Positions 1 to 64,000 of a stretch of DNA of 64,000 nucleotides are shown piece after piece. The notes beneath the pieces were generated by a model. That model ran no database searches and was not told where the DNA came from. It saw only the letters and a list, made by a program, of their open reading frames with translations. This stretch comes from Planctomyces sp. SH-PL62 (GTDB taxonomy: Bacteria; Planctomycetota; Planctomycetia; Isosphaerales; Isosphaeraceae). Each line of letters begins with the position of its first letter. Positions within the stretch are counted from its first letter, which is position 1. The translations under genes and the position numbers were made by a program. The stretch lies in the NCBI RefSeq assembly GCF_001610895.1, contig NZ_CP011273.1:3782001-3846000 (forward strand). The letters are read 5' to 3'.

Positions 1-68
1 TGGTCAAGCCCGTGGCCAAGGACGCCCTGGTCTCGCTCCTGAAGCGACTGCAGCCCGCCAACTCCTAG
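1..68 (+). CDS. C-terminal end of a probable response-regulator receiver domain (partial)
   Basis: The window opens inside a plus-strand reading frame that begins at base 3 and ends with TAG at 66-68. The 21 visible residues start VKPVAKDALVSLLKRL. A Lys-Pro pair followed by a short amphipathic helix is how CheY-like receiver domains end (the conserved Lys-Pro after beta strand 5, then helix alpha 5). The stop comes directly after that helix, so the receiver would be the last domain, as in a stand-alone regulator or a hybrid histidine kinase. Everything upstream is outside the window, so the assignment rests on this short motif. Confidence 0.5.
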   Translation, partial: VKPVAKDALVSLLKRLQPANS

Positions 69-138
69 AACCGCCGACGGTGGCGCGAGGGAAGAAGACG
101 CAAGGTCTTCTCCTCCCGCCGCGGGCCGTCGGCCGCCC

Positions 139-2550
139 TCACCAAACGATGTGGACGGCGTCGACCTCCAACTCCAACTCGTTCGCGTCGACGTCGCCGT
201 TCAGACCGAGACTGATCTTGCGCACCGCCTTGCGGTCCAGCTTCCCATCCGGGTCGGGGGCGTTGGCGTTGCTGCGCTCCATCGCGTCGAAATCGAGCCG
301 GACGACATGCCAGTCGCCGTCGGCCGGGAACAGGCTGGCGACGTTGATATAGCCGACCCCGGTCTCTCCCTCCCAGAGGAAGGCCCGGACGTCCCCCGCG
401 CCCCGACGTCGGGCCCGGAGGATCAGTCCCTTCGCCTCGGCGAGATCGACCGAATCCGGGAGCCGGAAGTACGGATAGGCCCAGCGATCGGTCCCGGGCT
501 CATGAGCGACGTCCAGCCGCCAGCCGTCGGTCTCGACGGCCCGCATCGTCATCCGTCCCCCGGCGGCGATGTTCGGAGACCATCGCGAGAGATCCTCGAT
601 CGGCAGCCGGACCGAACGCGAGACCCTGGCGAGGGCCACTTCGAGCTTGGCCTCCCCGAAGACCGCCAAAGACAGTCGATCGCGGATCCCGCGCTCATTG
701 CGGGCGGTGACGAGGACTCTCGCCGGGGCGAAGTCGGCGAAGGCGTCCGAGAGGTCGACCGTCCATTCCACCTCCGCCTGCGATCGCGGGCCGACCTCGA
801 CGCGGCGGGGTTCGGCGACCGTCCCCACGTCCGGCCGCTCCACCCCGAGCGTCAGGTCGAGCGATTCGGCCGTCTCGCCGAGGTTGACCACCTCGACGCG
901 CACCGGCAGGGACGTGACGCCGGCCTTGAGTCGATAGCCCGTCGAACTCGGCGTCGCGACCATCGGGTCGAACCGATGGCGGAGCACGATCGGCGAGGGC
1001 TCGCCCCGTACGGGCTCGGCGTCGCGGGCCGGGTGCAGGCTCATCGCGCGGGTCTCTGCGTCGATCATCGGGGCGAGAGCCGCTCGCTCGAACCAGGCGT
1101 AGGCCAGGCCGTCGGTGAGCGGGAAGCCGCCGTCGCGGACGGGAACCGCCCGGCCGTCGGCCGCCTCGACGTGATCGGGCGTCACGGCAAGCCGGATCGG
1201 CTCGCCCAGGTCGGTTTCGGACAGCGTGGAGGCGATCACGACGACGGCGCGCCTGGCGTCGCCGAAAACCCGGGAGCGGAGGATTCGAGGGGCGTCGCAC
1301 TTCAGGTCGCCGAGATAGGAGAGGCCGCCCAGTGCGTGGATCGCCTGCGCGTACGCGGCCATGCTCCGCAGCGGGGTCGCGCTACGGTCCATGACGCTGA
1401 AGTTGTTCGCGTTCTCCTCGTAGAACGGGTAGACGAACGTGAAGAACCGCTCGACGCCGCACGCCCGCGCCTCGACCGCCTTCATCACGATCTGCGCCGC
1501 GCTGGCGCGGTCCTGATCGATGGGAGGCCGTTCGGGACCGCGCTTCCAGGGCCAGCCACATTCGGTGATCCAGAGCGGCATGTCGCCGTGGCCCGAAGCC
1601 CGCAGCCATTCGCGAAACCGGACGTTGACGTCTTCGAAGCTCTCGGCGGGGCCGTAGTCGTGGAAGCTGAAGGCGTCGACCCGTTCGAGCAGCCCCCCCT
1701 GGGCGCAGGCCCTGAGGAACTCGGGCGCGTGATGGGCCATCACGCCGCCGACGATCGGCACCCGGACGGGGGCCTGGCGGAGCCCGAACGACACGGCCTT
1801 GGCGTAGGCCGAATACTGGTCGCCGGGCATGTCGCCGCCGAAGCTGATCTCAGGCTCGTTCCAAATCTCGATCCCGCCCCAGGTCCGATCCCAGCGGCGG
1901 GCGATGGTCTTCCAGGCGTCGGCCGTCGCGACCAGGTCTCTTGAATACTTGCCGACCCGACCGGCCCATTCGGGCGCATCGTGGCCCATCTCCAGGACGG
2001 GGATTCCCGCGCGTCGATAGGATTCCCGCAGACGTTCGAAGCGAGCGCCCGATTCCCAGTCCCAGCGACCGGGCTCAGGCTGGATCGCCTCCCAGGTCAT
2101 GCGCTCACGGATCATGGCGAGGCCGAAACCCTGCGCCAGGGCGATCAACTCGTCGCGGGTCGCGTCGTCGTCGACGAGCCAGGACATCGCCGCGTCGATC
2201 GCGAAGAACGGGTCGGGCGTCCCCCGGGCGTGGGGCAGGGCGACGACCCCGAAACGCTGCGAGAGCGCCGGAAATTCGACCTCGTGATAGCCCTGGGGGA
2301 ACGCCCGCTCGACGCGGACCCCCTCCGGCGTCGCGACGGCCTTCGCCCGCGCCTCCTCGGTCCCCCGATAATCCCGTACGATGTAGTCCAGGGCGTCCCC
2401 GTCGGCTTCCCCCGTCCGCTTCCATTCCAGGACCGTCGGCGCGTCCGGGACGACGTGGAACCGCCGGGCGGCGATGGGGGCGAGCGGGCCGTCGGGAGCG
2501 GGAGGGGCGGAGAGGAGAGCCGTCGCGAGGAGGAGGGTCGCGGGTGTCAT
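139..2550 (-). CDS. Secreted clan-A (TIM-barrel) glycoside hydrolase
   Basis: This 803-residue protein starts with a short hydrophobic signal peptide ending near Ala-Pro-Pro-Ala at about residue 20. Residues about 115-410 form a (beta/alpha)8 glycosidase. The acid/base motif IEIWNEPE is near residue 232 and a nucleophile motif WITECGW is near residue 330, the spacing expected for clan GH-A families such as GH5 or GH39. The last 350 residues look like beta-sandwich domains, including a C-terminal carbohydrate-binding-like domain. It probably cleaves plant or algal polysaccharide or glycosides outside the cytoplasm. The substrate and exact GH family cannot be read from the sequence. The start at 2550 gives the only sensible signal peptide. 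Confidence 0.8.
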   Translation of the reverse strand: MTPATLLLATALLSAPPAPDGPLAPIAARRFHVVPDAPTVLEWKRTGEADGDALDYIVRDYRGTEEARAKAVATPEGVRVERAFPQGYHEVEFPALSQRFGVVALPHARGTPDPFFAIDAAMSWLVDDDATRDELIALAQGFGLAMIRERMTWEAIQPEPGRWDWESGARFERLRESYRRAGIPVLEMGHDAPEWAGRVGKYSRDLVATADAWKTIARRWDRTWGGIEIWNEPEISFGGDMPGDQYSAYAKAVSFGLRQAPVRVPIVGGVMAHHAPEFLRACAQGGLLERVDAFSFHDYGPAESFEDVNVRFREWLRASGHGDMPLWITECGWPWKRGPERPPIDQDRASAAQIVMKAVEARACGVERFFTFVYPFYEENANNFSVMDRSATPLRSMAAYAQAIHALGGLSYLGDLKCDAPRILRSRVFGDARRAVVVIASTLSETDLGEPIRLAVTPDHVEAADGRAVPVRDGGFPLTDGLAYAWFERAALAPMIDAETRAMSLHPARDAEPVRGEPSPIVLRHRFDPMVATPSSTGYRLKAGVTSLPVRVEVVNLGETAESLDLTLGVERPDVGTVAEPRRVEVGPRSQAEVEWTVDLSDAFADFAPARVLVTARNERGIRDRLSLAVFGEAKLEVALARVSRSVRLPIEDLSRWSPNIAAGGRMTMRAVETDGWRLDVAHEPGTDRWAYPYFRLPDSVDLAEAKGLILRARRRGAGDVRAFLWEGETGVGYINVASLFPADGDWHVVRLDFDAMERSNANAPDPDGKLDRKAVRKISLGLNGDVDANELELEVDAVHIVW

Positions 2551-2712
2551 GGCGTCTCGGGGGTTGGCGTGGCGAGCGTCGGAACTCCCGCGCGGAGGGC
2601 GGGCGACGTCTCGACCCAGTCTAGATCCCTTTCGGGCCGAGTTGTAGAACCCTCCGTCTGGAGCCGTCCCGTCACCTACGGTATCCCTGAGCGTGGAACC
2701 CCGCTCGGTCGA

Positions 2713-4224
2713 TCAGGGCGGAAAGACGAGCTGGATCAGGCCCTGGAGCCCCAGAGTCTGGACTCCGGTGAGCAAGATGGTGACGAGGACGGCCTGGAGG
2801 CCGCCGCCGAGACCTGCCAGCCCGGCACCGGCGGCCGTGAAGAGGGGGGGCAGGAAGATTATCCAGAGTCGCGCGACTTCGCCCCTGTTGAGGCCGGACA
2901 GATCCGTGATCGCCACGACGGCCAGGGCGCACCAGAAGGTGCGAGGCACACGCCGAAGCTCGGTGATCACGCCGGCGAGGCCCCACACGACGGCCGGCAG
3001 CCCCGCCGCGATCGCCAATTCGACGGGATTGACGAGCAACCACGGGAGGTAGGAACGGCGGCCCCCATCGTAGAACCGCGAGTTGTGATGCAGGTTCCAC
3101 CACCACACGGCGAACGGATCGGCCCCGGTCGCCAGCCGGGCGATCGCGACCCCGGCGAGGAACCCGACGCCGATCCAGGCGATCGTCTCGAATCGTCTCG
3201 TCCAGGGGATCGACCGCGTCGTCAGCACGATCAGGGCGACGATGAGGCCGATCGGCAGGAACGCCAGCGTGAACATCATGCCGAACGCCATCACGACGCC
3301 CGAAACCGTCGCCAGCCCGGCTGACGCCCACGCCCCGACCCCGGGCCTCTCCCGGAGCCGCGAAGCCCAGGCCGCCGCCGCCAGCGCCGTCGCCGAGAGC
3401 AGGGGGTAGCCGGCGTCGGCCAGCGGCTGGAACAGGTTCAGGGCCGGGGCCAGCGGCCAGAGCGCGGCCGTCGCCCAGGCGAATCGCGGCGGCAGTGACT
3501 CCCGCGCCAGCAGGTAGATCGGCGCGACGGTCCCGGCGCAGGCGAGGAGCGTGATGAGGCTCGCCAGGTAGAGCGCCGCCCGGTCGGCCCTCGGGATCAC
3601 CAGCTCCTGCATGGCCTCGACCTGCTCGAAGCCCTTGACCATCGAGGGGGGCGTCGCGGCTGTGAGCCAGTCGGCCGCCGCGTCGTTCCGCTCCATCAAG
3701 GCGAGCAGGCCGCAGTACGTCGCGATCAACCCCGGCGGGTGCGTGCCGAGATGGTCGGCCCCTCGCTCCGCGATCCAGTTGGGGTAGTCGGCGAGGAACT
3801 TCGCGGGAGAGTGAGCGGCCTCCCGCCGGGCGACCTCGTAGTAGCCGGTGGATTCGCGAAGGCAGTGGATCACGGCCCATTTCGTCGGGCCGAACCCCTC
3901 GGGGGCACCGACCACGATGAAGACCTGGAGCGCCGCGGCGGAGGCGGTCAGCCCGGCGACCCAGCCCATCTCGCGCCAGGCTCGCCCTGAGGAGACGCCG
4001 AGCGCCCGATACCCCAACACCGCGAGGCCGCCGTAGGCCGCCACGCCCGTCGCGGCGATCAGGAGCCGCGCGAACGCGGGCTCCTTCCGGACCCGGGGCC
4101 ATTCCCATTCGCCCTCGACTCCCAGCGGCAGGTCGCGGGTGTAGATGCCCGTGAGCATCCCCAGCACGAGCATCGCCGCGAGACCCAGGACCAGGTCGAT
4201 CTTCCGCTTGTCCCCCGCGCTCAT
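2713..4224 (-). CDS. Polytopic membrane protein, GT-C-like, function unknown
   Basis: The protein has 503 residues and about 10-11 hydrophobic segments spread along its whole length. A short cytoplasmic start (MSAGDKRKIDL) precedes the first segment. A long soluble loop at about residues 85-180 lies between the early and later helices. This layout resembles GT-C glycosyltransferases and related Planctomycetota membrane proteins, but I see no diagnostic acidic motif, so no activity is assigned. The start at 4224 is preferred because GGAG sits 9 bases upstream. An in-frame ATG at 4284 would add 20 polar residues and has no comparable site. It is transcribed divergently from the monooxygenase gene at 4388. 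Confidence 0.65.
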   Translation of the reverse strand: MSAGDKRKIDLVLGLAAMLVLGMLTGIYTRDLPLGVEGEWEWPRVRKEPAFARLLIAATGVAAYGGLAVLGYRALGVSSGRAWREMGWVAGLTASAAALQVFIVVGAPEGFGPTKWAVIHCLRESTGYYEVARREAAHSPAKFLADYPNWIAERGADHLGTHPPGLIATYCGLLALMERNDAAADWLTAATPPSMVKGFEQVEAMQELVIPRADRAALYLASLITLLACAGTVAPIYLLARESLPPRFAWATAALWPLAPALNLFQPLADAGYPLLSATALAAAAWASRLRERPGVGAWASAGLATVSGVVMAFGMMFTLAFLPIGLIVALIVLTTRSIPWTRRFETIAWIGVGFLAGVAIARLATGADPFAVWWWNLHHNSRFYDGGRRSYLPWLLVNPVELAIAAGLPAVVWGLAGVITELRRVPRTFWCALAVVAITDLSGLNRGEVARLWIIFLPPLFTAAGAGLAGLGGGLQAVLVTILLTGVQTLGLQGLIQLVFPP

Positions 4225-4387
4225 GATCGGAAACTCCGGCGGCCTCGCTTCCCTGTCCGAAGCTGCCGCATGCGAGCGCGCCATGGACGTTGGTTCAGTT
4301 TACGGAGACGCACGAGGATGGATACGCTCGGTGCCATCCCGCCTTACAGGGCGAGCCCGACCGCCGAGCCATCCGAAAGGATTTTAC

Positions 4388-4693
4388 ATGTTCGTGGTGA
4401 TCGCCAACATCCAGGTGAAGCCGGAATGCGTCGATGCGTTCCGGGCGGCGTGCGCCGAGAATTCCCGCAACAGCATCCAGGAGCCAGGCTGCCTCCGGTT
4501 CGACGTCCTCCAGCAGCACGACGACCCGACGAAGTTCGCGCTGTTCGAGATCTATCGCCAGCCCGAGGATTTCGCCGCGCACAAGGAGACGGCCCATTAC
4601 GCCGTCTGGGCCGAGCAGGCCGCCGCGATGCAAGCCGGGCCGCGTTCGTCCGCCAAGTTTCGCAAGCTCTATCCGGAAGACGGGCAGCCATGA
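4388..4693 (+). CDS. Antibiotic biosynthesis monooxygenase (ABM/YgiN-like) domain protein
   Basis: This 101-residue protein is a single ferredoxin-like ABM domain. It begins MFVVIANIQVKPE and contains the family's typical segments EPGCLRFDVLQ, FALFEIYRQPEDFAAHKET and a C-terminal strand. Such proteins are small dimeric cofactor-free monooxygenases or their non-catalytic relatives, often acting on quinones. The start is set by AAAGGA about 8 bases upstream. Its stop overlaps the start of the following dehydrogenase gene (ATGA), so the two are translationally coupled. That pairing suggests a shared aromatic or quinone catabolic task, with the dehydrogenase resembling maleylacetate reductase. 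Confidence 0.85.
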   Translation: MFVVIANIQVKPECVDAFRAACAENSRNSIQEPGCLRFDVLQQHDDPTKFALFEIYRQPEDFAAHKETAHYAVWAEQAAAMQAGPRSSAKFRKLYPEDGQP

Positions 4694-5844
4694 GCTTCGA
4701 GTTCGCCACCGCCGGTCGGATCGTGTTCGGATGGGGCGCCTTCGATCAGGTTCCGGCGCTGGCGAGCACGCTGGGGCGGACGGCCTTGCTGGTGCTCGGC
4801 CGAGAGGGTCGACACGGCGCGGCCCTGGCTGGCAAGCTCGCCGAGCAGGGAATCCGCAGCTTCGCGTTCCACGTCGACGGCGAGCCCAAGGTGCGGACGG
4901 TCGAGACCGCCGTCCACCTGGCGCGGGCCGAGGGCTGCGACCTGGTCATCGCCGTCGGCGGCGGCAGCGTGATCGACGCCGGCAAGGCGACGGCCGGGAT
5001 GGCGACGCAGGCCGGCGGTTTGCTGGATCACCTGGAGATCGTCGGCGGGGGGAGGCCGCTCACAGCCCCCGGCCTGCCGTTCGTCGCCGTCCCCACGACC
5101 GCCGGCACGGGTTCGGAAGTCACCCGCAACGCCGTGCTGGACGTCCCCGAGCGTCGGGTGAAAGTCAGCTTGCGGAGCCCCGCACTGCTCCCCCGCGCGG
5201 CTGTGGTCGACCCGGGCCTGACCCTCTCCCTCCCCTCGGAGATCACGGCGACCACCGGGATGGACGCCCTGACGCAACTGATCGAGCCGTTCGTGGGTCT
5301 CGGAGCCAACCCCCTGACCGACGGCATTTGCCGCGAGGGGATCGCTCTCGCCGCGCGTTCGCTGGCCACCGCCCATCGTGACGGCGCCGACCGCCAGGCC
5401 CGCGAGGACATGGCCACGGCCTCGCTGTTCGGCGGCCTGGCCCTGGCGAACGCCAAGCTCGGGGCCGTCCACGGCCTGGCCGGCGTTCTCGGCGGGACCT
5501 TCAGCGTCCCTCATGGCGCGATCTGCGCCCGGCTGCTCCCTCTGGTCATGAATGCGAACATCGCGGCGATCGAACGTCACTCGCCGGATTCTCCGGCCTT
5601 GAATCGCTATCGGGAGGTCGCTCAGATCCTGACCGGCGACTTCGCCGCCGAGGCTCACGACGGCGTGGAGTGGGTCCGGGCGCTCGGCGTCGAGCTGAAA
5701 ATCCCTCCGCTCCCATTCGCCGAGGCGACCGCCGAAGAACTCGATTCGGTCCTCGCGGTCGCCCGGGGGGCCAGCAGCATGAAGGGGAATCCGATCGTCC
5801 TTACGGACGCCCAACTTCGGGAGATACTCGACGCCGCCGGCTGA
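4690..5844 (+). CDS. Iron-containing alcohol dehydrogenase family protein
   Basis: This 384-residue protein has the group III (iron-type) alcohol dehydrogenase fold. The N-terminal Rossmann-like part carries the NAD-binding GGGSVIDAGKA motif at about residues 95-105 and TTAGTGSEVTR near 140. The all-helical C-terminal half holds the metal ligands: MDALTQLIEP near 195, and two histidines in AVHGLAGVLG and SVPHGAICA near 260-280. Members reduce or oxidise alcohols, glycerol or maleylacetate, and the substrate is not evident here. The ATG overlaps the TGA of the upstream ABM gene by four bases. Longer in-frame extensions upstream read through that gene and are rejected. Confidence 0.88.
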   Translation: MSFEFATAGRIVFGWGAFDQVPALASTLGRTALLVLGREGRHGAALAGKLAEQGIRSFAFHVDGEPKVRTVETAVHLARAEGCDLVIAVGGGSVIDAGKATAGMATQAGGLLDHLEIVGGGRPLTAPGLPFVAVPTTAGTGSEVTRNAVLDVPERRVKVSLRSPALLPRAAVVDPGLTLSLPSEITATTGMDALTQLIEPFVGLGANPLTDGICREGIALAARSLATAHRDGADRQAREDMATASLFGGLALANAKLGAVHGLAGVLGGTFSVPHGAICARLLPLVMNANIAAIERHSPDSPALNRYREVAQILTGDFAAEAHDGVEWVRALGVELKIPPLPFAEATAEELDSVLAVARGASSMKGNPIVLTDAQLREILDAAG

Positions 5845-5962
5845 CGACTCCTTCCGGTCGATTCAAGGCTCACACCCCGCTGATCCGATCTAGTACCTAC
5901 GTTGCGTAAAGGCGCTGGATCCCCAACCCTGCGCGGAGCGCGCACGGACGCGGAGGTGGGAG

Positions 5963-8443
5963 TTGGCGAGCGGGAAACGCAGGATCGGGGCGGAACTCGC
6001 CATGGTCGCCCTTATCATGGCGAGCCTGGGCGGGGCGATGCATCTGGTGATCTCCGTTCACCGACGGGCGCTCACGGCTCGCAAGGCCACCGAGCCTCCG
6101 ACGCCGACGCCCATCGCAGCGACAGCCGTCCCGGTCGCGCCGGAACCGACGCCGGCCCCGGCTCCGTTGGAAATCGTCGAGACGCCGCCCAAGGTGGTGG
6201 AGAAGCCTCGACCGGCCCCCTCGCCGCCGCCCGAGGACCCCACGCCGAAGGCCCTGGCGCAGTTGAACGAGGCGACGGCCCGCGAGGCCGAGGAGGCCGC
6301 TCGCCTGGATCGCGAGGTTCGCAGTCTGGAGCAGGGCCGACAGGCGGCCGTCGCCGAGTCCGAGCGATGGCGACGCCGGGAGATGTTGGTGCAGCAGCAG
6401 GTCGCCGCGCTCGCGAAAAAGGCCGAGAAACTCGACCGGCAAGTCGACGCCTACGCCGCCCAGCGAGACGTACTGGCTCGCGAGCGCGACGCCCTCAAGG
6501 CGGCCCTCGCGAACGCCCCCAGCGAGGGGAGCTACGCGGTGCTGCCTTACCGGGGAGAGAACGGCACCTGGCGGCGGCCGATCGTGATCGAGTGCACCGC
6601 GGGCTCCGTCCAGATCCGCCCCGACGGGCCGTCGTTCTCGCTTCTGGACCTCTCGGGCTGGTCAACCCGCGATCCAGTCCGGTCGTCGTGGCCATCGCCC
6701 GCGAGTTGCTCAAGGTCCAGTCCTCGGCCTCCCCGGACGGGGCTCCGTGGTTCCGTATTTCGTCTTCCTGGTGAGGCCCGACGGCATCCGATCGTACTAC
6801 GAGGCGCGCGGCCGGCTTGAACCACTGGGCATCGCCTTCGGATATGAGCTGATCGACAGAGACCTCAAGGTCGACGTCCCGAACTTCGACGACCTCGCCA
6901 CCTGGGACGGCTCGCCGTCGACCGGGGTCCCGCCTGCGAGCCTGGCCCAGGGTTTGCCCGGCGCGGGGAACGGCGCCGGCGAAGGGGCCGCGGCCGGTCG
7001 CGGCGGATCCGTCGCGGGGGGAGGCCTCGCGTGGCCGGGAGGCGGGACAGGGGACGAACGCCAGGCGATCGCCGGAGCCTTCGACGTGGGACGTGGCCGG
7101 GGCGGCACTCAGCCCGAAAACGCCGCCGGCGATTCGCCCGATGAGTTCGTCTGGCCGACCTCGCGCCCGGGCCTCGGAGCCCCCGGCGCTCCGTTCGGTG
7201 ATGCCGAGGGGGACGTCAAGGGCGACGCCCAGGAAACCGGCGGGCTGGGGTCGTTCGGGACGGGAAGGGCCGTGCGAGGTCTTCCGCCCGCGCGGCGCGC
7301 TCCGGCCGGAACTGAGACAGGCGGTTCGAGAGGCGGCCAGGCGATGGGTTCCGGTCTGGGGGCGGCCCTTGAGCGACTACCGGATTTCGAGGGAGCCGGC
7401 CCCGGCGCGGGGGATGGCCCGGGAGCGAAACCGGATGCGGGCAAGCTCGCCGGCCAGGGTCTCGGGGTCGGTGACGACTCGATGGGGGGGGCCGTGAAGC
7501 CTTCTCGACCAGCCGGCGTCGCCGGCGGTTCTGATCCGGCCTCCGCCTCCGCCCCAGCCCCAGCCGTCGGGCTGACGGTTCCAGGCCGATCCTGGCGATC
7601 CGACGGTTCGGGGCGGCCTCCGGTCGGTCCGGCTGTGACGCTTCAGCCCGCGCCGACCGAGGCGACGAACCCCGCCCCCTCGGGAGAGACCGGCGGACTC
7701 ATGTGGGGGGGCTCCGGCCCGGTCTCCGGGACTCCCGGCGCCGCAACCGCCGGCGTGGGGCTGGAGGCCGGCGAGGTTCCGCCGAACGGGCTGGCGCGAG
7801 CCCTGGGAGCCGCCGGGACCCAGCCTCCCAGCAGGCTGGCGCGGGCGCTCGCACAGGCCGCGGGGGGTGACGCCTCGAAACTCGCCGCGCTGGGGTCGGG
7901 CCTGCGTTCGGGTTCGAGTTCGACCGCCGCGTCGTCGAGCGGGATGGGATCGCCCGGGTTGATGCTGGGAGCCGACCCGGACTCGGGCGGCTCGGGGAGT
8001 CCAGCCGGCACCGGTAGTCCGGGCGGCTCGGGGAGTTCGGCCGGTTCGCCGGGCTCCCAGGAAGCCGGGATGGAGCCGCTCATCAAGGGATCGGACGAGA
8101 AGCGGCCCCCGGCGATCGAGGTGCCGTTCGAGATCGTCGTGGCCTGCGGCGTCGACGGCGTGACGATCCAGCCCGGCGGCTATCGGATCACGGCCCAGGC
8201 GCTCAAGAACCGCAAGGATGAGAAGCTGCTGGTCCGCAACCTGGCGGCCGTGGCGCAGAGACGGGCCGAGGTTGATCCGGCCATCAGGCCCGGCCTCGGG
8301 TCAAGTTTCTGGTCGAGAACGACGGCGCGTCGACGTTCTGGGAGGCGCGCCGGCAGGTCCTGTTTTCCGAGTTGAGCTGGCCCATGACGCTTCAGGTGGC
8401 GGGGGCCCAGAATCCTCGACTCCTCGAACGGGGGGTGTGGTAA
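5963..8443 (+). CDS. Membrane-anchored coiled-coil protein with Gly/Pro-rich centre, broken by three apparent frameshifts
   Basis: Translation starts at TTG 5963 behind GGAGG. Residues about 10-30 form one membrane segment, followed by a Pro/Ala/Thr-rich stretch and a coiled coil (about 95-180). A conserved core follows (AVLPYRGENGTWRRP, then PYFVFLVRPDGIRSYYEAR), then a low-complexity Gly/Ser/Pro region of about 350 residues, and a final domain ending RVKFLVEND...RLLERGVW. These parts lie in three frames. Adding one G in the run at 6655-6657, one near 6739-6747 and one C at 8289-8291 restores a single 827-residue protein that stops at 8441-8443. The uncorrected frames are 5963-6820 and 6747-8375. 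The family is familiar from Planctomycetota, but its function is unknown to me. The stop overlaps the start of the next gene. Confidence 0.7.
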
Positions 8444-9528
8444 TGACGACTTGGCTGCGACAGGCGCTGCCGATCCCCAGCGTGCTGGCCGGGATCCTGC
8501 TCCTGAGCTTCCTCGTGAACCGATCGAGCGTCCCCGATCCGACGCCCCCGGCGGTCCTCGATGGGCCGAAGCCGCCCCAGGTCGTGGCGGCGCCGGCTGC
8601 GTCCCCCGCACCCGTCGAGCCCGGCCCCGAGGTCGCGGAGACCGAACCCGAACCTGACTCCGAACCTGAGCCGGTCGCCGAGGCTCCCCCCGCGCCGGTC
8701 CTGGATCGCGAGGCGGTGGCGCGTGCCGAGGCGGATCTCGACGCGGCCAGCCGCGACCGGGCCCGCGCCGAGGCTCGCGCGGCCGAGGCGAAGCGGGAGC
8801 TGGAGGCGTCGGCGAACCGGGCGGCGCTGGAGGCGTCCCGAGCCCGTCGGCTGTCGTTTCGCGTCCGCGATCCCTCGGCGCAGATCGCGAGGGCGTCGGC
8901 GAGGGGCGGGTTTCTCAAGGCGGAGCGCGACAAGCTGACCGCCGAGGTCGCCCAGCTTCGGAGCCTGCCGCTTCCCAAGGCGACCTCGATCCTGAGCAAG
9001 AACCCGGTCTCCCAGCCCGCGAAGGCCGACGAGTTCCATTTCGAGTTGCGGCACGATCGCGTGGCCTTCATCGATCTGGACCGGCTTCTGGAGCTGGCGA
9101 AGTCCGACGCGCAAGTGAAGCTCCGCATGGCCGACCGGACGGGCGTCCTCACGTCGCAGGTCGGGCCGGTCGGCTGGTTCTCGCTGAGTTACGTGCTGGG
9201 CCGGGCGCAGTCGAGCATCGAGGAGCTGCTGGAACGCCACAGCATCCGATTCGACCTTCGCGGATGGGAGGTGGTCCCCCGGACCGAAAGCCGTGGCGAG
9301 GCGTACGAGTCGACCCGCAATCCGATCTCCGAGTACGCCCGCGCGATCAACCGACTGACGCCGGGGCGGTCGGTGGTGACGATGTGGGTCTATCCCGACA
9401 GCTTCAACCTCTATCGTCGACTCCGCGACGAGCTGAACGAGCGCGGCTTCAGCGTGGCCGCCCGGCCGCTTCCGGAAGGGATGATGATCCGGGGCAGCCC
9501 GATGGGCTCGGTGTCCGCGACCCAGTGA
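8443..9528 (+). CDS. Membrane-anchored coiled-coil protein, function unknown
   Basis: This 361-residue protein starts at ATG 8443, overlapping the TAA of the preceding gene (TAATG), which indicates an operon. One membrane anchor (residues about 8-25) is followed by a Pro/Glu-rich linker, an Ala/Arg/Glu-rich coiled coil (about 85-170) and a globular C-terminal domain. The overall plan copies the upstream protein without its Gly-rich insert, so the two may be partners or paralogues in an envelope structure. No catalytic motif is visible. The resemblance in layout to MotB- or TolA-like scaffold proteins is only superficial. Confidence 0.75.
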   Translation: MTTWLRQALPIPSVLAGILLLSFLVNRSSVPDPTPPAVLDGPKPPQVVAAPAASPAPVEPGPEVAETEPEPDSEPEPVAEAPPAPVLDREAVARAEADLDAASRDRARAEARAAEAKRELEASANRAALEASRARRLSFRVRDPSAQIARASARGGFLKAERDKLTAEVAQLRSLPLPKATSILSKNPVSQPAKADEFHFELRHDRVAFIDLDRLLELAKSDAQVKLRMADRTGVLTSQVGPVGWFSLSYVLGRAQSSIEELLERHSIRFDLRGWEVVPRTESRGEAYESTRNPISEYARAINRLTPGRSVVTMWVYPDSFNLYRRLRDELNERGFSVAARPLPEGMMIRGSPMGSVSATQ

Positions 9529-9538
9529 TGGGATCTCC

Positions 9539-10345
9539 TCAGCGCCCCGGGGCCGCGTCTTGCAGGCTTCCGGGGCGTGAGGCGTATCGGCCGCCGCTTT
9601 CGCGGGCGATCTTCGGGAGGTCGTCGCCGCCGAGCCCACCGGCCATGTCGATGCAGTGGATCGGGATCTTGCGGCCGTTGGCCCGGGCGATCTCGTCGGC
9701 GGTCCCGTCGGGGAAGTCGCCGTCGGAGAGGAGGAAGACGGCGTCGGGTCGCAGGGCGAGGGCCTGCATCACGGCCTTTCGAGGGCTGGTGCCGCCATCG
9801 GGGTCGATCATCCGCAGCCAGGAGGCGAGCTGCTCCTTGTTGCGACGATCGGCGGATCGGGGGATCGGGCCGCCCGGCATGGTCGTCGCCTCGTCGTTGT
9901 AGAAGACGACCTCGAACCGCTGCGGGCTCTGCAGCGCGGCGACGCTGCGACGTAGTTCGATGGACGCCCGCGTGAGCCGATCGTCGTCGATCATGCTGCC
10001 GGACTGGTCGATCACGTAAACGAAGAAGGTCCCCCGCGCCGCGATCCCGAAGAAGCTGACGCGACTCCAGGGCGGAAGGTCGCGGACGTCTTCGGCGTCA
10101 TACCGCGATTCGCCGGGGGCCTGAAGGAACGGGCTCCGCTGGCGGGCCTCGATCTCCTCGGGCGTCCTGACCCTCGGGGCGTCCTCGGGCTGGCGGCGGC
10201 TAGACTTGCGCGGTGCGGGCCTGGCCTCGGACTTCCTGGATTTCGTCGGCTCGGACGGCGGGGTTTGCTGGGCCTGAACGCGGTTCGCCCCGAGGAGGAG
10301 GGATGAGCCGAGCAGGGCGACGAGGACTCGACTTGCCGCTCGCAT
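9539..10345 (-). CDS. Secreted von Willebrand factor A (VWA) domain protein
   Basis: The protein has 268 residues. A signal peptide (residues about 1-26, ending VQAQ) leads into a basic Pro/Ser-rich linker and then a VWA domain from about residue 100. The metal-ion-dependent adhesion site is intact: DQSGS (DxSxS), a downstream Thr in GGTSPRKA, and an acidic residue in FLLSDGDF. Such domains bind protein ligands through a divalent cation. ATG 10345 is chosen because GGGGGA lies just upstream, while ATG 10360 would add five residues. It converges with the coiled-coil pair at 5963-9528 and lies downstream of the sigma factor gene on the same strand. Confidence 0.82.
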   Translation of the reverse strand: MRAASRVLVALLGSSLLLGANRVQAQQTPPSEPTKSRKSEARPAPRKSSRRQPEDAPRVRTPEEIEARQRSPFLQAPGESRYDAEDVRDLPPWSRVSFFGIAARGTFFVYVIDQSGSMIDDDRLTRASIELRRSVAALQSPQRFEVVFYNDEATTMPGGPIPRSADRRNKEQLASWLRMIDPDGGTSPRKAVMQALALRPDAVFLLSDGDFPDGTADEIARANGRKIPIHCIDMAGGLGGDDLPKIARESGGRYASRPGSLQDAAPGR

Positions 10346-10429
10346 GCGATCCCCCCGCATCGAAGGCCCCGAATTCCGACCTGTTTCAGGTTACGGGAAG
10401 CTTCGGGCGTCGGCCAGGAGATTCCGCGG

Positions 10430-11257
10430 TCAGTCCGCGAGTTGGGGCTGGAGGACCTCGCGGAGCTTGTTCAGCACGCGGGTCTTCTCGTTGCTGATGG
10501 TCTTGGGGGCGAGGCCCCAATGGTGGGCGATCTCGGCGGGGGTCCGGCCCATCAGGGATTCCTGGATCAGGCTGGCCTCGCGTGGGGTGAGCGAGCGGTC
10601 GATGGCCTCGCGGAGGGCGTCGCGCCAGGCCTGGGCGTCGGCGTCGTCGAGGGCGGAGGCGGCGGCGACGTCGTCGATCGGCTGGTGGACTCGCTCGCGC
10701 TGGACGCGCTTCTTGACCATGTCCACGGCGCGGAAGAAATCGACCCCTTCGGCGGTCTCCTTGGTGAAGACCTCCTTGACGCCCCAGCGGCCGACGTCTT
10801 GCAGCATGGCGTCGAACTGGGGACGGCCGAACTGCTGGAGGAGGGTCGCGTAGACGGCCTGGGAGGAGTCCTCGTACGACTGCGGGGGGAGCCCCGCGCG
10901 TTGCCAGGACCGGGTCAGGTAGCGGTCGAGCTGGTTCAGGCCGGAGGCCATCGCCCGCTCGTCGAGCGGCGCGACGACTTCGGGCTCGACCCTCCCGGTG
11001 GCCCAGAGGTCCGACAGCAGGCCGTCGAGCCGGGAGTCCAGCAGGGCCGCGTCCCAGGCGTCGCCGGAGACGCCGGCGTGGTCGAGGGTCGGCGAGGAGG
11101 CGGGGGGGGCGTCGAGGAGGGCCTGGTGTTCAGCCGCCAGCGCCGGCATCGCCGCGGCGTGAGCCACGCCCGAGAGCAGGCGCAACGCCTCCATCGTTTC
11201 GACGGCCGGTTTGTACGACCGATGCGTCCGACGTTCTCGACCCGTTCCGCCCGCCAA
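10430..11257 (-). CDS. RNA polymerase sigma factor, sigma-70 family (divergent, planctomycete type)
   Basis: The predicted protein has 275 residues. The C-terminal 60 residues are a sigma region 4 helix-turn-helix: TPREASLIQESLMGRTPAEI followed by a recognition helix around LAPKTISNEKTRVLNKLRE. The middle (about 110-190) has a region 2-like helical block with conserved Tyr/Gln residues (SSQAVYATLLQQFG). The first 80 residues are variable. I place the start at TTG 11257, seven bases after GGGGAGG. ATG 11194 lacks a ribosome site and would trim 21 residues. It probably directs transcription of a small regulon. No anti-sigma factor gene is adjacent, so the control mechanism is not visible. Confidence 0.75.
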   Translation of the reverse strand: MAGGTGRERRTHRSYKPAVETMEALRLLSGVAHAAAMPALAAEHQALLDAPPASSPTLDHAGVSGDAWDAALLDSRLDGLLSDLWATGRVEPEVVAPLDERAMASGLNQLDRYLTRSWQRAGLPPQSYEDSSQAVYATLLQQFGRPQFDAMLQDVGRWGVKEVFTKETAEGVDFFRAVDMVKKRVQRERVHQPIDDVAAASALDDADAQAWRDALREAIDRSLTPREASLIQESLMGRTPAEIAHHWGLAPKTISNEKTRVLNKLREVLQPQLAD

Positions 11258-11507
11258 GTGCGTCCTCCCCGTTCTCGACGATTGTAGATCCGTCGGCGAC
11301 GCCGATGCGCGCCCACCTCCAACGACCATAAGACATGAGGTCCCGAGAGGTGTACAACCACCTTTCAATCTAATCGAAACGCCCCAATCCATCGAGGTCA
11401 ATTCCTCGGCCTGAATGGATGATAGCGTGTATTAAGTCGAAAGGTCGAGGAGAATCCGGACGACGTCGGCTGGATTTGCGAAGGGATTTGAGAAGGGGAA
11501 GGAGGGG

Positions 11508-11535
11508 GGGCGACGCGGCGAGGGCCGCGTCGCCC
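11508..11535 (-). terminator. Hairpin terminator after the thioredoxin-fold gene
   Basis: A perfect 12-bp inverted repeat (GGGCGACGCGGC and its complement) with a 4-base loop lies 20 bases beyond the stop at 11555. On the minus strand it is followed by a pyrimidine-rich run, mostly C, so it is only partly like a classical T-tract terminator. Confidence 0.6.
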
Positions 11536-11554
11536 GGCGATCGGATTCGAGCGA

Positions 11555-13294
11555 TCAGGGGGTGGCTTCGGCGACGGGGACGGAGACGGCGCCGAGGATC
11601 GCCTTGTCGAGGTCGTCCTGGACGAAGGCCACGACGCTGAGGTTCTTGAGGGCGATCTCAGGAGTGGCGGCGGGGAAAGGGCGTTCCTTGGCGTACTCGC
11701 TCACATAGGTGTTCAGCTTCTCGCGGAGTTCGACGAGGTTCACCTTCAGCTCCACCTTCCCCTTGCCGTCGACCAGTTCAGTTCCTTCGGCGCCTCCGGG
11801 GAGCGCGCGGACGACGTGGTGGTGGAAGCGGAGCTTGTTGCCGCCGACGTAGCGGACGGATTCCTCGGTGAGGGCCAGCCGGAGACGGAGCGAGGACTTG
11901 GCGTCCTTGACGTCCTTGGCGTCGGCCTTCGCCGCCGGGGTGGGGGAGTTCGCCGAGGCGACGATCGTGATCTCCTCGCCTTCGCGCTTCGCGTCGAGCG
12001 CGACCTCGGTCTTGCCGGACTGTTCGAGCATCTCGTCGATCAGGCCGCGATACTCATTGTACTTGTTCTCGGAGGCGGCCATGGGCCCGCCGCCGGCGCC
12101 GTCGGAACGGCCGTTGAAGAAGGTGGAGGGGGTCCCCCGGACCTCGTCGCCGTAGTAGCCCTGGCGGGCGACGGCGTCGGCGTTGGTGAGGGGGTCGGGG
12201 CCGGGGATGTGCAGGTGGTACTGGAGGCCGATGAAGTCGGTCGGCTTGTAGGTCTTGAGCAGGGCGTCGAAGGCGACGTCGGCGGCGACGCAGGGGGGGC
12301 ACTGGGCGCCGGTGAACAGCTCGAGGACGACGGGCTGGGTCGCGCCGGGCTTCTTACGCCCTTCGTAGGGGGTCGGCTTGAAGGGGGGGACCTTCTCGTG
12401 GTATTCGGCGTCGAGCTGGGCGTCGAGCTTGGCGGCGCGGCCTTCGGCGTCGGCGGCCAGGTCGGCCTTGCCGGCGTTACGGGCGGCGGTCGCCAGCAGC
12501 TTCACGAGGACGGCCTTGGCGTCGGTCGAGGCGTCGGCCGCGAGGCCCTTGTCGAGTTCCTGCCCCAGCTTCAGCGCCGTCTCGGCGAACGGCTTGCTCC
12601 CGGCGATCGCCTTGAACGCCTTCATGCCGACCTCGTCGACCCAGACCTGGCCGAACGGCTCGGCCTCTCGGCGCCAGTTCGCGATGAGGCGGTCGACCTC
12701 GGCGGGGGGGAGCTTGGCGGCCTCGGCGTTGCCGAGCAGCTCGCTGTAGATGATCTGGTTGGCCGGGACGCCGGGGTTCTTGGCCAGCAACGCCCGAAGG
12801 TCGTCGACCTTCTTGCCCATATCCTCCTGACGGGCGGCCTTGAGGAAATCCTGGACGAAGGCGTTCGGCTTCGCCGGGGCGAGCTTCTCTTCCCGGGTCT
12901 TCTCCAGCGAGGCCGGGTAGCTCTCGTTCTGGATCAGCACCGTGCCGACGATCTGGCCGGCGAAGGGGCCTTCCTTGGCCTCGGAGCCCGAGAACTTGAT
13001 GGTCATCACCGAGCCCTTGAGGGTGAACGCGGCGCGACCGTCTTGCAGGTCGACGCCCTCGATCTGGGCGCCCTCCAGCAACTGCTTGCGGCCGTCGATC
13101 ACGACGCCCCGGGGCTTGTCGTCCTGGCGATGGAGGTCGACGATCGCGAAGTCGTCGGCGCCGAACGCCAGGACGACGAGCTTCCAGATCCCCACGGGCT
13201 CGGCCGCCGTCGCCGGGGAGGCGAGGAGGCCCACGAGGCATAAGGTCGCCGACGCCCGGGCGATCCAGGGACGGCGCATCTGGGAACGATTCAT
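11555..13294 (-). CDS. Secreted protein with thioredoxin-fold domain
   Basis: The protein has 579 residues with a signal peptide (residues 1-30, ending SPATAAEP). Residues about 35-130 form a beta-rich domain, 130-290 is helical, and about 300-420 is a thioredoxin fold with the redox motif TGAQCPPCVAAD. The text after it (LQYHLHIPGPDPLTN, RGTPSTFFNGR) includes the cis-Pro signature expected of that fold. A C-terminal beta domain follows. CPPC is an unusual but known active-site variant, so it may act as an extracytoplasmic thiol-disulfide protein. The start at 13294 is backed by GAGGA six bases upstream. The same frame stays open far upstream of it, but that stretch is antisense noise. Confidence 0.8.
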   Translation of the reverse strand: MNRSQMRRPWIARASATLCLVGLLASPATAAEPVGIWKLVVLAFGADDFAIVDLHRQDDKPRGVVIDGRKQLLEGAQIEGVDLQDGRAAFTLKGSVMTIKFSGSEAKEGPFAGQIVGTVLIQNESYPASLEKTREEKLAPAKPNAFVQDFLKAARQEDMGKKVDDLRALLAKNPGVPANQIIYSELLGNAEAAKLPPAEVDRLIANWRREAEPFGQVWVDEVGMKAFKAIAGSKPFAETALKLGQELDKGLAADASTDAKAVLVKLLATAARNAGKADLAADAEGRAAKLDAQLDAEYHEKVPPFKPTPYEGRKKPGATQPVVLELFTGAQCPPCVAADVAFDALLKTYKPTDFIGLQYHLHIPGPDPLTNADAVARQGYYGDEVRGTPSTFFNGRSDGAGGGPMAASENKYNEYRGLIDEMLEQSGKTEVALDAKREGEEITIVASANSPTPAAKADAKDVKDAKSSLRLRLALTEESVRYVGGNKLRFHHHVVRALPGGAEGTELVDGKGKVELKVNLVELREKLNTYVSEYAKERPFPAATPEIALKNLSVVAFVQDDLDKAILGAVSVPVAEATP

Positions 13295-13416
13295 GGATGG
13301 TCCTCGACGGGGGGGCGGGTCGCGGGAGAGGCGATCTCTCGATGGTCCGAGTTTAACCCCGGCTCGCGGCCGACCACAACCGTACGCCCCGCCCCCGCCC
13401 CCGCCTCCAGCCGTCC

Positions 13417-14178
13417 TCAGCCGTCGCCGAGGAATCGGCCGCCGTCGACCCGATAGCAGACGCCGGTGACGAAGTTGGTGCCGTCCAGGAGGTAGGCGAT
13501 CAGCCGATTCACGTCGTCGGGCGATCCGAACCGACGCAAGGGGGTCAGGTTCAGGACCTCGCGCCTGTCCTCCTCGGAGAGGTCCGGGGGGGGCTCGATC
13601 ATGGCGGGCTGAATGGTGGCGACGGGGATGAAGGGGGCGAGTTCCACGGCCAGGGCGGTCGCCAGCGTGGTCATCCCCCCCTTGGCGGCGAGATAGGGGA
13701 GGTAGCCCTTGTAGGGGCGTTCGGTCGCCCAATCGCCGATGAAGACGAGCTTCCCTTTGATGCCGTCGATCGCGGGCTGGGCCGACATCCGGCGTGCGGC
13801 GGCCAGCGCCGCGTGGTAAGGGGCGGCGAGGTTGGCGGCGACCATCGCGTCGAAGTCGGCCGGGGTCAGGTCGGCGAACGGGGTCCGCTTGTAGACGCTC
13901 GCCATGTTCACCAGGGCGTCGAGGCGGCCGAAGCGGGCGATCGTCGCGTCCACGGCGTTCTCGGCCTGTGCGGGATCGGTCAGGTCGGCGGCGACGGCCA
14001 GGCCTTCGGAGCCGGCGGCCTCGACGTCGGCGACGGTCCGCTCGATCGCCTCGCGGCTGGATCGATAAGTCATGGCGACCCGCCACCCGGACTCGCCGAG
14101 CATCCGCGCCAGGGCCGATCCCACGCGACGTCCGCCGGTGATCAGGACGACCTTGGATCGCGGCGATTCGGACGTCAT
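13417..14178 (-). CDS. SDR-family oxidoreductase, pteridine-reductase-like
   Basis: This 253-residue Rossmann enzyme has the NADP-binding segment LITGGRRVGSALARMLGE, where the GGRRVG form is seen in pteridine reductase/FolM-like SDRs. It also has the LVNMAS strand and the catalytic YLAAK (YxxxK). The C-terminus ends with the usual GVCYRVDGGRFLG. It may reduce a pterin or a keto substrate. Its ATG overlaps the stop of the cobalamin adenosyltransferase gene by four bases, so it is the second gene of a two-gene operon. Longer in-frame starts up to 14406 run through that neighbour and are rejected. Confidence 0.85.
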   Translation of the reverse strand: MTSESPRSKVVLITGGRRVGSALARMLGESGWRVAMTYRSSREAIERTVADVEAAGSEGLAVAADLTDPAQAENAVDATIARFGRLDALVNMASVYKRTPFADLTPADFDAMVAANLAAPYHAALAAARRMSAQPAIDGIKGKLVFIGDWATERPYKGYLPYLAAKGGMTTLATALAVELAPFIPVATIQPAMIEPPPDLSEEDRREVLNLTPLRRFGSPDDVNRLIAYLLDGTNFVTGVCYRVDGGRFLGDG

Positions 14179-14726
14179 TTCTTCGACTCCCAGGGGACGT
14201 CGGCGACGCCCGCAAGGTGGTTGACCGTCCGGGCCATGACGAAGAGCAGATCGCTCAGGCGGTTGAGATAGATCAGGAGGGGCGTGGGGACGTTCTCGTC
14301 GGGGAGGTTCGCCAGGTGGACGACCTGCCGCTCGGCGCGGCGGCAGATGGTGCGGGCGACGTGGAGCTGGGAGGCCGCGACCGAGCCGCCGGGGAGGATG
14401 AAGCATCGCATGGGCGACAGCTCCTCGGTCATCGCGTCGATGGCCTTCTCCAGCCTGGCGATGTGGGCGTCGGTGATCTGGTTGTGGAACCGGCCCTGGG
14501 GATCGGGGTCGGCCAGGGCCGCGCCGAGCGTGAACAGGTCGTCCTGAATTCGCGCCGCCAGCTCGTCCTCTCCGGCCTTCATCTTGAAGCTGCGGGCGAG
14601 GCCCATCGCCGCGTTCAGCTCGTCGACCGTCCCATAGGCCTCGATCCGCGCGTCGTCCTTGCGGAGCCGCTTCTTGCCCAGGATGCCCGTCAAGCCGTCG
14701 TCGCCGGTTTTCGTGTAGATCTTCAC
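14175..14726 (-). CDS. Cob(I)yrinic acid a,c-diamide adenosyltransferase (PduO type)
   Basis: This 183-residue protein has the full PduO-type adenosyltransferase signature. It starts KIYTKTGDDGLTG (ATP-binding loop), has RLRKDDARIEAYGTVDELNA, a central helix with GGSVAASQLHVART and RRAER, and ends with YLNRLSDLLFVMAR. The enzyme transfers the adenosyl group of ATP to the cobalt of cob(I)alamin and makes coenzyme B12 in the cytoplasm. It is the first gene of the pair with the SDR at 13417. No B12-dependent enzyme or cobalamin riboswitch is evident nearby. Confidence 0.93.
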   Translation of the reverse strand: MKIYTKTGDDGLTGILGKKRLRKDDARIEAYGTVDELNAAMGLARSFKMKAGEDELAARIQDDLFTLGAALADPDPQGRFHNQITDAHIARLEKAIDAMTEELSPMRCFILPGGSVAASQLHVARTICRRAERQVVHLANLPDENVPTPLLIYLNRLSDLLFVMARTVNHLAGVADVPWESKK

Positions 14727-14829
14727 GTCAGCCTCGCCTCGCCCACCTCGCCATTGGCGGCCTCGCTCGCCGGCCCCTATACTATGCGATCAAGAACCCA
14801 GAGGGAAAGCTTCCGGAGGCCCGATCCCG

Positions 14830-15918
14830 ATGATGTGCAGCACGACGTGCGCCCTGGCCTTATGCATCGCCCTGACCGCCCAGTACGGCGGGGGCGGCCA
14901 ACGGCCCCTCTCGGCCGAGGAGGTCGCGAAGCAGGAATCGAAGCACCTGGCGAACATCCGGCAGGTCACCTTCGGCTTCTTCCGGGCCGGCGAGGGCTAC
15001 TTTAACGCCGACGGCACCCGGATCGTCTTCCAGGCGGTGCCGAACCTCCCCGAGACGGTCTTCCTGGAGCCCAGGGCCAACCAGTACGAATACCAGATTT
15101 TCACGGCGGAGCTGAAACCGGGAGCCAAACCGAAGCAGGTGAGCACGGGCGAGGGCGCGTGCACCTGCGCCTTCTTCTCGTCCGACGGCATCTCCCTGAT
15201 CTTCGGCTCGACGCACCTGAATCCCGCGCCCCCGAAAGCGCCCCAGAGCGCCGCTTACGGCAGGTCCGGCAGCCGATACCGCTGGAGCTTTCCCGAGGGG
15301 ATGGACATCTTCCGCGCCGACCTCGACGGCAAGAACCTGTCGCGGCTGACCGACGCCGACGGCTACGACGCCGAAGGGAGCTTCTCCACCGACGGCAAGC
15401 ACATCATCTTCACCTCGTTCCGCGACGGCGACGGCGAGATCTACATCATGGACGCCGACGGCAAGAACCCTCGCCGGATCACCCACGCGAAGGGCTACGA
15501 CGGCGGCCCCTTCTTCTCCCCCGACGGCAAGCGGATCGTCTATCGCAGCGACCGCAAGGAGAACGACCTGCTCCAACTCTACGTCAACAACGTCGAGGGG
15601 ACCGACGAGCGGGCGCTGACCGAGAACGAGTCGGTCAACTGGGGGCCGTTCTGGCACCCGGACTCCAAGCACATCGTCTACTCGACGAGTCGGCACGGCC
15701 ACGCGAACTACGAAATCTACCTGATGAACGTCGACACGAAGGCTGAGGAACGGCTCACCTATCACGACGGTTTCGACGGCCTGCCCGTGTTCAGCCCGGA
15801 CGGGACGAAGCTGATGTGGACCTCGAACGGCCGCGGCACCGATCGCAACAGTCAGCTCTTCCTCGCCGATTTCACCCTCGACCCCGCGCCGCAGCCGCAG
15901 CCGGCCGGGAGCCCCTGA
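14830..15918 (+). CDS. Secreted TolB-like beta-propeller protein (PD40 repeats)
   Basis: The protein has 362 residues, with a short signal peptide (MMCSTTCALALCIALTA). From about residue 40 it has at least five repeated blades of the PD40/WD40-like type, each centred on FSPDGKRI-, FSTDGKHI- or HPDSKHI-type segments followed by Tyr-Ile/Leu-Met-Asn/Asp strands. This matches the C-terminal propeller of TolB and related periplasmic proteins, without the TolB N-terminal domain. It probably binds protein partners or substrate in the periplasm. GGAGG upstream supports the start at 14830, and ATG 14833 is equally possible. Confidence 0.82.
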   Translation: MMCSTTCALALCIALTAQYGGGGQRPLSAEEVAKQESKHLANIRQVTFGFFRAGEGYFNADGTRIVFQAVPNLPETVFLEPRANQYEYQIFTAELKPGAKPKQVSTGEGACTCAFFSSDGISLIFGSTHLNPAPPKAPQSAAYGRSGSRYRWSFPEGMDIFRADLDGKNLSRLTDADGYDAEGSFSTDGKHIIFTSFRDGDGEIYIMDADGKNPRRITHAKGYDGGPFFSPDGKRIVYRSDRKENDLLQLYVNNVEGTDERALTENESVNWGPFWHPDSKHIVYSTSRHGHANYEIYLMNVDTKAEERLTYHDGFDGLPVFSPDGTKLMWTSNGRGTDRNSQLFLADFTLDPAPQPQPAGSP

Positions 15919-15979
15919 CAAACCCGGCCCACCCACCCGGCCCTCCTTCGTCCCCGAACCACCACTGGAACCGAAATTC

Positions 15980-16471
15980 ATGACGACCAAGGATTTGATC
16001 CGCAGCGCATACGCCTCCTCCGACATGATCATGGGGAGCTACCTCAAGGGGCTGAGCCGGGCCGACCTGCTGATCCGCGCGGTACCCGGGATGAACCACA
16101 TCGCCTGGCAGCTCGGCCATCTGGTCGCCGGCGAGCGGATGATGGTCGAGATGATCCGGCCGGGTTCCTCGCCCGCGCTGCCGGAGGGCTTCGAGGAGAC
16201 CTACTCGACCAAGAACACGGGCGAGGACGACGCCTCGAAATTCCTCGGCCCCGACGAGTACCTGTCGCTCTGGAAGGCCCAGCGCGAGGCGACCCTGGCC
16301 GTGATCGACTCCATCCCCGACGAAGAGCTGGACCGCGAGGAGCCCGGGAAGTTCCCGCCTTTCGCCCCCACGGTCGGCAAGTTGCTGCACCTGGCCGGCA
16401 CGCACCCGATCCTGCACGCCGGCCAGTTCGTCGCCGTCCGGCGAAGCCTGGGCCTGCCGATTGCATTCTGA
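15980..16471 (+). CDS. DinB-family protein
   Basis: This 163-residue protein is a four-helix bundle of the DinB/YfiT type. Metal-binding histidines appear in MNHIAWQLGHLVAGE (two, near residues 37 and 45) and in the late helix GTHPILHAGQFVAVRR. Family members bind a divalent metal. Some are thiol-dependent S-transferases (bacillithiol or mycothiol), and many have no known activity. It starts 61 bases after the TolB-like gene on the same strand and may share its transcript. Confidence 0.82.
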   Translation: MTTKDLIRSAYASSDMIMGSYLKGLSRADLLIRAVPGMNHIAWQLGHLVAGERMMVEMIRPGSSPALPEGFEETYSTKNTGEDDASKFLGPDEYLSLWKAQREATLAVIDSIPDEELDREEPGKFPPFAPTVGKLLHLAGTHPILHAGQFVAVRRSLGLPIAF

Positions 16472-16553
16472 CGATCCCCGGGAACCCCCCCCGGGCGGGC
16501 CTGCGTCCGCCCGAGGGGTATACGGTCGAGCTTCCGGTCCTTACGGAAATGGG

Positions 16554-17630
16554 ATGGATTTCATGCCGCGGGGGACGGTTCGAATCGGCGTCGTCGGGGC
16601 GGGGGGGATCGTGCGGTCCCGCCACGTCCCCGGTTTCCGGGCGATCCGGGGGGTCGAGCTGGTCGGCGTGTGCAACCGCCGCCGCGATTCCTCGGCGCGG
16701 GCGGCGCGCGAGCTGGGCATCCCCAAGACGTACGGGAGCTGGGAGGACGTCATCCAGGACCCGGACGTCGACGCGGTCCTGATCGGGGCCTGGCCCTACC
16801 TCCACTGCCCGGTCACGCTCGCCGCGCTCGACGCCGGCAAGCACGTGCTGACCCAGGCCCGGATGGCGATGAACGCGCGCGAGGCCCAGCGCATGTACGA
16901 CCGCTCGCGAGAGGCCCCGGGGCAGGTCGCGATGATCGCCCCCAGCCCTTACGGCCTGGTCGGCGAGGGCTTCATTCGCTCGCTGATCGCCGGCGGCTTC
17001 CTCGGGACGCTGCGCGAGGTCCACGTCGACGGCCTCACCGACGACCTGGCCGACCCGGAGACCCCCCTGGGATGGCGGCAGAAGACCCGCTACTCGGGCT
17101 TCAACATGCTGAACCTGGGGGTCCTGTACGAGACGGTCCTGCGCTGGGTCGCCCCGGCGACCCGGGTCCTGGCCTACGCCTCGAAACTGGTCCCGGAGCG
17201 GTTCGACCCGGACACCGGCAAGCGCAAGGCGGTCGGCACGCCGGACAGCGTCCAGGTGCTGACGACGCACGAGGACGACTCGGTCGGGATCTACCGCCTC
17301 AGCGCGGTGATCGGGGGCGGACGGTCGATGAGCGTGGCCCTGCACGGCTCGGAGGGCTCGCTCTTTTACGATTTCGTCAAGGAGGAGATCCGCGGTATCC
17401 GCCGCGGGCAGGAGGCCCCTCGCGTCCTGGCGATCCCGAAGGAGCGTCGCGGCGGCTGGCGCGTCGAGGCCGATTTCATCGCCGCGATCCGCGAGGAGCG
17501 GCCGGTCACGCACACCGACTTCGCCACCGGGGTCCGCTATATGCAGTTCACCGAGGCCGTCGCACGCAGCTCGCGCCACCAGGTCCCGGTGACGCTGCCG
17601 CTGCGAGAGTTCTCCAACCCGAGCCTATGA
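16554..17630 (+). CDS. Gfo/Idh/MocA-family oxidoreductase with atypical catalytic motif
   Basis: The protein has 358 residues. Residues 5-125 form a Rossmann NAD(P)-binding domain (IGVVGAGGIV), and the rest is the alpha/beta substrate domain of the Gfo/Idh/MocA family, which oxidises or reduces sugars and cyclitols. The usual EKP motif after GKHVL is replaced by TQARMAMN, so the typical catalytic lysine is missing here. A Gly-rich YRLSAVIGGG strand follows later. The start at 16554 is favoured, and ATG 16563 three codons on is the alternative. A transporter remnant and RbsD follow, which suggests a sugar-related context. Confidence 0.85.
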   Translation: MDFMPRGTVRIGVVGAGGIVRSRHVPGFRAIRGVELVGVCNRRRDSSARAARELGIPKTYGSWEDVIQDPDVDAVLIGAWPYLHCPVTLAALDAGKHVLTQARMAMNAREAQRMYDRSREAPGQVAMIAPSPYGLVGEGFIRSLIAGGFLGTLREVHVDGLTDDLADPETPLGWRQKTRYSGFNMLNLGVLYETVLRWVAPATRVLAYASKLVPERFDPDTGKRKAVGTPDSVQVLTTHEDDSVGIYRLSAVIGGGRSMSVALHGSEGSLFYDFVKEEIRGIRRGQEAPRVLAIPKERRGGWRVEADFIAAIREERPVTHTDFATGVRYMQFTEAVARSSRHQVPVTLPLREFSNPSL

Positions 17631-17639
17631 CCTGGGAGG

Positions 17640-17870
17640 CGTCCTTTCCAGGGTTTGTTCGCGGCGCTGATCGCGGATTTCACCATCGCCGAGTTGCGCG
17701 GCACCGCCTTCGGCGTGTTCAACCTGATCTGCGGAATCGCGATGCGTCACGCCAGCGTCCTCGCCGGCTTGCTCTGGGACCGCTTCGGCCCGGCCGCGAC
17801 GTTCTACGCGGGCGCAGGCATGGCCCGCCGCGAGTCTGGTCGGATTGTGGTGGACCGACCGCTGAATTAG
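17640..17870 (+). pseudogene. Remnant of an MFS transporter (C-terminal fragment)
   Basis: In frame with 17655, about 57 residues read LFAALIADFTIAELRGTAFG, then VFNLICGIAM, ASVLAGLLWD and FGPAATFYAGA. This is the pattern of the late transmembrane helices of a major facilitator transporter, with the loop motif between helices 8-9 and 10-11. No N-terminal part, start codon or ribosome site is present, and the fragment ends in unrelated sequence at TAG 17868-17870. It looks like what is left after deletion of a sugar-type transporter gene that once followed the Gfo/Idh/MocA gene. Confidence 0.65.
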
Positions 17871-17977
17871 CAGATCTGGAGCGAGCGGAGTCGCCTGGAT
17901 CCGTGGGGCGGGGGAGGGCCGCCGACGACGGCGACCCCCTTGAGAACGGCCCGGCGCCGCAAGTCGATCGGCCGGCG

Positions 17978-18373
17978 TCAGTACGCGCTGCCGGCGACGA
18001 CCCGGACGCTGGCGTAGGGGCTGAACTCGGCCGTGCGGATGATTCCCTTCACGTCGACCGATTGTTCCTTGAACTCGTGGTAAGGGATCTCGTCGACGTC
18101 GACGTCGCCGACGCACTTGAGGATCTCCTGGTAGAGCCTCGGGCTGTGGTCCTTGATCTCGACCGGGACGGCGATCGCGTCGAGGACCAATTCCTCGGCG
18201 ACGGCCCGGAGGACGTCCAGCAGCCTGGGGATGCCCGGGGTGAGCGTCAGGTCGATCACGTGGGCGTCGCTGGGGAGCGGATAGGCGGCGTCCACGATCA
18301 GCAGTTCGTCCGTGTGGCCCAGTTCGGCGAGAAGCGAGCAAATCGCGGGATTGAGAATGCCGCCTCGTTTCAT
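17978..18373 (-). CDS. D-ribose pyranase / RbsD-FucU family protein
   Basis: This 131-residue protein matches RbsD/FucU mutarotases over its length. It opens MKRGGILNPAICSLLAELGHTDE, which includes the conserved His near residue 20. LLIVDAAYPLP follows and the late part has DIDEIPYHEFK-type acidic and aromatic residues. These enzymes interconvert pyranose and furanose or alpha and beta anomers of ribose or fucose. It starts at 18373 and faces the Gfo/Idh/MocA gene and the MFS remnant, so the three may come from one former sugar-uptake locus. The open frame further upstream is not supported by any start signal. Confidence 0.85.
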   Translation of the reverse strand: MKRGGILNPAICSLLAELGHTDELLIVDAAYPLPSDAHVIDLTLTPGIPRLLDVLRAVAEELVLDAIAVPVEIKDHSPRLYQEILKCVGDVDVDEIPYHEFKEQSVDVKGIIRTAEFSPYASVRVVAGSAY

Positions 18374-18638
18374 GGGGGGCCCTTTCTTCCTTCGCAGTTT
18401 CCGATTCCATGCGGGCGCGGAGGGACCGAGGCTCGGGACCGTTCCCGAACCTCGACGAGCCTCGTCGTCCGCGGCCGATTTCGCCCGAAGGCGCGGCCGT
18501 TCGAGCCAGGGAGGGTTTGAGCACCCTCGACCTCGCCAGTATAACGGTTGAAGAAGGCGGGCTCCACCCGAACGGCGGCGCGGGGGGCTCGCGCCCGTCT
18601 CGGACCACGCCCCCTTTCCCGGAACCGGACGAGGCGCG

Positions 18639-20900
18639 ATGCGAATCCCCCTGGCCGTGCGCCGCACGCTCCCGATGGCCGCGACCCTCTTCCTGGTCGT
18701 CGTCGCCTTGAACCTCGCCTGCTCGCGGTCGCCGAGGCCCGCCGAGTCCGTCGCGGCCGGAGACGAGGATCTGGGGCTGGACCCGGCCGTCCTGCAATCG
18801 TCCGCCCCCATCGAAACCCTGGACGACCCGAGGCTCCGGCACCTGCTGGAAGCGGCGTCGCGGTGGCGGACGGCGCGCGGCCCCGAGCGGACGGTCGTGG
18901 ACCAGGTGGTCCTCGCGGCCGACGTGCCGAGCTTCCTGGAGGCCGTGGCCGCCTGGGACGACCGGGCCTGCTTCCCGGTCCTGATCGACGACCCGGCCTG
19001 GACGCTCCCCTTCCTGCGCGCCTTCCGGCCGTCGCGGATCGTCCGGTTTCGGTCCCCGGGCCGATCGCGAGGGCAGGGGCCCTTCGAGGACTGGCGCGCG
19101 GCCCAGGAGGCCGTGGGCCGATCCTGGGTCGGGAACGACCCCGAATCGACCGACGTTCCCCCCTCCGGCTCGCCCCCGCGAGGGCTCGGCGAGACGCCCC
19201 CCGGCGTCGTGTTCAGCCATCCCGAGAGCCCCGCCCTGGCCGGCGCGGTGGCACTCGCCGCCGGACGCTTCCAGCCCCTCTCCAGGCTGGGGCCGATTGT
19301 GGCGGAGGCGAAGCCGGGAGGGACGTCGAAGCTCCTGCGTTTCGGGGATGTGGCGACCGAGGAGCAGGCCGTGGCCTTCGCGCGTCGAATCGAAGGGCGT
19401 CTCGACACGCTCGCACCGTCCTACAAGAAGCTCGGAGACGACGTCGATTTCCTCACCCTGGCCGGCGACTGGCCGTACCGCTACCGCTCCGAACGCGGCG
19501 AGGGGATCGCGATCGGCGATCGCGCGCTCGACGACCTTGTCGGTCGGGTCCTTCCCGATGAGAGGCCCGACCTGGACAGGGCTCGACTGCGCTGGGCTTA
19601 CGCGGGCAGACTCCTGGGCGACCCCGCCGCCTCCGTCTCGCGCGCCATGGGCTCCCTGTTCCTCCAGCCGGAATCGGCCCTGTTCTGGAACACCTACTCC
19701 GGGGGGCCGATCTGGTCGGATTACGACGCGACAGGCGCCGCCGCCGTCTGGCGGCTGATTCGGCCCGCCGCCGGCGCGTCGGCGTCGCGGGCCGGCGCGG
19801 CGGCCGACCTCGCGGCCTGGCGGGAGACCTTTCGTTCGCTCGATCGCTGCGACTTCCTGGCGATGAACTCTTCCGGAGACCCGGGGGAGTTCTCGATCGC
19901 GGGCGGGCCCGGCCTGGCGGCCGACGTCCCCTTCGGCCCTCCCCGCATCGTCTCGATGATCCACAGCTTCTCGGCGGCCGATCCGACCGACCCTTCCACC
20001 ATCGCCGGCCGATTCCTGGAGCGTGGGACGTTCGCCTACTTCGGGTCGATGAACGAGCCGTATCTGACCGCCTTTCGGACCCCCTATCTGCTCGCGCAAA
20101 TGCTCTCCGCCGAGATCCCGCTGGGCGCGGCGTGCCGCCAAGGGCCTTACGAGGCGTTCGGGCAGCCCTGGCGGCTGGTCTACCTCGGCGACCCGCTCTA
20201 CTGTGTCTCACCGCTCTCCGCCGCCTTCCGGCCGGAGAGGACCACGCCCGAAGCGAGCGACCCGTTCCTACCGAAAGGGCCCGGGATCGTGGCGACCCCG
20301 CTCGCGCCTCGAGACCGCCCAGACGCCTCGAAAGCGCCCGAACTCCTCGACTGGTGTCACGACGCCGTCTTGCTCTCCCTGGCCCGCGATGAGCCCGGGC
20401 CCGGGGCGGGCGGACGCGCGGAGGACGTGCTCCAGGTCCTGACGGCCCTCGATCGCTCCCGGCTCGACGGCCCCCGGATCGCGACCCTCGACGCACTCCT
20501 GATCGACCGATTCCTCGCAGCCGGCGACGGAGCGGGACTGCTCGATCATTATCTGAAACTCCGGCCCCGCGACCGCTCGCCGGTCGTCTGGCGGGCGATC
20601 GAGACGACGGCCCTGGGGCGGGTCGCCTCACTGGAACGAGCGGGGGAGTTCCGCGAAGTCCTCGACCTCTGGTTCCGCCTGGCCGTCGGTCCCTGGCCGC
20701 CGGGTTCGCCGTTCCCCGGTCGGCTCACCCGCCGCGTCGCCGCCGCCGCCGAGGCCGATCCCGCGCTCCGCCTGGGGCTGTTTCGCCGCCGACTCGCCGA
20801 GGCGCGGGATCGACTGGCCGCGACGGGCCTTCTCCCCGACCAGCGTGACATGCTCGCTGCGGAACTCGTGCGCCTGGGCAAGGATCCCGGCGTTCGATGA
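18639..20900 (+). CDS. Large predicted lipoprotein, function unknown
   Basis: The protein has 753 residues. The N-terminus is a lipoprotein signal with lipobox LNLAC (Cys at about residue 28). The rest is soluble and rich in Ala, Arg and Pro. The segment at about 460-530 (RGTFAYFGSMNEPYLTAFRT, then FGQPWRLVYLGDPLYC) resembles the end of caspase/gingipain-like (clan CD) domains, where a GDP-x-L motif closes the fold. I cannot find an unambiguous His-Cys catalytic pair, so no peptidase activity is assigned. The last 200 residues are helical. It ends just before tRNA-Cys and is transcribed divergently from rbsD. Confidence 0.7.
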   Translation: MRIPLAVRRTLPMAATLFLVVVALNLACSRSPRPAESVAAGDEDLGLDPAVLQSSAPIETLDDPRLRHLLEAASRWRTARGPERTVVDQVVLAADVPSFLEAVAAWDDRACFPVLIDDPAWTLPFLRAFRPSRIVRFRSPGRSRGQGPFEDWRAAQEAVGRSWVGNDPESTDVPPSGSPPRGLGETPPGVVFSHPESPALAGAVALAAGRFQPLSRLGPIVAEAKPGGTSKLLRFGDVATEEQAVAFARRIEGRLDTLAPSYKKLGDDVDFLTLAGDWPYRYRSERGEGIAIGDRALDDLVGRVLPDERPDLDRARLRWAYAGRLLGDPAASVSRAMGSLFLQPESALFWNTYSGGPIWSDYDATGAAAVWRLIRPAAGASASRAGAAADLAAWRETFRSLDRCDFLAMNSSGDPGEFSIAGGPGLAADVPFGPPRIVSMIHSFSAADPTDPSTIAGRFLERGTFAYFGSMNEPYLTAFRTPYLLAQMLSAEIPLGAACRQGPYEAFGQPWRLVYLGDPLYCVSPLSAAFRPERTTPEASDPFLPKGPGIVATPLAPRDRPDASKAPELLDWCHDAVLLSLARDEPGPGAGGRAEDVLQVLTALDRSRLDGPRIATLDALLIDRFLAAGDGAGLLDHYLKLRPRDRSPVVWRAIETTALGRVASLERAGEFREVLDLWFRLAVGPWPPGSPFPGRLTRRVAAAAEADPALRLGLFRRRLAEARDRLAATGLLPDQRDMLAAELVRLGKDPGVR

Positions 20901-21035
20901 TTTCGATCGATTTTTCCGGTCGCGCGGGCGACCTCGTCCAAACCGGACGCCAAGTGCGCTTGCCCTCCGGGCGAGGCTCGGGTAATTTAGAGCCCTTGCG
21001 AAGGGAGCCGGTGATCCCACCCTCCCGACGCCGAC

Positions 21036-21106
<71 letters not shown>

Positions 21107-21133
21107 TTTCGACGCGATTCGCGATCGTTCATC

Positions 21134-21172
21134 ATGAAGGGGTCGCCGACAAGTTCGGCGGCCTTTCTTCAT
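21134..21172 (+). terminator. Probable terminator downstream of tRNA-Cys
   Basis: The core stem CGCCGA / TCGGCG (21144-21149 and 21155-21160) with a 5-base loop is followed by GCCTTTCTTC. Outer bases can also pair (ATGAAGG with CCTTTCTTCAT). Its position 28 bases after the tRNA and its T-rich tail fit intrinsic termination. Confidence 0.65.
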
Positions 21173-21356
21173 GCGCCCATCCCTCCGAAGGCTTCTCGCA
21201 TTCTTGCGGGGCCGTCCGCCAGGCGATATAACCGCAGGACAGGCGCCCTGATCGAATCTCCGGACCCGCCGCGCCTCCCAACGGCCAGGGTCGGACTCGC
21301 CGTGAGACGGCGGCCTTTGACCTCATCGTGGACCCTCGGATGTCAAGGACCCGCGC

Positions 21357-22223
21357 ATGGCCTGGATTCGCAACGTCGTTCGGTGGCGGAGCCTCCTGGC
21401 CGTCTTGCTGACCGCCTTCCTACCGATCGGGGGTGTTGGCGCGGAGGAAGCTCCCAGGGCGGGCTCGCTTGTCATCTGCGGCGGCGGTGGGCTGCCTGAT
21501 TCGGTCCGCGCCCGATTCGTCGAACTGGCGGGCGGGGCCCAGGCGCGGATCGTCGTCGTCCCCACCGCGAGCGAGGATGCCGACGCCACCGGCCCGGAGC
21601 TGGACGAGTTCCTGGAGCCCTGGCGGAAGCAGGGCGTGGCTTCGGTGAAGCTGCTCCACACCCGTTCGCGGACCATGGCCGAGGAAGCAGGGTTCGTGGG
21701 CCAGGTCGACCAGGCCGACGGCGTCTGGTTCAGCGGCGGCGATCAGTCCCGGATCACGGACGCCTACCTGGGAACGGCGACCGAGGCCGCGTTCCGCCGC
21801 TTGCTCGATCGCGGGGGCGTGATCGGCGGGACCTCGGCGGGGGCGGCCGTCATGTCCCGGGTGATGATCACCGGCGGGGCCGAGAAGGCGACCCTCGGGA
21901 CCGGCTTCGGGTTCCTTCCCATTCCCGTCGTCGTCGACCAGCACGCGCTGCGTCGCAGCCGCATCAACCGACTCCTCGGCGTCCTGGGCGAGCGCCCCGA
22001 CCTGACGGCCGGGGTGGCGATCGACGAGGGGACGGCCCTGATCGTCGATCTGGCGGGGAAGACGTTTCGGGTCGCCGGCGAGTCTTACGTCGTGGTCTGC
22101 CGCCCGGCCCGATCCGCCGAGGCCCCCTCGGTCGCGCTCCAGATCGACGTCTTCCACGACGGCCAACGGGGCGAACTCGGCTCCCTGGAGGCCGGCCCGC
22201 GCGACGCCGAGGGCGATCGCTGA
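21357..22223 (+). CDS. Cyanophycinase-like peptidase (family S51), exported
   Basis: The protein has 288 residues with a signal peptide (residues about 1-29, ending GVGAEE). The catalytic domain has GSLVICGGGGLPD at its start, WFSGGDQSRI, the nucleophile elbow GTSAGAAVMS (Ser160) and DQHALRRSR after it, as in S51 cyanophycinases. Those enzymes release beta-Asp-Arg dipeptides from cyanophycin. The signal peptide points to an extracytoplasmic form that uses polymer from outside. The start at 21357 lies next to the stop of no other gene, and no partner such as isoaspartyl dipeptidase is nearby. Confidence 0.88.
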   Translation: MAWIRNVVRWRSLLAVLLTAFLPIGGVGAEEAPRAGSLVICGGGGLPDSVRARFVELAGGAQARIVVVPTASEDADATGPELDEFLEPWRKQGVASVKLLHTRSRTMAEEAGFVGQVDQADGVWFSGGDQSRITDAYLGTATEAAFRRLLDRGGVIGGTSAGAAVMSRVMITGGAEKATLGTGFGFLPIPVVVDQHALRRSRINRLLGVLGERPDLTAGVAIDEGTALIVDLAGKTFRVAGESYVVVCRPARSAEAPSVALQIDVFHDGQRGELGSLEAGPRDAEGDR

Positions 22224-22253
22224 GGGCCGGGGCGCTCCTGGCGATTTCACGCC

Positions 22254-23666
22254 TCAAGCCTTCGTCGTCGGCAATCCGGCGGCCTTCCAGGCGGACATCC
22301 CGCCCAGGATGTTGGTGACGTCCTCATAGCCCTCGCGCTTGAGGAAGGACGACGCGATCGACGCCCGGTAGCCGGTGCCGCAGACCACCGCCACCCGTCG
22401 ATCGCGCGGGACCTCGGCGTACCGCTCTTCCAGCGTCCCGCCGTGGATGTGGTGGGCCCCCTCGATGCGCCCGGCGTCCCACTCGGAGTCGGTGCGGACG
22501 TCGAGCACGAACGGCCGTTCCGAGCCGCCCTCCAGCTGGGCGGCGAGGTCGTGGACGGAGGCCGTCGCCAGGCGGCCCAGCTCGAAGCCGTGCGACTCCC
22601 AGTCGGCCAGCCCGCCTTCGAGGTAGCCCTGCACGTCGTCGAAGCCGACGCGCAACAGGTGCTTGACCACCTCGGGGACTTCGCCGGGGTCGTCCGTCAC
22701 GATCAGGATCGGGCGGTCGTACGGCAGGACCCAGCCCGCCCAGGTGGGGAGGTTGCGGCCCAGCGGGATGTTGACCGAGCCGGGGATGTGGGCGGCGGCG
22801 AACGCCTCCTTGGTGCGGACGTCCAGGACCAGGCAATGCTCGCAAATCCGCTCGTGGACCTCCTTCGCCGTGAATCGCCTGCGGCCGGGGAGTTCGGGGC
22901 CGAGGACCTTGGGGCCCTCGGCGTTGACCTTCTTCATGCGGCGGAAGTACGGCGGCGCGATCGGCATCCCCTTGAGGAGCGACGCGACCCACGCGGGCTC
23001 GTCGCTCGGCTGGAGCGCGTCGCTGAACCGTCGCTCGTAGCCCATGCTGGAACTCCCGCGCGAGCCGATGGCCTTGCCGCAGAGCGACCCGGCTCCGTGG
23101 CCGGGGAAGATCTCGGTGAAGTCGTCGAGCCCCGGCAGGACGCCGAAGACGCTCTCGTAGAGTTGATGGGCCAGCTGCTTGCGGGCCTCCTCGCCCAGCA
23201 GATCGGGACGGCCCACGTCGCCGACGAAGAGGAAATCCCCGGTGAAGATCAGCCAGGGGACCTCCCGGCTGCGGGCGTCGTCGAAGAGCATCCAGGAAAC
23301 GTGCTCATAGGTATGCCCCGGCGTGTGAACCGCCTTGAGCCGCAGCGAGCCCAGGGCGATCTCGTCGCCGTCGCTCACGACCCGATCGGCGTACGGCGGG
23401 GTCCATTCCGCGCCCCCCATGCCGGAGACCACGACCTGCACCTCGTCCCCCAGCCGGGCCTTCAGCTCGACGGAGCCGCTGACGAAATCGGCGTGGACGT
23501 GCGTCTCCAGGACGTGGGTGATCCTCAGCCCCTCCCGCTTGGCGATCTCCAGGAAATCGTCGACGTCCCGGGTCGGGTCAATGACGGCGCACTGCTTGGT
23601 CTTCTCGTCGCCGACCATGTAGCTGTAGATCGCCAGGCCGGGCACGAACCGCTGGTGGAAGAACAA
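22254..23666 (-). CDS. MBL-fold persulfide dioxygenase-like protein with two rhodanese domains
   Basis: This 470-residue fusion has an N-terminal metallo-beta-lactamase domain (residues 1-245). Its metal motif is THVHADFVSG, with further ligands in VHTPGHTYEH, FTGDFLFVGDVGRPD and FPGHGAGSLCG, the ETHE1/persulfide dioxygenase pattern. Two rhodanese domains follow, near 270-365 and 375-468. The first has DVRTKEAFAA but no Cys in its active-site loop, and the second has VVCGTGYRAS with the loop Cys. The protein probably oxidises glutathione-type persulfide to sulfite and handles sulfane sulfur. It is the last gene of the rhodanese-TauE-MBL operon, 15 bases after the TauE gene. Confidence 0.9.
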   Translation of the reverse strand: MFFHQRFVPGLAIYSYMVGDEKTKQCAVIDPTRDVDDFLEIAKREGLRITHVLETHVHADFVSGSVELKARLGDEVQVVVSGMGGAEWTPPYADRVVSDGDEIALGSLRLKAVHTPGHTYEHVSWMLFDDARSREVPWLIFTGDFLFVGDVGRPDLLGEEARKQLAHQLYESVFGVLPGLDDFTEIFPGHGAGSLCGKAIGSRGSSSMGYERRFSDALQPSDEPAWVASLLKGMPIAPPYFRRMKKVNAEGPKVLGPELPGRRRFTAKEVHERICEHCLVLDVRTKEAFAAAHIPGSVNIPLGRNLPTWAGWVLPYDRPILIVTDDPGEVPEVVKHLLRVGFDDVQGYLEGGLADWESHGFELGRLATASVHDLAAQLEGGSERPFVLDVRTDSEWDAGRIEGAHHIHGGTLEERYAEVPRDRRVAVVCGTGYRASIASSFLKREGYEDVTNILGGMSAWKAAGLPTTKA

Positions 23667-23681
23667 GGCGAGCCTCCAGCC

Positions 23682-24563
23682 TCAGACGAGGCTCTTGAGG
23701 ATGATGAATGCGGCCACGGCGACCATCGCCGAGGCGAAGAGCTTTTGGAGGCCCGGACCGGCCAGGCGGCGGCCCGCCAGAGTCCCGATCTCCATCCCGG
23801 CGATCCCCCCCGCCACGAAAAGGGCCGTCAGGGTCGGAGGCAGCGGTCGGCCCGCGGCGACGTAAGACGCCACGGCCGAGGCGCTCACCAGCGCGATGAC
23901 CAGCAAGGAAGTCGCGACGGCTCGATGGATGCCCATCCCGGCGACGAGCACGAGCGCGGGGACGATCACGAATCCGCCGCCGACGCCGAACAGGCCCGAC
24001 AGCGCCCCCGTCGTCAGCCCGGCGGCCGCCAGCACGACGAAGCACCGAGACGTCAGGGTCAGCCGACCTTCCGGGTCGCGGCGACACGACGGCCCACGGT
24101 CGTCGGCCGGCCCGGAGGAGGGGGCGCGGACCGCTCGCGTCTCTTCCGGCCGCCGCGACGCCTGCCGCCACATCCGCGCGGCGACGGCCAGCATCAACGC
24201 GGCGAACAGGACCAGGAGCACCCCCTCGGGCACGAGCCCGCCGAGCCAGGAGCCCACCGGCGCCCCGGCCATTCCGGCGACGAGCAATCCGGTCCGGACT
24301 TCGACCTCGCCCCGAGACAGCCGCCTCAGGCCGCCCACCAGGGCCGTCGCGCCGACCGCCGCCAGCGAGACGCCGATCGCTTCTCGGGGCCGGGTCGACA
24401 GGCCGTAAACCAGGAGCGGTACGGCGAAGATCGACCCGCCGCCGCCGGTCAGGCCCAGCGAGAAGCCCACGACGGCGCCGAAGGCAAGCCCCATCGCGGC
24501 GCGGATCCCTCCGGTCGGCTCCGACGCGGCGAATAGGAGCAGTCCGCCGATCAGCGGGTGCAC
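23682..24563 (-). CDS. TauE/SafE-family sulfite/anion exporter
   Basis: The protein has 293 residues in two hydrophobic halves. Each half carries the TauE Gly-rich repeat: GLTGGGGSIFAVPLLVYGL near residue 45 and GLFGVGGGFVIVPALVLV near 185. They are separated by a charged loop, giving about eight membrane segments. The family moves sulfite and sulfonates across the inner membrane. The start is GTG 24563, with GGAGG seven bases upstream, overlapping the upstream rhodanese gene by 13 bases. ATG 24494 would cut into the first helix. Sulfite made by the neighbouring persulfide dioxygenase is its likely cargo. Confidence 0.88.
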   Translation of the reverse strand: MHPLIGGLLLFAASEPTGGIRAAMGLAFGAVVGFSLGLTGGGGSIFAVPLLVYGLSTRPREAIGVSLAAVGATALVGGLRRLSRGEVEVRTGLLVAGMAGAPVGSWLGGLVPEGVLLVLFAALMLAVAARMWRQASRRPEETRAVRAPSSGPADDRGPSCRRDPEGRLTLTSRCFVVLAAAGLTTGALSGLFGVGGGFVIVPALVLVAGMGIHRAVATSLLVIALVSASAVASYVAAGRPLPPTLTALFVAGGIAGMEIGTLAGRRLAGPGLQKLFASAMVAVAAFIILKSLV

Positions 24564-25108
24564 GTCGGGGCCTCCGGGCCGCCCCGGTTCCAGGGCATTC
24601 GGGCCAGCATCATCCCCATGCCGCAGGTGTCCGTGATCCCGGCGAAGACCAGCCCCGCCCCGACGAACCCGGAAAGCCCAAGGAACGCCGGATGCACGAA
24701 GGCCCCCAGCGCCGTGCCCAGCACGACCAGGGAACCGGCCGCGATCCGCACCTGACGCTCCAGCGACATCGCCTTCGCCCCGCGGACCACGGGGAGTCCG
24801 GCCTGCTCCCAGGCCAACGTCCCCCCCTCCACATTCACGACGTCGGGGTATCCGGCGGCGTGAAACGCCTCGCACGCCCGCCTCGCCCGGCTCCCCGAGC
24901 GGCAGATCACATAGAGCGGCCCCTTCTTCGATCCGTTCCGGGCCCCCATCACGGCGCCGGGGTCGAGCCCGTCCAGGGGGACGGATCGCGCGGCTTCCGC
25001 GTGCACCTCCCGAAACTCGACCGGAGTCCGCACATCGATCAGATCGACGGCCCGCCCCTGCCGTCGCAGTTCTTCAAGCTCCCCGGGCGTGATCGTCGCG
25101 ACGCTCAT
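24551..25108 (-). CDS. Rhodanese with C-terminal DUF2892 membrane domain (YgaP-like)
   Basis: The protein has 185 residues. Residues 1-110 are a rhodanese domain with DVRTPVEF and the active-site loop CRSGSR, whose Cys carries the persulfide sulfur. Residues 115-180 are a DUF2892-type region with two hydrophobic helices (SLERQVRIAAGSLVVLG... and FVGAGLVFAGI). This is the YgaP architecture, a membrane-tethered sulfurtransferase. It is the first gene of the sulfur operon, with GGAGAGG before ATG 25108. It faces the ArsR gene across a 154-base regulatory gap. Confidence 0.9.
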   Translation of the reverse strand: MSVATITPGELEELRRQGRAVDLIDVRTPVEFREVHAEAARSVPLDGLDPGAVMGARNGSKKGPLYVICRSGSRARRACEAFHAAGYPDVVNVEGGTLAWEQAGLPVVRGAKAMSLERQVRIAAGSLVVLGTALGAFVHPAFLGLSGFVGAGLVFAGITDTCGMGMMLARMPWNRGGPEAPTCTR

Positions 25109-25223
25109 GAACCTCTCCCTCCGGCCTCGGGCTGCATGGCTGACCGGCCACGACCCCCCTGCCGAAATTCGGCCGGCGACGGCTTTTCCTCGCCCGCCGC
25201 CGTGCTACAATATTCTCGGTCGA

Positions 25224-25244
25224 CAACGAAACTATATTCCGTTG
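25224..25244. promoter_or_regulatory. Candidate ArsR operator palindrome
   Basis: The 21-bp imperfect palindrome CAACGAAACTATATTCCGTTG has perfect 5-bp outer arms and an AT-rich core in otherwise GC-rich DNA. It sits 18 bases before the ArsR start and 116 bases before the divergent rhodanese start. Its size and AT-rich centre match ArsR-type operators, so it could repress both directions. Confidence 0.55.
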
Positions 25245-25262
25245 CAGTTGATTAGTCAAGAC

Positions 25263-25627
25263 ATGGCCGCCACGATTCCCGACGAGTTCCTGGACCTGAT
25301 GTCCGAGAAGTTCCGCATGCTGGCGGACCCGACCCGGCTGGCGATCCTCCGCGCCCTGATGGCGGGGGAGCGGAACGTCTCTCAGGTGGTCGAGGAGACC
25401 GCCAGGAATCAGGCCAACGTCTCGAAGCATCTCAAGATGCTGGCCGACGCGGGTTTCGTCGCCCGCCGCAAGGAGGGGTTGCAGGTCTTCTACAAGCTCG
25501 ACGACCCGCTGGTGGAGCGGCTCTGCCGCCTGGTCTGCGAGACGATCGTCGAGGAGGCCCGCGAGGGGATGGAGCGTGGGAAGGCCCTGCTCGACGGTTG
25601 GGAAGGGGGAGGCGGGAGGGGCGGTGA
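25263..25627 (+). CDS. ArsR-family transcriptional regulator (stop codon displaced by an apparent frameshift)
   Basis: Residues 1-110 form a winged helix-turn-helix: FRMLADPTRLAILRALM, then NVSQVVEETARNQANVSKHL (recognition helix) and the wing RRKEGLQVFYKL. The C-terminal helix has two Cys as LCRLVCE, a possible CxxxC redox or metal site. The divergent sulfur operon suggests a persulfide sensor of the BigR/SqrR kind, although those use Cys in different helices. As written, the frame has no stop until 28646 and would run antisense through the whole next gene. One extra base in the G runs near 25601-25620 gives TGA 25625-25627 and a normal 121-residue protein. The end is therefore inferred. Confidence 0.7.
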
Positions 25628-25663
25628 CGGGCGGCTTCGGTTCAATTCAAAGGGGAGGCGGGG

Positions 25664-25699
25664 GGGCGGGCGCTCGGCTGGAAGGCCGTGCGCCCGCCC
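25664..25699. terminator. Hairpin between convergent genes
   Basis: A perfect 10-bp inverted repeat, GGGCGGGCGC and GCGCCCGCCC, with a 16-base loop lies between the end of the ArsR gene and the end of the phosphoesterase gene. It may serve both directions. No strong T tract follows on either strand. Confidence 0.5.
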
Positions 25700-25706
25700 G
25701 ACGCGC

Positions 25707-28388
25707 TCAATCATCGTCGTCGTCGACGACCGCCGTGATCGCCCATTCCGGATAGGGGATCGCCGAGCCTCGGAGGGCCCGCCAGAGGATGCGATTGAGG
25801 ACGTCCTCCGGCGCCTTGTCGACCTCTCGGAAATTGAGCTGGGCCGAGAGGAGGGCGTCTTCACGGAGGTGGGGGTCCCGGATCGCCTTGGGATCGGGAT
25901 TCATCTGATCCAGGGGGACGCGGTTGGCGACCGAGACGAACGGCGTGGGGTCGGGCTCGTCGGTGAAGCAGTCGAACATCGGCGTCGCGCTGGCGTCGAA
26001 CTGGTTCATCGGCGGCAGGCCGAGGATCTGCTCGATCGTGCGGATCATGCTCGTCGTGTTGTACTGGGTGCTGACCACCGCGTTGCGCTTCGCGTAGGGG
26101 CTGGCGCAGTAGGCCGTCGTGCGATAGCCGCTGACGTGATCCCAGCCGGCCTGCGGGTCGTCCTCGATGGCGAAGACGGCCATCTTGTTCCAGAACCGGG
26201 AATGGCTCAGCGCCTCGACGATCCGACCGAACGCCAGGTCGTTGTCCGCCATGCAGGACGCCGGGGTGGGGCTGCCGACGCTCGTGCCGCTGGTGTGGTC
26301 GTTGGGCAGGCAGATGATCACCAGGCTCGGGTACTCGCCCTTCTCCTCGAATTCCTTGAGTTCGCGGATGATAAAGTCCGCGCGGTACTGGTCGGGGACC
26401 GCCATCTCCCAGCCGACGTAGTCCGTCGGGGAGTAGGGTCGGATGGACTCGATCGCCGGCTCGCTCTCGAAGACGACTTCCTGGGATTCGCCCTTCCAGG
26501 TGCGATAGCAGGCGAGGTAGTCGGGGGTCCCCTTCCGCGCCTCGTCACGCCAGCGGACCTTCGGAACCATGAACTCGCCGTAGTTTCGGATGGTCTTCTT
26601 GTGGGCGACGGCGTTGTCCCACAGGAACCCGGCCGGAGAATAGGCGAGGGCGTCCTTGTCGTCCTCCCCCATGCCGTCGGGATAGCTCCGCGGGAAGCCG
26701 GCGAAGCTCTTCTCCATGTAGTCCGTGCCGAAGGCCGTCGTGCTCCACTGGTGGCCGTCCGCGCTCAAGATCCCGGCGCAGTACGTGTTGTCCAGGAGGA
26801 CGAACTCGTCGACCAGCTTGAACTGGTTCGGCGTGACGTCCGGTCCGAAGATGCAGAGATCGGCCCGGCCCCGGCCCCGCTGGTGCGACCCGAGGACCTG
26901 GTCGTAGGTCCGGTTCTCCTTGATGACGTAGACGACGTGCTCGATCAAGCTGGGCTCGCCGATCCGCTCGGGGACGGCTCGCGGCGCCTGGCCCTCGCGG
27001 GGGGGCAGTGCGGCCTGGTCGATGGAGCCGCGCCGGAGGTTCCTGGCGGCCCGCTCCGAGAGCTTGGGCAGGTCTTCCGCCGAGGGGAGCGGCATCAGGG
27101 ACACCGAACCCTGGTAATGGTGCGAGTTGAACCCCTTGGTCCCGTCCTTCTGCGTCTTCGGCACGGACGGCAGGCCCTTGATGTTGGCCACGCAAAGGGC
27201 CTTCCGGCTCGCGTCGTAAGCGATCGCGCCCGGGAACCACCCGGCGGGGATGAGACCTTCGAGCTTCGTGTCCCCCTTCTCATCGGGATCGAAGTGGAAG
27301 ACGGCGACGGCGTTCTGCGTCCCGTTGGCGACGAACAGCCTGCGGCCGGAGTCCTCGAACGCCAGCGCGTTGGGCGACGCCCCGAACAGGTCGGACGGCT
27401 TGATCTTCGTCCAGACCGTCTCGACGACCGCTTCCCCGGCCACGTCGATCAGGCTGAGGTGGTCGCTCCCCGCGTTGGCGCACACGACGTACCGGCGATC
27501 CGGCGAGACGGCCAGCGCCGAGGCGTGGAGGCCGGTGGCCAGCTCGTTCGAGACGCGGTTCGCTCCCAGGTCGATGATGCTCACCGAGCCTTCGCTGGCG
27601 ATGTGCCGCACCGGATCGACCCGTACCTCCGTCCCCCGCCCGGCCGGTCCGGTCAGGTCGCCGGGGCCGGGACGTCGGCCCCCCCAGTTGCTGACGAACG
27701 CCTTGCCGCCCGCCAGGACGACGTCGTACGGGGCGACTCCCACGTCCCAGGAGCGGAGCAGGGCGCCGTCGGCGGTGTTGATCTCCAGGAGCTTGTTGGA
27801 AAGATTGCCGCAGACGTAGATCCGGGCGTCGTCTTCCGAAAGCGCCAGTCCGCTGGGGATCTCCGCCTTGCGTCGAGGTGCGTTCGCCGCTGGCAGGGGG
27901 AGGACGTGCGTGGGCTGGATCGCGCCGTCGTCCGCCACGGCGAAGACCTTGATCGATCCGTCCACGTTGCTCAGATAGATCCGCTTCCCGTCGTGCGAGA
28001 ACTTCAATCCGGTGTAGCTGACCTGCCCGGAGCGGTCCGGCTTGAGGATGTTCGGCGAGACCACGGTCGGCGGTTCCTGCTGCTCCTCGCTCGGGAGGGC
28101 GACCCGTTGCAAGACCTTCGCCTCGTCGACGTCGATCACGAGCAATTCGCTCGTCTTCCCCGAGACCACCAGCCGCTTGCCGTCCGGCGACAGGGCGAGC
28201 GCCTGGGGACGCAGCCCGGGCAGATCCACCTGACGGCCGTAGGGCGTGAGGATCTGATTCACGGGCGTGACGATCACGTCGTCCCGCCATCGACCGACGA
28301 GGTCCGTCGACGTCTCGACCGCGGGTTCCTGGCCGAAGGCCGCGGACGCCGCCGTCATCCAGCACGTGAGCATCAAGGCACGTCTCAT
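25707..28388 (-). CDS. Bifunctional YncE-like beta-propeller / alkaline-phosphatase-superfamily phosphoesterase
   Basis: The protein has 893 residues with a signal peptide (ending SAAFGQEP). Residues about 40-440 form a YncE-type seven-bladed propeller with repeated ALSPDGKRL-, VSPDRRYVV- and IDVAGEAVVE-type strands. From about 490 a phosphoesterase domain follows with VIKENRTYDQVLG, LPNDHTSG and EDDPQAGWDHVSGYR, the metal and nucleophile region of phosphatidylinositol-specific-phospholipase-C/AcpA-like enzymes. It probably acts on phosphoesters outside the cytoplasm. ATG 28388 follows GAGGA. The ORF continues upstream without any signal. This fusion is common in Planctomycetota. Confidence 0.87.
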   Translation of the reverse strand: MRRALMLTCWMTAASAAFGQEPAVETSTDLVGRWRDDVIVTPVNQILTPYGRQVDLPGLRPQALALSPDGKRLVVSGKTSELLVIDVDEAKVLQRVALPSEEQQEPPTVVSPNILKPDRSGQVSYTGLKFSHDGKRIYLSNVDGSIKVFAVADDGAIQPTHVLPLPAANAPRRKAEIPSGLALSEDDARIYVCGNLSNKLLEINTADGALLRSWDVGVAPYDVVLAGGKAFVSNWGGRRPGPGDLTGPAGRGTEVRVDPVRHIASEGSVSIIDLGANRVSNELATGLHASALAVSPDRRYVVCANAGSDHLSLIDVAGEAVVETVWTKIKPSDLFGASPNALAFEDSGRRLFVANGTQNAVAVFHFDPDEKGDTKLEGLIPAGWFPGAIAYDASRKALCVANIKGLPSVPKTQKDGTKGFNSHHYQGSVSLMPLPSAEDLPKLSERAARNLRRGSIDQAALPPREGQAPRAVPERIGEPSLIEHVVYVIKENRTYDQVLGSHQRGRGRADLCIFGPDVTPNQFKLVDEFVLLDNTYCAGILSADGHQWSTTAFGTDYMEKSFAGFPRSYPDGMGEDDKDALAYSPAGFLWDNAVAHKKTIRNYGEFMVPKVRWRDEARKGTPDYLACYRTWKGESQEVVFESEPAIESIRPYSPTDYVGWEMAVPDQYRADFIIRELKEFEEKGEYPSLVIICLPNDHTSGTSVGSPTPASCMADNDLAFGRIVEALSHSRFWNKMAVFAIEDDPQAGWDHVSGYRTTAYCASPYAKRNAVVSTQYNTTSMIRTIEQILGLPPMNQFDASATPMFDCFTDEPDPTPFVSVANRVPLDQMNPDPKAIRDPHLREDALLSAQLNFREVDKAPEDVLNRILWRALRGSAIPYPEWAITAVVDDDDD

Positions 28389-28766
28389 GTCTTCCTCGAA
28401 AATCGCGGCCTGGCTTCGGGAAAACCCGGCGGCGCTCTGGGGGGAATCGGCGTCGCTCGTCATCCGGCGACGACCGAAGCCATCCTCATCATGCGGGAAC
28501 GAGGAAGGAACTTCCACCCTCCGGTCGCTTGTTCCGTCCGGCTGCACATCGCCAACCTTCTCGGCGGTCGAGGATTCGACTGCTTTCAGGACGGCGCGAT
28601 CGCCGTGATCCCTTCCGGGACGCGGCGAACGGCAAACCGTCGATGAGAAGGCCCCGTCGAGGACTGATAATCGGTGCTCGAATCAGCCATGATGACGTCT
28701 CGGGCGTTCGTGCTTCGCTTCGATCGAACGCCCCGTTGCAGAAAACGCTGGATTTGGAGCCGCACG
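28389..28766. other. Divergent intergenic region without a recognisable gene
   Basis: This 378-base gap lies between the start of the phosphoesterase gene and the start of the nuclease-fold gene. Frames on both strands give only Arg/Ser/Pro-rich translations with no family resemblance. It must carry both promoters, but no consensus -35/-10 pair or strong hairpin stands out. Confidence 0.5.
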
Positions 28767-29774
28767 ATGAAGGTCGCAAACCATCGCAAATTCCGTGGAT
28801 CAATTCTGGCGATCGCCCTGGCCTGCTGCTTCGGCCTGGTTGGGCTCTCCACCGAGGCCGAGGGCGCGGAGGACGCGCCGGAGACTGTTCGCGTGCTGAC
28901 CTTCAACCTCTGGAATGGGGGCGACACGGGCAAGCAACCTCTCGACCGCACGGTCGAGGTCATCAAGCGGTCGCAAGCCGACGTCGTCGGCCTCCAGGAG
29001 ACGGGTGGGCTTGCACCCGAAGGCCAGCCGCGTCCCGATCGCGCCGCCGAGATCGCCGAGCGCCTGGGATGGCACTATCTCGACCAGGGCGGCAGGATGG
29101 GGATCATCAGCCGTTTCGAGATCGTCGCCTCCACGCCGAAGAAGTGGGGCGTCAAGCTGGCGTTGCCCTCGGGGCGGTGGATGTACGCCTTCAACGTCCA
29201 CCTGGCCCACAGCCCTTATCAGCCCTACCAGCTGCTGGGAATTCCCTACGGCGACGCCCCATTCATTGCGACGGAGGCCGAAGCGGTCCGGTTCGCCCGG
29301 GAATCGCGAGGGAGCCAGGTCGCCGAGATGCTCGCGGAAGTGAAGGCCGTCGCCGAGGAAGGGGCGCCGATGGTGCTCACCGGCGATTTCAACGAGCCGT
29401 CCCACAGGGATTGGACGGAGGCCTCCACGAAGGCCAAGCTTTGCCCTCTGAAAGTGGAATGGCCGTCGACCAGGGCGGTTGAGGACGCGGGATTCGTCGA
29501 CGCCTACCGGAGCGTCCACCCCGACCCGGTCGAGTCGCGCGGCTTGACGTGGACGCCGACGACCAAGGTCGGCGACCCCAAGGACCATCACGATCGCATC
29601 GACTTCGTGTTCGTGGGCGGCTTTGACCGGCCGAACACGGCGGTGAAAGCCGCCCAGATCATCGGCGAATCGCAGGAGGCCGCCGATGTCGTCGTCAGCC
29701 CGTACCCCTCCGACCATCGGGCCGTCGTTGCGGAACTGGAGCTGCCAGCCGGCGAATCGACGACCACTCCCTGA
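28767..29774 (+). CDS. Exported endonuclease/exonuclease/phosphatase-family protein
   Basis: The protein has 335 residues with a signal peptide (residues about 1-32, ending STEAEGAE). The EEP fold is complete: VLTFNLWNGG, VVGLQETGG (metal-binding Glu), HLAHSP, LTGDFNEPSH (Asp-Asn pair) and a closing YPSDHRAVVAEL with the catalytic Asp-His. Members cleave nucleic acids, phosphoinositides or sphingomyelin. The export signal suggests nutrient scavenging or envelope phospholipid turnover, as for the divergent phosphoesterase next door. The ORF upstream of ATG 28767 adds a non-signal extension and is rejected. Confidence 0.85.
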   Translation: MKVANHRKFRGSILAIALACCFGLVGLSTEAEGAEDAPETVRVLTFNLWNGGDTGKQPLDRTVEVIKRSQADVVGLQETGGLAPEGQPRPDRAAEIAERLGWHYLDQGGRMGIISRFEIVASTPKKWGVKLALPSGRWMYAFNVHLAHSPYQPYQLLGIPYGDAPFIATEAEAVRFARESRGSQVAEMLAEVKAVAEEGAPMVLTGDFNEPSHRDWTEASTKAKLCPLKVEWPSTRAVEDAGFVDAYRSVHPDPVESRGLTWTPTTKVGDPKDHHDRIDFVFVGGFDRPNTAVKAAQIIGESQEAADVVVSPYPSDHRAVVAELELPAGESTTTP

Positions 29775-29956
29775 AAAGGAAGGCCTCGTCGAGCGTGTGT
29801 CGGTTGATCGGCGGGCTGGATATCCGCTATTGGGGGAACCAGCCCGGCGCGTCGGCCAGGCGGACGGCGCGCAAGGCGTCGCCCATCGCCCCGATCAGGC
29901 CGTCGATCGTCCGGGGCCTGGCCGATCGCAGCCATGCAAGACAGTTCTCTCCGCGC

Positions 29957-30922
29957 TCAACTTTCGTGGGCTCCTTCCCTCCGTCGCTCATGGGGGGGCA
30001 GGGAGCAGGTGGCGTCGACGGCGTCGGGTGGCACTCCGGCGCGGGCCTCCTCGCGGTGTACGCGGCGGATCATCGCGGCGACGCCCATGTCCGCGAGGGC
30101 GGGGGCGAATTGCAGCATCGCCCCCAGGGCCCGGAAAGGCCACACGATACGGCGGGGTGTCCGGAGACGACTCCGGGGGCGGTCCAGAAGACCGACGATC
30201 TGATGCGCGGCGGCATCGACGTCGGTCGTCATGAACGCCGGGGGCCTGTCGCGCATGGCGTTGTAGAGGGCGTCCGGCGCGGGGGCCACCCCAAGGGGGC
30301 GGGCCGTCCCTCGTGGACCGGTCCTGCGTCGGACCGCGTCGAAAAACTCCGTCGAGACAGGGCCCAGGTCGACGAGGCTGACCGAGACTCCCTGGTCGCG
30401 CAGCTCGCGACGCAGGGCGTCGTTCCAGTAGGCGAGCCCCGCCTTGGTGGCCCCGTAGACCCCGAGGATGGGATTCGCCACGGCGGCGATCGCCGAGCCG
30501 ATGTTGATCACGGAGCCACGCGAGGCGATCAGGAACGGCAGGGCGTGCCGGGTCAGGACGATGGGCGCGACGAAGTTGACCGCGGCCTGTTCACGGAGAT
30601 CCTCGGGATCGCACTCGGAATAGTAGCGGGGCAGGCCGATCCCCGCGTTATTCACCAGGACGTCGAGTCCGCCGAATCGGTCGACGACCGCCGCGACCAC
30701 CTTCTCGGGAGCATCCGGGGCCGCGAGGTCCTCGGCCAGCACGAGCGGCTCGCCGCCGAGCGCCCGCACGTCCTCGGCCACGTCGCCGAGCAAGCCCTCG
30801 CGGCGGGCGACCAGGGCGATTCGATGGCCCCTCGGGGCGGCCGTCCGCGCGATCGCGGCGCCGAGCCCCGAGGAGGCCCCGGTGATCAGGATGGTCTTTC
30901 GACCCTCGCGCGTCGACGGCAT
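29957..30922 (-). CDS. SDR-family oxidoreductase with C-terminal extension (last gene of the synthase operon)
   Basis: The protein has 321 residues. It has TILITGASSGLGAAIAR for NADP binding, VNNAGIG, the Ser in INIGSAIAA and catalytic YGATK (YxxxK), with the LDLGPVSTEF turn afterwards. The last 80 residues (from VDAAAHQIVG, then a hydrophobic LGAMLQFAPAL) are longer than in classical SDRs and may contact membrane or a lipid substrate. GGGAG seven bases before ATG 30922 sets the start, with ATG 30949 as the alternative. It follows the ABC ATPase by about 46 bases and may act on a keto or aldehyde group of the operon's acyl product. Confidence 0.82.
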   Translation of the reverse strand: MPSTREGRKTILITGASSGLGAAIARTAAPRGHRIALVARREGLLGDVAEDVRALGGEPLVLAEDLAAPDAPEKVVAAVVDRFGGLDVLVNNAGIGLPRYYSECDPEDLREQAAVNFVAPIVLTRHALPFLIASRGSVINIGSAIAAVANPILGVYGATKAGLAYWNDALRRELRDQGVSVSLVDLGPVSTEFFDAVRRRTGPRGTARPLGVAPAPDALYNAMRDRPPAFMTTDVDAAAHQIVGLLDRPRSRLRTPRRIVWPFRALGAMLQFAPALADMGVAAMIRRVHREEARAGVPPDAVDATCSLPPHERRREGAHES

Positions 30923-30968
30923 GGTTCGGCTCCCGCGTCCGTGCTTCATCAGGCCCCCGCGAGATCGC

Positions 30969-31651
30969 TCACGCCTCCACGATCCGGCCGTCCTTCATCG
31001 CGATCACGCGATCGGCGGCCCGGGCGACGTCGGTCCCGTGGGTGACGATCAGGAGCGTGAGCCGCCGGTCGCGGCGGAGCCGAGCCAGGAGTTCGAGGAC
31101 CTCCGCCTGCGTCGCCGAGTCCAGATTGCCCGTCGGCTCGTCCGCCAGGAGCAAGGTCGGCTCGTTGGCCAGCGCCCGGGCGATCGCGACGCGCTGTCGT
31201 TCGCCCACCGACAGCCGGCGGGGCAGGTGTTTCGCACGCGGCGACAATCCGACCTCGTCCAGCAGCGCCCGGGCGCGGGCTGCTCGCTCGCCGCGCGGGC
31301 GGTCGGACTCGAACATGGGCACCTGCACGTTCTCAAGGGCGGTCAGCGTGGGGACGAGATGGAACGACTGGAAGACGAAACCCAGCCGGCGGGCCCGGAA
31401 GGCGTCGAGGTCGATCCGGGAGAGAGGCTCGCCGCGGAAGAAGACTTCCCCCTCGTCCGGCCTGTCGAGCCCGCCGAGCAGGTGAAGCAGGGTGCTCTTG
31501 CCGCAGCCGGAAGGGCCGGTGACGGCGACGAACTCTCCCTCGGAGATCGACAACGAGACCCGCGAACGGCCCGCACGTCGCCGTCGGGGTAGGTCTTCTT
31601 CAGGCCCTCGGCCCGGAGCAGGGGGGGCGTGGCCGCGGCGATTTCACTCAT
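30969..31651 (-). CDS. ABC transporter ATP-binding protein, MacB/LolD type (one apparent frameshift)
   Basis: The C-terminal 194 residues contain Walker A GPSGCGKST, Q-loop FQSFHLVP, signature LSVGERQRVAIARALA, Walker B LLLADEPTGNLD and the H-loop IVTHGTD. The spacing and the DEPTGNLDS form mark the LolD/MacB class. The natural start at 31651 (MSEIAAATPPLLRAEGLKKT) lies in another frame. One missing base in the CCC at 31559-31561 (plus strand) joins the frames into a 227-residue protein. Without it, translation would have to start within the Walker A strand at 31553. The start overlaps the stop of the permease gene, so the two form one export complex. Confidence 0.85.
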
Positions 31652-32762
31652 GACGGAGGGCCTCCGTGGGCTCCAGCCGGGACGCCCGGATCGCCGGGTA
31701 CAGGCCGCCCATCAGGCCTAGCACGGCCCCCATCGCCAGACCGGCCACGTACGCGTACGCGGGCAAGTTCGGGTCGATGAAGCCGCGCGACGTCGGAGAG
31801 AGCATCAGCGCCCGCATCCCCAGCGTCGCCATCGCCCAGCCGGCGAGGACCCCAAGCCCGACGATGGCCGCCGCCTCGCCCATCAGGAGCTGGATGATGC
31901 GCCGGCGTCGCCAACCCAGGGCCCGGAGCAGGCCGATCTCCGAGGTCCGTTCGAAGACCGCCATCGCCATCGTATTCAGGAGCCCGATCGACCCCAGGGC
32001 GACGGCCACGCCGGTCGTCGCCACGGCCATCGCCCTCGCCAGCCGGAGTTGCACGTTGCCCTGGACGTAGTCTCGCGCCGGCACCGCGGCCACGCCGTCC
32101 AGCTGGCCCTCGATCGCCTCGCCGAGCGACTTCGGATCGACGCCCGGCTTCGCGGCCACGACCAGGCCGGTCACCATTCCCTCGCGTCCCATCATCCGCT
32201 GCAACTCGCGGAGGGGGACCACCAGCCCGCCGTTCTCGAACAGGCTGTCGCTCTCGTAGACGCCGACCACCCGGAACGGCTCCCCCGCGATCGAGGCCGA
32301 ATCCCCGACCTTCTTGCCCAGGTTCAGGGCCAGGACCCGGCCGAGGAGGACCGACCGAGCGTCGCCCTCTTCCAGGAGCCGGCCGTCCACGACCCGCAGC
32401 CCGCGCATCAGGAGCCCCCCCGGCTCCCAGCCGTTGGCGAGGACGCTGGCGAGATTCGACTCCTCGAACGAAACGGAGTCCATCAGGGACCGGGCCACGC
32501 CCCCCACGCCGGGGATCTCGCGGATCACCTCCCCGAGATTCTCGTCGAGGTTGCTGGAGAGTTGGTCGCTGATGCCCGCGCGGACGACGATCAGGTCGAT
32601 GCCCCGGGCGTCGTAGATCGCCGTCATCGCGCGCTCGAATCCCCGGGAGATCCCGGTCAGCATGACGACCGCCGCGATCCCGACCCCGAGGCCGACCACG
32701 GTCAGGATCGTGCGCGACGGGCGGCCGAGGATGTTGCGCAGGACGAAGATGGAGAGTCCCAT
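31644..32762 (-). CDS. ABC transporter permease, FtsX/MacB/LolC-like
   Basis: The protein has 372 residues. One membrane helix sits near residues 18-40 (ILTVVGLGVGIAAVVMLTG), followed by a periplasmic MacB-PCD-like domain (about 45-240). Three more helices form the FtsX core, with the conserved LLNTMAMAVFERTSEIGLLRALG coupling motif split around residue 265. The end is AIRASRLEPTEALRHE, the family's typical tail. Such pairs use ATP on the inner face to extract lipoproteins or lipids from the membrane, or to pump them toward the outer membrane. It is the eighth cistron of the synthase operon, 29 bases after a methyltransferase, so the operon's lipid is the likely cargo. Confidence 0.88.
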   Translation of the reverse strand: MGLSIFVLRNILGRPSRTILTVVGLGVGIAAVVMLTGISRGFERAMTAIYDARGIDLIVVRAGISDQLSSNLDENLGEVIREIPGVGGVARSLMDSVSFEESNLASVLANGWEPGGLLMRGLRVVDGRLLEEGDARSVLLGRVLALNLGKKVGDSASIAGEPFRVVGVYESDSLFENGGLVVPLRELQRMMGREGMVTGLVVAAKPGVDPKSLGEAIEGQLDGVAAVPARDYVQGNVQLRLARAMAVATTGVAVALGSIGLLNTMAMAVFERTSEIGLLRALGWRRRRIIQLLMGEAAAIVGLGVLAGWAMATLGMRALMLSPTSRGFIDPNLPAYAYVAGLAMGAVLGLMGGLYPAIRASRLEPTEALRHE

Positions 32763-32791
32763 CGGGACGTGCCCTCGTTGCCGGAGTCGCC

Positions 32792-33643
32792 TCAGCGCGG
32801 CACCGTGCCGTGCATGACGTAACCCATCTTCATCCAGATCAGCTCATATCGGAAATCGGCCAGGACCTTCCGGCCGATCGCCGGGACGTCCAGGGCTTTG
32901 TGCCGCTCGACCATCTCGGTGAACTCGGGGCCGAGGTTCTTGGTGACCAACCGCTCGAAGTAGCGGTCGAGGCCGGGGAGGCCGATCTTGTGGAACCAGA
33001 GGCGATCGGTCAGGTTCGGGATCTCGTCGGAGATCACGATCGTCCCGCCCGGCTTCACGGCCCGGGCCATCTCGCGCAGGGCCTTCTCGGGGTCGTTGAA
33101 GTAGTTGAAGGCGCCGATGCTCAGGCAGGCGTCGAAGGCACCGTCTCGCACCGGGAGATCCTCGGCCTCGCCGAGCACGAGCCGCACGTCGCGGCCCTCG
33201 GCCCGCTTTCGGCAGTTGGCGAGCTGGACCTTCGAGACGTCGATCCCGACCACCGACCAACTCGCCGGGAGCCACGGGAGGTAGACGCCGTCGCCGACGG
33301 CCACGTCCAGGAGCTTGAGACCCTCCCCGGCCGGGAGATGGCGGAGCACCTTGTTCCGGGATCGCCGCTCGCCGCCGTTGCAGAGGAACGTGTACCACTC
33401 CCAGAACCGGAATTTGGGCCAGAGCGGGCCGTCGTAGAACGCCCTCGCGACCTCGTTGTTGGCGTCGACCCGGTCTCGGACGACCAGGACGTCGTCGGCG
33501 ACCGGGTAGGACGCGCCGCAGGAGGGGCAGCGCAGGGCGTCGGCCGCGTCGTCCATCTCGGCGGGCCCGCCGCAGGCCACGCACCGCCAGAGTCCTCCTC
33601 GCCAGGCGTCCGTCTCATTCTTGGCGGCCACGGCCATCTTCAT
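32792..33643 (-). CDS. Class I SAM-dependent methyltransferase with N-terminal zinc ribbon
   Basis: The protein has 283 residues. The first 45 residues hold two CxxC pairs (RCVACGG and LRCPSCGA), a Trm112-like zinc ribbon. A class I methyltransferase follows, with motif I LLDVAVGDGVYLP near residue 112 and motif IV-type SIGAFNYFND. After that comes a C-terminal helical part. The linker motif ARAFYDGPLWPKFRFWEWY is shared with the methyltransferase encoded just upstream. It probably methylates an O, N or C atom of the operon's lipid product. ATG 33637 is an alternative start two codons in. Confidence 0.85.
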   Translation of the reverse strand: MKMAVAAKNETDAWRGGLWRCVACGGPAEMDDAADALRCPSCGASYPVADDVLVVRDRVDANNEVARAFYDGPLWPKFRFWEWYTFLCNGGERRSRNKVLRHLPAGEGLKLLDVAVGDGVYLPWLPASWSVVGIDVSKVQLANCRKRAEGRDVRLVLGEAEDLPVRDGAFDACLSIGAFNYFNDPEKALREMARAVKPGGTIVISDEIPNLTDRLWFHKIGLPGLDRYFERLVTKNLGPEFTEMVERHKALDVPAIGRKVLADFRYELIWMKMGYVMHGTVPR

Positions 33644-33670
33644 CCTCCCGGGCGGAGCCTTTGGAACCGA

Positions 33671-34414
33671 TCATGAGCGTCCCGTCATGCAATATCCCAG
33701 CCCTCGCCAGATCGTCGTCCGCCGCCAGCCCCCCCGTTCGGGGAACAGCGAGCCGAGGTCGATCCGCTGGGCGAGGACCATGGCCACGAAGTCCGGACCG
33801 AGCCCGAGGAGCCGGAGCCAGGCCGCGTCGATGCTCGGCAGGCCGATCAGGTGGCCGATGCCGCAGCGGTGGAGCCACGGGGCCTCGTCGGCCACGACCA
33901 TCACGCCTCCCGGCCGAGTCACGCGCCGCAACTCGCCGATCGCCGCCTCATGCTCCCCGAAATAGTTGAACCCGCCCACGCAGAGGCAGGCGTCGAAGGA
34001 AGCGTCGGCGAAGGGGAGTCGTTCCGCCTCCGCCCAGGCGAGCCGGCCGGCGAGCGCGGGGAACCGCCGGAGGCAGCCCTCCAGCCGCGATCGGGCGATG
34101 TCGACGGCGTAAACGTCCCAGCCGGGGCCGAGGAACGGCAGGTTGTCGCCGTCGCCGACGCCGACCTCCAGGAGCCGGCCCGAGACCTTCGGCAAGTGCG
34201 CCAGGATCGGCCTCCTCGCCCGCTCCTGGCCCCCCTGGAGGGAGAGGAAGGCGTGCTCCCAGGGGCGGAACCGCGCCCACTCCGGACCGTCGTAGAATGC
34301 GGCCGCGACTCGGTTGCGGCCCGAGAGCGGGCCGATCGCCTCGACGATCCCGTCGCGTGCGGGGAAGTCCTCGCGCCAGACGGACGCCTCGATCTGCGGC
34401 GCAGGCATGTGCAT
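33671..34414 (-). CDS. Class I SAM-dependent methyltransferase
   Basis: The protein has 247 residues with motif I LLEVGVGDGDNLP near residue 80, VYAVDIARSRL as the following acidic strand and CLCVGGFNYFGEHEAAI as the motif IV region. It shares AAAFYDGPEWARFRPWEH and the FNYF element with its neighbour at 32792. It lacks that protein's zinc ribbon. The two look like an ancient duplication with divided specificity. It sits 18 bases after the SDR gene and 28 bases before the second methyltransferase in the operon. ATG 34408 is an alternative start. Confidence 0.85.
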   Translation of the reverse strand: MHMPAPQIEASVWREDFPARDGIVEAIGPLSGRNRVAAAFYDGPEWARFRPWEHAFLSLQGGQERARRPILAHLPKVSGRLLEVGVGDGDNLPFLGPGWDVYAVDIARSRLEGCLRRFPALAGRLAWAEAERLPFADASFDACLCVGGFNYFGEHEAAIGELRRVTRPGGVMVVADEAPWLHRCGIGHLIGLPSIDAAWLRLLGLGPDFVAMVLAQRIDLGSLFPERGGWRRTTIWRGLGYCMTGRS

Positions 34415-34432
34415 CGGGCCTCCTCGCCTCGG

Positions 34433-35221
34433 TCAGAAATCGGTGGTCAGGGCCTTCGGCCCGGCCCGGTCCATCATCCAGTCGTAGAGACGGTTCGGCG
34501 AACGTCGCAGGAACCCCATCCCCAGCGCGGTGAGCCAGGGGAACATGTAATCGCGCGAACCTTTCTCGATCGCCCTGACGATGTGGACCGCCGCCTGCTC
34601 GGGTTCCAGCATCGTCACCGGGCGGGCGAAGGGGACGTCCAGCGTCATGCCCGTGCGGACGAACCCGGGGAAGACGGTCGTGATCCGCACCCCCCGCCGC
34701 TTCAGGGCGGGGCGCAAGCCCTCCAGGTAGGTCCAGACCGCGGCCTTCGACGCCGAGTAGGACGCCATCCACGGCATCCCCCGGAGCCCGGCGACGCTGG
34801 AGATCCCCACGAGGTGGCCTCGACCGCGGCCGATCATGCCCGGCAGCACCGCCTCGAAGGATTGCGCCATGCCCAGCACGTTGACTTCCAGCATGGCGCG
34901 GAGCCCCGCCGTGTCGAGGTCCGGCACGTGGGTCATCCGGCCGACGCCGGCGCAGGCGACGAGCACGTCGCAGGGGCCGAGCACGGCCTCGACCGCGTCT
35001 ACGGCCGCCTGGATCGCCGCCGGGTCCACCACGTCGGCCTCGGCCGCGCAAGCCTCCACGCCCGCCGTCTCGACCCGCCCGGCGACCTCGGCCAGGCGTG
35101 CGGGGTCGCGGTCGATGAGCCCGAGCCGGTAGCCGCGAGCGGCCATCTCCAGGGCGGTCGCCCGGCCGATGCCGTTGGCGGCGCCGGTCACGATCGCGAC
35201 CCGCCCGCGCCCCGGCGTCAT
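34433..35221 (-). CDS. SDR-family oxidoreductase (synthase operon)
   Basis: The protein has 262 residues: VAIVTGAANGIGRATALEMA (NADP site), VACAG strand, GISSVAG with the catalytic Ser, and SYSASKAAVW with Tyr and Lys. FPGFVRTGM follows. The C-terminus (from about 220, LTALGMGFLRRSPNRLYDWM) is amphipathic, as in SDRs that work on long acyl chains at a membrane. ATG 35221 overlaps the hydrolase stop (ATGA). A long in-frame extension to 35665 runs antiparallel to nothing meaningful and is rejected. It could set an alcohol on the released chain. Confidence 0.85.
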   Translation of the reverse strand: MTPGRGRVAIVTGAANGIGRATALEMAARGYRLGLIDRDPARLAEVAGRVETAGVEACAAEADVVDPAAIQAAVDAVEAVLGPCDVLVACAGVGRMTHVPDLDTAGLRAMLEVNVLGMAQSFEAVLPGMIGRGRGHLVGISSVAGLRGMPWMASYSASKAAVWTYLEGLRPALKRRGVRITTVFPGFVRTGMTLDVPFARPVTMLEPEQAAVHIVRAIEKGSRDYMFPWLTALGMGFLRRSPNRLYDWMMDRAGPKALTTDF

Positions 35222-36063
35222 CGGGCCGCCTCGGCGGGGCGGAGCGATTCCAGGAACGTCCGGACGACGGCGACGAACGCCTCCGGGTTCTCCTCGGGCG
35301 CCCGATGCTTCGCGCCGGGGATGACCGAGGCCTGGCAGTTCGGCAGATTGTCGACGAGATAGTGCATCGTGGCGAGGAACGGCGAGCCCTGGCCGTAGAC
35401 CGCCAGCGTCGGCGCGGCGATCCCCCGGAGGACCTCCTCGGTCAGGCCCGCGACGGCCTTCGCGTCGGGGCCGCACGTGGTCCGGCCCAATCGGAGCAGC
35501 CGGCCCATCGCGGGGAGGCCGACCGCCTGGCGGAACTTCAGCATCTTGTTCTCGTCGAGGTGAAGAACCTGGTCGAAAAACTTGTCGAGGTCGTACCAGA
35601 ACTCGTCGGAGAGCGTGACGCCCGCCCCCTCGGCCTCGGCCCGGAACGATTGCCAATGGCCCCATTTGCTCGCGTCTTCCAGATGGCGGAGCGCGGGGAA
35701 GTAGGGATCGGAGAGCACCACCGCCTCGACTCGATCGGGGGCGATCGCCGCGGCGTGCGCGGCGATCACCGCTCCGAAGCTGTGGCCGACGAGCCGCGCC
35801 CGGCTCGCCCCGACGCGGTCCATCAGGGCGAAGAGGTCGGCGGCGTGGTCGGCCGAGGTGTAGCCCTCGGCGGGGACGTCGCTGTAGCCGTGGCCGCGCA
35901 GGTCGTACGCCGTCACCCGATGCTCCGAGGCCAGCTCGGTCATCGCCTTGCAGAGGTACCAGATCGAGAGGTCCCCCGTCACGCCGTGGATCAGCACCAC
36001 GTCCGGCCCCTCGCCCGCCTGCTGGACGTGGAACCGACGGCCGTCGATGTCAAGCTTCGGCAC
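35218..36063 (-). CDS. Alpha/beta hydrolase (likely chain-release thioesterase or esterase)
   Basis: The protein has 281 residues of the alpha/beta-hydrolase fold. It has an oxyanion-hole motif VVLIHGVTG, DLRGHGYSD, the nucleophile elbow VGHSFGAV (Ser95), an acid in the ...VLSDPYFP region or near 225, and a late His in GAKHRAPEENPEAF. Neither synthase protein carries a thioesterase domain, so this free hydrolase is the best candidate for releasing the finished chain. That role is inferred. Its ATG lies 14 bases inside the end of the ACP gene, which is typical of translational coupling. Confidence 0.85.
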   Translation of the reverse strand: MPKLDIDGRRFHVQQAGEGPDVVLIHGVTGDLSIWYLCKAMTELASEHRVTAYDLRGHGYSDVPAEGYTSADHAADLFALMDRVGASRARLVGHSFGAVIAAHAAAIAPDRVEAVVLSDPYFPALRHLEDASKWGHWQSFRAEAEGAGVTLSDEFWYDLDKFFDQVLHLDENKMLKFRQAVGLPAMGRLLRLGRTTCGPDAKAVAGLTEEVLRGIAAPTLAVYGQGSPFLATMHYLVDNLPNCQASVIPGAKHRAPEENPEAFVAVVRTFLESLRPAEAAR

Positions 36064-36358
36064 GGGGCAGATCCTCGTGATGGATGTGGGCGGCGAGGAA
36101 CGCGGCCAACTCGCCCAGGGTCAGGTCGCGGTCTTCTCGACGCCCCAGGTCGGCCATCAGGTCGACGAAGGGGAGCGGCCGGCCGTAGCGTTCCTGGAGC
36201 GCCTCGCCGAGGACCACGGCGTCGATCGACGCCAGGCCGAGGTCGGCGAAGAACCGCGTGTCCGACCCCAGCGGCCCGGAATACTCGCGCCCCTGGAAAT
36301 CGTCGAAGACGCGGGCGAGGTCGGCGAGGATCGCCGGTTCGGTCGCGGGCTGGGTCAT
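36050..36358 (-). CDS. Stand-alone acyl carrier protein
   Basis: This 102-residue acidic helical protein has the carrier-protein core FFADLGLASIDAVVLGEALQ. Ser44 is the expected phosphopantetheine site (LASID instead of the usual LDSL). The helix III region LTLGELAAFLAAHI follows. The synthase itself has one ACP, so this second free carrier may take the chain to tailoring enzymes or load a starter. The start is the ATGA overlap with the PPTase-domain ORF at 36355. A longer frame to 36640 has no start signal. Confidence 0.85.
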   Translation of the reverse strand: MTQPATEPAILADLARVFDDFQGREYSGPLGSDTRFFADLGLASIDAVVLGEALQERYGRPLPFVDLMADLGRREDRDLTLGELAAFLAAHIHHEDLPRAEA

Positions 36359-37614
36359 CTTTCGGCCTCCGAATATCGGGGGGGGCGTGCGTGCGGCCGG
36401 GACGTCGCGAGGCCTAGCCGGGTCCACGCCCAGACGTAATCGCCCCGACGCGCCGCGTGGACGAGGAAGGGGCCGGGGCCCTGGTCCGGGCAGGCCGCGG
36501 ACAGCGAGGGCCCCAATCGGACCTCGATCGCCCCGGCCGCGTCGGCCGCGACGACCGCCACGCTCGACGGGGTCGCCGACGACGCCATCCCGGTCGCCTT
36601 GGCCGCCGCCTCCTTGGCCGTCCAGAATCGCGCGATCCACTCCGCGCGGTCTCCGCCCAGGTCGTCCAGCAGCGCCCGCTCGGGCTCCGAGAACGCCGCC
36701 CTCTCGAAGGACGACGGCCGTTCGGCGACCGTCTCGACATCGATCCCGACGCGAGCTCCCGGGATCGCGGAGGCGACCGCGACGGCCACCCCCCCCGCAT
36801 GGGCGATCGACACGGCGGGCAGGCCGCCGCGCGCCCGGTCGTCGAGGGATCGCAGCACGGGCCGGCCGTCGGCGTCGGGCAAGATCGAGAGGTCGGCTGG
36901 GAAGGTCGGCGGCGCACCCTCATGGTCCCAGAGCCGGCGGGCGGCCTCCTTGGCGGCGATCCGCCCCCAGAGTCGGAGCGTTCGCCGGCCCTCGGCCCCG
37001 GCGGGACGGAGCGGCCCCGCCCGTTCCTCGGGCGAGAGCTGGGTCTTCTCCAGGACGTCGCGCCAGACGGGCCGGCCCATGTCGGCCGGCGGCTCCAGCC
37101 AGACGGCGACGGCCTCGCCCGGCTCGATCCCCGGCAGCCCCATCGGCTCGCCCAGGAAGACCTGCTCGGGTGCGCGGAAGACGTCGCGATAGCGAGCCGG
37201 CCAGTGGAACCGCCAGTCCTCCCAGTCGAGCAGCCGCATCCAGACGCGGCCGTCGGGGTGGAGGATCTCGGCGTCGGCGCGCAGCTTGAACCTCTCAAGC
37301 GACGTCACGCGGACGCAGCAGCGGCAATCGGCCCCCTCGGGAGGGTCCTCGCCGTAGATCTCGAGCCCGCCGAGGCGGAGCGGGAAGACCACGTCCCCCT
37401 CGGAGAGCCGATCCAGGCCCCAGAGGCCCATGAGGTGCGTGAACGAATCGAGGACGATCGGGTCCGTCAGCGGCCTCGGGGCCGACCCCCCGCGATAGAG
37501 GCCGCGGCGCGGTAGCACTCGGAGGACGCCGTCGATCCCCCCCCCATCGACGGGGCCGACCTCGGAGACGGCCTGCAAAGCCGGGCCGTGGAAGAGCCAC
37601 TGGTCGGCGTACAT
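36355..37614 (-). CDS. C-terminal half of synthase 2: dehydratase C-part plus 4'-phosphopantetheinyl transferase
   Basis: The frame begins inside a PKS-type dehydratase domain (MYADQWLFHGPALQAV, the typical second hot-dog motif). It has 419 residues. Residues 1-185 finish the dehydratase. From about 280 an Sfp-type phosphopantetheinyl transferase follows, with RVGIDVETVAERP and the WTAKEAAAKATGM motif (F/WxxKEAxxK) for Mg-CoA binding. In the next frame, just upstream, the sequence reads on smoothly as EASQFDAHS before this Met. One G missing from the GGGG at 37672-37675 would join this ORF to the KS-AT ORF. It is then not a separate gene, and the internal ATG is not a true start. Confidence 0.82.
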   Translation of the reverse strand: MYADQWLFHGPALQAVSEVGPVDGGGIDGVLRVLPRRGLYRGGSAPRPLTDPIVLDSFTHLMGLWGLDRLSEGDVVFPLRLGGLEIYGEDPPEGADCRCCVRVTSLERFKLRADAEILHPDGRVWMRLLDWEDWRFHWPARYRDVFRAPEQVFLGEPMGLPGIEPGEAVAVWLEPPADMGRPVWRDVLEKTQLSPEERAGPLRPAGAEGRRTLRLWGRIAAKEAARRLWDHEGAPPTFPADLSILPDADGRPVLRSLDDRARGGLPAVSIAHAGGVAVAVASAIPGARVGIDVETVAERPSSFERAAFSEPERALLDDLGGDRAEWIARFWTAKEAAAKATGMASSATPSSVAVVAADAAGAIEVRLGPSLSAACPDQGPGPFLVHAARRGDYVWAWTRLGLATSRPHARPPRYSEAER

Positions 37615-40600
37615 CGAATGAGCGTCGAACTGGCTCGCCTCTGGTGCGGCGAGCGGCCGAGACGTCGCCTCGGGGCGGCCTCCCGGCCGTGGCCGAAGAT
37701 CACGACGCCCTCGACTTCGGGGTCCTCGCCGAGTCCGGCCGGCCCCCGGTTGAACAGCGACGCCCGGACCTCCCCCGGCCGTTCCGGGTCGACCTGCGCG
37801 ACCACCTCGAGCGGGATCGGAGCGTCCTCATAGCGGATCCATCGCCGTGCGCGGACCTCCCGGAGCCCGACGATGGTCCGCCCCGGCATGAGCCTCGCGG
37901 CCACCTGCGCGAGCATCTCGGCCATCACGGTGAACGGCAGGACCGGCAGCCCCCTCATCGTCGGGTCGACGGCCGACACGCGACGACCCCCGAACGTGTG
38001 ATGTTCCGCCACCGGATCACCGGCCGCGTCCAGGTTGATCACGGCCTCGACCGAGACGCCCGGCTCGATGCGGCGGACCTCGCCGGCCCACGGTCCCGGG
38101 CCGAACTCCGGCGGCGAGGACGGGCCGGCCGGCTCCTCGATGGCTGCGGAGTTGAGGTACTCCTCCATCACCCGTCGCTGCGTCCGGAGGAACTGCTCCA
38201 TCGTGCCGAGGCGTGCCAGCATCGCCTCGTCGGCGGCCGCGTCCGCTTCGAGCGGGGCTTCTTCCCGCGGCGACGCCGGAGGCGTCGGGACGGGCCGGGC
38301 CTCCGTCCGGGCTCGGAGTCGGCTCGCCACGGCCTCCGTCAGCCGGATTTCCGGGAAGCCGACCTGGAGCGCGACGACCGGCCCCGGCGCGGGGGGCGGG
38401 GCGTCGAGGTCGACCGGCTCGGGCCGGCGACGCATGTAAAGGTGTTCGGGGGTGATCGGCAGGCCCTGGGCGAACAACGAGGCGACGAGGTGGTTGAGCT
38501 GGGTCAGTCCCGACCTCCTCGGCACGTTCGCGGCGACGGCGAACGCGGGCCGCCCGCGCAGGACGTCCTCGGCGAAATTTGCGAGGTTGCCGCGGGCGCC
38601 CACGTCGATGAAGACGCGCACGCCGTCGGCGTGCATCGCCTCGACCGTCCTCCGGAATTCCACCGGGCGGGTCCATTGGGCGACGGCCAGCCGACGGACC
38701 GCCTCTGGGTCCTCGTCGAACCGTCCCGCCGAGCAGCAGGAATACAGGGGCGTCGCCGGCGACTTGACGTCGAGCCTGTCGAAGAACTCCCGAATCGGGC
38801 CGACCGCGGGGGCGAACGCCGGCGTGTGGTAGGCCCGCGAGAACGGCAGCTCCTCCGTCATCACTCCCGCGTGACGGAGGCGGCTGACCACGGTTTCGAC
38901 GGCCTCGGGGACGCCCGCGAGGACGACCTGACGAGGGCAGTTGTCGACCGCGACCGAGACGACGCCGTTAAGCTCCCCGATCGCAGCTTCGGCCCGTTCC
39001 CGGCTGGTCGCCGCCCCCACCAGGCGCGCCGAGGCCACGCCGCCCGAGGAGTCGAGTCGGGCGAACACCGCGGCCATCTCGTTGAGATGAATCTCGAAAT
39101 CCCGATCGACCTGGACGGCCCCCGCGGCGGCCAGGGCGAGGAACTCCCCGCTGGAATGGCCCACCACGGCCGTCGGCCGCACGCCCAGATTGCGGAGCAG
39201 CCCATGGAGCGCCCACTGAGCCGTGAGCACGACGTTGATCGCCGTCCCCATCCGCCACAGCTCGGACTCGTCGGTCGTCCCGAACAGGCCATCGCTCGGC
39301 GGCTCGATCGCCCCGGATTCGATCGCGAGCCGGTCCGCCGCGTCGAACCGGGCCCGGACCTCCGGGAAGTGGGGGCAGAGGTCGGCGAGCATCCCCGGGT
39401 ATTGCGACCCCTCGCCGGGGAACAGCAATCCGACGCCCCCGTCGCGCCCAGCGGGAGCCTCCCAGAAGTAGGCGCCGCGCGAGTCCCGGATCGACGTCCG
39501 CGCCGGGTCTTCCAGCCTGCTGGTCAAGGACTCCAGCCGATCGACGAGATCCGCCGTCGACTCGACCACGAGGCCGAGGCGCGACCCCGCACGGTCCGCC
39601 GTCGCCTCCCGCGCGAGCGTCGCGGCCAGATCCTTCAGGACCACGTCCGGCCGGGCGCGGAGCCGGCTCGCGAGCCGTCTCGCCGCGGCGGCCAGGGCCG
39701 TACGATCTTCGGCCGCGAGCAGGATCGCCTCGGACGGCCAGGTCAGCATGGCCCCGGGCGTCGCGGAGTCCGCCGAGGCGGCATGCTCCTCCAGGATGGC
39801 GTGCGCGTTGATCCCCGCGAATCCGAAGGCGTTCACGCCGGCCCGCCGGGGCGAGGCTTCGCCGTTGATCCACGGCCTGGCCGCGGGGTTGAGCGTCAGC
39901 CCGCTCCCGCGCAGGAGACGGTGGGGCCGGTCGGCGCCTGCGCTCGGGGGGAGCATTCGGTGGTGCAGGCCGAGCGCCGCCTTGATGAGGCCGGCCATCC
40001 CGGCCGCCGGCATCGCGTGGCCGATGAAAGCCGAGGCCGCGCCCAGGACCCGGCGACCTCTACGCCCGCCCGTAGGGAAGGCTGCGCGCAGGGCCCGCAA
40101 CTCGGCCCGATCGGCCGCGGGGACGCCGATCCCGTGCCCCTCCACATAGCCCACCGTGGCGGGGTCGACCCCCGACGTCTGGTAGGCCCGTCGCATCGAC
40201 CGCAGGTGGCCGCGCGCGTCCGGCGCGGCGAGGCCGGCGCCGCGGCCGTCGCTGGCGACGCCCACGCCCTTCAGCACCGCGTAGACGCGGTCGCCGTCGC
40301 GCTCGGCGTCGGCCAGCCGCTTGAGCACCACGACGCCGACCCCCTCGCCAGGCACCAGGCCGTCGGCGTCCTCGGAGAAAGGCCGCGACCGGCCCGATGG
40401 CGAGAGGCCGCCGAGGCGCGAGAAGACGAGCCGGAAATCGACGTCGGCCTCCAAATACACGCCGCCGACGAGGGCGAGCTCCGCCCGCCGGCCGACCACG
40501 GCCCGCGCCCCCAGGTCCAGCGCGACCAGGGCCGAAGCGCTGGCGGCGTCGACTACGAAGCTCGCGCCCGCAAGGTTGAATTGATCGGCGATCCGGCCCG

Positions 40601-41177
40601 CAGTGGCGTTGGTGAGCTGGCCGGGGATCGTGGAGGCCTCGAACGGGGGGAGGCCGGCCCGCAGGTCCTCGCGGGCGGCTTCAACCTCGGCCTCGGACCA
40701 TTCGGGATGCAAGGATCGAAGGATGCCGAGCGTCTGCTCCAGGATCCGGCCGTGCTGGAGGCGCGCGAGGTTGCCGCGGTTGAAATAATTGCCCCGGCCG
40801 ACGACGACCTCGATGCGGCGGCGGTCGGGCAGGCGATCCAGGAGGCCCGCGTCTGCCAGCGCGGAGCGAGCCGCGTCGAGCATGAGGAACTGTTCCGGCT
40901 CCCCCCCCGCGACGGTCCTCGGCATGATCCCGAATGACGCCGCGTCGAATGCGATCGGCTCGTCGAGGTAGCCGCCGCAACACCCCGCGACTCGCCCCGG
41001 GGAGGTCGAATCCGGGTCATGAAAGGTGGCGGCGTCCCAGCGGCTTGCGGGCGCCTCGGAGATGGCCGAGCGGCCGGCGAGCGCATTTGCCCAGTAGGCG
41101 CACAGGTCCCCCGCGCCGGGGAACCGGCAGGCCATGCCGACGATCGCGACGTCCAGCGGACGAGGCCTCCGGCTCAT
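37467..41177 (-). CDS. Synthase 2, N-terminal part: KS (Cys to Ser)-AT-dehydratase, PfaB/PfaC-like
   Basis: The order is ketosynthase (about 8-445), acyltransferase (about 580-880, GEGSQ and GHSSGE with Ser675), an Ala/Pro/Arg-rich linker and the dehydratase from about 1050 (HHTFGGRRVSAVDP, LPVLPFTV). In the KS the active-site context is VDAASASAL, so Ser213 replaces the catalytic Cys. Both catalytic His motifs remain as EGHGIGV and GHAMPAAG. This suggests a decarboxylating or chain-length-factor KS, not a condensing one. ATG 41177 overlaps the stop of synthase 1 (ATGA). Past about residue 1170 the frame is lost and continues in the ORF at 36355-37614. The repaired protein would have 1607 residues. 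Confidence 0.88.
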   Translation of the reverse strand: MSRRPRPLDVAIVGMACRFPGAGDLCAYWANALAGRSAISEAPASRWDAATFHDPDSTSPGRVAGCCGGYLDEPIAFDAASFGIMPRTVAGGEPEQFLMLDAARSALADAGLLDRLPDRRRIEVVVGRGNYFNRGNLARLQHGRILEQTLGILRSLHPEWSEAEVEAAREDLRAGLPPFEASTIPGQLTNATAGRIADQFNLAGASFVVDAASASALVALDLGARAVVGRRAELALVGGVYLEADVDFRLVFSRLGGLSPSGRSRPFSEDADGLVPGEGVGVVVLKRLADAERDGDRVYAVLKGVGVASDGRGAGLAAPDARGHLRSMRRAYQTSGVDPATVGYVEGHGIGVPAADRAELRALRAAFPTGGRRGRRVLGAASAFIGHAMPAAGMAGLIKAALGLHHRMLPPSAGADRPHRLLRGSGLTLNPAARPWINGEASPRRAGVNAFGFAGINAHAILEEHAASADSATPGAMLTWPSEAILLAAEDRTALAAAARRLASRLRARPDVVLKDLAATLAREATADRAGSRLGLVVESTADLVDRLESLTSRLEDPARTSIRDSRGAYFWEAPAGRDGGVGLLFPGEGSQYPGMLADLCPHFPEVRARFDAADRLAIESGAIEPPSDGLFGTTDESELWRMGTAINVVLTAQWALHGLLRNLGVRPTAVVGHSSGEFLALAAAGAVQVDRDFEIHLNEMAAVFARLDSSGGVASARLVGAATSRERAEAAIGELNGVVSVAVDNCPRQVVLAGVPEAVETVVSRLRHAGVMTEELPFSRAYHTPAFAPAVGPIREFFDRLDVKSPATPLYSCCSAGRFDEDPEAVRRLAVAQWTRPVEFRRTVEAMHADGVRVFIDVGARGNLANFAEDVLRGRPAFAVAANVPRRSGLTQLNHLVASLFAQGLPITPEHLYMRRRPEPVDLDAPPPAPGPVVALQVGFPEIRLTEAVASRLRARTEARPVPTPPASPREEAPLEADAAADEAMLARLGTMEQFLRTQRRVMEEYLNSAAIEEPAGPSSPPEFGPGPWAGEVRRIEPGVSVEAVINLDAAGDPVAEHHTFGGRRVSAVDPTMRGLPVLPFTVMAEMLAQVAARLMPGRTIVGLREVRARRWIRYEDAPIPLEVVAQVDPERPGEVRASLFNRGPAGLGEDPEVEGVVIFGHGREAAPRRRLGRSPHQRRASSTLIRCTPTSGSSTARLCRPSPRSAPSMGGGSTASSECYRAAASIAGGRPRGR

Positions 41178-44100
41178 CGGGTCGCCCCTGCGACGGCCTG
41201 CGGACGCCGGATCGGCTCGTCGAGCGAGCCGAGGGCGCCCGCGACCACGACCTCGACGTCCCCCTTGCGCCCGTGCATCAGCTCGTCGATCAGCGCGGCC
41301 CGGCCGACGTCCGGCGGGATCATCCCGAGGCCCCGCCGACCGAGATGCCCTTCAAGGTCGGAGACCATCCCTAGGCCGGACCAGGGACCCCAGTTGATGG
41401 AGACCACCCGACCCGGCCAGCGGCGGTCGAGCCAGACGGCCAGCTTGTTGAGCGACTCGTTCGCGGCCGCATAGTCGACCTGGCCCTTGTTGCCGAACCG
41501 GCCCGCCACCGAGGAGAAGAAGACGGAGAAGCGGAGCGCCTCCGGTCGGAGCAGCCTCGCCAGGTTCAACGCGCCGTCGAGCTTCGTCCCCAGGACCCGG
41601 TCGAACGAATCCGGCGTCTTGTCGCGGAGCAGCTTGTCATGGATCACGCCCGCCCCGTGGATGAGGCCGACGGGGTCGCCGTACCGGCCGCGCCAACGGT
41701 CCACGACGCGGGCGAGGGCCCCGGCGTCGCGTACGTCGGCGCGGGCGTATTCGACGACGGAGCCGGCCGCTCGCAAGGTCCTCAGGCTGTCGCGGATCTC
41801 CCGCTCGTTGAGGAGCCCGCGGTAGGCTCGCTCCAGCTCGGCGGGAGCCTCGCGGCCCGCGAGGCGACCGCCCTGGAGGAGCGCCGCCTTGATCTCGGCG
41901 GCCGTCTCCAGACCCCGCGTGAGCGGGTCCTCGGCGTCGGCCGGCGGCGGGCTCGAGCCGACGAGCAGGAGCGTCGGACGCCAGCGGAGGGCCAACTCCT
42001 CGCAGACGCCCGCCGTGATTCCCCGGGCACCGCCGGTGACGAGGACCGGCTCGCCGGGCGCGAGCGAAAGCAACGACGCCGACCTGTCGAGCGCGGCCGG
42101 GATGGTCCGCAGCCGGATGCGGCGGCCGTCGCGGTAGCCCACCTCCGGCCAGCCGTCGTCCGAGAGGGCCTCGGCCGCCAGGATCTCGGCGAGGCGGGCG
42201 ACGGCCTCGCCGGGGTCGAGGTCGACCACGCGGGTGCGCACCGCGGGCAGCTCGCGAGCCAGGGTCTTCAGCAGGCCGGCGACGCCTCCCTGGCCGGGGA
42301 AGAAATCGTCGGGGGCCGACCCGGTCGCCGCGAATGCGCCGCCCATTGCGGTCGCCGCGATCAGACAAGCCCCGCCGTTGAGAGCGGCCCGTTCGAGGTC
42401 GTCCGACGCGGCGCGGGCCAGCAGGAAGAGGCTCTTCACATCGGCCCCCATGCGGCGTCCCCACTCGCCGGGGTCCAGGCCCGGGGGCTTCCCGGCCCGG
42501 AGCGGCAGGGCGTGGACGACGCCGGCGATCGGACCCGTCTCGCGGGCCGCGTCGAGCGCGGCGGCGATGGACACCGGCGACGTAAAATCGACCCCCTCGG
42601 TCGAGAGGATCTTCACGGCCCGCCCCCCGGCGCGGATGGTCTTCCCCAGGGCCTGGGCCACGCCGCGGCCGTCGTCGGTCAGCACGACGACGCCGCCGCG
42701 CATCAGGCCGTCCGGCTCGCCGTCGAGCGCGGCGTCGACGGCCTCCAGGGTGGACCGTCGCACGGCCGAGGCCGACCCGCCGGCGGGCGCAGGCGTCTCC
42801 CCCGAGGGCTGCGGCTCCCGAGGGGCGGGGCGGCGGACCTCGACCGCCGCCGAGGCGCGGTCGACGATCTCTCGGAGCGTCCGGGCTCGCGAGAGGGAGT
42901 CCATCAACGAGGCGTCGTCGGCCGATTCGAGGCCGGCGACCGACTCGCGGAGCGTCCCGAGGATCTCGATCCGCTTGATCGAATCGATGCCGAGGTCGGC
43001 TTCCAGGTCCAGGTCGAGCTTGAGCATCTCGGCCGGGTAGCCCGTCCGTTCGCGCACGATCGCCACCAGGCGTTCGGAAATCGCCTCGGGCCCCATGGCC
43101 GTCGCCGCCGGCGTTTCGGGGACCGCCGCCGCCCGGGCGGCCTGGACGACGGGCGTCGGCCTGGCGGGCGTCCGGTCGTACGCTTCGAGGCCGCGTCCGG
43201 CCGGCGGGGGCGTCGCCTGCACGGGGTGGGGGGCGTCGACCGCCCGCGTCGGCCTCCGGCCCAGGTAGGCGAGCATCGTCGCCTCTTGCGTCGCCAGGAA
43301 GGCTCGCATCGTCTGCTGGAACGCTTCCATGACGCGGGCCGCGCCCGGATCCAGTGGGGTGGCGGGGGCCGCCGCCTCGGGGCGAGGTGTGCCGTTCGGG
43401 GCTTCGACCGGAAGGGGCGCGTCGTGACCATTCCCCCGGCCGTTTGCGGAAGGCCTGGGCCCGTCGGTCCGGTACTGGTCCATGAGCGCCTCGGGGCCGT
43501 GCCGCCCGTTCGCGGGCCCAGTCGCCCGGCGACCGTCGCGTGGAGGGGCGGTGTCGAAGAAGTCGGCGGACTGGCCGAGCCGCCTCGGCTCCGGCGCGCC
43601 GAGGGGCCGGGACCGACTGCCGTTGACGAGCCAGGTGGAAGGGGACGGCGCCGGCGAGCCGTCGCCGATCGGCGGGCGCTCGGGGTCGATGCGCCGCGCG
43701 TCCCGCCCGGCCGTGAGTCGCGCGGGACGGAAGACGACGCCCGCGGCGGCGAGCTTTGCAAGCGCCTTCAGGAGGGCAGGGACGCCAGGGCGCCCCGGGG
43801 CGTCCGTCGAGACCGCGCGATGCGGTCGGTCGCCGAGGATCGACCCCACCATCGCGCCGAGAGCCGCTCCGGGCCCGACCTCGACGAAGACGCGTGCGCC
43901 CGCCGCGTGCATGGCCTCCACCATCTCGGCGAAGCGGACCGGCGACGCGAGATGCTCGCCGAGGCGGTCGGCGACGGCGAGCGGGTCGGCCGGGTGGGGG
44001 GCGGCGTCGAGGTTCGAATAGACCGGGAGTTCGGGCGAGGCGGAGAGGTGCAGTCGGGCCGACTCGGCCAAAGGCCTCCCGGCGGGGGCGACGGCCTCGG

Positions 44101-47100
44101 AGTGGAAGGCGCAGGCGACCGGCAGCTCGGCGACGCGGAGCCCGTGCGAGCGGGCGCGCCCGGCGACCCGGTCGATGCCCTCGCGAGGGCCCGAGACGAC
44201 GGTCTGCTTCGGCCCGTTGAGGTTGGCGATCACGACGCGATCGTCGGGGTCGAGCAAAGCGGCGACGGCCTCGGGACCGCCGGCGATGGCGGCCATCGCG
44301 CCGGGGCTCGCGACCGCGGCCTCGGCCATGAGCCGGCCCCGGGCCTCGGCGAGCGTCGCGAGGCCTTCGGCCCCCATCGCGCCGGCCGCGTGCAGCGCGA
44401 CGAGCTCGCCGAAGCTGTGCCCCCCGAGGACGTCCGCCTCCACCCCCAGGGCGTCCAGGAGCCGAAGCATCCCGACGCAGGCCGCGCCGATGGAGGGCTG
44501 GGCCGCGTCGGTCGCGGTCAGCTCGCGACGGGCCCGATCGCAGGCGGCGGCGTCGAGCGCCGGGGGAGGGAAGATCCGGGGCGTGACCGGCATGCGCCCC
44601 TCGGCCCGCAGGGCGGCGTCGAACGCCTCGTAGGCCTCGCGCACCTCCGGGAAGGTCGCGGCGAGGTCGCCGAGCATCTCCAGCGACTGCGAGCCCTGGC
44701 CGGGGAAGAGGAACGCCACCCCAGCGTCGTTGAAGGCCGGGCACGCCGCGTACTCGATCCCTCGGGGGTCGCTCAGGGAGTCGCGCCCGGAGGAAACCGC
44801 CTCGCGGGCGGCCGCGAGCTTGGCCTTGAGGTCGTCGAGCGAGGAGGCGACGATCGCCAGCGTCGGCCGCGACGTGGCGGCCGGATCGAAGCGGTCGGCC
44901 AGCGACCGCGCGAGGTCGCGGAGCCTCGGGGCGGCGCCCTCGGCCAGCGACCGCTCCAGCCGTTCGAGCGATGCGGCCAGGGTCGCGGACGTCTCGGAAC
45001 GCCAGAGGAGCAGCTCGGCGGGCCATTCGCGCGAGGCCGCCGGCGCGGGCGTCAGATTGCGATCGTACGCCTCCAGCACGGCGTGGAAGTTCGTCCCGCC
45101 GAACCCGAAGGCGCTGACGCCCGCCCTCCGCGGTCCCGTCGCGTCGTCGTGGAACCACGGGCGCAGCTCGGTGCTGACGCGCAGGGGGCCGTCGGCGAGG
45201 TCAGCCCTCGGGTTGACCACGTCGACCCCGGCCGTGGGGGGCAGGATCTTGTGGTGGAGCGCCAGCGAAGCGTTGATCAGACCCGCGATCCCCGCCGCGC
45301 ACTTCGTGTGCCCGATCATCGACTTCACCGAGCCCACGGCGCAGGACGCCGCCGCGGCGCCCGCCTCGCGGAGCAGCCCGGCGAGGGCGTTCATCTCGAC
45401 GACGTCCCCCACGGCCGTCCCGGTGCCGTGGGCCTCCACGTAGCCGATCGTCGCGGGGTCCACGCCCGACTTCGCATAGGCGCGGCGCAGGGCCCGGGTC
45501 TGGCCATCCACGTTTGGTGCCGTCAGCCCGCGGGCGCGGCCGTCGCTCGACGAGCCGACCCCTTTGATCACGGCGTAGATCCGGTCGCCGTCGCGCTCGG
45601 CGTCGGCCAGCCGCTTGAGCACCACGACGCCGACCCCCTCGCTGATGACGATCCCGTCGGCCGTCGCATCGAACGGGCGGCAGCGGCCGCGCGGGGAGAA
45701 CGCATGGGTCTTGCTGAAGGCCAGGTAGGTGTGCGGGTTCTGGACCGTGTCGGCCCCGCCGAGGATGACCATGTCCGCCGCGCCGGTCTCCAGCTCGCGG
45801 ACGGCCAGCGCGGCCGCGGCCAGCGACGACCCGCAGGCGGCGTCGACGGTGTAGTTCGAACCTCCGAGGTCGAACCGGTTCGCCACCCGGCCGGCGGCGA
45901 CGTTCAGCAGGAAGCCGGGGAACGAGTCCTCGGTCCACTCGGGCAGCAGGGGCGCGGCCGCCTCGCGGACCGCCCTCGCCGCCTCCGGGGCCACGGATTC
46001 GAGCATCGGGAGGTAGGAGCGGAACGCATACCCCATCGCCAATTGGGCCGCCCCGCCCCCCATCCCCAGGACCACGGCCGTCCGATCGCGGGGGAAGGGA
46101 CGGTCGGCGTACCCGGCGTCTTCCAGGGCTTCGCGGACGGCCTCCAGGACGAGCAGCTGGACCGGCTCCACCGAAGGCAGGCTCGACGGCGGCATCCCGT
46201 AGCGGAGCGGGTCGAAGGGGACGTCCGGCACGAAGCCGCCCCACCTGGAAACGACCTTGTCCGGGGCCTTCGGGTCGGGGTCGTAATAAATCCGCCAGTC
46301 CCACCGATCGGGGGGGATCTCGGCGATCGAGTCCACCTTCTGGAGCGTCCGCTCCCAGAACGTGCGGGCGTCGCCGGCGCCCGGCATCACGGCGGAGAGG
46401 CCGACGATCGCAACGTCTGAAGGCGTGGCGGGCGGGGGAGTCGATGCGGCTTCCGCGACGGCCTCGGCGAGCACGACGTCGCAGCCATCCGCGATCGCGC
46501 CGTGCAGGTCGGCGATCGTCGTGACGCTCTCGCGCAGGGAGGCGACCTGGCCGAGCATGTAGGCCCCGCGATCGTACTGGCCGGCCTCGTCGACGGGGAC
46601 GAGCGGCGACGCGGCGTCGCCGACGCGCTCCATCCCCTTGGTGGCGATCCGCAGCCGCCCCGCGTTGAGGTTCTCGAGTCGAGAGCGGATCTCCTCGGCC
46701 GTCCGGCCCTCGGCGGCGAGCCGGCGTCGTGCGTCCGCGAAGGCGTCGGCGAACGGCGAGGGGCCTACGCGGATCTCGTGGCCCGGGCCGGTCTCCAGCA
46801 GGACCGTCCCCCGGCAGCGGATCGCCTCGGCCTGGAACTTGGGCACGATCGCGCCGGTCCTCACGGCCTCCTCGGTGAAGAGATAGGCCGTGCCCAGCAG
46901 GACGCCCACCTTCGCGCCCAGGGCTGCGAGCGGGGCGGCGATCGCCGCAACGGCCGCCGACGATCGGGCGTCGTGGACGCCGCCGGCGAACAGGATGTAG
47001 AGTTCCTCGGCCGGGGTACCCCGGTCGACGGCTTCCAGGAGCGCGGCGACGGCCTGCTCCCAGAGGACCAGGCTCGACCTGGGCCCGACGTGGCCCCCGC

Positions 47101-48415
47101 ACTCGCGGCCTTCGAGGACGAACCGCCGCGCGCCGGCCTGCAACTGCTGCGCGAGCAGGCCGGGCGAGGGGGCGTGCAGGTACGTGCGGATCCCCGCGTC
47201 TTCCAGCTCGCGGGCCTGGTCGGGCCGGCCGCCGGCGATGAGGGCGAACGGCGGGCGGGCCTCGCGGACCGCTTCGATCTGCTCGCGCCGCAGCTCGGGC
47301 CCGATGAAGCCGAGCACGCCCACGCCCCAGGGGCGACCATCGAGACGCGCCCGGACGTCTTCCAGCAGGTCACGCACCTCGGCCCCGCGGAGCATCGCCA
47401 GCGCGAGGAAGGGCAGGGCCCCGCCGGCGGCCACCGCGTCCGCAAAGGCGGCGCGATCGCTGACCCGCGTCATCGGCCCCTGCACGATCGGGTAGGTCGT
47501 GCCATGCGCCTCCGCCAGGGGCGAGCCGGCGGCCATCGGGCGCAGCGATCGCGACTGCTCGAGGCCGGTCTCGATCGCCTCGGCGACGGCCCGGACGATC
47601 CCGCCGGTCGTCACGTGGCGCCGCGCGAGGCGGGCGGCGAACGCCGCGTCCTGGCCGATCGGCCAGAGTCGCCCCGACGCCCAGCCGATCGCGTCTCGCC
47701 CCAGGGATTCGGCCCGGCCGGGGACGAGGGGACCCGGCCGCGCGTGCACGCGGGCCTCCGCGCCGTCCGCGAGCCGGACGAGCGAGGTTTCGGAGCCGTC
47801 GAGCCGCGCGATCGCCTCGCGCGTCGTCTCGTCCAGCGGGCTTTCCTTCGCCAGCAACAGCCCGCCGTCGAGGACGACGCCCGCGGCGCCCGCGGCCACG
47901 CAGCCGGCCGCCGAGAACGGGCCGATCCCGCCACGGACCCAGGCGGGCGCCCCGCCGTCGGCGAGTACGGCCTGCAGCAGGACGAACGAGGATTCGACGC
48001 CACATCGACCGCCGGCCTCGTTGCCGACGAGGATCACCCCCGCCGCCCCGGCCTCGCTGGCTCGCCTCGCCTGCGTGCGGTCGGTCGCCTCGAACAGGGC
48101 GGCCCGGCCCGCCGCGGCGATCCGCCTGGACGCGGCTTCCCACCTCGCGTCGTCGCCGCCGACGACGCAGACGACGTCGGCCTGCGGCGGGAGCGAGGCG
48201 AGCCACGCGTCGTCCACCGCGGTCGGATCGATGCGAATCCCGACCCGGCCTCCCAGCGCCGCGGCCCGCTCGACGGCGGTCTTCGCCGACCCGGGCTCGA
48301 CGCCCTCGAGGTCGAGGATTCCCAGGGCTCCGGCACGCGAGGCGGCGATCGCGATCGCCGCCCCGTCCGTCCCGCTCGGGGCCGTCGCCAGGATACGTGG
48401 CAGGGGTCGGCTCAT
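41174..48415 (-). CDS. Synthase 1: tandem PfaD-like enoyl reductase-KS-AT-ACP-KR multienzyme
   Basis: The protein has 2413 residues. Residues 1-290 and about 308-600 are two nitronate-monooxygenase/PfaD-like TIM barrels, with parallel motifs GNEAGGRCG and GRECGGHVG. KS (about 668-1105) has DAACGSS (Cys861), EAHGTGT (His996) and GHTKCAAG (His1036). AT (about 1233-1545) has GQGSQ, GHSFGE (Ser1334) and the malonyl-type AFHS. One ACP has LGIDSIKR (Ser1812), the form seen in PUFA synthases. KR (about 1880-2413) has VLVTGGARGI, FFSSVAGRFGN and DYAAANESLN. The start ATG 48415 is better than 48523, which adds a basic polar tail. The set gives iterative chain extension with ketoreduction and enoyl reduction. 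Confidence 0.92.
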   Translation of the reverse strand: MSRPLPRILATAPSGTDGAAIAIAASRAGALGILDLEGVEPGSAKTAVERAAALGGRVGIRIDPTAVDDAWLASLPPQADVVCVVGGDDARWEAASRRIAAAGRAALFEATDRTQARRASEAGAAGVILVGNEAGGRCGVESSFVLLQAVLADGGAPAWVRGGIGPFSAAGCVAAGAAGVVLDGGLLLAKESPLDETTREAIARLDGSETSLVRLADGAEARVHARPGPLVPGRAESLGRDAIGWASGRLWPIGQDAAFAARLARRHVTTGGIVRAVAEAIETGLEQSRSLRPMAAGSPLAEAHGTTYPIVQGPMTRVSDRAAFADAVAAGGALPFLALAMLRGAEVRDLLEDVRARLDGRPWGVGVLGFIGPELRREQIEAVREARPPFALIAGGRPDQARELEDAGIRTYLHAPSPGLLAQQLQAGARRFVLEGRECGGHVGPRSSLVLWEQAVAALLEAVDRGTPAEELYILFAGGVHDARSSAAVAAIAAPLAALGAKVGVLLGTAYLFTEEAVRTGAIVPKFQAEAIRCRGTVLLETGPGHEIRVGPSPFADAFADARRRLAAEGRTAEEIRSRLENLNAGRLRIATKGMERVGDAASPLVPVDEAGQYDRGAYMLGQVASLRESVTTIADLHGAIADGCDVVLAEAVAEAASTPPPATPSDVAIVGLSAVMPGAGDARTFWERTLQKVDSIAEIPPDRWDWRIYYDPDPKAPDKVVSRWGGFVPDVPFDPLRYGMPPSSLPSVEPVQLLVLEAVREALEDAGYADRPFPRDRTAVVLGMGGGAAQLAMGYAFRSYLPMLESVAPEAARAVREAAAPLLPEWTEDSFPGFLLNVAAGRVANRFDLGGSNYTVDAACGSSLAAAALAVRELETGAADMVILGGADTVQNPHTYLAFSKTHAFSPRGRCRPFDATADGIVISEGVGVVVLKRLADAERDGDRIYAVIKGVGSSSDGRARGLTAPNVDGQTRALRRAYAKSGVDPATIGYVEAHGTGTAVGDVVEMNALAGLLREAGAAAASCAVGSVKSMIGHTKCAAGIAGLINASLALHHKILPPTAGVDVVNPRADLADGPLRVSTELRPWFHDDATGPRRAGVSAFGFGGTNFHAVLEAYDRNLTPAPAASREWPAELLLWRSETSATLAASLERLERSLAEGAAPRLRDLARSLADRFDPAATSRPTLAIVASSLDDLKAKLAAAREAVSSGRDSLSDPRGIEYAACPAFNDAGVAFLFPGQGSQSLEMLGDLAATFPEVREAYEAFDAALRAEGRMPVTPRIFPPPALDAAACDRARRELTATDAAQPSIGAACVGMLRLLDALGVEADVLGGHSFGELVALHAAGAMGAEGLATLAEARGRLMAEAAVASPGAMAAIAGGPEAVAALLDPDDRVVIANLNGPKQTVVSGPREGIDRVAGRARSHGLRVAELPVACAFHSEAVAPAGRPLAESARLHLSASPELPVYSNLDAAPHPADPLAVADRLGEHLASPVRFAEMVEAMHAAGARVFVEVGPGAALGAMVGSILGDRPHRAVSTDAPGRPGVPALLKALAKLAAAGVVFRPARLTAGRDARRIDPERPPIGDGSPAPSPSTWLVNGSRSRPLGAPEPRRLGQSADFFDTAPPRDGRRATGPANGRHGPEALMDQYRTDGPRPSANGRGNGHDAPLPVEAPNGTPRPEAAAPATPLDPGAARVMEAFQQTMRAFLATQEATMLAYLGRRPTRAVDAPHPVQATPPPAGRGLEAYDRTPARPTPVVQAARAAAVPETPAATAMGPEAISERLVAIVRERTGYPAEMLKLDLDLEADLGIDSIKRIEILGTLRESVAGLESADDASLMDSLSRARTLREIVDRASAAVEVRRPAPREPQPSGETPAPAGGSASAVRRSTLEAVDAALDGEPDGLMRGGVVVLTDDGRGVAQALGKTIRAGGRAVKILSTEGVDFTSPVSIAAALDAARETGPIAGVVHALPLRAGKPPGLDPGEWGRRMGADVKSLFLLARAASDDLERAALNGGACLIAATAMGGAFAATGSAPDDFFPGQGGVAGLLKTLARELPAVRTRVVDLDPGEAVARLAEILAAEALSDDGWPEVGYRDGRRIRLRTIPAALDRSASLLSLAPGEPVLVTGGARGITAGVCEELALRWRPTLLLVGSSPPPADAEDPLTRGLETAAEIKAALLQGGRLAGREAPAELERAYRGLLNEREIRDSLRTLRAAGSVVEYARADVRDAGALARVVDRWRGRYGDPVGLIHGAGVIHDKLLRDKTPDSFDRVLGTKLDGALNLARLLRPEALRFSVFFSSVAGRFGNKGQVDYAAANESLNKLAVWLDRRWPGRVVSINWGPWSGLGMVSDLEGHLGRRGLGMIPPDVGRAALIDELMHGRKGDVEVVVAGALGSLDEPIRRPQAVAGATR

Positions 48416-48569
48416 TGTCGAAGTCGATTCCTCTGGGACGTCGCGAGACGCGCGTTTCGGCTGCTCCTCCTTACGTTGTCGACTGGGTGGAGATGCAGGC
48501 TTGAAGAATTGAACGTCCAGCAAAGTCCGTGCCGGCTCCGGCGAGCGGCGATCGGGCTCGGGGAGAGGT

Positions 48570-49436
48570 TCAAGGCCGAGGCTTGAGGAGCTCGCGGCGC
48601 ATCCGGCGGACCTGATCCTGGGCGATCAGACCGAGCTTGGATCGCAGAATCGGGGCGCCGTCGAACCAGGCGGTCGGCTCGGCGAAAGCGAAGTGGGCTT
48701 CCACCAGGACGGCGTCCTTTTCCCCCTCGAGCCGAGTCAGCTTGACGTAGCCCAGGCCCCCCAAGTAAGGGGAGGGAGGACCCGTTACGTCCCCGGTCGC
48801 CGTCAGCTTGATCGTGGACCAGCGGTTCCCCAGAGGTGGGTCGATGCCGAAAGCCGGGTCGGTCCGGGAGGCCAGGATCAGCGAGTCGGCCGATCGGGAA
48901 GCGACGACTCGGTCGGTCGACTCGACGGCGATCCGATCGAGGAGCCTCCCGCTGGAATGGGAGAGCCACTCGCGGCCCTCGGCCGGCGGAGGTGAGATTT
49001 CCGGGGCTTCCTCGGGAGTGAGGAGGCGGACCTGGAACCGCATGTTGGCCGCCTCCACGGATTCGCCGCGGGACCCGCGAAGGGCCTCCGCGGGGTCGAT
49101 GGCGTCGAGATCGACCCCGCGGAGGACGAAGTACAGATCGCCCGAGCGGACGACGGCGCCCTCGACCTTCCGATCCCGCAGCCGGAGCCTGTGCGGGGCC
49201 GAGACGGAAGCCTGGAGCATCTCGTCGGCCCCCCGCTTCGACCCGGCGACCTCGACGAGCGCGGCCCGCTGGGCCTCGGCCGAATCCCCGTCGCGGAAGG
49301 TCGGCTCGGGGAGCCTCTCGCGACCCTCCACCGCCAGGCCCTCCTCGATCGAGGCGCGGAGGACGGCGTTGCGGTCGTGAGAAGGCAGCTCGGGCGCGGC
49401 CTGCCCCAGCGCGGCCAGCAGTAGGACGTGATACAT
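48570..49436 (-). CDS. Exported protein of unknown function
   Basis: The protein has 288 residues with a short signal-like N-terminus (MYHVLLLAALGQAAPE). The rest is a soluble alpha/beta sequence with no recognised motif. A central beta-rich part (DLYFVLRGVDLDAI, MRFQVRLLTPEE) and a late pattern (GLGYVKLTRLEGEKDAVLVE) suggest a sandwich fold. It is encoded on the same strand 154 bases before synthase 1 and could be part of that transcript, but the gap also leaves room for a separate promoter. It looks like a lineage-specific Planctomycetota protein. Confidence 0.7.
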   Translation of the reverse strand: MYHVLLLAALGQAAPELPSHDRNAVLRASIEEGLAVEGRERLPEPTFRDGDSAEAQRAALVEVAGSKRGADEMLQASVSAPHRLRLRDRKVEGAVVRSGDLYFVLRGVDLDAIDPAEALRGSRGESVEAANMRFQVRLLTPEEAPEISPPPAEGREWLSHSSGRLLDRIAVESTDRVVASRSADSLILASRTDPAFGIDPPLGNRWSTIKLTATGDVTGPPSPYLGGLGYVKLTRLEGEKDAVLVEAHFAFAEPTAWFDGAPILRSKLGLIAQDQVRRMRRELLKPRP

Positions 49437-49534
49437 CGCGCGATTTCTCCCGGCGGGAGGGTTCTCGGGGAAAGTCCGATCGGCGGGGAGCCGATAATCC
49501 TCGTTGAAGGTATCCTACGCGAACGGAGGGGAGC

Positions 49535-50632
49535 ATGCGGGAGACGGTCGGCGAACATCGTGCGGCGGCCATCGCGCTGATCGCGCTGATCGGCCTGGCC
49601 GGCGGGACCGTCGGCTGCGCGACGATCCCAATCCAGGGCCTCGTCGAGACGCGAACGGCGTTCGACGGCCGGGTCGCCGCGACCGTAGAGGGGCCGATCA
49701 AGGTGGAGATCCCGCCGGCCACCGATCCCGGACCGATGGTCGCCGTGCCCGTGAGGGCGGGACGGTCGGCGGAACGCATCGGGATCGTCGACGTGGACGG
49801 CCTGATCCTGAACCAGAACCTCGCCGGCCTGTACTCGGTCGGCGAGAACCCGGTCGCCGCCTTCCGCGAGAAGCTGGAGGCCGCCGCGGCCGACCCCTCG
49901 CTCCGGGCGGTCGTGCTGCGGATCAACAGCCCCGGCGGCAGCGTGACCGCCTCCGACATCCTCGCCGAGGAGCTGCGACGGTTTCGCGAGGCGACCGGCC
50001 GCCCGGTGGTCGTCTCCCTGATGGACCTGGCGACCTCCGGAGCCTATTACGTCGCCGTGGGCGGCGACCGCATCATCGCCCACCCCACCACCGTCACCGG
50101 CGGCATGGGGGCGCTCATCAATCATTTCAACCTCCAGGACGCCTCCGCCCAGCTCAACGCACGCTCCGGGGCGGTGAAGGCCGGGCCGAAGATCGAGATG
50201 GGATCCTACAACGGCCCCTTGCCGGACGACGACGTGGAGCTGCTGCAGGAGATGGTCGACGGCTTCCGAGGCCGGTTCCGCGAGCGCGTCGCCCATCATC
50301 GAAAGTGGATGACGCCGGCCGACTTCGAGGCGATCGACGACGGCCGGGTCGTCGCCGCCGAGAAGGCCCTGAAGCTCCACATGGTCGACCGCCTCGGCTA
50401 CGTCCACGACGCCCTCGACGAGGCCGAGTCGCTCGTCGGGATCCAGGGCTGCGAGGTGGTGATCTTCCAGCGGCGGGGGTATCCGGCCCATTCGCTCTAC
50501 GCGATCACGCCGGCCCCGGTCGACGGCGGGCTCGTCCCCTTCAGTCTCCCCGGGCTCGACCGGGCCAAGCTGCCGACCTTCCTGTACCTCTGGCAGCCCG
50601 ACCCGACCATGCTGAGGCTCGGCGGGCGTTGA
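49535..50632 (+). CDS. S49-family (SppA/protease IV-like) peptidase, predicted lipoprotein
   Basis: The protein has 365 residues. The N-terminal hydrophobic stretch ends in the lipobox GTVGC (near residue 28), so it is probably membrane-anchored. The peptidase domain spans about 85-310. LRINSPGGSVTASD forms the oxyanion and substrate strand, DLATSGAYYVA holds the nucleophile (Ser168), and AHPTTVTGGMGAL follows as in SppA. One catalytic domain is present, so it is the short SppA type. Family members cut signal peptides and small membrane proteins. Its stop overlaps the TTG of the epimerase gene. Confidence 0.88.
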   Translation: MRETVGEHRAAAIALIALIGLAGGTVGCATIPIQGLVETRTAFDGRVAATVEGPIKVEIPPATDPGPMVAVPVRAGRSAERIGIVDVDGLILNQNLAGLYSVGENPVAAFREKLEAAAADPSLRAVVLRINSPGGSVTASDILAEELRRFREATGRPVVVSLMDLATSGAYYVAVGGDRIIAHPTTVTGGMGALINHFNLQDASAQLNARSGAVKAGPKIEMGSYNGPLPDDDVELLQEMVDGFRGRFRERVAHHRKWMTPADFEAIDDGRVVAAEKALKLHMVDRLGYVHDALDEAESLVGIQGCEVVIFQRRGYPAHSLYAITPAPVDGGLVPFSLPGLDRAKLPTFLYLWQPDPTMLRLGGR

Positions 50633-51669
50633 CGGCCGGGGCCGAGCCGGGAGAATGGCCCGTCCTGGTGACGGGCGCCGGCGGCTTCATCGGCGGACAC
50701 GTCGCCCGCGGGCTGGCGGCGGCCGGCCACCGGGTCGTCGGGCTGGCTCGGAGGCCGCCTCGGGTCGAGCCGGCCGACCCGGCGATCGATTGGCGGATCG
50801 GCGACCTGCGCGAGCCGGACGTCCGCCGCGGGGCGCTCCGCGGCGTCAGGGGGGTGGTCCACGCGGCGGGCTGGGTCAGCCTCGGCGCGGACCCGACCGG
50901 GGAGTCGCGCGTCGTCAACGTCGAGGCCACGCGCGGCCTGCTCGCCGACGCCGCCGCGGCCGGCGTCGAGCGGTTCGTCTACACCTCGACCCTCCACACC
51001 CTTGCCGCAGGGACCGCCGAGGAGCCAGCCGACGAGGCGACCCCGTGGAATCTCCGGACGGTCGACGCCCCGTACTCGCGGACCAAGCGCGAGGCCGAAA
51101 GGCTGACGCTCGACGGCTTCAAGGGGACCGCCGGAGTGGTCGTCTGCCCCGGAATGGCGATCGGGCCGCGGGACCTCAAGCCGACCTCGACTCGGGTCCT
51201 CCTCATGATGGCCGCGGCCCGCTGCGTCTTCCTGCCCGGCGGGGGCATACCGGTCGTCGACGCGGAGGTCGTCGCGAGGGCCCATCGCATGGCACTCACG
51301 GAGGGCGAGGCCGGCTCCCGCTACGCGGTCGTCGGGCCGTACCTGAGCTACCGAGAGATGGCCCGGCTGGTGGCGCGCCTCGCCGGCCGGCCCCGGCTGG
51401 TCGGCCCCGTCCCCGACGCATTCGAACGCCCGCTGGTCGCCCTGGCCCGCGCGCTGGGGCGCGGCAAGGCGGGAGACGGATTCTCGGCCGCCGCGGTGGC
51501 CGGCGGCTTCCTGCGTCTCCACGTCAGCGGCGCCCGGGCCGACCGCACCTTCGGACTGACGCATCCGCCGCCGATCCGATCAATCTACGGCGCCCTCGAA
51601 GACGCCCGGCGATCCGGCCGAGCCCCCTGGCTCCACCTCCGCGATCCCGAGGCCCCGCCGCCGGACTGA
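50629..51669 (+). CDS. NAD-dependent epimerase/dehydratase family protein (extended SDR)
   Basis: The protein has 346 residues. It has the NAD-binding motif VLVTGAGGFIGGHVARGLA, VVHAAGWVSLGAD, the catalytic Ser/Thr region YTSTLHTLA and Tyr-x-x-x-Lys as PYSRTKREAE. The later half is a substrate domain typical of dihydroflavonol-reductase/3-beta-hydroxysteroid-type enzymes. The start is TTG 50629, with its last bases shared with the TGA of the S49 gene. No ATG is present before the NAD motif. It probably oxidises or reduces a sterol-like, hopanoid or sugar substrate, and the context does not settle which. Confidence 0.83.
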   Translation: MTAGAEPGEWPVLVTGAGGFIGGHVARGLAAAGHRVVGLARRPPRVEPADPAIDWRIGDLREPDVRRGALRGVRGVVHAAGWVSLGADPTGESRVVNVEATRGLLADAAAAGVERFVYTSTLHTLAAGTAEEPADEATPWNLRTVDAPYSRTKREAERLTLDGFKGTAGVVVCPGMAIGPRDLKPTSTRVLLMMAAARCVFLPGGGIPVVDAEVVARAHRMALTEGEAGSRYAVVGPYLSYREMARLVARLAGRPRLVGPVPDAFERPLVALARALGRGKAGDGFSAAAVAGGFLRLHVSGARADRTFGLTHPPPIRSIYGALEDARRSGRAPWLHLRDPEAPPPD

Positions 51670-51699
51670 TACGGCCTCGATTTGGTTTTGACGCCGCCC

Positions 51700-52072
51700 G
51701 CGCGTGCGGAAGCCGCGCCACAGCTTCACGATCAGGTTCAGCTCGGGCGAGTCCGGCGGCAGGCGGATGGCAAGACCTTCGCCGAGCGCTCCGACGCCCT
51801 GGCGACGAGGGGGCCCCCGTCCCGGATCGACGCCGCGTGGACCTCCGGGGCGAGTCGACGCGAGAACTCGGCGAGGAAGACCTCGATCGCCTGGGCGTCC
51901 AGTCCGGGCGTGATGACCTCGGGCATCGCCCCGGCCGCCGGGCAGGCGGCGATCACCCGAGGGTGCTCGTCTTGCGACTGGCGCACGGCCGTCGGCGGCC
52001 GTTGACGGGCTGGGGCGACGTCGAGTGGCCCGAGCTGTTCCGGCGGTTTGGGCGCGTCCGGGGGCGCTCGTA
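51700..52072 (-). pseudogene. IS630-family transposase remnant
   Basis: On the minus strand the text reads KPPEQLGPLDVAPA, then HPRVIAACPAAGAMPEVITP and AIEVFLAEFSRRLAPEVHAA. After a frame change it reads IRLPPDSPELNLIVKLWR, the closing DDE-type motif of IS630 transposases (usually LPPYSPELNPIEnLW). The reading frame is lost near 51800 and the acidic catalytic WDxAGxH segment is corrupted to SIRDGGPLVA. No intact ends or TA duplication were identified. It is therefore a decayed insertion between the epimerase and desaturase genes. Confidence 0.7.
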
Positions 52073-52324
52073 GTCCCTATTTCGTGGAGGGCGTCCAGAC
52101 ACGCCCGAGGGTACGAGAATCGACTCCGAGTTCTTGAGGGCTGATCGCGCCGTCAAACAGGTAGTCTCGGAATTCTGGGCGATTGGCTGCGCTTTTGCAT
52201 TGCCCAGCTTAAGCCTCACACGCGAGAGGCTGGGCGGTGCTCGCGGATTCGCATCCCAGTTTAAGACCTGGGTCGGACGCGTCGGGGGTCGCTCTGCGTA
52301 ACTCGTCTCCTATGGGTCCCCGAC

Positions 52325-53434
52325 ATGAGCGCCGAGCCGGCCAGCCCCTCACCGACCGAGATGATGAAGCAGATCCCGTACGTCCTGCGTCGACACCGCT
52401 ATCTGCCGGGGTTGGGCAAGTTCATCGCCTATTACGCCGCCTACCTCGCGCTCGTCATCGGGGCCGTCGTCTTGCCGGGGTGGCCGGTCAAGGCCTTCTG
52501 CGTCGTGGCTGCGTCGCTGACCATCGCGGGCCTCTACGTCCTCGGCCACGACGCGGGCCACGGCAGTCTGGTTCCGGGCTACCGCCTGAACCGATGGCTC
52601 GCCCGCCTGGCGTTCCTGCCGGCCTACGCCCCGCTCTCATCCTGGCACCGCGCCCATGTGCTCCTGCACCACAACTTCCTCCGCGTGCGCGGCAAGGACA
52701 TGGTGTGGATGCCCTGGTCGCTCGAGGATTATCACGCGGCGTCGATCTGGAGGCGGGGCTGGTATCGTTTTCTGCGGACGCTGCCGGGACTGTCCTTCTA
52801 CTGGACGCTGGGCAACTGGTTCCCCTACCTGCTATTCCCGCCCGGCACCGCGCTCGGCCCTCGGTTGAAGCAGTTCCACCTGGACAGGGCCCTCGTCCTC
52901 GGCTTCGCCGGCGTCCTGTTCGGCGCCTTGAGCCTGGTGGCCCACGCCGCCGAGGCGTGGCCCTGGGCCGAGCCCGTGGGCTCTGCGGGAGTCGTCCTCC
53001 TCGCCCTTGTCGCGCCCTACCTCTGCTGGACGTGGCTGGTGGGCCTGGTCGACCTGGTGCACCACACGCACCCGCGATCCATCTGCTTCGCTGACTCGTC
53101 CGAGTGGGACTATTACGACGCCGCCGTGAGGAGCACCGTGCACGTGATCCTGCCGTTCGGGCTCCACTGGCTGGCGAACAACATCCTGGAGCACAACGCC
53201 CACCACGTCGATCCGCGCGTGCCGCTGCACAACCTCCCGGAGGCCCAGGGCCGCCTGGAGGCCGCCTACCCCGAGGACATCCACGTCGAGCACCTGACCC
53301 TGGGATACACGCTGTGGCTCTTCCGGACGTGCAGGCTCTACGACTACGAGCGGCGGCGGTGGCTCGATTACGACGGCACGCCGACCAGCGAAGCCATGCG
53401 GCCCACGGCCCTGGGGGCGATCGGCCGTTCCTGA
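52325..53434 (+). CDS. Membrane fatty acid desaturase
   Basis: The protein has 369 residues with paired hydrophobic segments at about 40-80 and 180-250. It has the three diiron His boxes: HDAGHGS (near residue 78), HRAHVLLHHN (near 110) and HNAHHVDPRVP (near 290). This is the pattern of acyl-lipid desaturases (DesA/omega-3 type). It inserts a double bond into a membrane-bound acyl chain with O2 and an electron donor. It is on the other strand and about 4 kb from the synthase operon, so any link to that pathway is only possible. Start ATG 52325 follows a plausible GGGTCCCC site. Confidence 0.88.
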   Translation: MSAEPASPSPTEMMKQIPYVLRRHRYLPGLGKFIAYYAAYLALVIGAVVLPGWPVKAFCVVAASLTIAGLYVLGHDAGHGSLVPGYRLNRWLARLAFLPAYAPLSSWHRAHVLLHHNFLRVRGKDMVWMPWSLEDYHAASIWRRGWYRFLRTLPGLSFYWTLGNWFPYLLFPPGTALGPRLKQFHLDRALVLGFAGVLFGALSLVAHAAEAWPWAEPVGSAGVVLLALVAPYLCWTWLVGLVDLVHHTHPRSICFADSSEWDYYDAAVRSTVHVILPFGLHWLANNILEHNAHHVDPRVPLHNLPEAQGRLEAAYPEDIHVEHLTLGYTLWLFRTCRLYDYERRRWLDYDGTPTSEAMRPTALGAIGRS

Positions 53435-53924
53435 CGTCAAGGCGCCCCGCATCCGCTCGCGCTCCGAGCTTCCGACTTCGAAGCGGGCGACGTGGACGTC
53501 GTCGTCGACAGGCCCAGGGCCAGCCGGAACAAGTTCGAGTTCGACGAGGAGCAGGGCCGGGAGCGGGCGGGTCGGCCGAGATCCTCGATCATGCCGACGC
53601 TCGAGCCCGATCCTTCGCCCCCTTCCATCCGCCTCGAGGACCATTTCGCAAGTCTCACGCCCACCGGACGATCAGCCTCGGGGCGATCTCCGGCGGCGCC
53701 ACGATCAGGCCTATGGTCCGGGTACGGCGGCCAGGCGAACTCGCCCCTGCCAGGGACGCCACGGCTCATCTCGCGTCCGACTTCATCTTCCCGTCGAGGT
53801 CCCGCGCCACGATCCCGATCGGCATCGCCTCGTTGAACGCGGGCCTACGCTTCGTCCCCTCGTCGGTCGTTTCACGCCCTGGCAGCGTGTCGCCCCCAAT
53901 GGTTCTGGCCGACGAAATCCGCCA
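53435..53924. other. Intergenic region with degraded coding sequence
   Basis: This 490-base stretch between the desaturase and the dienelactone hydrolase has no intact gene. The plus strand near 53485-53556 holds a pyrophosphatase-like scrap, listed separately. The minus strand near 53770-53865 encodes DEGTKRRPAFNEAMPIGIVA and a stop, which looks protein-like but is not recognised. The region reads like a graveyard of deleted genes. Confidence 0.5.
53485..53556 (+). pseudogene. Fragment resembling inorganic pyrophosphatase
   Basis: The translation VDVVVDRPRASRNKFEFDEE closely follows the N-terminal strand and SRNKYEFDEE motif of soluble inorganic pyrophosphatase, where the Lys-Gly-Ser-Arg-Asn-Lys segment and acidic residues bind pyrophosphate. 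The match ends abruptly after 24 residues, and no start codon, ribosome site or downstream half exists nearby. It is called only as a relic. Confidence 0.4.
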
Positions 53925-54812
53925 TCACCCCAGATGCTGCTTGAAGAACGCGATCGTCCGCTCCCAGGCGAGCTCGGCCGCCTGCTTGTCGTAGCGCGGG
54001 GTCGTGTCGTTGTGGAACCCGTGGTTGACATTCGGGTAGATGTGCGTCTCGTACTTCTTGCCCGAGGCCTTGAGCGCCGTCTCGAAGCCGGGCCAGCCCT
54101 CGTTGACCCGGGCGTCCAGGCCGGCGTAGTGGATCAGGAGCGGAGCCTCGATCCTGGGCACGTCCTCGGCCCGAGGCTGGCGGCCGTAGAAAGGTACCGC
54201 CGCCGCGATCGTCGCCGGGATGCGCACGGCGAGCGCGTTGACCATGCCGCCGCCGAAGCAGAAGCCGACCGCGCCGACCTTGCCGGTCGAATTCGGGTGG
54301 GCTTTGAGGAACTCGGCACCCGCGATGAAGTCCTCCGTCATCTCCTCGGAATTGCGCTTCGCCTGCATGGCGCGGCCCTGGTCGTCATTGCCGGGGTATC
54401 CGCCGAGCGGCGTCAGCGCGTCGGGGGCCAGCGCCAGGAAGCCTGCGACGGCTAGCCGCCTCGCGACGTCCTCGATGTACGGGTTCAGGCCGCGATTCTC
54501 GTGGATGACGAGGACGGCCGGATACCTCGCTTCGGCCTTCGGGCGGGCGAGCAGCCCCTTGATCTTGCCGCCGCCTTTGGGCGACTCGTAGGTGACGTAC
54601 TCGGCGTGGATCCGCTCGTCGCCGGGCGCGACCTGCTGCGCAAGGGCGTAATTCGGGCTGAGCCGCTCGATCAGCGCCTCGGCGGTGAACCCCGCGACGG
54701 CGAAGGTCGCCGCCCGCCGGGCGAACTCGCGGCGGTCCATGCGTCCATGGGCATAATCGTCGTAAAGGTCGAGCAGTTCCTGGTCGAAATCCTGGGCTCG
54801 TTCTCTGGCCAT
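53925..54812 (-). CDS. Dienelactone hydrolase family protein with Tat-like N-terminus
   Basis: The protein has 295 residues. An N-terminal region about 60 residues long includes [20 protein letters not shown], which resembles a Tat-type arginine segment plus hydrophobic stretch. The catalytic domain has [14 protein letters not shown], the nucleophile elbow GFCFGGGM (Cys, as in dienelactone hydrolase), [12 protein letters not shown] with the acid and [11 protein letters not shown] with the His. Such enzymes open lactones or cleave esters. It is preceded by a strong terminator from the tRNA-Leu gene upstream, so it has its own promoter. Confidence 0.87.
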
Positions 54813-54942
54813 GGGAATCGCTCCTGCAGGGCGGCGTGGTCAGCCAGGGATTGTCGCCGATGCAGGAGGAAGCGGCAAGCGGCCGGGCTCGACGCCGGTT
54901 GCACGTCCGCTCGGTCAGGATCGGTCCGACTTCGAAAACGAA

Positions 54943-54974
54943 GACGCCCCGTGCCGGGAGCCGGCCGGGGCGTC
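54943..54974 (-). terminator. Rho-independent terminator after tRNA-Leu
   Basis: GACGCCCCG and CGGGGCGTC form a perfect 9-bp outer stem, and the inner bases GCCGG/CCGGC can extend it. On the minus strand the hairpin is followed by TTCGTTTTCG. It lies 106 bases downstream of the tRNA on the same strand. Confidence 0.75.
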
Positions 54975-55079
54975 TGGGTCGATAGTTGGACGACGGCGTG
55001 GAATCCACATGACGGCGACGTGCGTACAACCTACGCACAACTGATCCGCCAAGGAGTTACGTCGATTGTCCCTAAAGAG

Positions 55080-55166
55080 TGCCGGAGACAGGACTTGAAC
55101 CTGCACGGGCATGGTTAGCCCACTAGCCCCTCAAGCTAGCGTGTCTGCCAATTCCACCACTCCGGC
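55080..55166 (-). tRNA. tRNA-Leu (GAG)
   Basis: A long-variable-arm (class II) tRNA. The acceptor stem GCCGGAG pairs with CTCCGGC, and the anticodon stem CTAGC/GCTAG encloses TTGAGGG (anticodon GAG). The variable arm holds TGGGCTAACCATGCCC, and the T arm is GTGCAGGTTCAAGTCCTGTC-like. No CCA is encoded. Confidence 0.95.
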
Positions 55167-55322
55167 TTTGGAGTGTTTCACTCGTCGAGTGAGGACTTAT
55201 TGTGCGGCGGCGCGGCCTGATTGTCAACAAGGAACCGGAAGAACCTAGGATCGCTCGACTTGCGGCGGTCGGCTGCGATACGATCGGGGGCTGCTGGTCC
55301 TGATTGGCGGAGGAGATCGCTC

Positions 55323-55637
55323 ATGACGACGTTGTGGAGCCGGCTCGGGTTTCGGAAGCCCGCGACCGAGCCCCTGGCGATCACGGTCTATTCCCGCCAG
55401 GGGTGCGGTTGCTGTCACAAGGCGATCGGCCTGCTGGAGGGCTTTCGGGGGCGTTATCGCCTCCGGATCGAGGAGGTCGATGTCGACGAGTCGCCGGAGC
55501 TGAAGGCCCGATACGGGATGGAGGTCCCGGTCGTCGCGGTCGACGGCCGGGTCCGATTCCGGGGGGTGGTCAACCCGGCGATGCTGGAGCGGCTGTTGCG
55601 GGCCGAGGCGCCGAAGGCGGCCGGGCCGGAGCGATGA
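55323..55637 (+). CDS. Glutaredoxin-family protein with CGCC motif
   Basis: The protein has 104 residues with a thioredoxin fold. After a 20-residue basic leader, ITVYSRQGCGCCHKAIGLLE carries the redox site as Cys-Gly-Cys-Cys, a variant of CxxC. VEVPVVAVDG (cis-Pro) follows, and RFRGVVNPAMLERLL closes it. It probably reduces disulfides or binds a metal. ATG 55323 has GGAGGAG upstream. The upstream part of the open frame overlaps the tRNA-Leu promoter region. Confidence 0.85.
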   Translation: MTTLWSRLGFRKPATEPLAITVYSRQGCGCCHKAIGLLEGFRGRYRLRIEEVDVDESPELKARYGMEVPVVAVDGRVRFRGVVNPAMLERLLRAEAPKAAGPER

Positions 55638-55655
55638 AGCCGTTCCCTTAGTCGG

Positions 55656-56270
55656 TCAGGCCACGGGCCGCGCGGGGGAGGGGGCCACGACCACGTTGAG
55701 GGCCTCGGCCCTCCACCCGTCCTCGTCGTGGACGAGTTCGTTGATCGAGGCGAAGTCGATGGCGATCCGGTCGAAATCGGCCGGAGTGTGGCCGGGGAGG
55801 AGTCCGAGCAGGGCGACGCGGATCACGATCCCGTGGACGACCACGATGAACCGGCCGTTGGGATGTCGCGCCTGGAGATCGGCGAAGATCGGCAGGACGC
55901 GGCGGCCCATCGCGGCGAACGACTCGCCGCCGGGGTGGGTGAATTCGAGGTCGCCCGCGATCCAGCGTCGCTTCGACTCCTCGTACACGCCCCAGCCTTC
56001 CTCGCGGCCTTGGCCGCTCAGCGGTCCGATCCGGCGCTCGTGGAGCTCGGGGACGACGACGGGCGTCAGGCCGAGCGCCTCGGCGATCGGCGTCGCGGTG
56101 GCGATCGCCCGGCTCATCCCGGAGCAGTAGACGGCCTCGGCGCCGCTCGTGGCGAGGTGGTCGGCCAGCATCCGGGACTGGCGCTCGCCCCAGGGGCTCA
56201 GGCCGATATCGGATTCGGCTCCGTGAAAGATGTTCGGCGCCGAGGTCTCGGCGTGTCGAATCAGGAACAT
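55656..56270 (-). CDS. Histidine phosphatase family protein (phosphoglycerate-mutase-like)
   Basis: The protein has 204 residues with the RHG-type motif FLIRHAETSAPN at its start (phospho-accepting His6). VYCSGMSRAIATATPIAE supplies the second Arg, HERRIGPLSGQG carries the acidic donor region and VVVHGIVIRVALLG the second His. It removes phosphate from small metabolites or proteins in the cytoplasm. ATG 56270 follows GGAAAG. The longer start at 56318 places 16 polar residues before the catalytic strand and is unlikely. It converges with the glutaredoxin gene. Confidence 0.88.
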   Translation of the reverse strand: MFLIRHAETSAPNIFHGAESDIGLSPWGERQSRMLADHLATSGAEAVYCSGMSRAIATATPIAEALGLTPVVVPELHERRIGPLSGQGREEGWGVYEESKRRWIAGDLEFTHPGGESFAAMGRRVLPIFADLQARHPNGRFIVVVHGIVIRVALLGLLPGHTPADFDRIAIDFASINELVHDEDGWRAEALNVVVAPSPARPVA

Positions 56271-56448
56271 ACCGCTTTCCTGCACTGTCTTGCTCCCAGA
56301 CGGACCAGCGAGAAACAATGAGGAGGGGCCCAGGCCCCCCTCGCCGCGCGCCGGGCTCGACGATCGAGTCGGGCGTGCCGGGCGACGTCCGCATCGACGC
56401 CGGCCGACCGCTCGGGCCGGTCGTCAATCCTTCACTCAAGGTAACGCC

Positions 56449-57135
56449 ATGACCGCCGACGGGAACACCCTCGACCTCGCCCACCACCCGGGCAAATATC
56501 GCACGATCCTGTTGTTCGGCATGCCAGGCAGCGGCAAAGGGACCCAGGGATCGGTGCTCGGCCAGCTCCCCGACCTGGTCCACATCTCGATGGGGGACGT
56601 CTTCCGCAAGATCCCCAAGCTGGGGAAGATCGGCGCGGAGATCGAGAGCTACACGTCGGTCGGGAAGATGGTCCCCGACGACCTGACGGTCCGCATCTTC
56701 GAGCGCCACGTCAAGATCCTGGAATTGCAGGAATTCTTCATCCCCGACCACCACACCCTGATCCTCGACGGCCTCCCCCGCAGCTACGCCCAGGCCGAGC
56801 GGCTCGATTTCCTACTTAACGTGGTCCAGATCTTCCACCTGAAGATCCAGGACAAGAAGCTCGCGATGAAGCGGCTTCGGTCCCGCGCCATGCTGGAGAA
56901 CCGCCTCGACGATATGAACGAGGAGGTCATCAATCGACGCTTGAACACGTACTATGAAGAAACCGTCAGGACGCTCAGCTTCTACCCGCCCGAACTGGTC
57001 TACGAGGTCGATGCCGGTCAGGACATGATCGACGTTCTCAAGGACGTCGTCGACCGGCTCTCCGAGATCAAGCGATTCGCGAAGCCTCCGGCCGCCGCCG
57101 TGCGGGACGCCACCTCGACCACCACCTCGTCCTGA
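56449..57135 (+). CDS. Adenylate kinase-like nucleoside monophosphate kinase
   Basis: The protein has 228 residues. The P-loop is GMPGSGKGTQGSVL (near residue 25). ISMGDVFRK and TLILDGLPRSYAQAERLD are the NMP-binding and catalytic segments of adenylate kinase. The LID is short (RSRAMLENRLDD, then VINRRLNTYYEET), as in small-LID kinases, without the zinc-binding Cys. It transfers phosphate between ATP and AMP or a related nucleotide. The N-terminal 18 residues and the Ser/Thr tail are extra to the family. The frame upstream of ATG 56449 is antisense to the phosphatase gene. Confidence 0.86.
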   Translation: MTADGNTLDLAHHPGKYRTILLFGMPGSGKGTQGSVLGQLPDLVHISMGDVFRKIPKLGKIGAEIESYTSVGKMVPDDLTVRIFERHVKILELQEFFIPDHHTLILDGLPRSYAQAERLDFLLNVVQIFHLKIQDKKLAMKRLRSRAMLENRLDDMNEEVINRRLNTYYEETVRTLSFYPPELVYEVDAGQDMIDVLKDVVDRLSEIKRFAKPPAAAVRDATSTTTSS

Positions 57136-57225
57136 TCGCCGGCCCCTCGACCGACGGCCCCCCGGCCGTCGGCCTTCACCGCGGCCGTCCTTCCTCCGCC
57201 ACGACGCCCCCTCGCAGGAGAGCCG

Positions 57226-59475
57226 ATGCCCATGGCGCACGCCCCATCTTCGCCGGCCGACGCCGATCCGTCGAAGTCCTTCCGACCCTACGTCCCCGCC
57301 GATCAGGAGCCCGCCGAGCTGACGTTCCGGGCGGTCGCGCTCGGGTCGTTGCTGGGGGTGGTCTTCGGGGCCTCGTCGCTCTACCTGTTCCTCAAGGTGG
57401 GCATGACCGTCTCGGCGTCGATCCCGGTCGCCGTGCTGGCGATCACGATCTTCCGGGGTCTCTCCTACGCCTTCGGCCTGCGCCGGGCGACGATCCTCGA
57501 GAACAACGTCGTGCAGACGGCCGGCTCGGCGGGGGAGTCGATCGCGTTCGGCGTCGGGGCCACGATGCCGGCCTTGATGCTCCTGGGATACGACCTGGAG
57601 TGGTCGCGGGTGATGCTCGTCTCGGTGCTCGGCGGCCTGCTGGGCATCCTGATGATGATCCCCCTGCGCAAGGCGTTCATCGTCAAGCAGCACGGGACCT
57701 TGCCGTACCCCGAGGGGACCGCCTGCGCCAAGGTGCTGATCGTCGGCGAGCACGGCGGCTCGAACGCCCGTACGGTCTTCCTGGGCTTCGGACTGGGGGC
57801 GATCTACAAGGTCTTGATGCAGGGTCTGAAGCTCTGGCCGGAGGGATGGGATCGGGCGATCACCGGGATCAAGGGCTATAACAAGGCCGTCGTGGCGATC
57901 GAGCCCGACCCGACGCTCCTGGGCGTCGGCTATATCATCGGCCCCCGGATCGCCGCGGTCATGGTCGGCGGCGGCCTGCTGACCTCCTTGATGCTCGTGC
58001 CGATGATCGCCTACTTCGGCGAGGAACTGCCGGGCGTCCTCCCTCCCGGCCAGGCCCGGATCGCCGAGATGGGCCCGGGGGCCATCGCCGGGCAATACGT
58101 CCGCTACATCGGCGCGGGGGCCGTGGCCACCGGCGGCATCCTGAGCATGCTCAACGCCCTGCCGCTGATCTTCTCGTCGATCGCCGGCAGCCTGCGAGCA
58201 TTGAAGTCCGCCGAGCGCTCGACCGAGAACGGCGTGCAGGGGACTCCCCGTACCGACCGCGACATCCCGATGCCCCTGGTGCTCCTGGGGACGCTCGGCC
58301 TGGTCGCTCTGATCGCGTCGTCGAACCTCATCCCGGCCGACGCCTCGGGCCGGATCGCCGGCGCATTCCTGATCGTGCTGTTCGGCTTCCTGTTCGTCAC
58401 GGTCAGTTCGCGGATCACCGGCGTCATCGGCTCGTCGTCGAACCCGATCTCCGGGATGACGATCGCCACGCTGCTGCTGACCTGCCTCATCTTCGTGATG
58501 CTCGGCTGGGTGGGGGGCGAATACCGGCTGATCGCGCTCTCCATCGCCGCCATCGTCTGCATCGCCTCGTCCAACGGCGGCACGATCTCCCAGGACCTCA
58601 AGACGGGCTATCTCGTCGGCGCGACCCCCTGGCGGCAGCAGGTGGCGATCTTGATCGGCGCCTTGCTCTCCGCCGTCGTCATGGGCGGTACGCTGCTCTG
58701 GCTGAACGACGCCTACACCACCGTCTCGAACCGCCCCGAGGACCTCCCGACCGCCGTCTTCGACGTCTCGAAGCTCACGGAGACGGACACCCACGAGGGC
58801 CGCGAGTTCAAGGTCTTGCGCCTCACCGCCCCCATCGAGGGCGCCCTCCCCGGGACCTACCTCGTCGACGAAGCCGGCAAGGCGCAGTGGATCAGGGACG
58901 CGGGGATCGGCGGCCGGCTGGACCACTCCACGAGCGGCGAGCCGGTCAAGAAGTTCAACCCACCCCAGCCCCGGCTGTTCGCGACGATCATCGACGGCAT
59001 CATGTCCGGCGACCTCCCCTGGGGCCTCGTGATCCTGGGCGCCGTCCTGGCGATCGTCGTCCAGCTCGCGGGGGTCTCGTCGCTGGCGTTCGCGGTGGGG
59101 GTGTACCTGCCGCTCTCCACGACCCTGCCGATCTTCGTCGGCGGCCTCGTCCGCCTGCTGGTCGACCGCGCCCGGAACTTCTCCGCCGCCGACTCCGAGA
59201 CCAGCCCCGGCACCATGATGGCCACCGGCCTGATCGCCGGCGGTTCGCTGGCCGGCATCCTCATCGCCGTGCTGAAGGTCTACGAAGACCTCGGTAAGGC
59301 CGTCGACTTCTCGACCACCCTCCCCGGCGGCGAGGTCCAGTACCTCCTCCCGGCGCTGGGCGCCTTCTCGGTCCTCACCATCGCCCTCGTGCTCGTCGCG
59401 ATGACCAGCAAACGACAGGCGATGATCGAAGTGAGCGAGGACCATTCCGCACCGGTCGAGGGCCCCGACGCCTGA
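57226..59475 (+). CDS. OPT-family oligopeptide transporter
   Basis: This 749-residue membrane protein has about 14-16 hydrophobic helices. OPT-specific segments are visible: AVALGSLLGVVFGASSLYLF, the LPYPEGTACAKVLIVGE pattern near residue 160, ISGMTIATLLLTC near 410, and GGTISQDLKTGYLVGATPW near 450. One extended soluble loop lies near 530-580. The family imports peptides or metal-siderophore complexes by proton symport. AGGAG five bases before ATG 57226 supports the start, with ATG 57232 as an alternative. Confidence 0.9.
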   Translation: MPMAHAPSSPADADPSKSFRPYVPADQEPAELTFRAVALGSLLGVVFGASSLYLFLKVGMTVSASIPVAVLAITIFRGLSYAFGLRRATILENNVVQTAGSAGESIAFGVGATMPALMLLGYDLEWSRVMLVSVLGGLLGILMMIPLRKAFIVKQHGTLPYPEGTACAKVLIVGEHGGSNARTVFLGFGLGAIYKVLMQGLKLWPEGWDRAITGIKGYNKAVVAIEPDPTLLGVGYIIGPRIAAVMVGGGLLTSLMLVPMIAYFGEELPGVLPPGQARIAEMGPGAIAGQYVRYIGAGAVATGGILSMLNALPLIFSSIAGSLRALKSAERSTENGVQGTPRTDRDIPMPLVLLGTLGLVALIASSNLIPADASGRIAGAFLIVLFGFLFVTVSSRITGVIGSSSNPISGMTIATLLLTCLIFVMLGWVGGEYRLIALSIAAIVCIASSNGGTISQDLKTGYLVGATPWRQQVAILIGALLSAVVMGGTLLWLNDAYTTVSNRPEDLPTAVFDVSKLTETDTHEGREFKVLRLTAPIEGALPGTYLVDEAGKAQWIRDAGIGGRLDHSTSGEPVKKFNPPQPRLFATIIDGIMSGDLPWGLVILGAVLAIVVQLAGVSSLAFAVGVYLPLSTTLPIFVGGLVRLLVDRARNFSAADSETSPGTMMATGLIAGGSLAGILIAVLKVYEDLGKAVDFSTTLPGGEVQYLLPALGAFSVLTIALVLVAMTSKRQAMIEVSEDHSAPVEGPDA

Positions 59476-59495
59476 CGACGAGCCGAGTCGAACTC

Positions 59496-59530
59496 CGGGG
59501 TGGGAGGGAGCTGCATCCTCTCCCACCCCG
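59496..59530 (+). terminator. Hairpin terminator after the OPT transporter gene
   Basis: CGGGGTGGGAG pairs with CTCCCACCCCG-like sequence (11 bp, one mismatch position at the loop end) beginning 20 bases after the stop. No T tract follows. Confidence 0.55.
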
Positions 59531-59770
59531 CCGAATGCGCCACGGCCGCACCGTAGAAGCCGGACGGCTTCCCATGCGCCACGTCCGCCCGATCGCGTCT
59601 CGGCGGCTCGCCCATCGCCCCAGCTACGGGAAATCGCGAGCGCACGACGGCCTCGCCGTCCCGAAAGGAATCAACCGACCCGATTCGGACGGTTCCGCAA
59701 GATCATCCGATCGTCCATCATCCGAGATCGACGAGAGACGTCGCACGGATGAGAAAAGAAAAGGTGAGAG

Positions 59771-59817
59771 TGGGCAGAGGCGGGATCGAACCGCCGACAC
59801 ACGGATTTTCAGTCCGT
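59771..59817 (-). other. 3' fragment of tRNA-Phe (GAA), probable attachment site
   Basis: On the minus strand the anticodon stem-loop ACGGA-CTGAAAA-TCCGT (anticodon GAA), a variable loop GTGTC, a T arm GGCGG-TTCGATC-CCGCC and the 3' acceptor strand TCTGCCC with discriminator A are all present. The 5' acceptor strand and D arm are absent: the sequence before the anticodon stem is unrelated. A tRNA half running from the anticodon stem to the 3' end is the classical identity block left by a tyrosine-recombinase integration. It separates chromosome-like genes on the left from restriction/Fic genes on the right. Confidence 0.72.
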
Positions 59818-59841
59818 CGCCCCGATTCCGTAAAGCCCAAA

Positions 59842-60015
59842 TCAGCCAAGGGCTTGCGTCTCTCTCCCGCGACCGTTGCCCACCATTTGCCCACTGACAC
59901 CCGTCAGAGCGAACCCGCCGACGCCGCGCTGGCCGCCGTGGTCGACGCCTGGCCCGACCTGCCGGAAGCGATCCGCGCCGCCATCCTGGCGATGGTCGGC
60001 GCGTGCAAGCGTTGA
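59842..60015 (+). pseudogene. Short C-terminal coding remnant, possibly from an integrase-type gene
   Basis: The frame reads ATVAHHLPTDTRQSEPADA, then LAAVVDAWPDLPEAIRAAIL and AMVGACKR before a stop. This is a plausible amphipathic C-terminal tail, and similar Trp-Pro-x-Leu-Pro-Glu tails are familiar from Planctomycetota recombinase-linked ORFs, from memory only. No start codon, ribosome site or catalytic domain precedes it. The frame instead runs through the tRNA-Phe fragment. It directly abuts the attachment-like site, so it may be the tail of an integrase gene split by integration. Confidence 0.35.
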
Positions 60016-60038
60016 CGGTTCGATCCGACGGGGGAGCC

Positions 60039-62705
60039 CTAACGGGCGGGCGGCACGGTGTAGACCTTGAGGACCTCGTCGCCGAAGTGGTTGATGACCT
60101 TCACGGCGATCTTGCCGGTGGTCGGGACGGGGAAGGGCTGGCTGACGGCGCTGTAGAGCTTGGACCATTCGCCCTCGTCGATCTCGGCGCGGAGGGCCTT
60201 CTTGAGCTTGTCGTAGGGGCCTTCCTTGGTGTCCTTGCCGCCGTAGAGGAAGTAGGCGTGGCGGACGAAGAAGGACTGGCCGTCGTAGTCGGTGTCGAGG
60301 AACCAGCAGGCGATGTCGTCGACGTCGCCGGTGCGGACGGCGCCGGTGCCGGGGTCGAAGACGTCGACGCCGCGGATCTCGACCGTCAGCTTGCCGTCGG
60401 CCGCGGTCAGCTTGACGTCGGGCTCGCCGAAGACGGTGAACAGGTTGCCGGCCCCGGTCTTCTTCAGCAGCTCGTCGCCCATCGCCAGGTCGGGGTTCAT
60501 CCGAACCGGCAGGATCGCCAGCTTGCCGAACTTGATCTCCTTGGTCAGCTCGGCGGTCTGCTCGTGGACGCTCGCCTCGAACGCGAAGGCGCAGACCAGC
60601 AGCAAATCGCAGCGGCTCCCCTTGATCGCCTCCAGCGCTGCCTTCTTGATGTCGGCGTCGCCGAGCGTGCCGAACTCCGGGCCGATGCAGACGCGGACGG
60701 CCGCGCCGGCGTCGGTCTCGCCCTCGGCGTGGATGTACTCGCCGGGGAACGGGTCGAGCCGGGCGAGCGTGATCCGCTGCGCCTTGTCCGTCCCCTTCAC
60801 GCCGGCCGTGCTGAGGTTGTCCAGGATCATCTGGCCGAAGCTCGGGTTCGCGACGGGGGCCGACGCCGGCTCGGGGGCCGCGGGCTCGTCGTCTGCCGGC
60901 GCGATCGGCAGGCTGCGGTGGGGCGACAGGCTCTCCACGGTGAACGGCCCGGTCAGCCGCACCACATTCTTGTCCTCATACGGCTGGTCGTAGAGCGTCT
61001 CCGTGTCGGCGTGGCGGGCGATCGCCTGGTCGATCTGCTCGCGAGTCATCCCCTCCTTGATGTCGGGGTTGTTGGCGATGCTCTTGAGCGTGACGTGCGG
61101 CACGGTGCGATATACGAACCCCTTGTGGATGTCGCGCCGCAAGGCGGGGCCGTTGGGGTCGGACGGTGCGCCGGTCAGCTCGGCCTGCTTCTTGCGGCCC
61201 TCGGGCGAATCGGCGAGCAGGTAATATGGGAAGCGCGCAGCCATCAGCCGAGTGCGAGCCAGCGCCAGCGCGACGCGGGACGTGTCGATGGTGATCCATC
61301 GTCGTCCCCATTGCTCAGCGACATGGGCCGTCGTCCCGCTCCCACACGTCGGATCGATCACAAGGTCGCCGGGGTCGGTGGTCATCAGGATGCAGCGTTC
61401 AACAACCTTCGTATTGGTCTGGACGACGTAAACCTTCGCTTCCGTGTAGGTTCCAGTTGTCGTGTCTGTCCAGAGGTTATTGATTGGCGAAACCGGAAAG
61501 TCGTTGAAGTATCGCCGATATCGTAGGTTGCCATTAACGTTGACCAGTCGTTTGGCATTTACAAGCTGTTTAAACCCTGCCTCACCCGTCTTCCAGTAGC
61601 CTGAACTCGGCACGTAGGTTTTCCCCTCATACTGAACGGGAAATGAACCAGGCGGGCGAGACGAGGTAATCGCACCTGCCATAAAGACCCGCCAGCCGGG
61701 AGGAATGGAAGCGACATCTGACTTTTCTGTTGATCTCATGCGCCGCCAAGACTTTGCATCAGGGGACTCTATGCAGTCGTAACTGCCATCCGTCGAATCG
61801 CTTAAGTTCTTCAACGCGTACAGTGATCGCATTTTGACTTGGTCATGAGTTTTCGCGTACCACAATAGATAATCGGAGACGCCACTAAGGATTTCGCTCG
61901 ACGCGCTGCTCGTCTTCTTGAAAGTAATGAGCGCACAAAAATTCTCGCTCCCGAATATCTCGTCCATTAGCGAACGAATCAGGTGGACATTTTCGTCGCC
62001 GATCTGGACAAAGATGCTTCCTGAATCGGTCAACAAGCTCCTCGCCGCGGTAAGCCGATCCCGCATGTACGTCAGATAGCTGTGAATCCCCAGCTGCCAG
62101 GTGTCTCGAAAAGCCCTGATCTGCTCGGGCTGGCGGGTCAAGTCCTCGGCCTTCGCGTCTTTGACGTCCCGCTTACGGGTGCTCACCTGCCAGTTGCTGC
62201 CGAACTTGATGCCGTAGGGGGGGTCGAAGAAGATGCACTGGACCTGGCCGCGGAGGCGTTCCTTCTCGGCGAGGCTGGCCATGACGAGCAGGCTGTCGCC
62301 GAGGATGAGGCGGTTGGTCCAGTGCTGGTCGTGCTGGTAGAACTCCAGCTTCTTGGCGAAGTCGTCCAGGCCGTTGAAGTCGGCGAACAGGTCGAGCTGG
62401 ACGTCGGCGGCGGGCCGGGGGGCGGCGGCCCGGCGCTTCAGGTCCTCGACGATCGCCTGGGGGTGGATCTTCTCCTGGACGTGCAGCGGCACCGCGGGGA
62501 CTTCCAGGGGCCTGGCGTCCTGCTCGTCCTTCCCCTTCCAGACGAGCTGGGGGTCGAGCGAGCGGTCGCGCTCGTACACGGCCCTGCCGACGCCGTCGTC
62601 GGAGAACGCCGCGGTCTCGCGGGTGGGGATGTTGGGCCGCCTGTCGGCGACGTGCTTGTGCGAATCGACCGCGACGGACGCGGCGGCGGGCTTCTTCTTG
62701 GCCAT
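60039..62705 (-). CDS. Site-specific DNA adenine methyltransferase, beta class (type III Mod-like)
   Basis: The protein has 888 residues. Motif IV DPPYGIKFGSNWQ (near residue 170) comes before the AdoMet-binding motif DPTCGSGTTAHVAEQWGRRW (near 455). This order (IV then I) marks the beta class, used by type III Mod and similar enzymes that make N6-methyladenine. About 205-435 is the target recognition region, and it is distinctly AT-richer and uses rarer codons than its flanks. Residues 600-888 form an extra C-terminal domain with an acidic start. The expected Res helicase is not adjacent. The Fic gene ends 10 bases upstream of its start, so both may be co-transcribed. Confidence 0.87.
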   Translation of the reverse strand: MAKKKPAAASVAVDSHKHVADRRPNIPTRETAAFSDDGVGRAVYERDRSLDPQLVWKGKDEQDARPLEVPAVPLHVQEKIHPQAIVEDLKRRAAAPRPAADVQLDLFADFNGLDDFAKKLEFYQHDQHWTNRLILGDSLLVMASLAEKERLRGQVQCIFFDPPYGIKFGSNWQVSTRKRDVKDAKAEDLTRQPEQIRAFRDTWQLGIHSYLTYMRDRLTAARSLLTDSGSIFVQIGDENVHLIRSLMDEIFGSENFCALITFKKTSSASSEILSGVSDYLLWYAKTHDQVKMRSLYALKNLSDSTDGSYDCIESPDAKSWRRMRSTEKSDVASIPPGWRVFMAGAITSSRPPGSFPVQYEGKTYVPSSGYWKTGEAGFKQLVNAKRLVNVNGNLRYRRYFNDFPVSPINNLWTDTTTGTYTEAKVYVVQTNTKVVERCILMTTDPGDLVIDPTCGSGTTAHVAEQWGRRWITIDTSRVALALARTRLMAARFPYYLLADSPEGRKKQAELTGAPSDPNGPALRRDIHKGFVYRTVPHVTLKSIANNPDIKEGMTREQIDQAIARHADTETLYDQPYEDKNVVRLTGPFTVESLSPHRSLPIAPADDEPAAPEPASAPVANPSFGQMILDNLSTAGVKGTDKAQRITLARLDPFPGEYIHAEGETDAGAAVRVCIGPEFGTLGDADIKKAALEAIKGSRCDLLLVCAFAFEASVHEQTAELTKEIKFGKLAILPVRMNPDLAMGDELLKKTGAGNLFTVFGEPDVKLTAADGKLTVEIRGVDVFDPGTGAVRTGDVDDIACWFLDTDYDGQSFFVRHAYFLYGGKDTKEGPYDKLKKALRAEIDEGEWSKLYSAVSQPFPVPTTGKIAVKVINHFGDEVLKVYTVPPAR

Positions 62706-62715
62706 CGTGGCACCT

Positions 62716-63909
62716 TCAAGGCGTGGGAGGGTCGTCGGTGAGCGGCTCGTCGAGCAGTCGGAGGATCTCGTCGGCGCAGTAGACCCGGTTGCGCTGCTGA
62801 CCGGTGATTTCGCGGAGGATGCCGGCCTCTTCCAGCGTGATGATCGTGCGGGCGGCCGACTTGAAGGCTACGCCCATCACGTCGGCCGCCCGGTTCATCG
62901 TGATGAAGGGTGACGCGAACAGCTCATCGACGAGGATCTGGGGAGCGGCCGTGCGGATCAGGCGGGAGGTGCGTTGCCGCAAGGTCTCCTGGAGGTCCTG
63001 GAGCCGTTGCACGCGGATCACGGCGTCTCGGGCCTGTTCGGCGATCGCCCTCGCGAAGAAGCCGAACCAGTCGTTCCAGGCCGCCCGCCGGCTGACGTTC
63101 AGCAGGTGGTCGTAGTATTCCTCGCGATGCTGCTCGAAGAACGCGGACAGGTACAGCAGCGGCTGCGGCAGGATCTGCCGTTCGCAGAGCATCAGCGTGA
63201 TGAGCAGCCGGCCGACGCGGCCGTTGCCGTCGTTGAACGGGTGGATCGTCTCGAACTGGTAGTGCGCCAGCGCGAGCTGGATCGCCACCGGGAGCGAACG
63301 CTCGTCGCGCAGGAAGGCGACGAAGTCGTCGAGCATGGGGCCGATGGTGGTATGGCACGGCGGGATGAATCGCGCCTCGTCGAATTCGGACGAGCGGCCG
63401 ATCAGGACGGCTCGGTCTCGGAGTTCGCCGGGCCGCTTCTCCGCGCCCCGGACGCCGTCCAGGAGCAGGTGGTGGATCTCGCGCAGCATCCGGAGCGAGA
63501 AGGGTTCCCCGCCGCGGATGTACTCGAGCCCATGCTCGAGCGCCCGGACGTAATTCCGGACCTCGCCCGCGTCCGAGGGGTGGGACGGCTCTTCCGGCTG
63601 GGCTTCGAAGAGGAACAACTGGTCGAGCCGGGTGATCGTCCCCTCGATCCGGCTGGAGAGCACGGCCTCGCGGCGGATGAACGGCCGGATCAGCAGGTGG
63701 GGATTCCTCAGCCGCCGACCGATCCCCGCCAACTCGCCGAGCGCCCGATCGGCGGTCGACAGGAGCGACATCAGCCGCAGGTCGGGTTCGATCCGAGGAG
63801 GCAACGGCTCCGGTCTGAACGTCCAGTGTCCCAGCACGGACCGGACGATTTGACCAGGAGCCTGAGGTGTATACTCGTCGGGTCGCAAAATCTTAGACCG
63901 CCAGTACAA
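62716..63909 (-). CDS. Fic-family protein (predicted AMP/UMP-transferase) with C-terminal winged helix
   Basis: The protein has 397 residues. An N-terminal helical region contains the inhibitory motif SSRIEGT ([S/T]xxxE[G/N]) near residue 85, as in class II Fic proteins. The Fic core HPFNDGNGRVGR lies near residue 215 with the catalytic His intact. A winged helix follows near 320-395 (ITMNRAADVMGVAFKSAART, then LEEAGILREITG). Such enzymes move AMP or another nucleotide moiety onto protein hydroxyls and are often autoinhibited. The start is a TTG at 63909 without a clear ribosome site, so it is uncertain. A downstream start would remove conserved TPQAPGQ residues. Confidence 0.85.
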   Translation of the reverse strand: MYWRSKILRPDEYTPQAPGQIVRSVLGHWTFRPEPLPPRIEPDLRLMSLLSTADRALGELAGIGRRLRNPHLLIRPFIRREAVLSSRIEGTITRLDQLFLFEAQPEEPSHPSDAGEVRNYVRALEHGLEYIRGGEPFSLRMLREIHHLLLDGVRGAEKRPGELRDRAVLIGRSSEFDEARFIPPCHTTIGPMLDDFVAFLRDERSLPVAIQLALAHYQFETIHPFNDGNGRVGRLLITLMLCERQILPQPLLYLSAFFEQHREEYYDHLLNVSRRAAWNDWFGFFARAIAEQARDAVIRVQRLQDLQETLRQRTSRLIRTAAPQILVDELFASPFITMNRAADVMGVAFKSAARTIITLEEAGILREITGQQRNRVYCADEILRLLDEPLTDDPPTP

Positions 63910-63914
63910 AGGGC

Positions 63915-63977
63915 TTGTTTACCCGAACGCCCATATGGAAAAAGCAATTTACCTAAACGGCCGGTTCGGGTAAACAA
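63915..63977. promoter_or_regulatory. Perfect 14-bp inverted repeat upstream of the Fic gene
   Basis: TTGTTTACCCGAAC (about 63915-63928) is repeated as its exact reverse complement GTTCGGGTAAACAA (63964-63977), 35 bases apart. A third, partial copy of the half-site (TTTACCTAAACGG, about 63948-63960) lies between them in direct orientation to the left arm. Iterated half-sites next to a gene with a winged helix suggest an operator. An alternative is the end of a mobile element, since the window stops 23 bases later. Confidence 0.5.
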
Positions 63978-64000
63978 CGTGGTCCCTCAGCCTTCGAGAA

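Follow-up and report, generated by a model that had tools for sequence, protein, structure and literature searches.

What can a ketosynthase (KS) domain still contribute to a lipid or polyketide synthase when its catalytic cysteine has been replaced by serine? The question is raised by a pair of adjacent synthase genes in Planctomyces sp. SH-PL62 (family Isosphaeraceae; genome of 6.78 Mb), which we analysed within a stretch of 64,000 nucleotides (positions 3,782,001 to 3,846,000 of contig NZ_CP011273.1), hereafter the window; all coordinates below are those of the window. The second KS of the pair (KS2), as an initial annotation of this DNA had read it, has Ser213 in the motif DAASASAL (codons 40527-40550, minus strand) at the position of the catalytic Cys (Cys163 of E. 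coli FabF, mature numbering); the Ser codon is AGC at 40539..40541. That annotation took the change, together with two retained His motifs, as pointing to a chain-length factor (CLF) or to a decarboxylase that makes a starter from malonyl-ACP.

Genomic context of the two synthases

The synthase 1 gene (41174..48523, minus strand; an ORF of 2449 aa with an uncertain start codon) encodes ER-KS1-AT1-ACP-KR and precedes the synthase 2 gene, the ends of the two overlapping (41174 versus 41177). KS1 (45224..46417, minus strand) has an intact Cys-His-His and HGTGT, with the normal motifs DAACGSSL, EAHGTGT and GHTKCAAG, and AT1 has GHSFGE and AFHS. Synthase 2 starts as an ORF of 1236 aa (37467..41177, minus strand; it reads VVDAASASALVAL), in which domain matches identify KS2 (residues 1-430; 39888..41177, minus strand; Pfam PF00109 and PF02801), AT2 (38520..39425, minus strand; motif GHSSGE) and the first half of DH. 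A frame change within the DH region (37635..37671, minus strand), where tblastn with six orthologues passes from frame -1 to frame -3, splits synthase 2 into two ORFs: the second half of DH and the PPTase are found on a continuation of 419 aa (36355..37614, minus strand; PS-DH and ACPS matches). Apart from this deviation, both proteins have the domain order and the homology of two-KS PUFA-like synthases (ER-KS-AT-ACP-KR plus KS-AT-DH-PPTase). Synthase 1 (997.3 bits) and synthase 2 (467.8 bits) both fall short of the cut-off (1010.1 bits) of the omega-3 PfaA profile TIGR02813, and synthase 2 gave no match to the PfaB family profile TIGR02816 at E 0.001.

Downstream of the synthases, on the same strand, are genes for an alpha/beta hydrolase (35218..36063; PF00561), an SDR oxidoreductase (34433..35665; the Pfam match begins at residue 155 and the true start is probably further in) and two methyltransferases (33671..34414 and 32792..33643).

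Serine is fixed at the active site of the second ketosynthase

Orthologues were searched among 45 genomes of the family Isosphaeraceae. The window's type of KS2 is represented at full length by 16 orthologues, of which 15 (the window, L045-L051, L065, L070, L072-L074, L079 and L081) have Ser with both catalytic His; the 16th (L067, in genome G057) has Gly (codon GGG), Gly and Pro at the three positions, that is, neither Cys nor Ser and neither His. All 15 Ser-type genes use AGC or AGT for this residue, whereas the 11 Cys-type genes compared use TGC or TGT. Four more loci stand outside the Ser counts: L071, whose contig ends before the Ser position (both His are visible), and L075, L077 and L078, in which synthase 2 is cut by the end of the contig. 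The initial annotation had named Cys in close orthologues as the observation that would overturn its reading; Ser is instead fixed among them, L067 alone differing.

Clusters of the same architecture with a Cys-type KS2 were found at 11 loci (L053-L055, L057, L061, L080, L094, L097, L100, L102 and L104), one of which, L053, is a paralogous cluster that lies near 350 kb in the genome of the window itself. Over all our Cys-type rows the second KS has Cys in 82 out of 82, with at least one genome represented twice (L122 lies in the L054 genome). A scan of a genome collection gave 174 confirmed stretches, the best 80 of which fall into 9 Ser-type stretches from Isosphaeraceae and 71 others that have Cys, the latter from Cyanobacteria, Pseudomonas, Desulfobulbaceae, Acidobacteria, Chloroflexi, Brocadia and others; the nine Ser loci (L105-L112 and L115) are contigs already within the 15 and are not recounted. 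Culturable strains with the Ser type include Singulisphaera acidiphila DSM 18658 and Tautonia sociabilis. Outside the family 45 genomes have an AT2-DH match, and the architecture was examined in 20 of them. KS1 is Cys-His-His in all 50 KS1 rows. A scan of viral contigs returned 16 pattern matches and no relative.

Residues that accompany the serine

For a comparison of residues we aligned the 15 Ser-type KS2s with 79 Cys-type KS2s (three of the 82, L120, L145 and L150, all with Cys, were left out as short), and position equivalences were taken from the alignment to E. coli FabF in mature numbering. Position 213 is Ser in 15/15 Ser-type and Cys in 79/79 Cys-type domains. Both catalytic His are present in all 94: His348 (40134..40136, minus strand; FabF His303; motif EGHGIGV) and His387 (40017..40019, minus strand; FabF His340; motif GHAMPAAG). 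Two other positions separate the types. At position 350 (Ile350 in the window, 40128..40130, minus strand; FabF Thr305), the first Thr after the His in HGTGT, Thr is found in 77 out of 79 Cys-type and in none of the 15 Ser-type domains, which have Leu or Ile (altered Thr residues around the first His were noted initially); the next Thr position (352; FabF Thr307) is V, L or I in the Ser type and mixed in the Cys type (I in 38, T in 36, and others). At position 382 (Ser382 in the window, 40032..40034, minus strand; FabF Lys335), Lys is found in 79/79 Cys-type and 0/15 Ser-type domains (S in 13, A in 2).

The loss of this Lys is a point absent from the initial annotation. The Lys of GHTK was also considered as the catalytic Lys, and was ruled out by the alignment to FabF. 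Nor is GHAMPAAG an unusual motif: many Cys-type KS2s share a GHxMPA- or GHxIPA-like motif.

We take the conserved lysine of extending KSs to be the one at the FabF K335 position. In decarboxylation by FabB, Lys328 and His298 are important, and the Thr residues of HGTGT bind pantetheine. With Ser for Cys, and with Lys382 and Thr350 lost, the residues of the Ser type argue against condensation and against decarboxylation alike. Extending type II KSs have Cys-His-His and an extra conserved lysine needed for efficient extension (PMC12664062); the Ser-type KS2s have the two His (15/15), with Ser in place of the Cys nucleophile (15/15) and no Lys (0/15).

Erosion and absence of KS2 in related synthases

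Eight relatives have lost the site: the full-length, dead KS2 of L067 and seven relics of 34-282 residues. The longest relic (L052, in genome G002; 282 residues) is without the site; three others (L066, L076 and L084) have 161-171 residues, and in the remaining three (L083, L069 and L068) a single piece of 34 residues alone passes the KS2 profile. The stretches still recognisable in relics are the first strand (AIVGM), an ADALADAG-like helix, LKR-DAERDGDRIYAV and the ALALxHRVxPP helix; residues 124-144 and 178-193 (see below) are gone. In another comparison, a second weak KS2 piece was seen in L083. A frame break is found in the gene of genome G014.

In a further group of sister synthases the second KS is absent: no KS2 profile match was found in 16 out of 16 scorable loci (L060, L062, L085, L087-L093, L095, L096, L098, L099, L101 and L103), when the synthase 2 ORF was scored with a Ser-KS2 profile and ORFs of at least 120 aa were searched by BLAST with KS1 and KS2. 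The 17th locus without KS2, L086, is cut by the end of its contig just before AT2 and does not count for this score; L086 and L099 are without synthase 1 and stand outside the KS1 tree.

We built quick trees of KS1-AT1 and of KS2 (the latter under LG+G4), with SH-aLRT support only. In the KS1-AT1 tree the KS2-less loci form a clade (15 rows, SH-aLRT 91) that is sister to a clade of Ser-type, dead and relic loci (21 rows, 100); the two are joined at 99, with the Cys types outside. Relics are found in three places on this tree, and a single relic clade is rejected (p-AU 8.7e-8, in a test made after the tree was seen). Within the Ser clade the site, or most of the KS2 length, is lost at four points of the KS1 tree, which amount to four losses if a Ser-type KS2 cannot be regained. 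The KS2 tree unites the Ser rows and L067 in one clade (SH-aLRT 100); the branch that sets all Cys rows apart is supported at 53, and by this tree the Ser clade may or may not nest within the Cys types. We read the direction as loss rather than gain because KS1 and every Cys-type KS2 carry the Cys, and because of the KS1 tree and the KS2 fragments in the relics.

KS1 and AT2 persist where KS2 is eroded or absent. The catalytic Ser and His of AT2 are invariant in 20 out of 20 aligned synthases, five with KS2 relics included. The neighbouring SDR gene also persists in most Isosphaeraceae lineages: within the stretches examined, a gene like that of the window adjoins 14 out of 16 loci of the Ser group (the window and L071 included), the one dead locus, five of the seven relic loci, none of the 11 Cys-type loci and one of the 17 KS2-less loci. 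The relic segments have dN/dS values of 0.43, 0.30 and 0.19 against 0.15, 0.07 and 0.06 for AT2 in the same pairs. The KS-AT linker has similar values in these pairs (0.33, 0.24 and 0.22), so a greater freedom of the relics than of the linker is not supported.

Constraint on the serine-type KS2

The Ser-type KS2 is a kept domain under strong purifying selection, as constrained as the Cys type, because both its dN/dS values and its distance ratios are near those of the Cys type. Five Ser-type pairs gave dN/dS of 0.167, 0.063, 0.073, 0.095 and 0.074, and three Cys-type pairs 0.190, 0.142 and 0.122, all values being approximate (some members recur across pairs, and dS exceeds 1 in three pairs). 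Over 66 Ser-type pairs the KS2/KS1 distance ratio has a median of 1.43, against 1.36 in 55 Cys-type pairs. Between a Ser-type (L065) and the dead KS2 (L067), dN/dS is 0.495, against 0.143 for KS1 of the same pair.

Out of 428 sites in the Ser-type KS2, 140 are invariant. There are 42 sites invariant in the Ser clade and below 60% elsewhere, and 18 of these lie in two segments that together make up 37 of the 428 residues (p 8e-11, for windows chosen post hoc): residues 124-144 (40746..40808, minus strand; aligned with FabF 102-112 plus an insertion; 18 of 21 invariant, 12 clade-specific) and residues 178-193 (40599..40646, minus strand; aligned with FabF 131-143; 10 of 16 invariant, six clade-specific). 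Among ten Cys-type subsets, which are nested, the highest counts in the same segments were 9/48 (p 0.014) and 4/16 (p 0.04). We take this region of FabF (102-112 and 131-143) to line the acyl pocket at the dimer interface. KS1 of the Ser clade has 6 out of 16 clade-specific fixed sites in the segment that aligns with KS2 124-144 (fixed meaning at least 95% of 20 rows, relic lineages among them). The clade-specific residues of KS1 are thus kept in relic lineages, so the KS1 changes are independent of a complete KS2, and an argument from coevolution of the two domains is weakened.

Comparison with known systems

The two-KS iterative synthases, (ER-)KS-AT-ACP-KR plus KS-AT-DH-PPTase, have the same architecture and homologous domains as the window's pair. 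They are found in Cyanobacteria, Pseudomonadota, Desulfobulbaceae, Acidobacteria, Chloroflexi, anammox bacteria and others (with gaps at contig ends or from undetected domains), and have relatives in the secondary lipid synthases that Shulse and Allen 2011 (PMC3098273) described. The window differs from them in the catalytic Cys of the second KS: it is Ser213 here, and Cys in all 71 others among the best 80 of the 174 stretches.

PfaB KS' (PDB 9RY8), the pseudo-KS of gammaproteobacterial PUFA synthases, is described as a flexible domain in a monomeric protein and proposed to be a scaffold; in Shewanella baltica PfaB a shortened KS' (residues 1-255) stands before an active AT (PMC12895367). KS2 resembles it in the KS-linker-AT order and in the loss of KS catalytic residues. 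Unlike PfaB KS', where the whole Cys-His-His is absent, the window's KS2 keeps His348 and His387, and in 15 orthologues the domain has Ser-His-His, full length and closeness to Cys-type relatives; all three residues are lost in L067 and L052. KS2 also differs in sitting within a KS-AT-DH-PPTase protein, and in that stages from a changed site to absence are seen in related planctomycetes.

Like the CLFs of type II PKSs and of the PfaC KS-CLF, KS2 has a KS fold without the active-site Cys, and its segments aligning with the pocket and interface region appear to be under clade-specific constraint (a post hoc observation). CLFs can be short, as in an aryl polyene CLF of 211 residues (PMC12664062). 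Unlike CLFs, Ser-type KS2s keep both His, and a heterodimer with an active KS is putative here. A KS-CLF protein is encoded elsewhere in the window's genome (L056; 83.2 bits against TIGR02816, below the cut-off of 144.3), and its CLF has Glu at the Cys position and neither His, so the likeness to the CLF-like second KS of PUFA synthases drawn in the initial annotation is a loose one.

KSQ decarboxylases have Gln at the Cys position and keep the His, the Lys and the Thr. The KSQ domains of GfsA and of the PikA loading modules are, like KS2, non-elongating KS-ATs with the Cys replaced and the His kept. Unlike them, KS2 has Ser and not Gln (15/15), has also lost Lys and Thr, and belongs to no assembly-line loading module.

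DpsC, the daunorubicin priming KS, has Ser at the KS Cys position as well; unlike the Ser-type KS2, it is a stand-alone type II enzyme of a FabH-like family with a Ser-His-Asp triad (PMC12664062). No such triad is found in KS2, where Ser213 stands with His348 and His387 in the columns compared.

Proposed role of the serine-type KS2

We favour, with a probability of roughly 0.6, the reading that the Ser-type KS2 is a fixed, dispensable, non-condensing pseudo-ketosynthase whose role is that of a partner, wall or scaffold. KS1, presumably with AT1, would handle malonyl loading and perform all condensations, and the Ser-type KS2, its condensing kit lost, would no longer elongate. It may line the acyl channel across the KS dimer, a CLF-like role that is plausible, or it may hold AT and ACP in place as the PfaB KS' domain does. 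Its role would be dispensable, since a synthase would work with KS1 and AT2 alone; in some lineages the need for KS2 may have been lost and the domain then dismantled. The concentration of clade-specific fixed residues in 124-144 and 178-193 speaks for this reading. Against it stand the absence of both segments from the relics, in which a chain-length role therefore cannot survive, the retention by KS1 of its own clade-specific residues there, the frame change in the window's synthase 2 and the invariance of Ser213, His348 and His387 (15/15). A domain with a purely structural role has no obvious need of these three residues, although with 140 invariant sites in 428 their joint conservation would be only mildly surprising as a chance result. 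Of the roles proposed initially, the non-condensing, CLF-like one fits, and decarboxylation of malonyl-ACP is unsupported.

The same invariance, with the strong purifying selection on the domain, would also fit an enzyme that no longer condenses: Ser213 might form an oxyester with an acyl group, which it would then pass to ACP or release by hydrolysis, as a transacylase or an editing activity. DpsC (Ser118-His297-Asp302) does self-acylate and passes acyl groups to its ACP (PMC12664062), but as a FabH-like priming KS with Asp it is not a His-His KS. We consider such an activity unlikely: the loss of Lys382 and Thr350 would point away from ACP-bound chemistry, and several lineages have lost the site and kept KS1 and AT2. 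A broader suggestion, which we make tentatively, is that the Ser-type KS2s represent a new functional class, a Ser-His-His, Lys-less, non-elongating type I KS with Ser213 in acyl transfer or hydrolytic editing, or with the domain shaping the KS1 channel in trans, and that a path from a two-KS to a one-KS synthase has been preserved. The path would then run from Cys to Ser, to a full-length dead domain, to a relic and to absence.

Plain decay, in which Ser would mark a transient step in the loss of a domain without use, would agree with the relics and absences in relatives, with the frame change in the window's gene and with the frame break in that of G014. We regard it as quite improbable, given that dN/dS of the Ser type (0.06-0.17) and its KS2/KS1 distance ratio are like those of the Cys type and that 140 out of 428 sites are invariant; loss of the site at full length, as in L067, gives 0.50 instead.

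A KSQ-like malonyl-ACP decarboxylase making an acetyl starter, as the initial annotation had it, has in its favour the two kept His and the presence of KSQ-AT structures among 50 listed structural matches of the model described below, though ordinary KS-ATs rank first. The residues speak against this activity (Ser and not Gln, Lys in 0/15 versus 79/79, Thr350 in 0/15), and the site or domain is missing in the eight eroded relatives and in 16/16 scorable KS2-less synthases, so that we hold the proposal to be highly improbable. In the characterised Moritella synthase, moreover, PfaA-KS is reported to make the acetyl starter (acetyl-ACP), and PfaC-KS-CLF to carry out the last elongation (PMC12895367). 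A sequencing error or private mutation at the Ser213 codon has practically no probability left and no point in its favour, as the 14 other full-length, His-retaining orthologues all have Ser (AGC or AGT).

Inactive KS domains are already known: CLF, PfaB KS' and the KS of Type B pfaB, which is also without Cys (PMC3098273). A KS with a fixed Ser in this type of synthase, with stages of loss in relatives, was not found in the literature searched, as far as the available text of the sources goes (PMC3098273, PMC11804610, PMC12895367, PMC12664062 and PMC7138838 included), and among the matches listed for Isosphaeraceae genera and PKS none dealt with this domain by its title or the start of its abstract. 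The origin of inactive KS domains such as CLF and PfaB KS' in lipid and polyketide synthases is usually visible only as an end point; related planctomycetes have Cys, Ser, dead, relic and absent stages in homologous synthases. With the Cys-type paralogous cluster of the window's own genome as a comparison, the change in product from Cys to Ser to nothing is directly testable. The case also calls for caution in annotation: a decarboxylase is not recognisable from kept His motifs alone, and Lys and Thr need checking.

Predicted structure of KS2-AT2

The model of KS2-linker-AT2, predicted with 35 sequences, has a mean pLDDT of 88.6 and a pTM of 0.91. Its structural matches are KS-AT didomains of PKSs, Lsd14 and CurL first, and the KSQ-AT structures among the 50 listed are 7vee, 7uwr, 8in9 and 9iyw. 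TM is about 0.44 over the chain, which presumably stems from differing domain placement.

Genomic contexts of the synthase genes

The source genome encodes not only the synthases of the window, but also two other PUFA-like clusters: a sister cluster whose second ketosynthase (KS2) keeps the catalytic Cys (L053, G000:C1 at about 350-358 kb) and a Pfa-like KS / KS-CLF cluster (L056, G000:C1 at about 1603-1612 kb). There are thus three PUFA-like synthases in one planctomycete.

In the window, the synthases are followed by genes for a hydrolase and a MacB/FtsX permease, along with two each for SDRs and methyltransferases (29957-36063); the SDR-methyltransferase portion is found again at loci with Ser-type KS2, at the dead locus (full-length KS2 without catalytic residues; SDR) and at relic loci (KS2 remnants only). 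Upstream of the synthases, on the opposite strand, is a fatty acid desaturase gene (PF00487; 52325-53434). The window also contains an OPT transporter ORF (57226-59475) and a DNA methylase (N6_N4_Mtase) ORF (60039-62705).

Frame changes and domain variants

The two DH halves of synthase 2 are parted by a frame change at window 37635-37671, and matches to the six orthologues queried flank this interval on either side, in differing frames. The change may be a real break, a programmed shift or an assembly error.

A further frame break in the synthase 2 gene family is found in L046 (8323-13280, G014), a locus whose contig is also that of L115 (Singulisphaera sp. GP187): two overlapping ORFs make up synthase 2, and the split falls within AT2 (the KS2 of this locus is included in the 15 Ser-type orthologues). 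Domain matches also vary among related synthases: an extra ACP match lies in the AT2-DH interval of synthase 2 in L050 (2579-8188, G019) and L071 (1976-6253, G043), and the ER match is absent from the synthase 1 ORF of L049 (7920-13139, G006).
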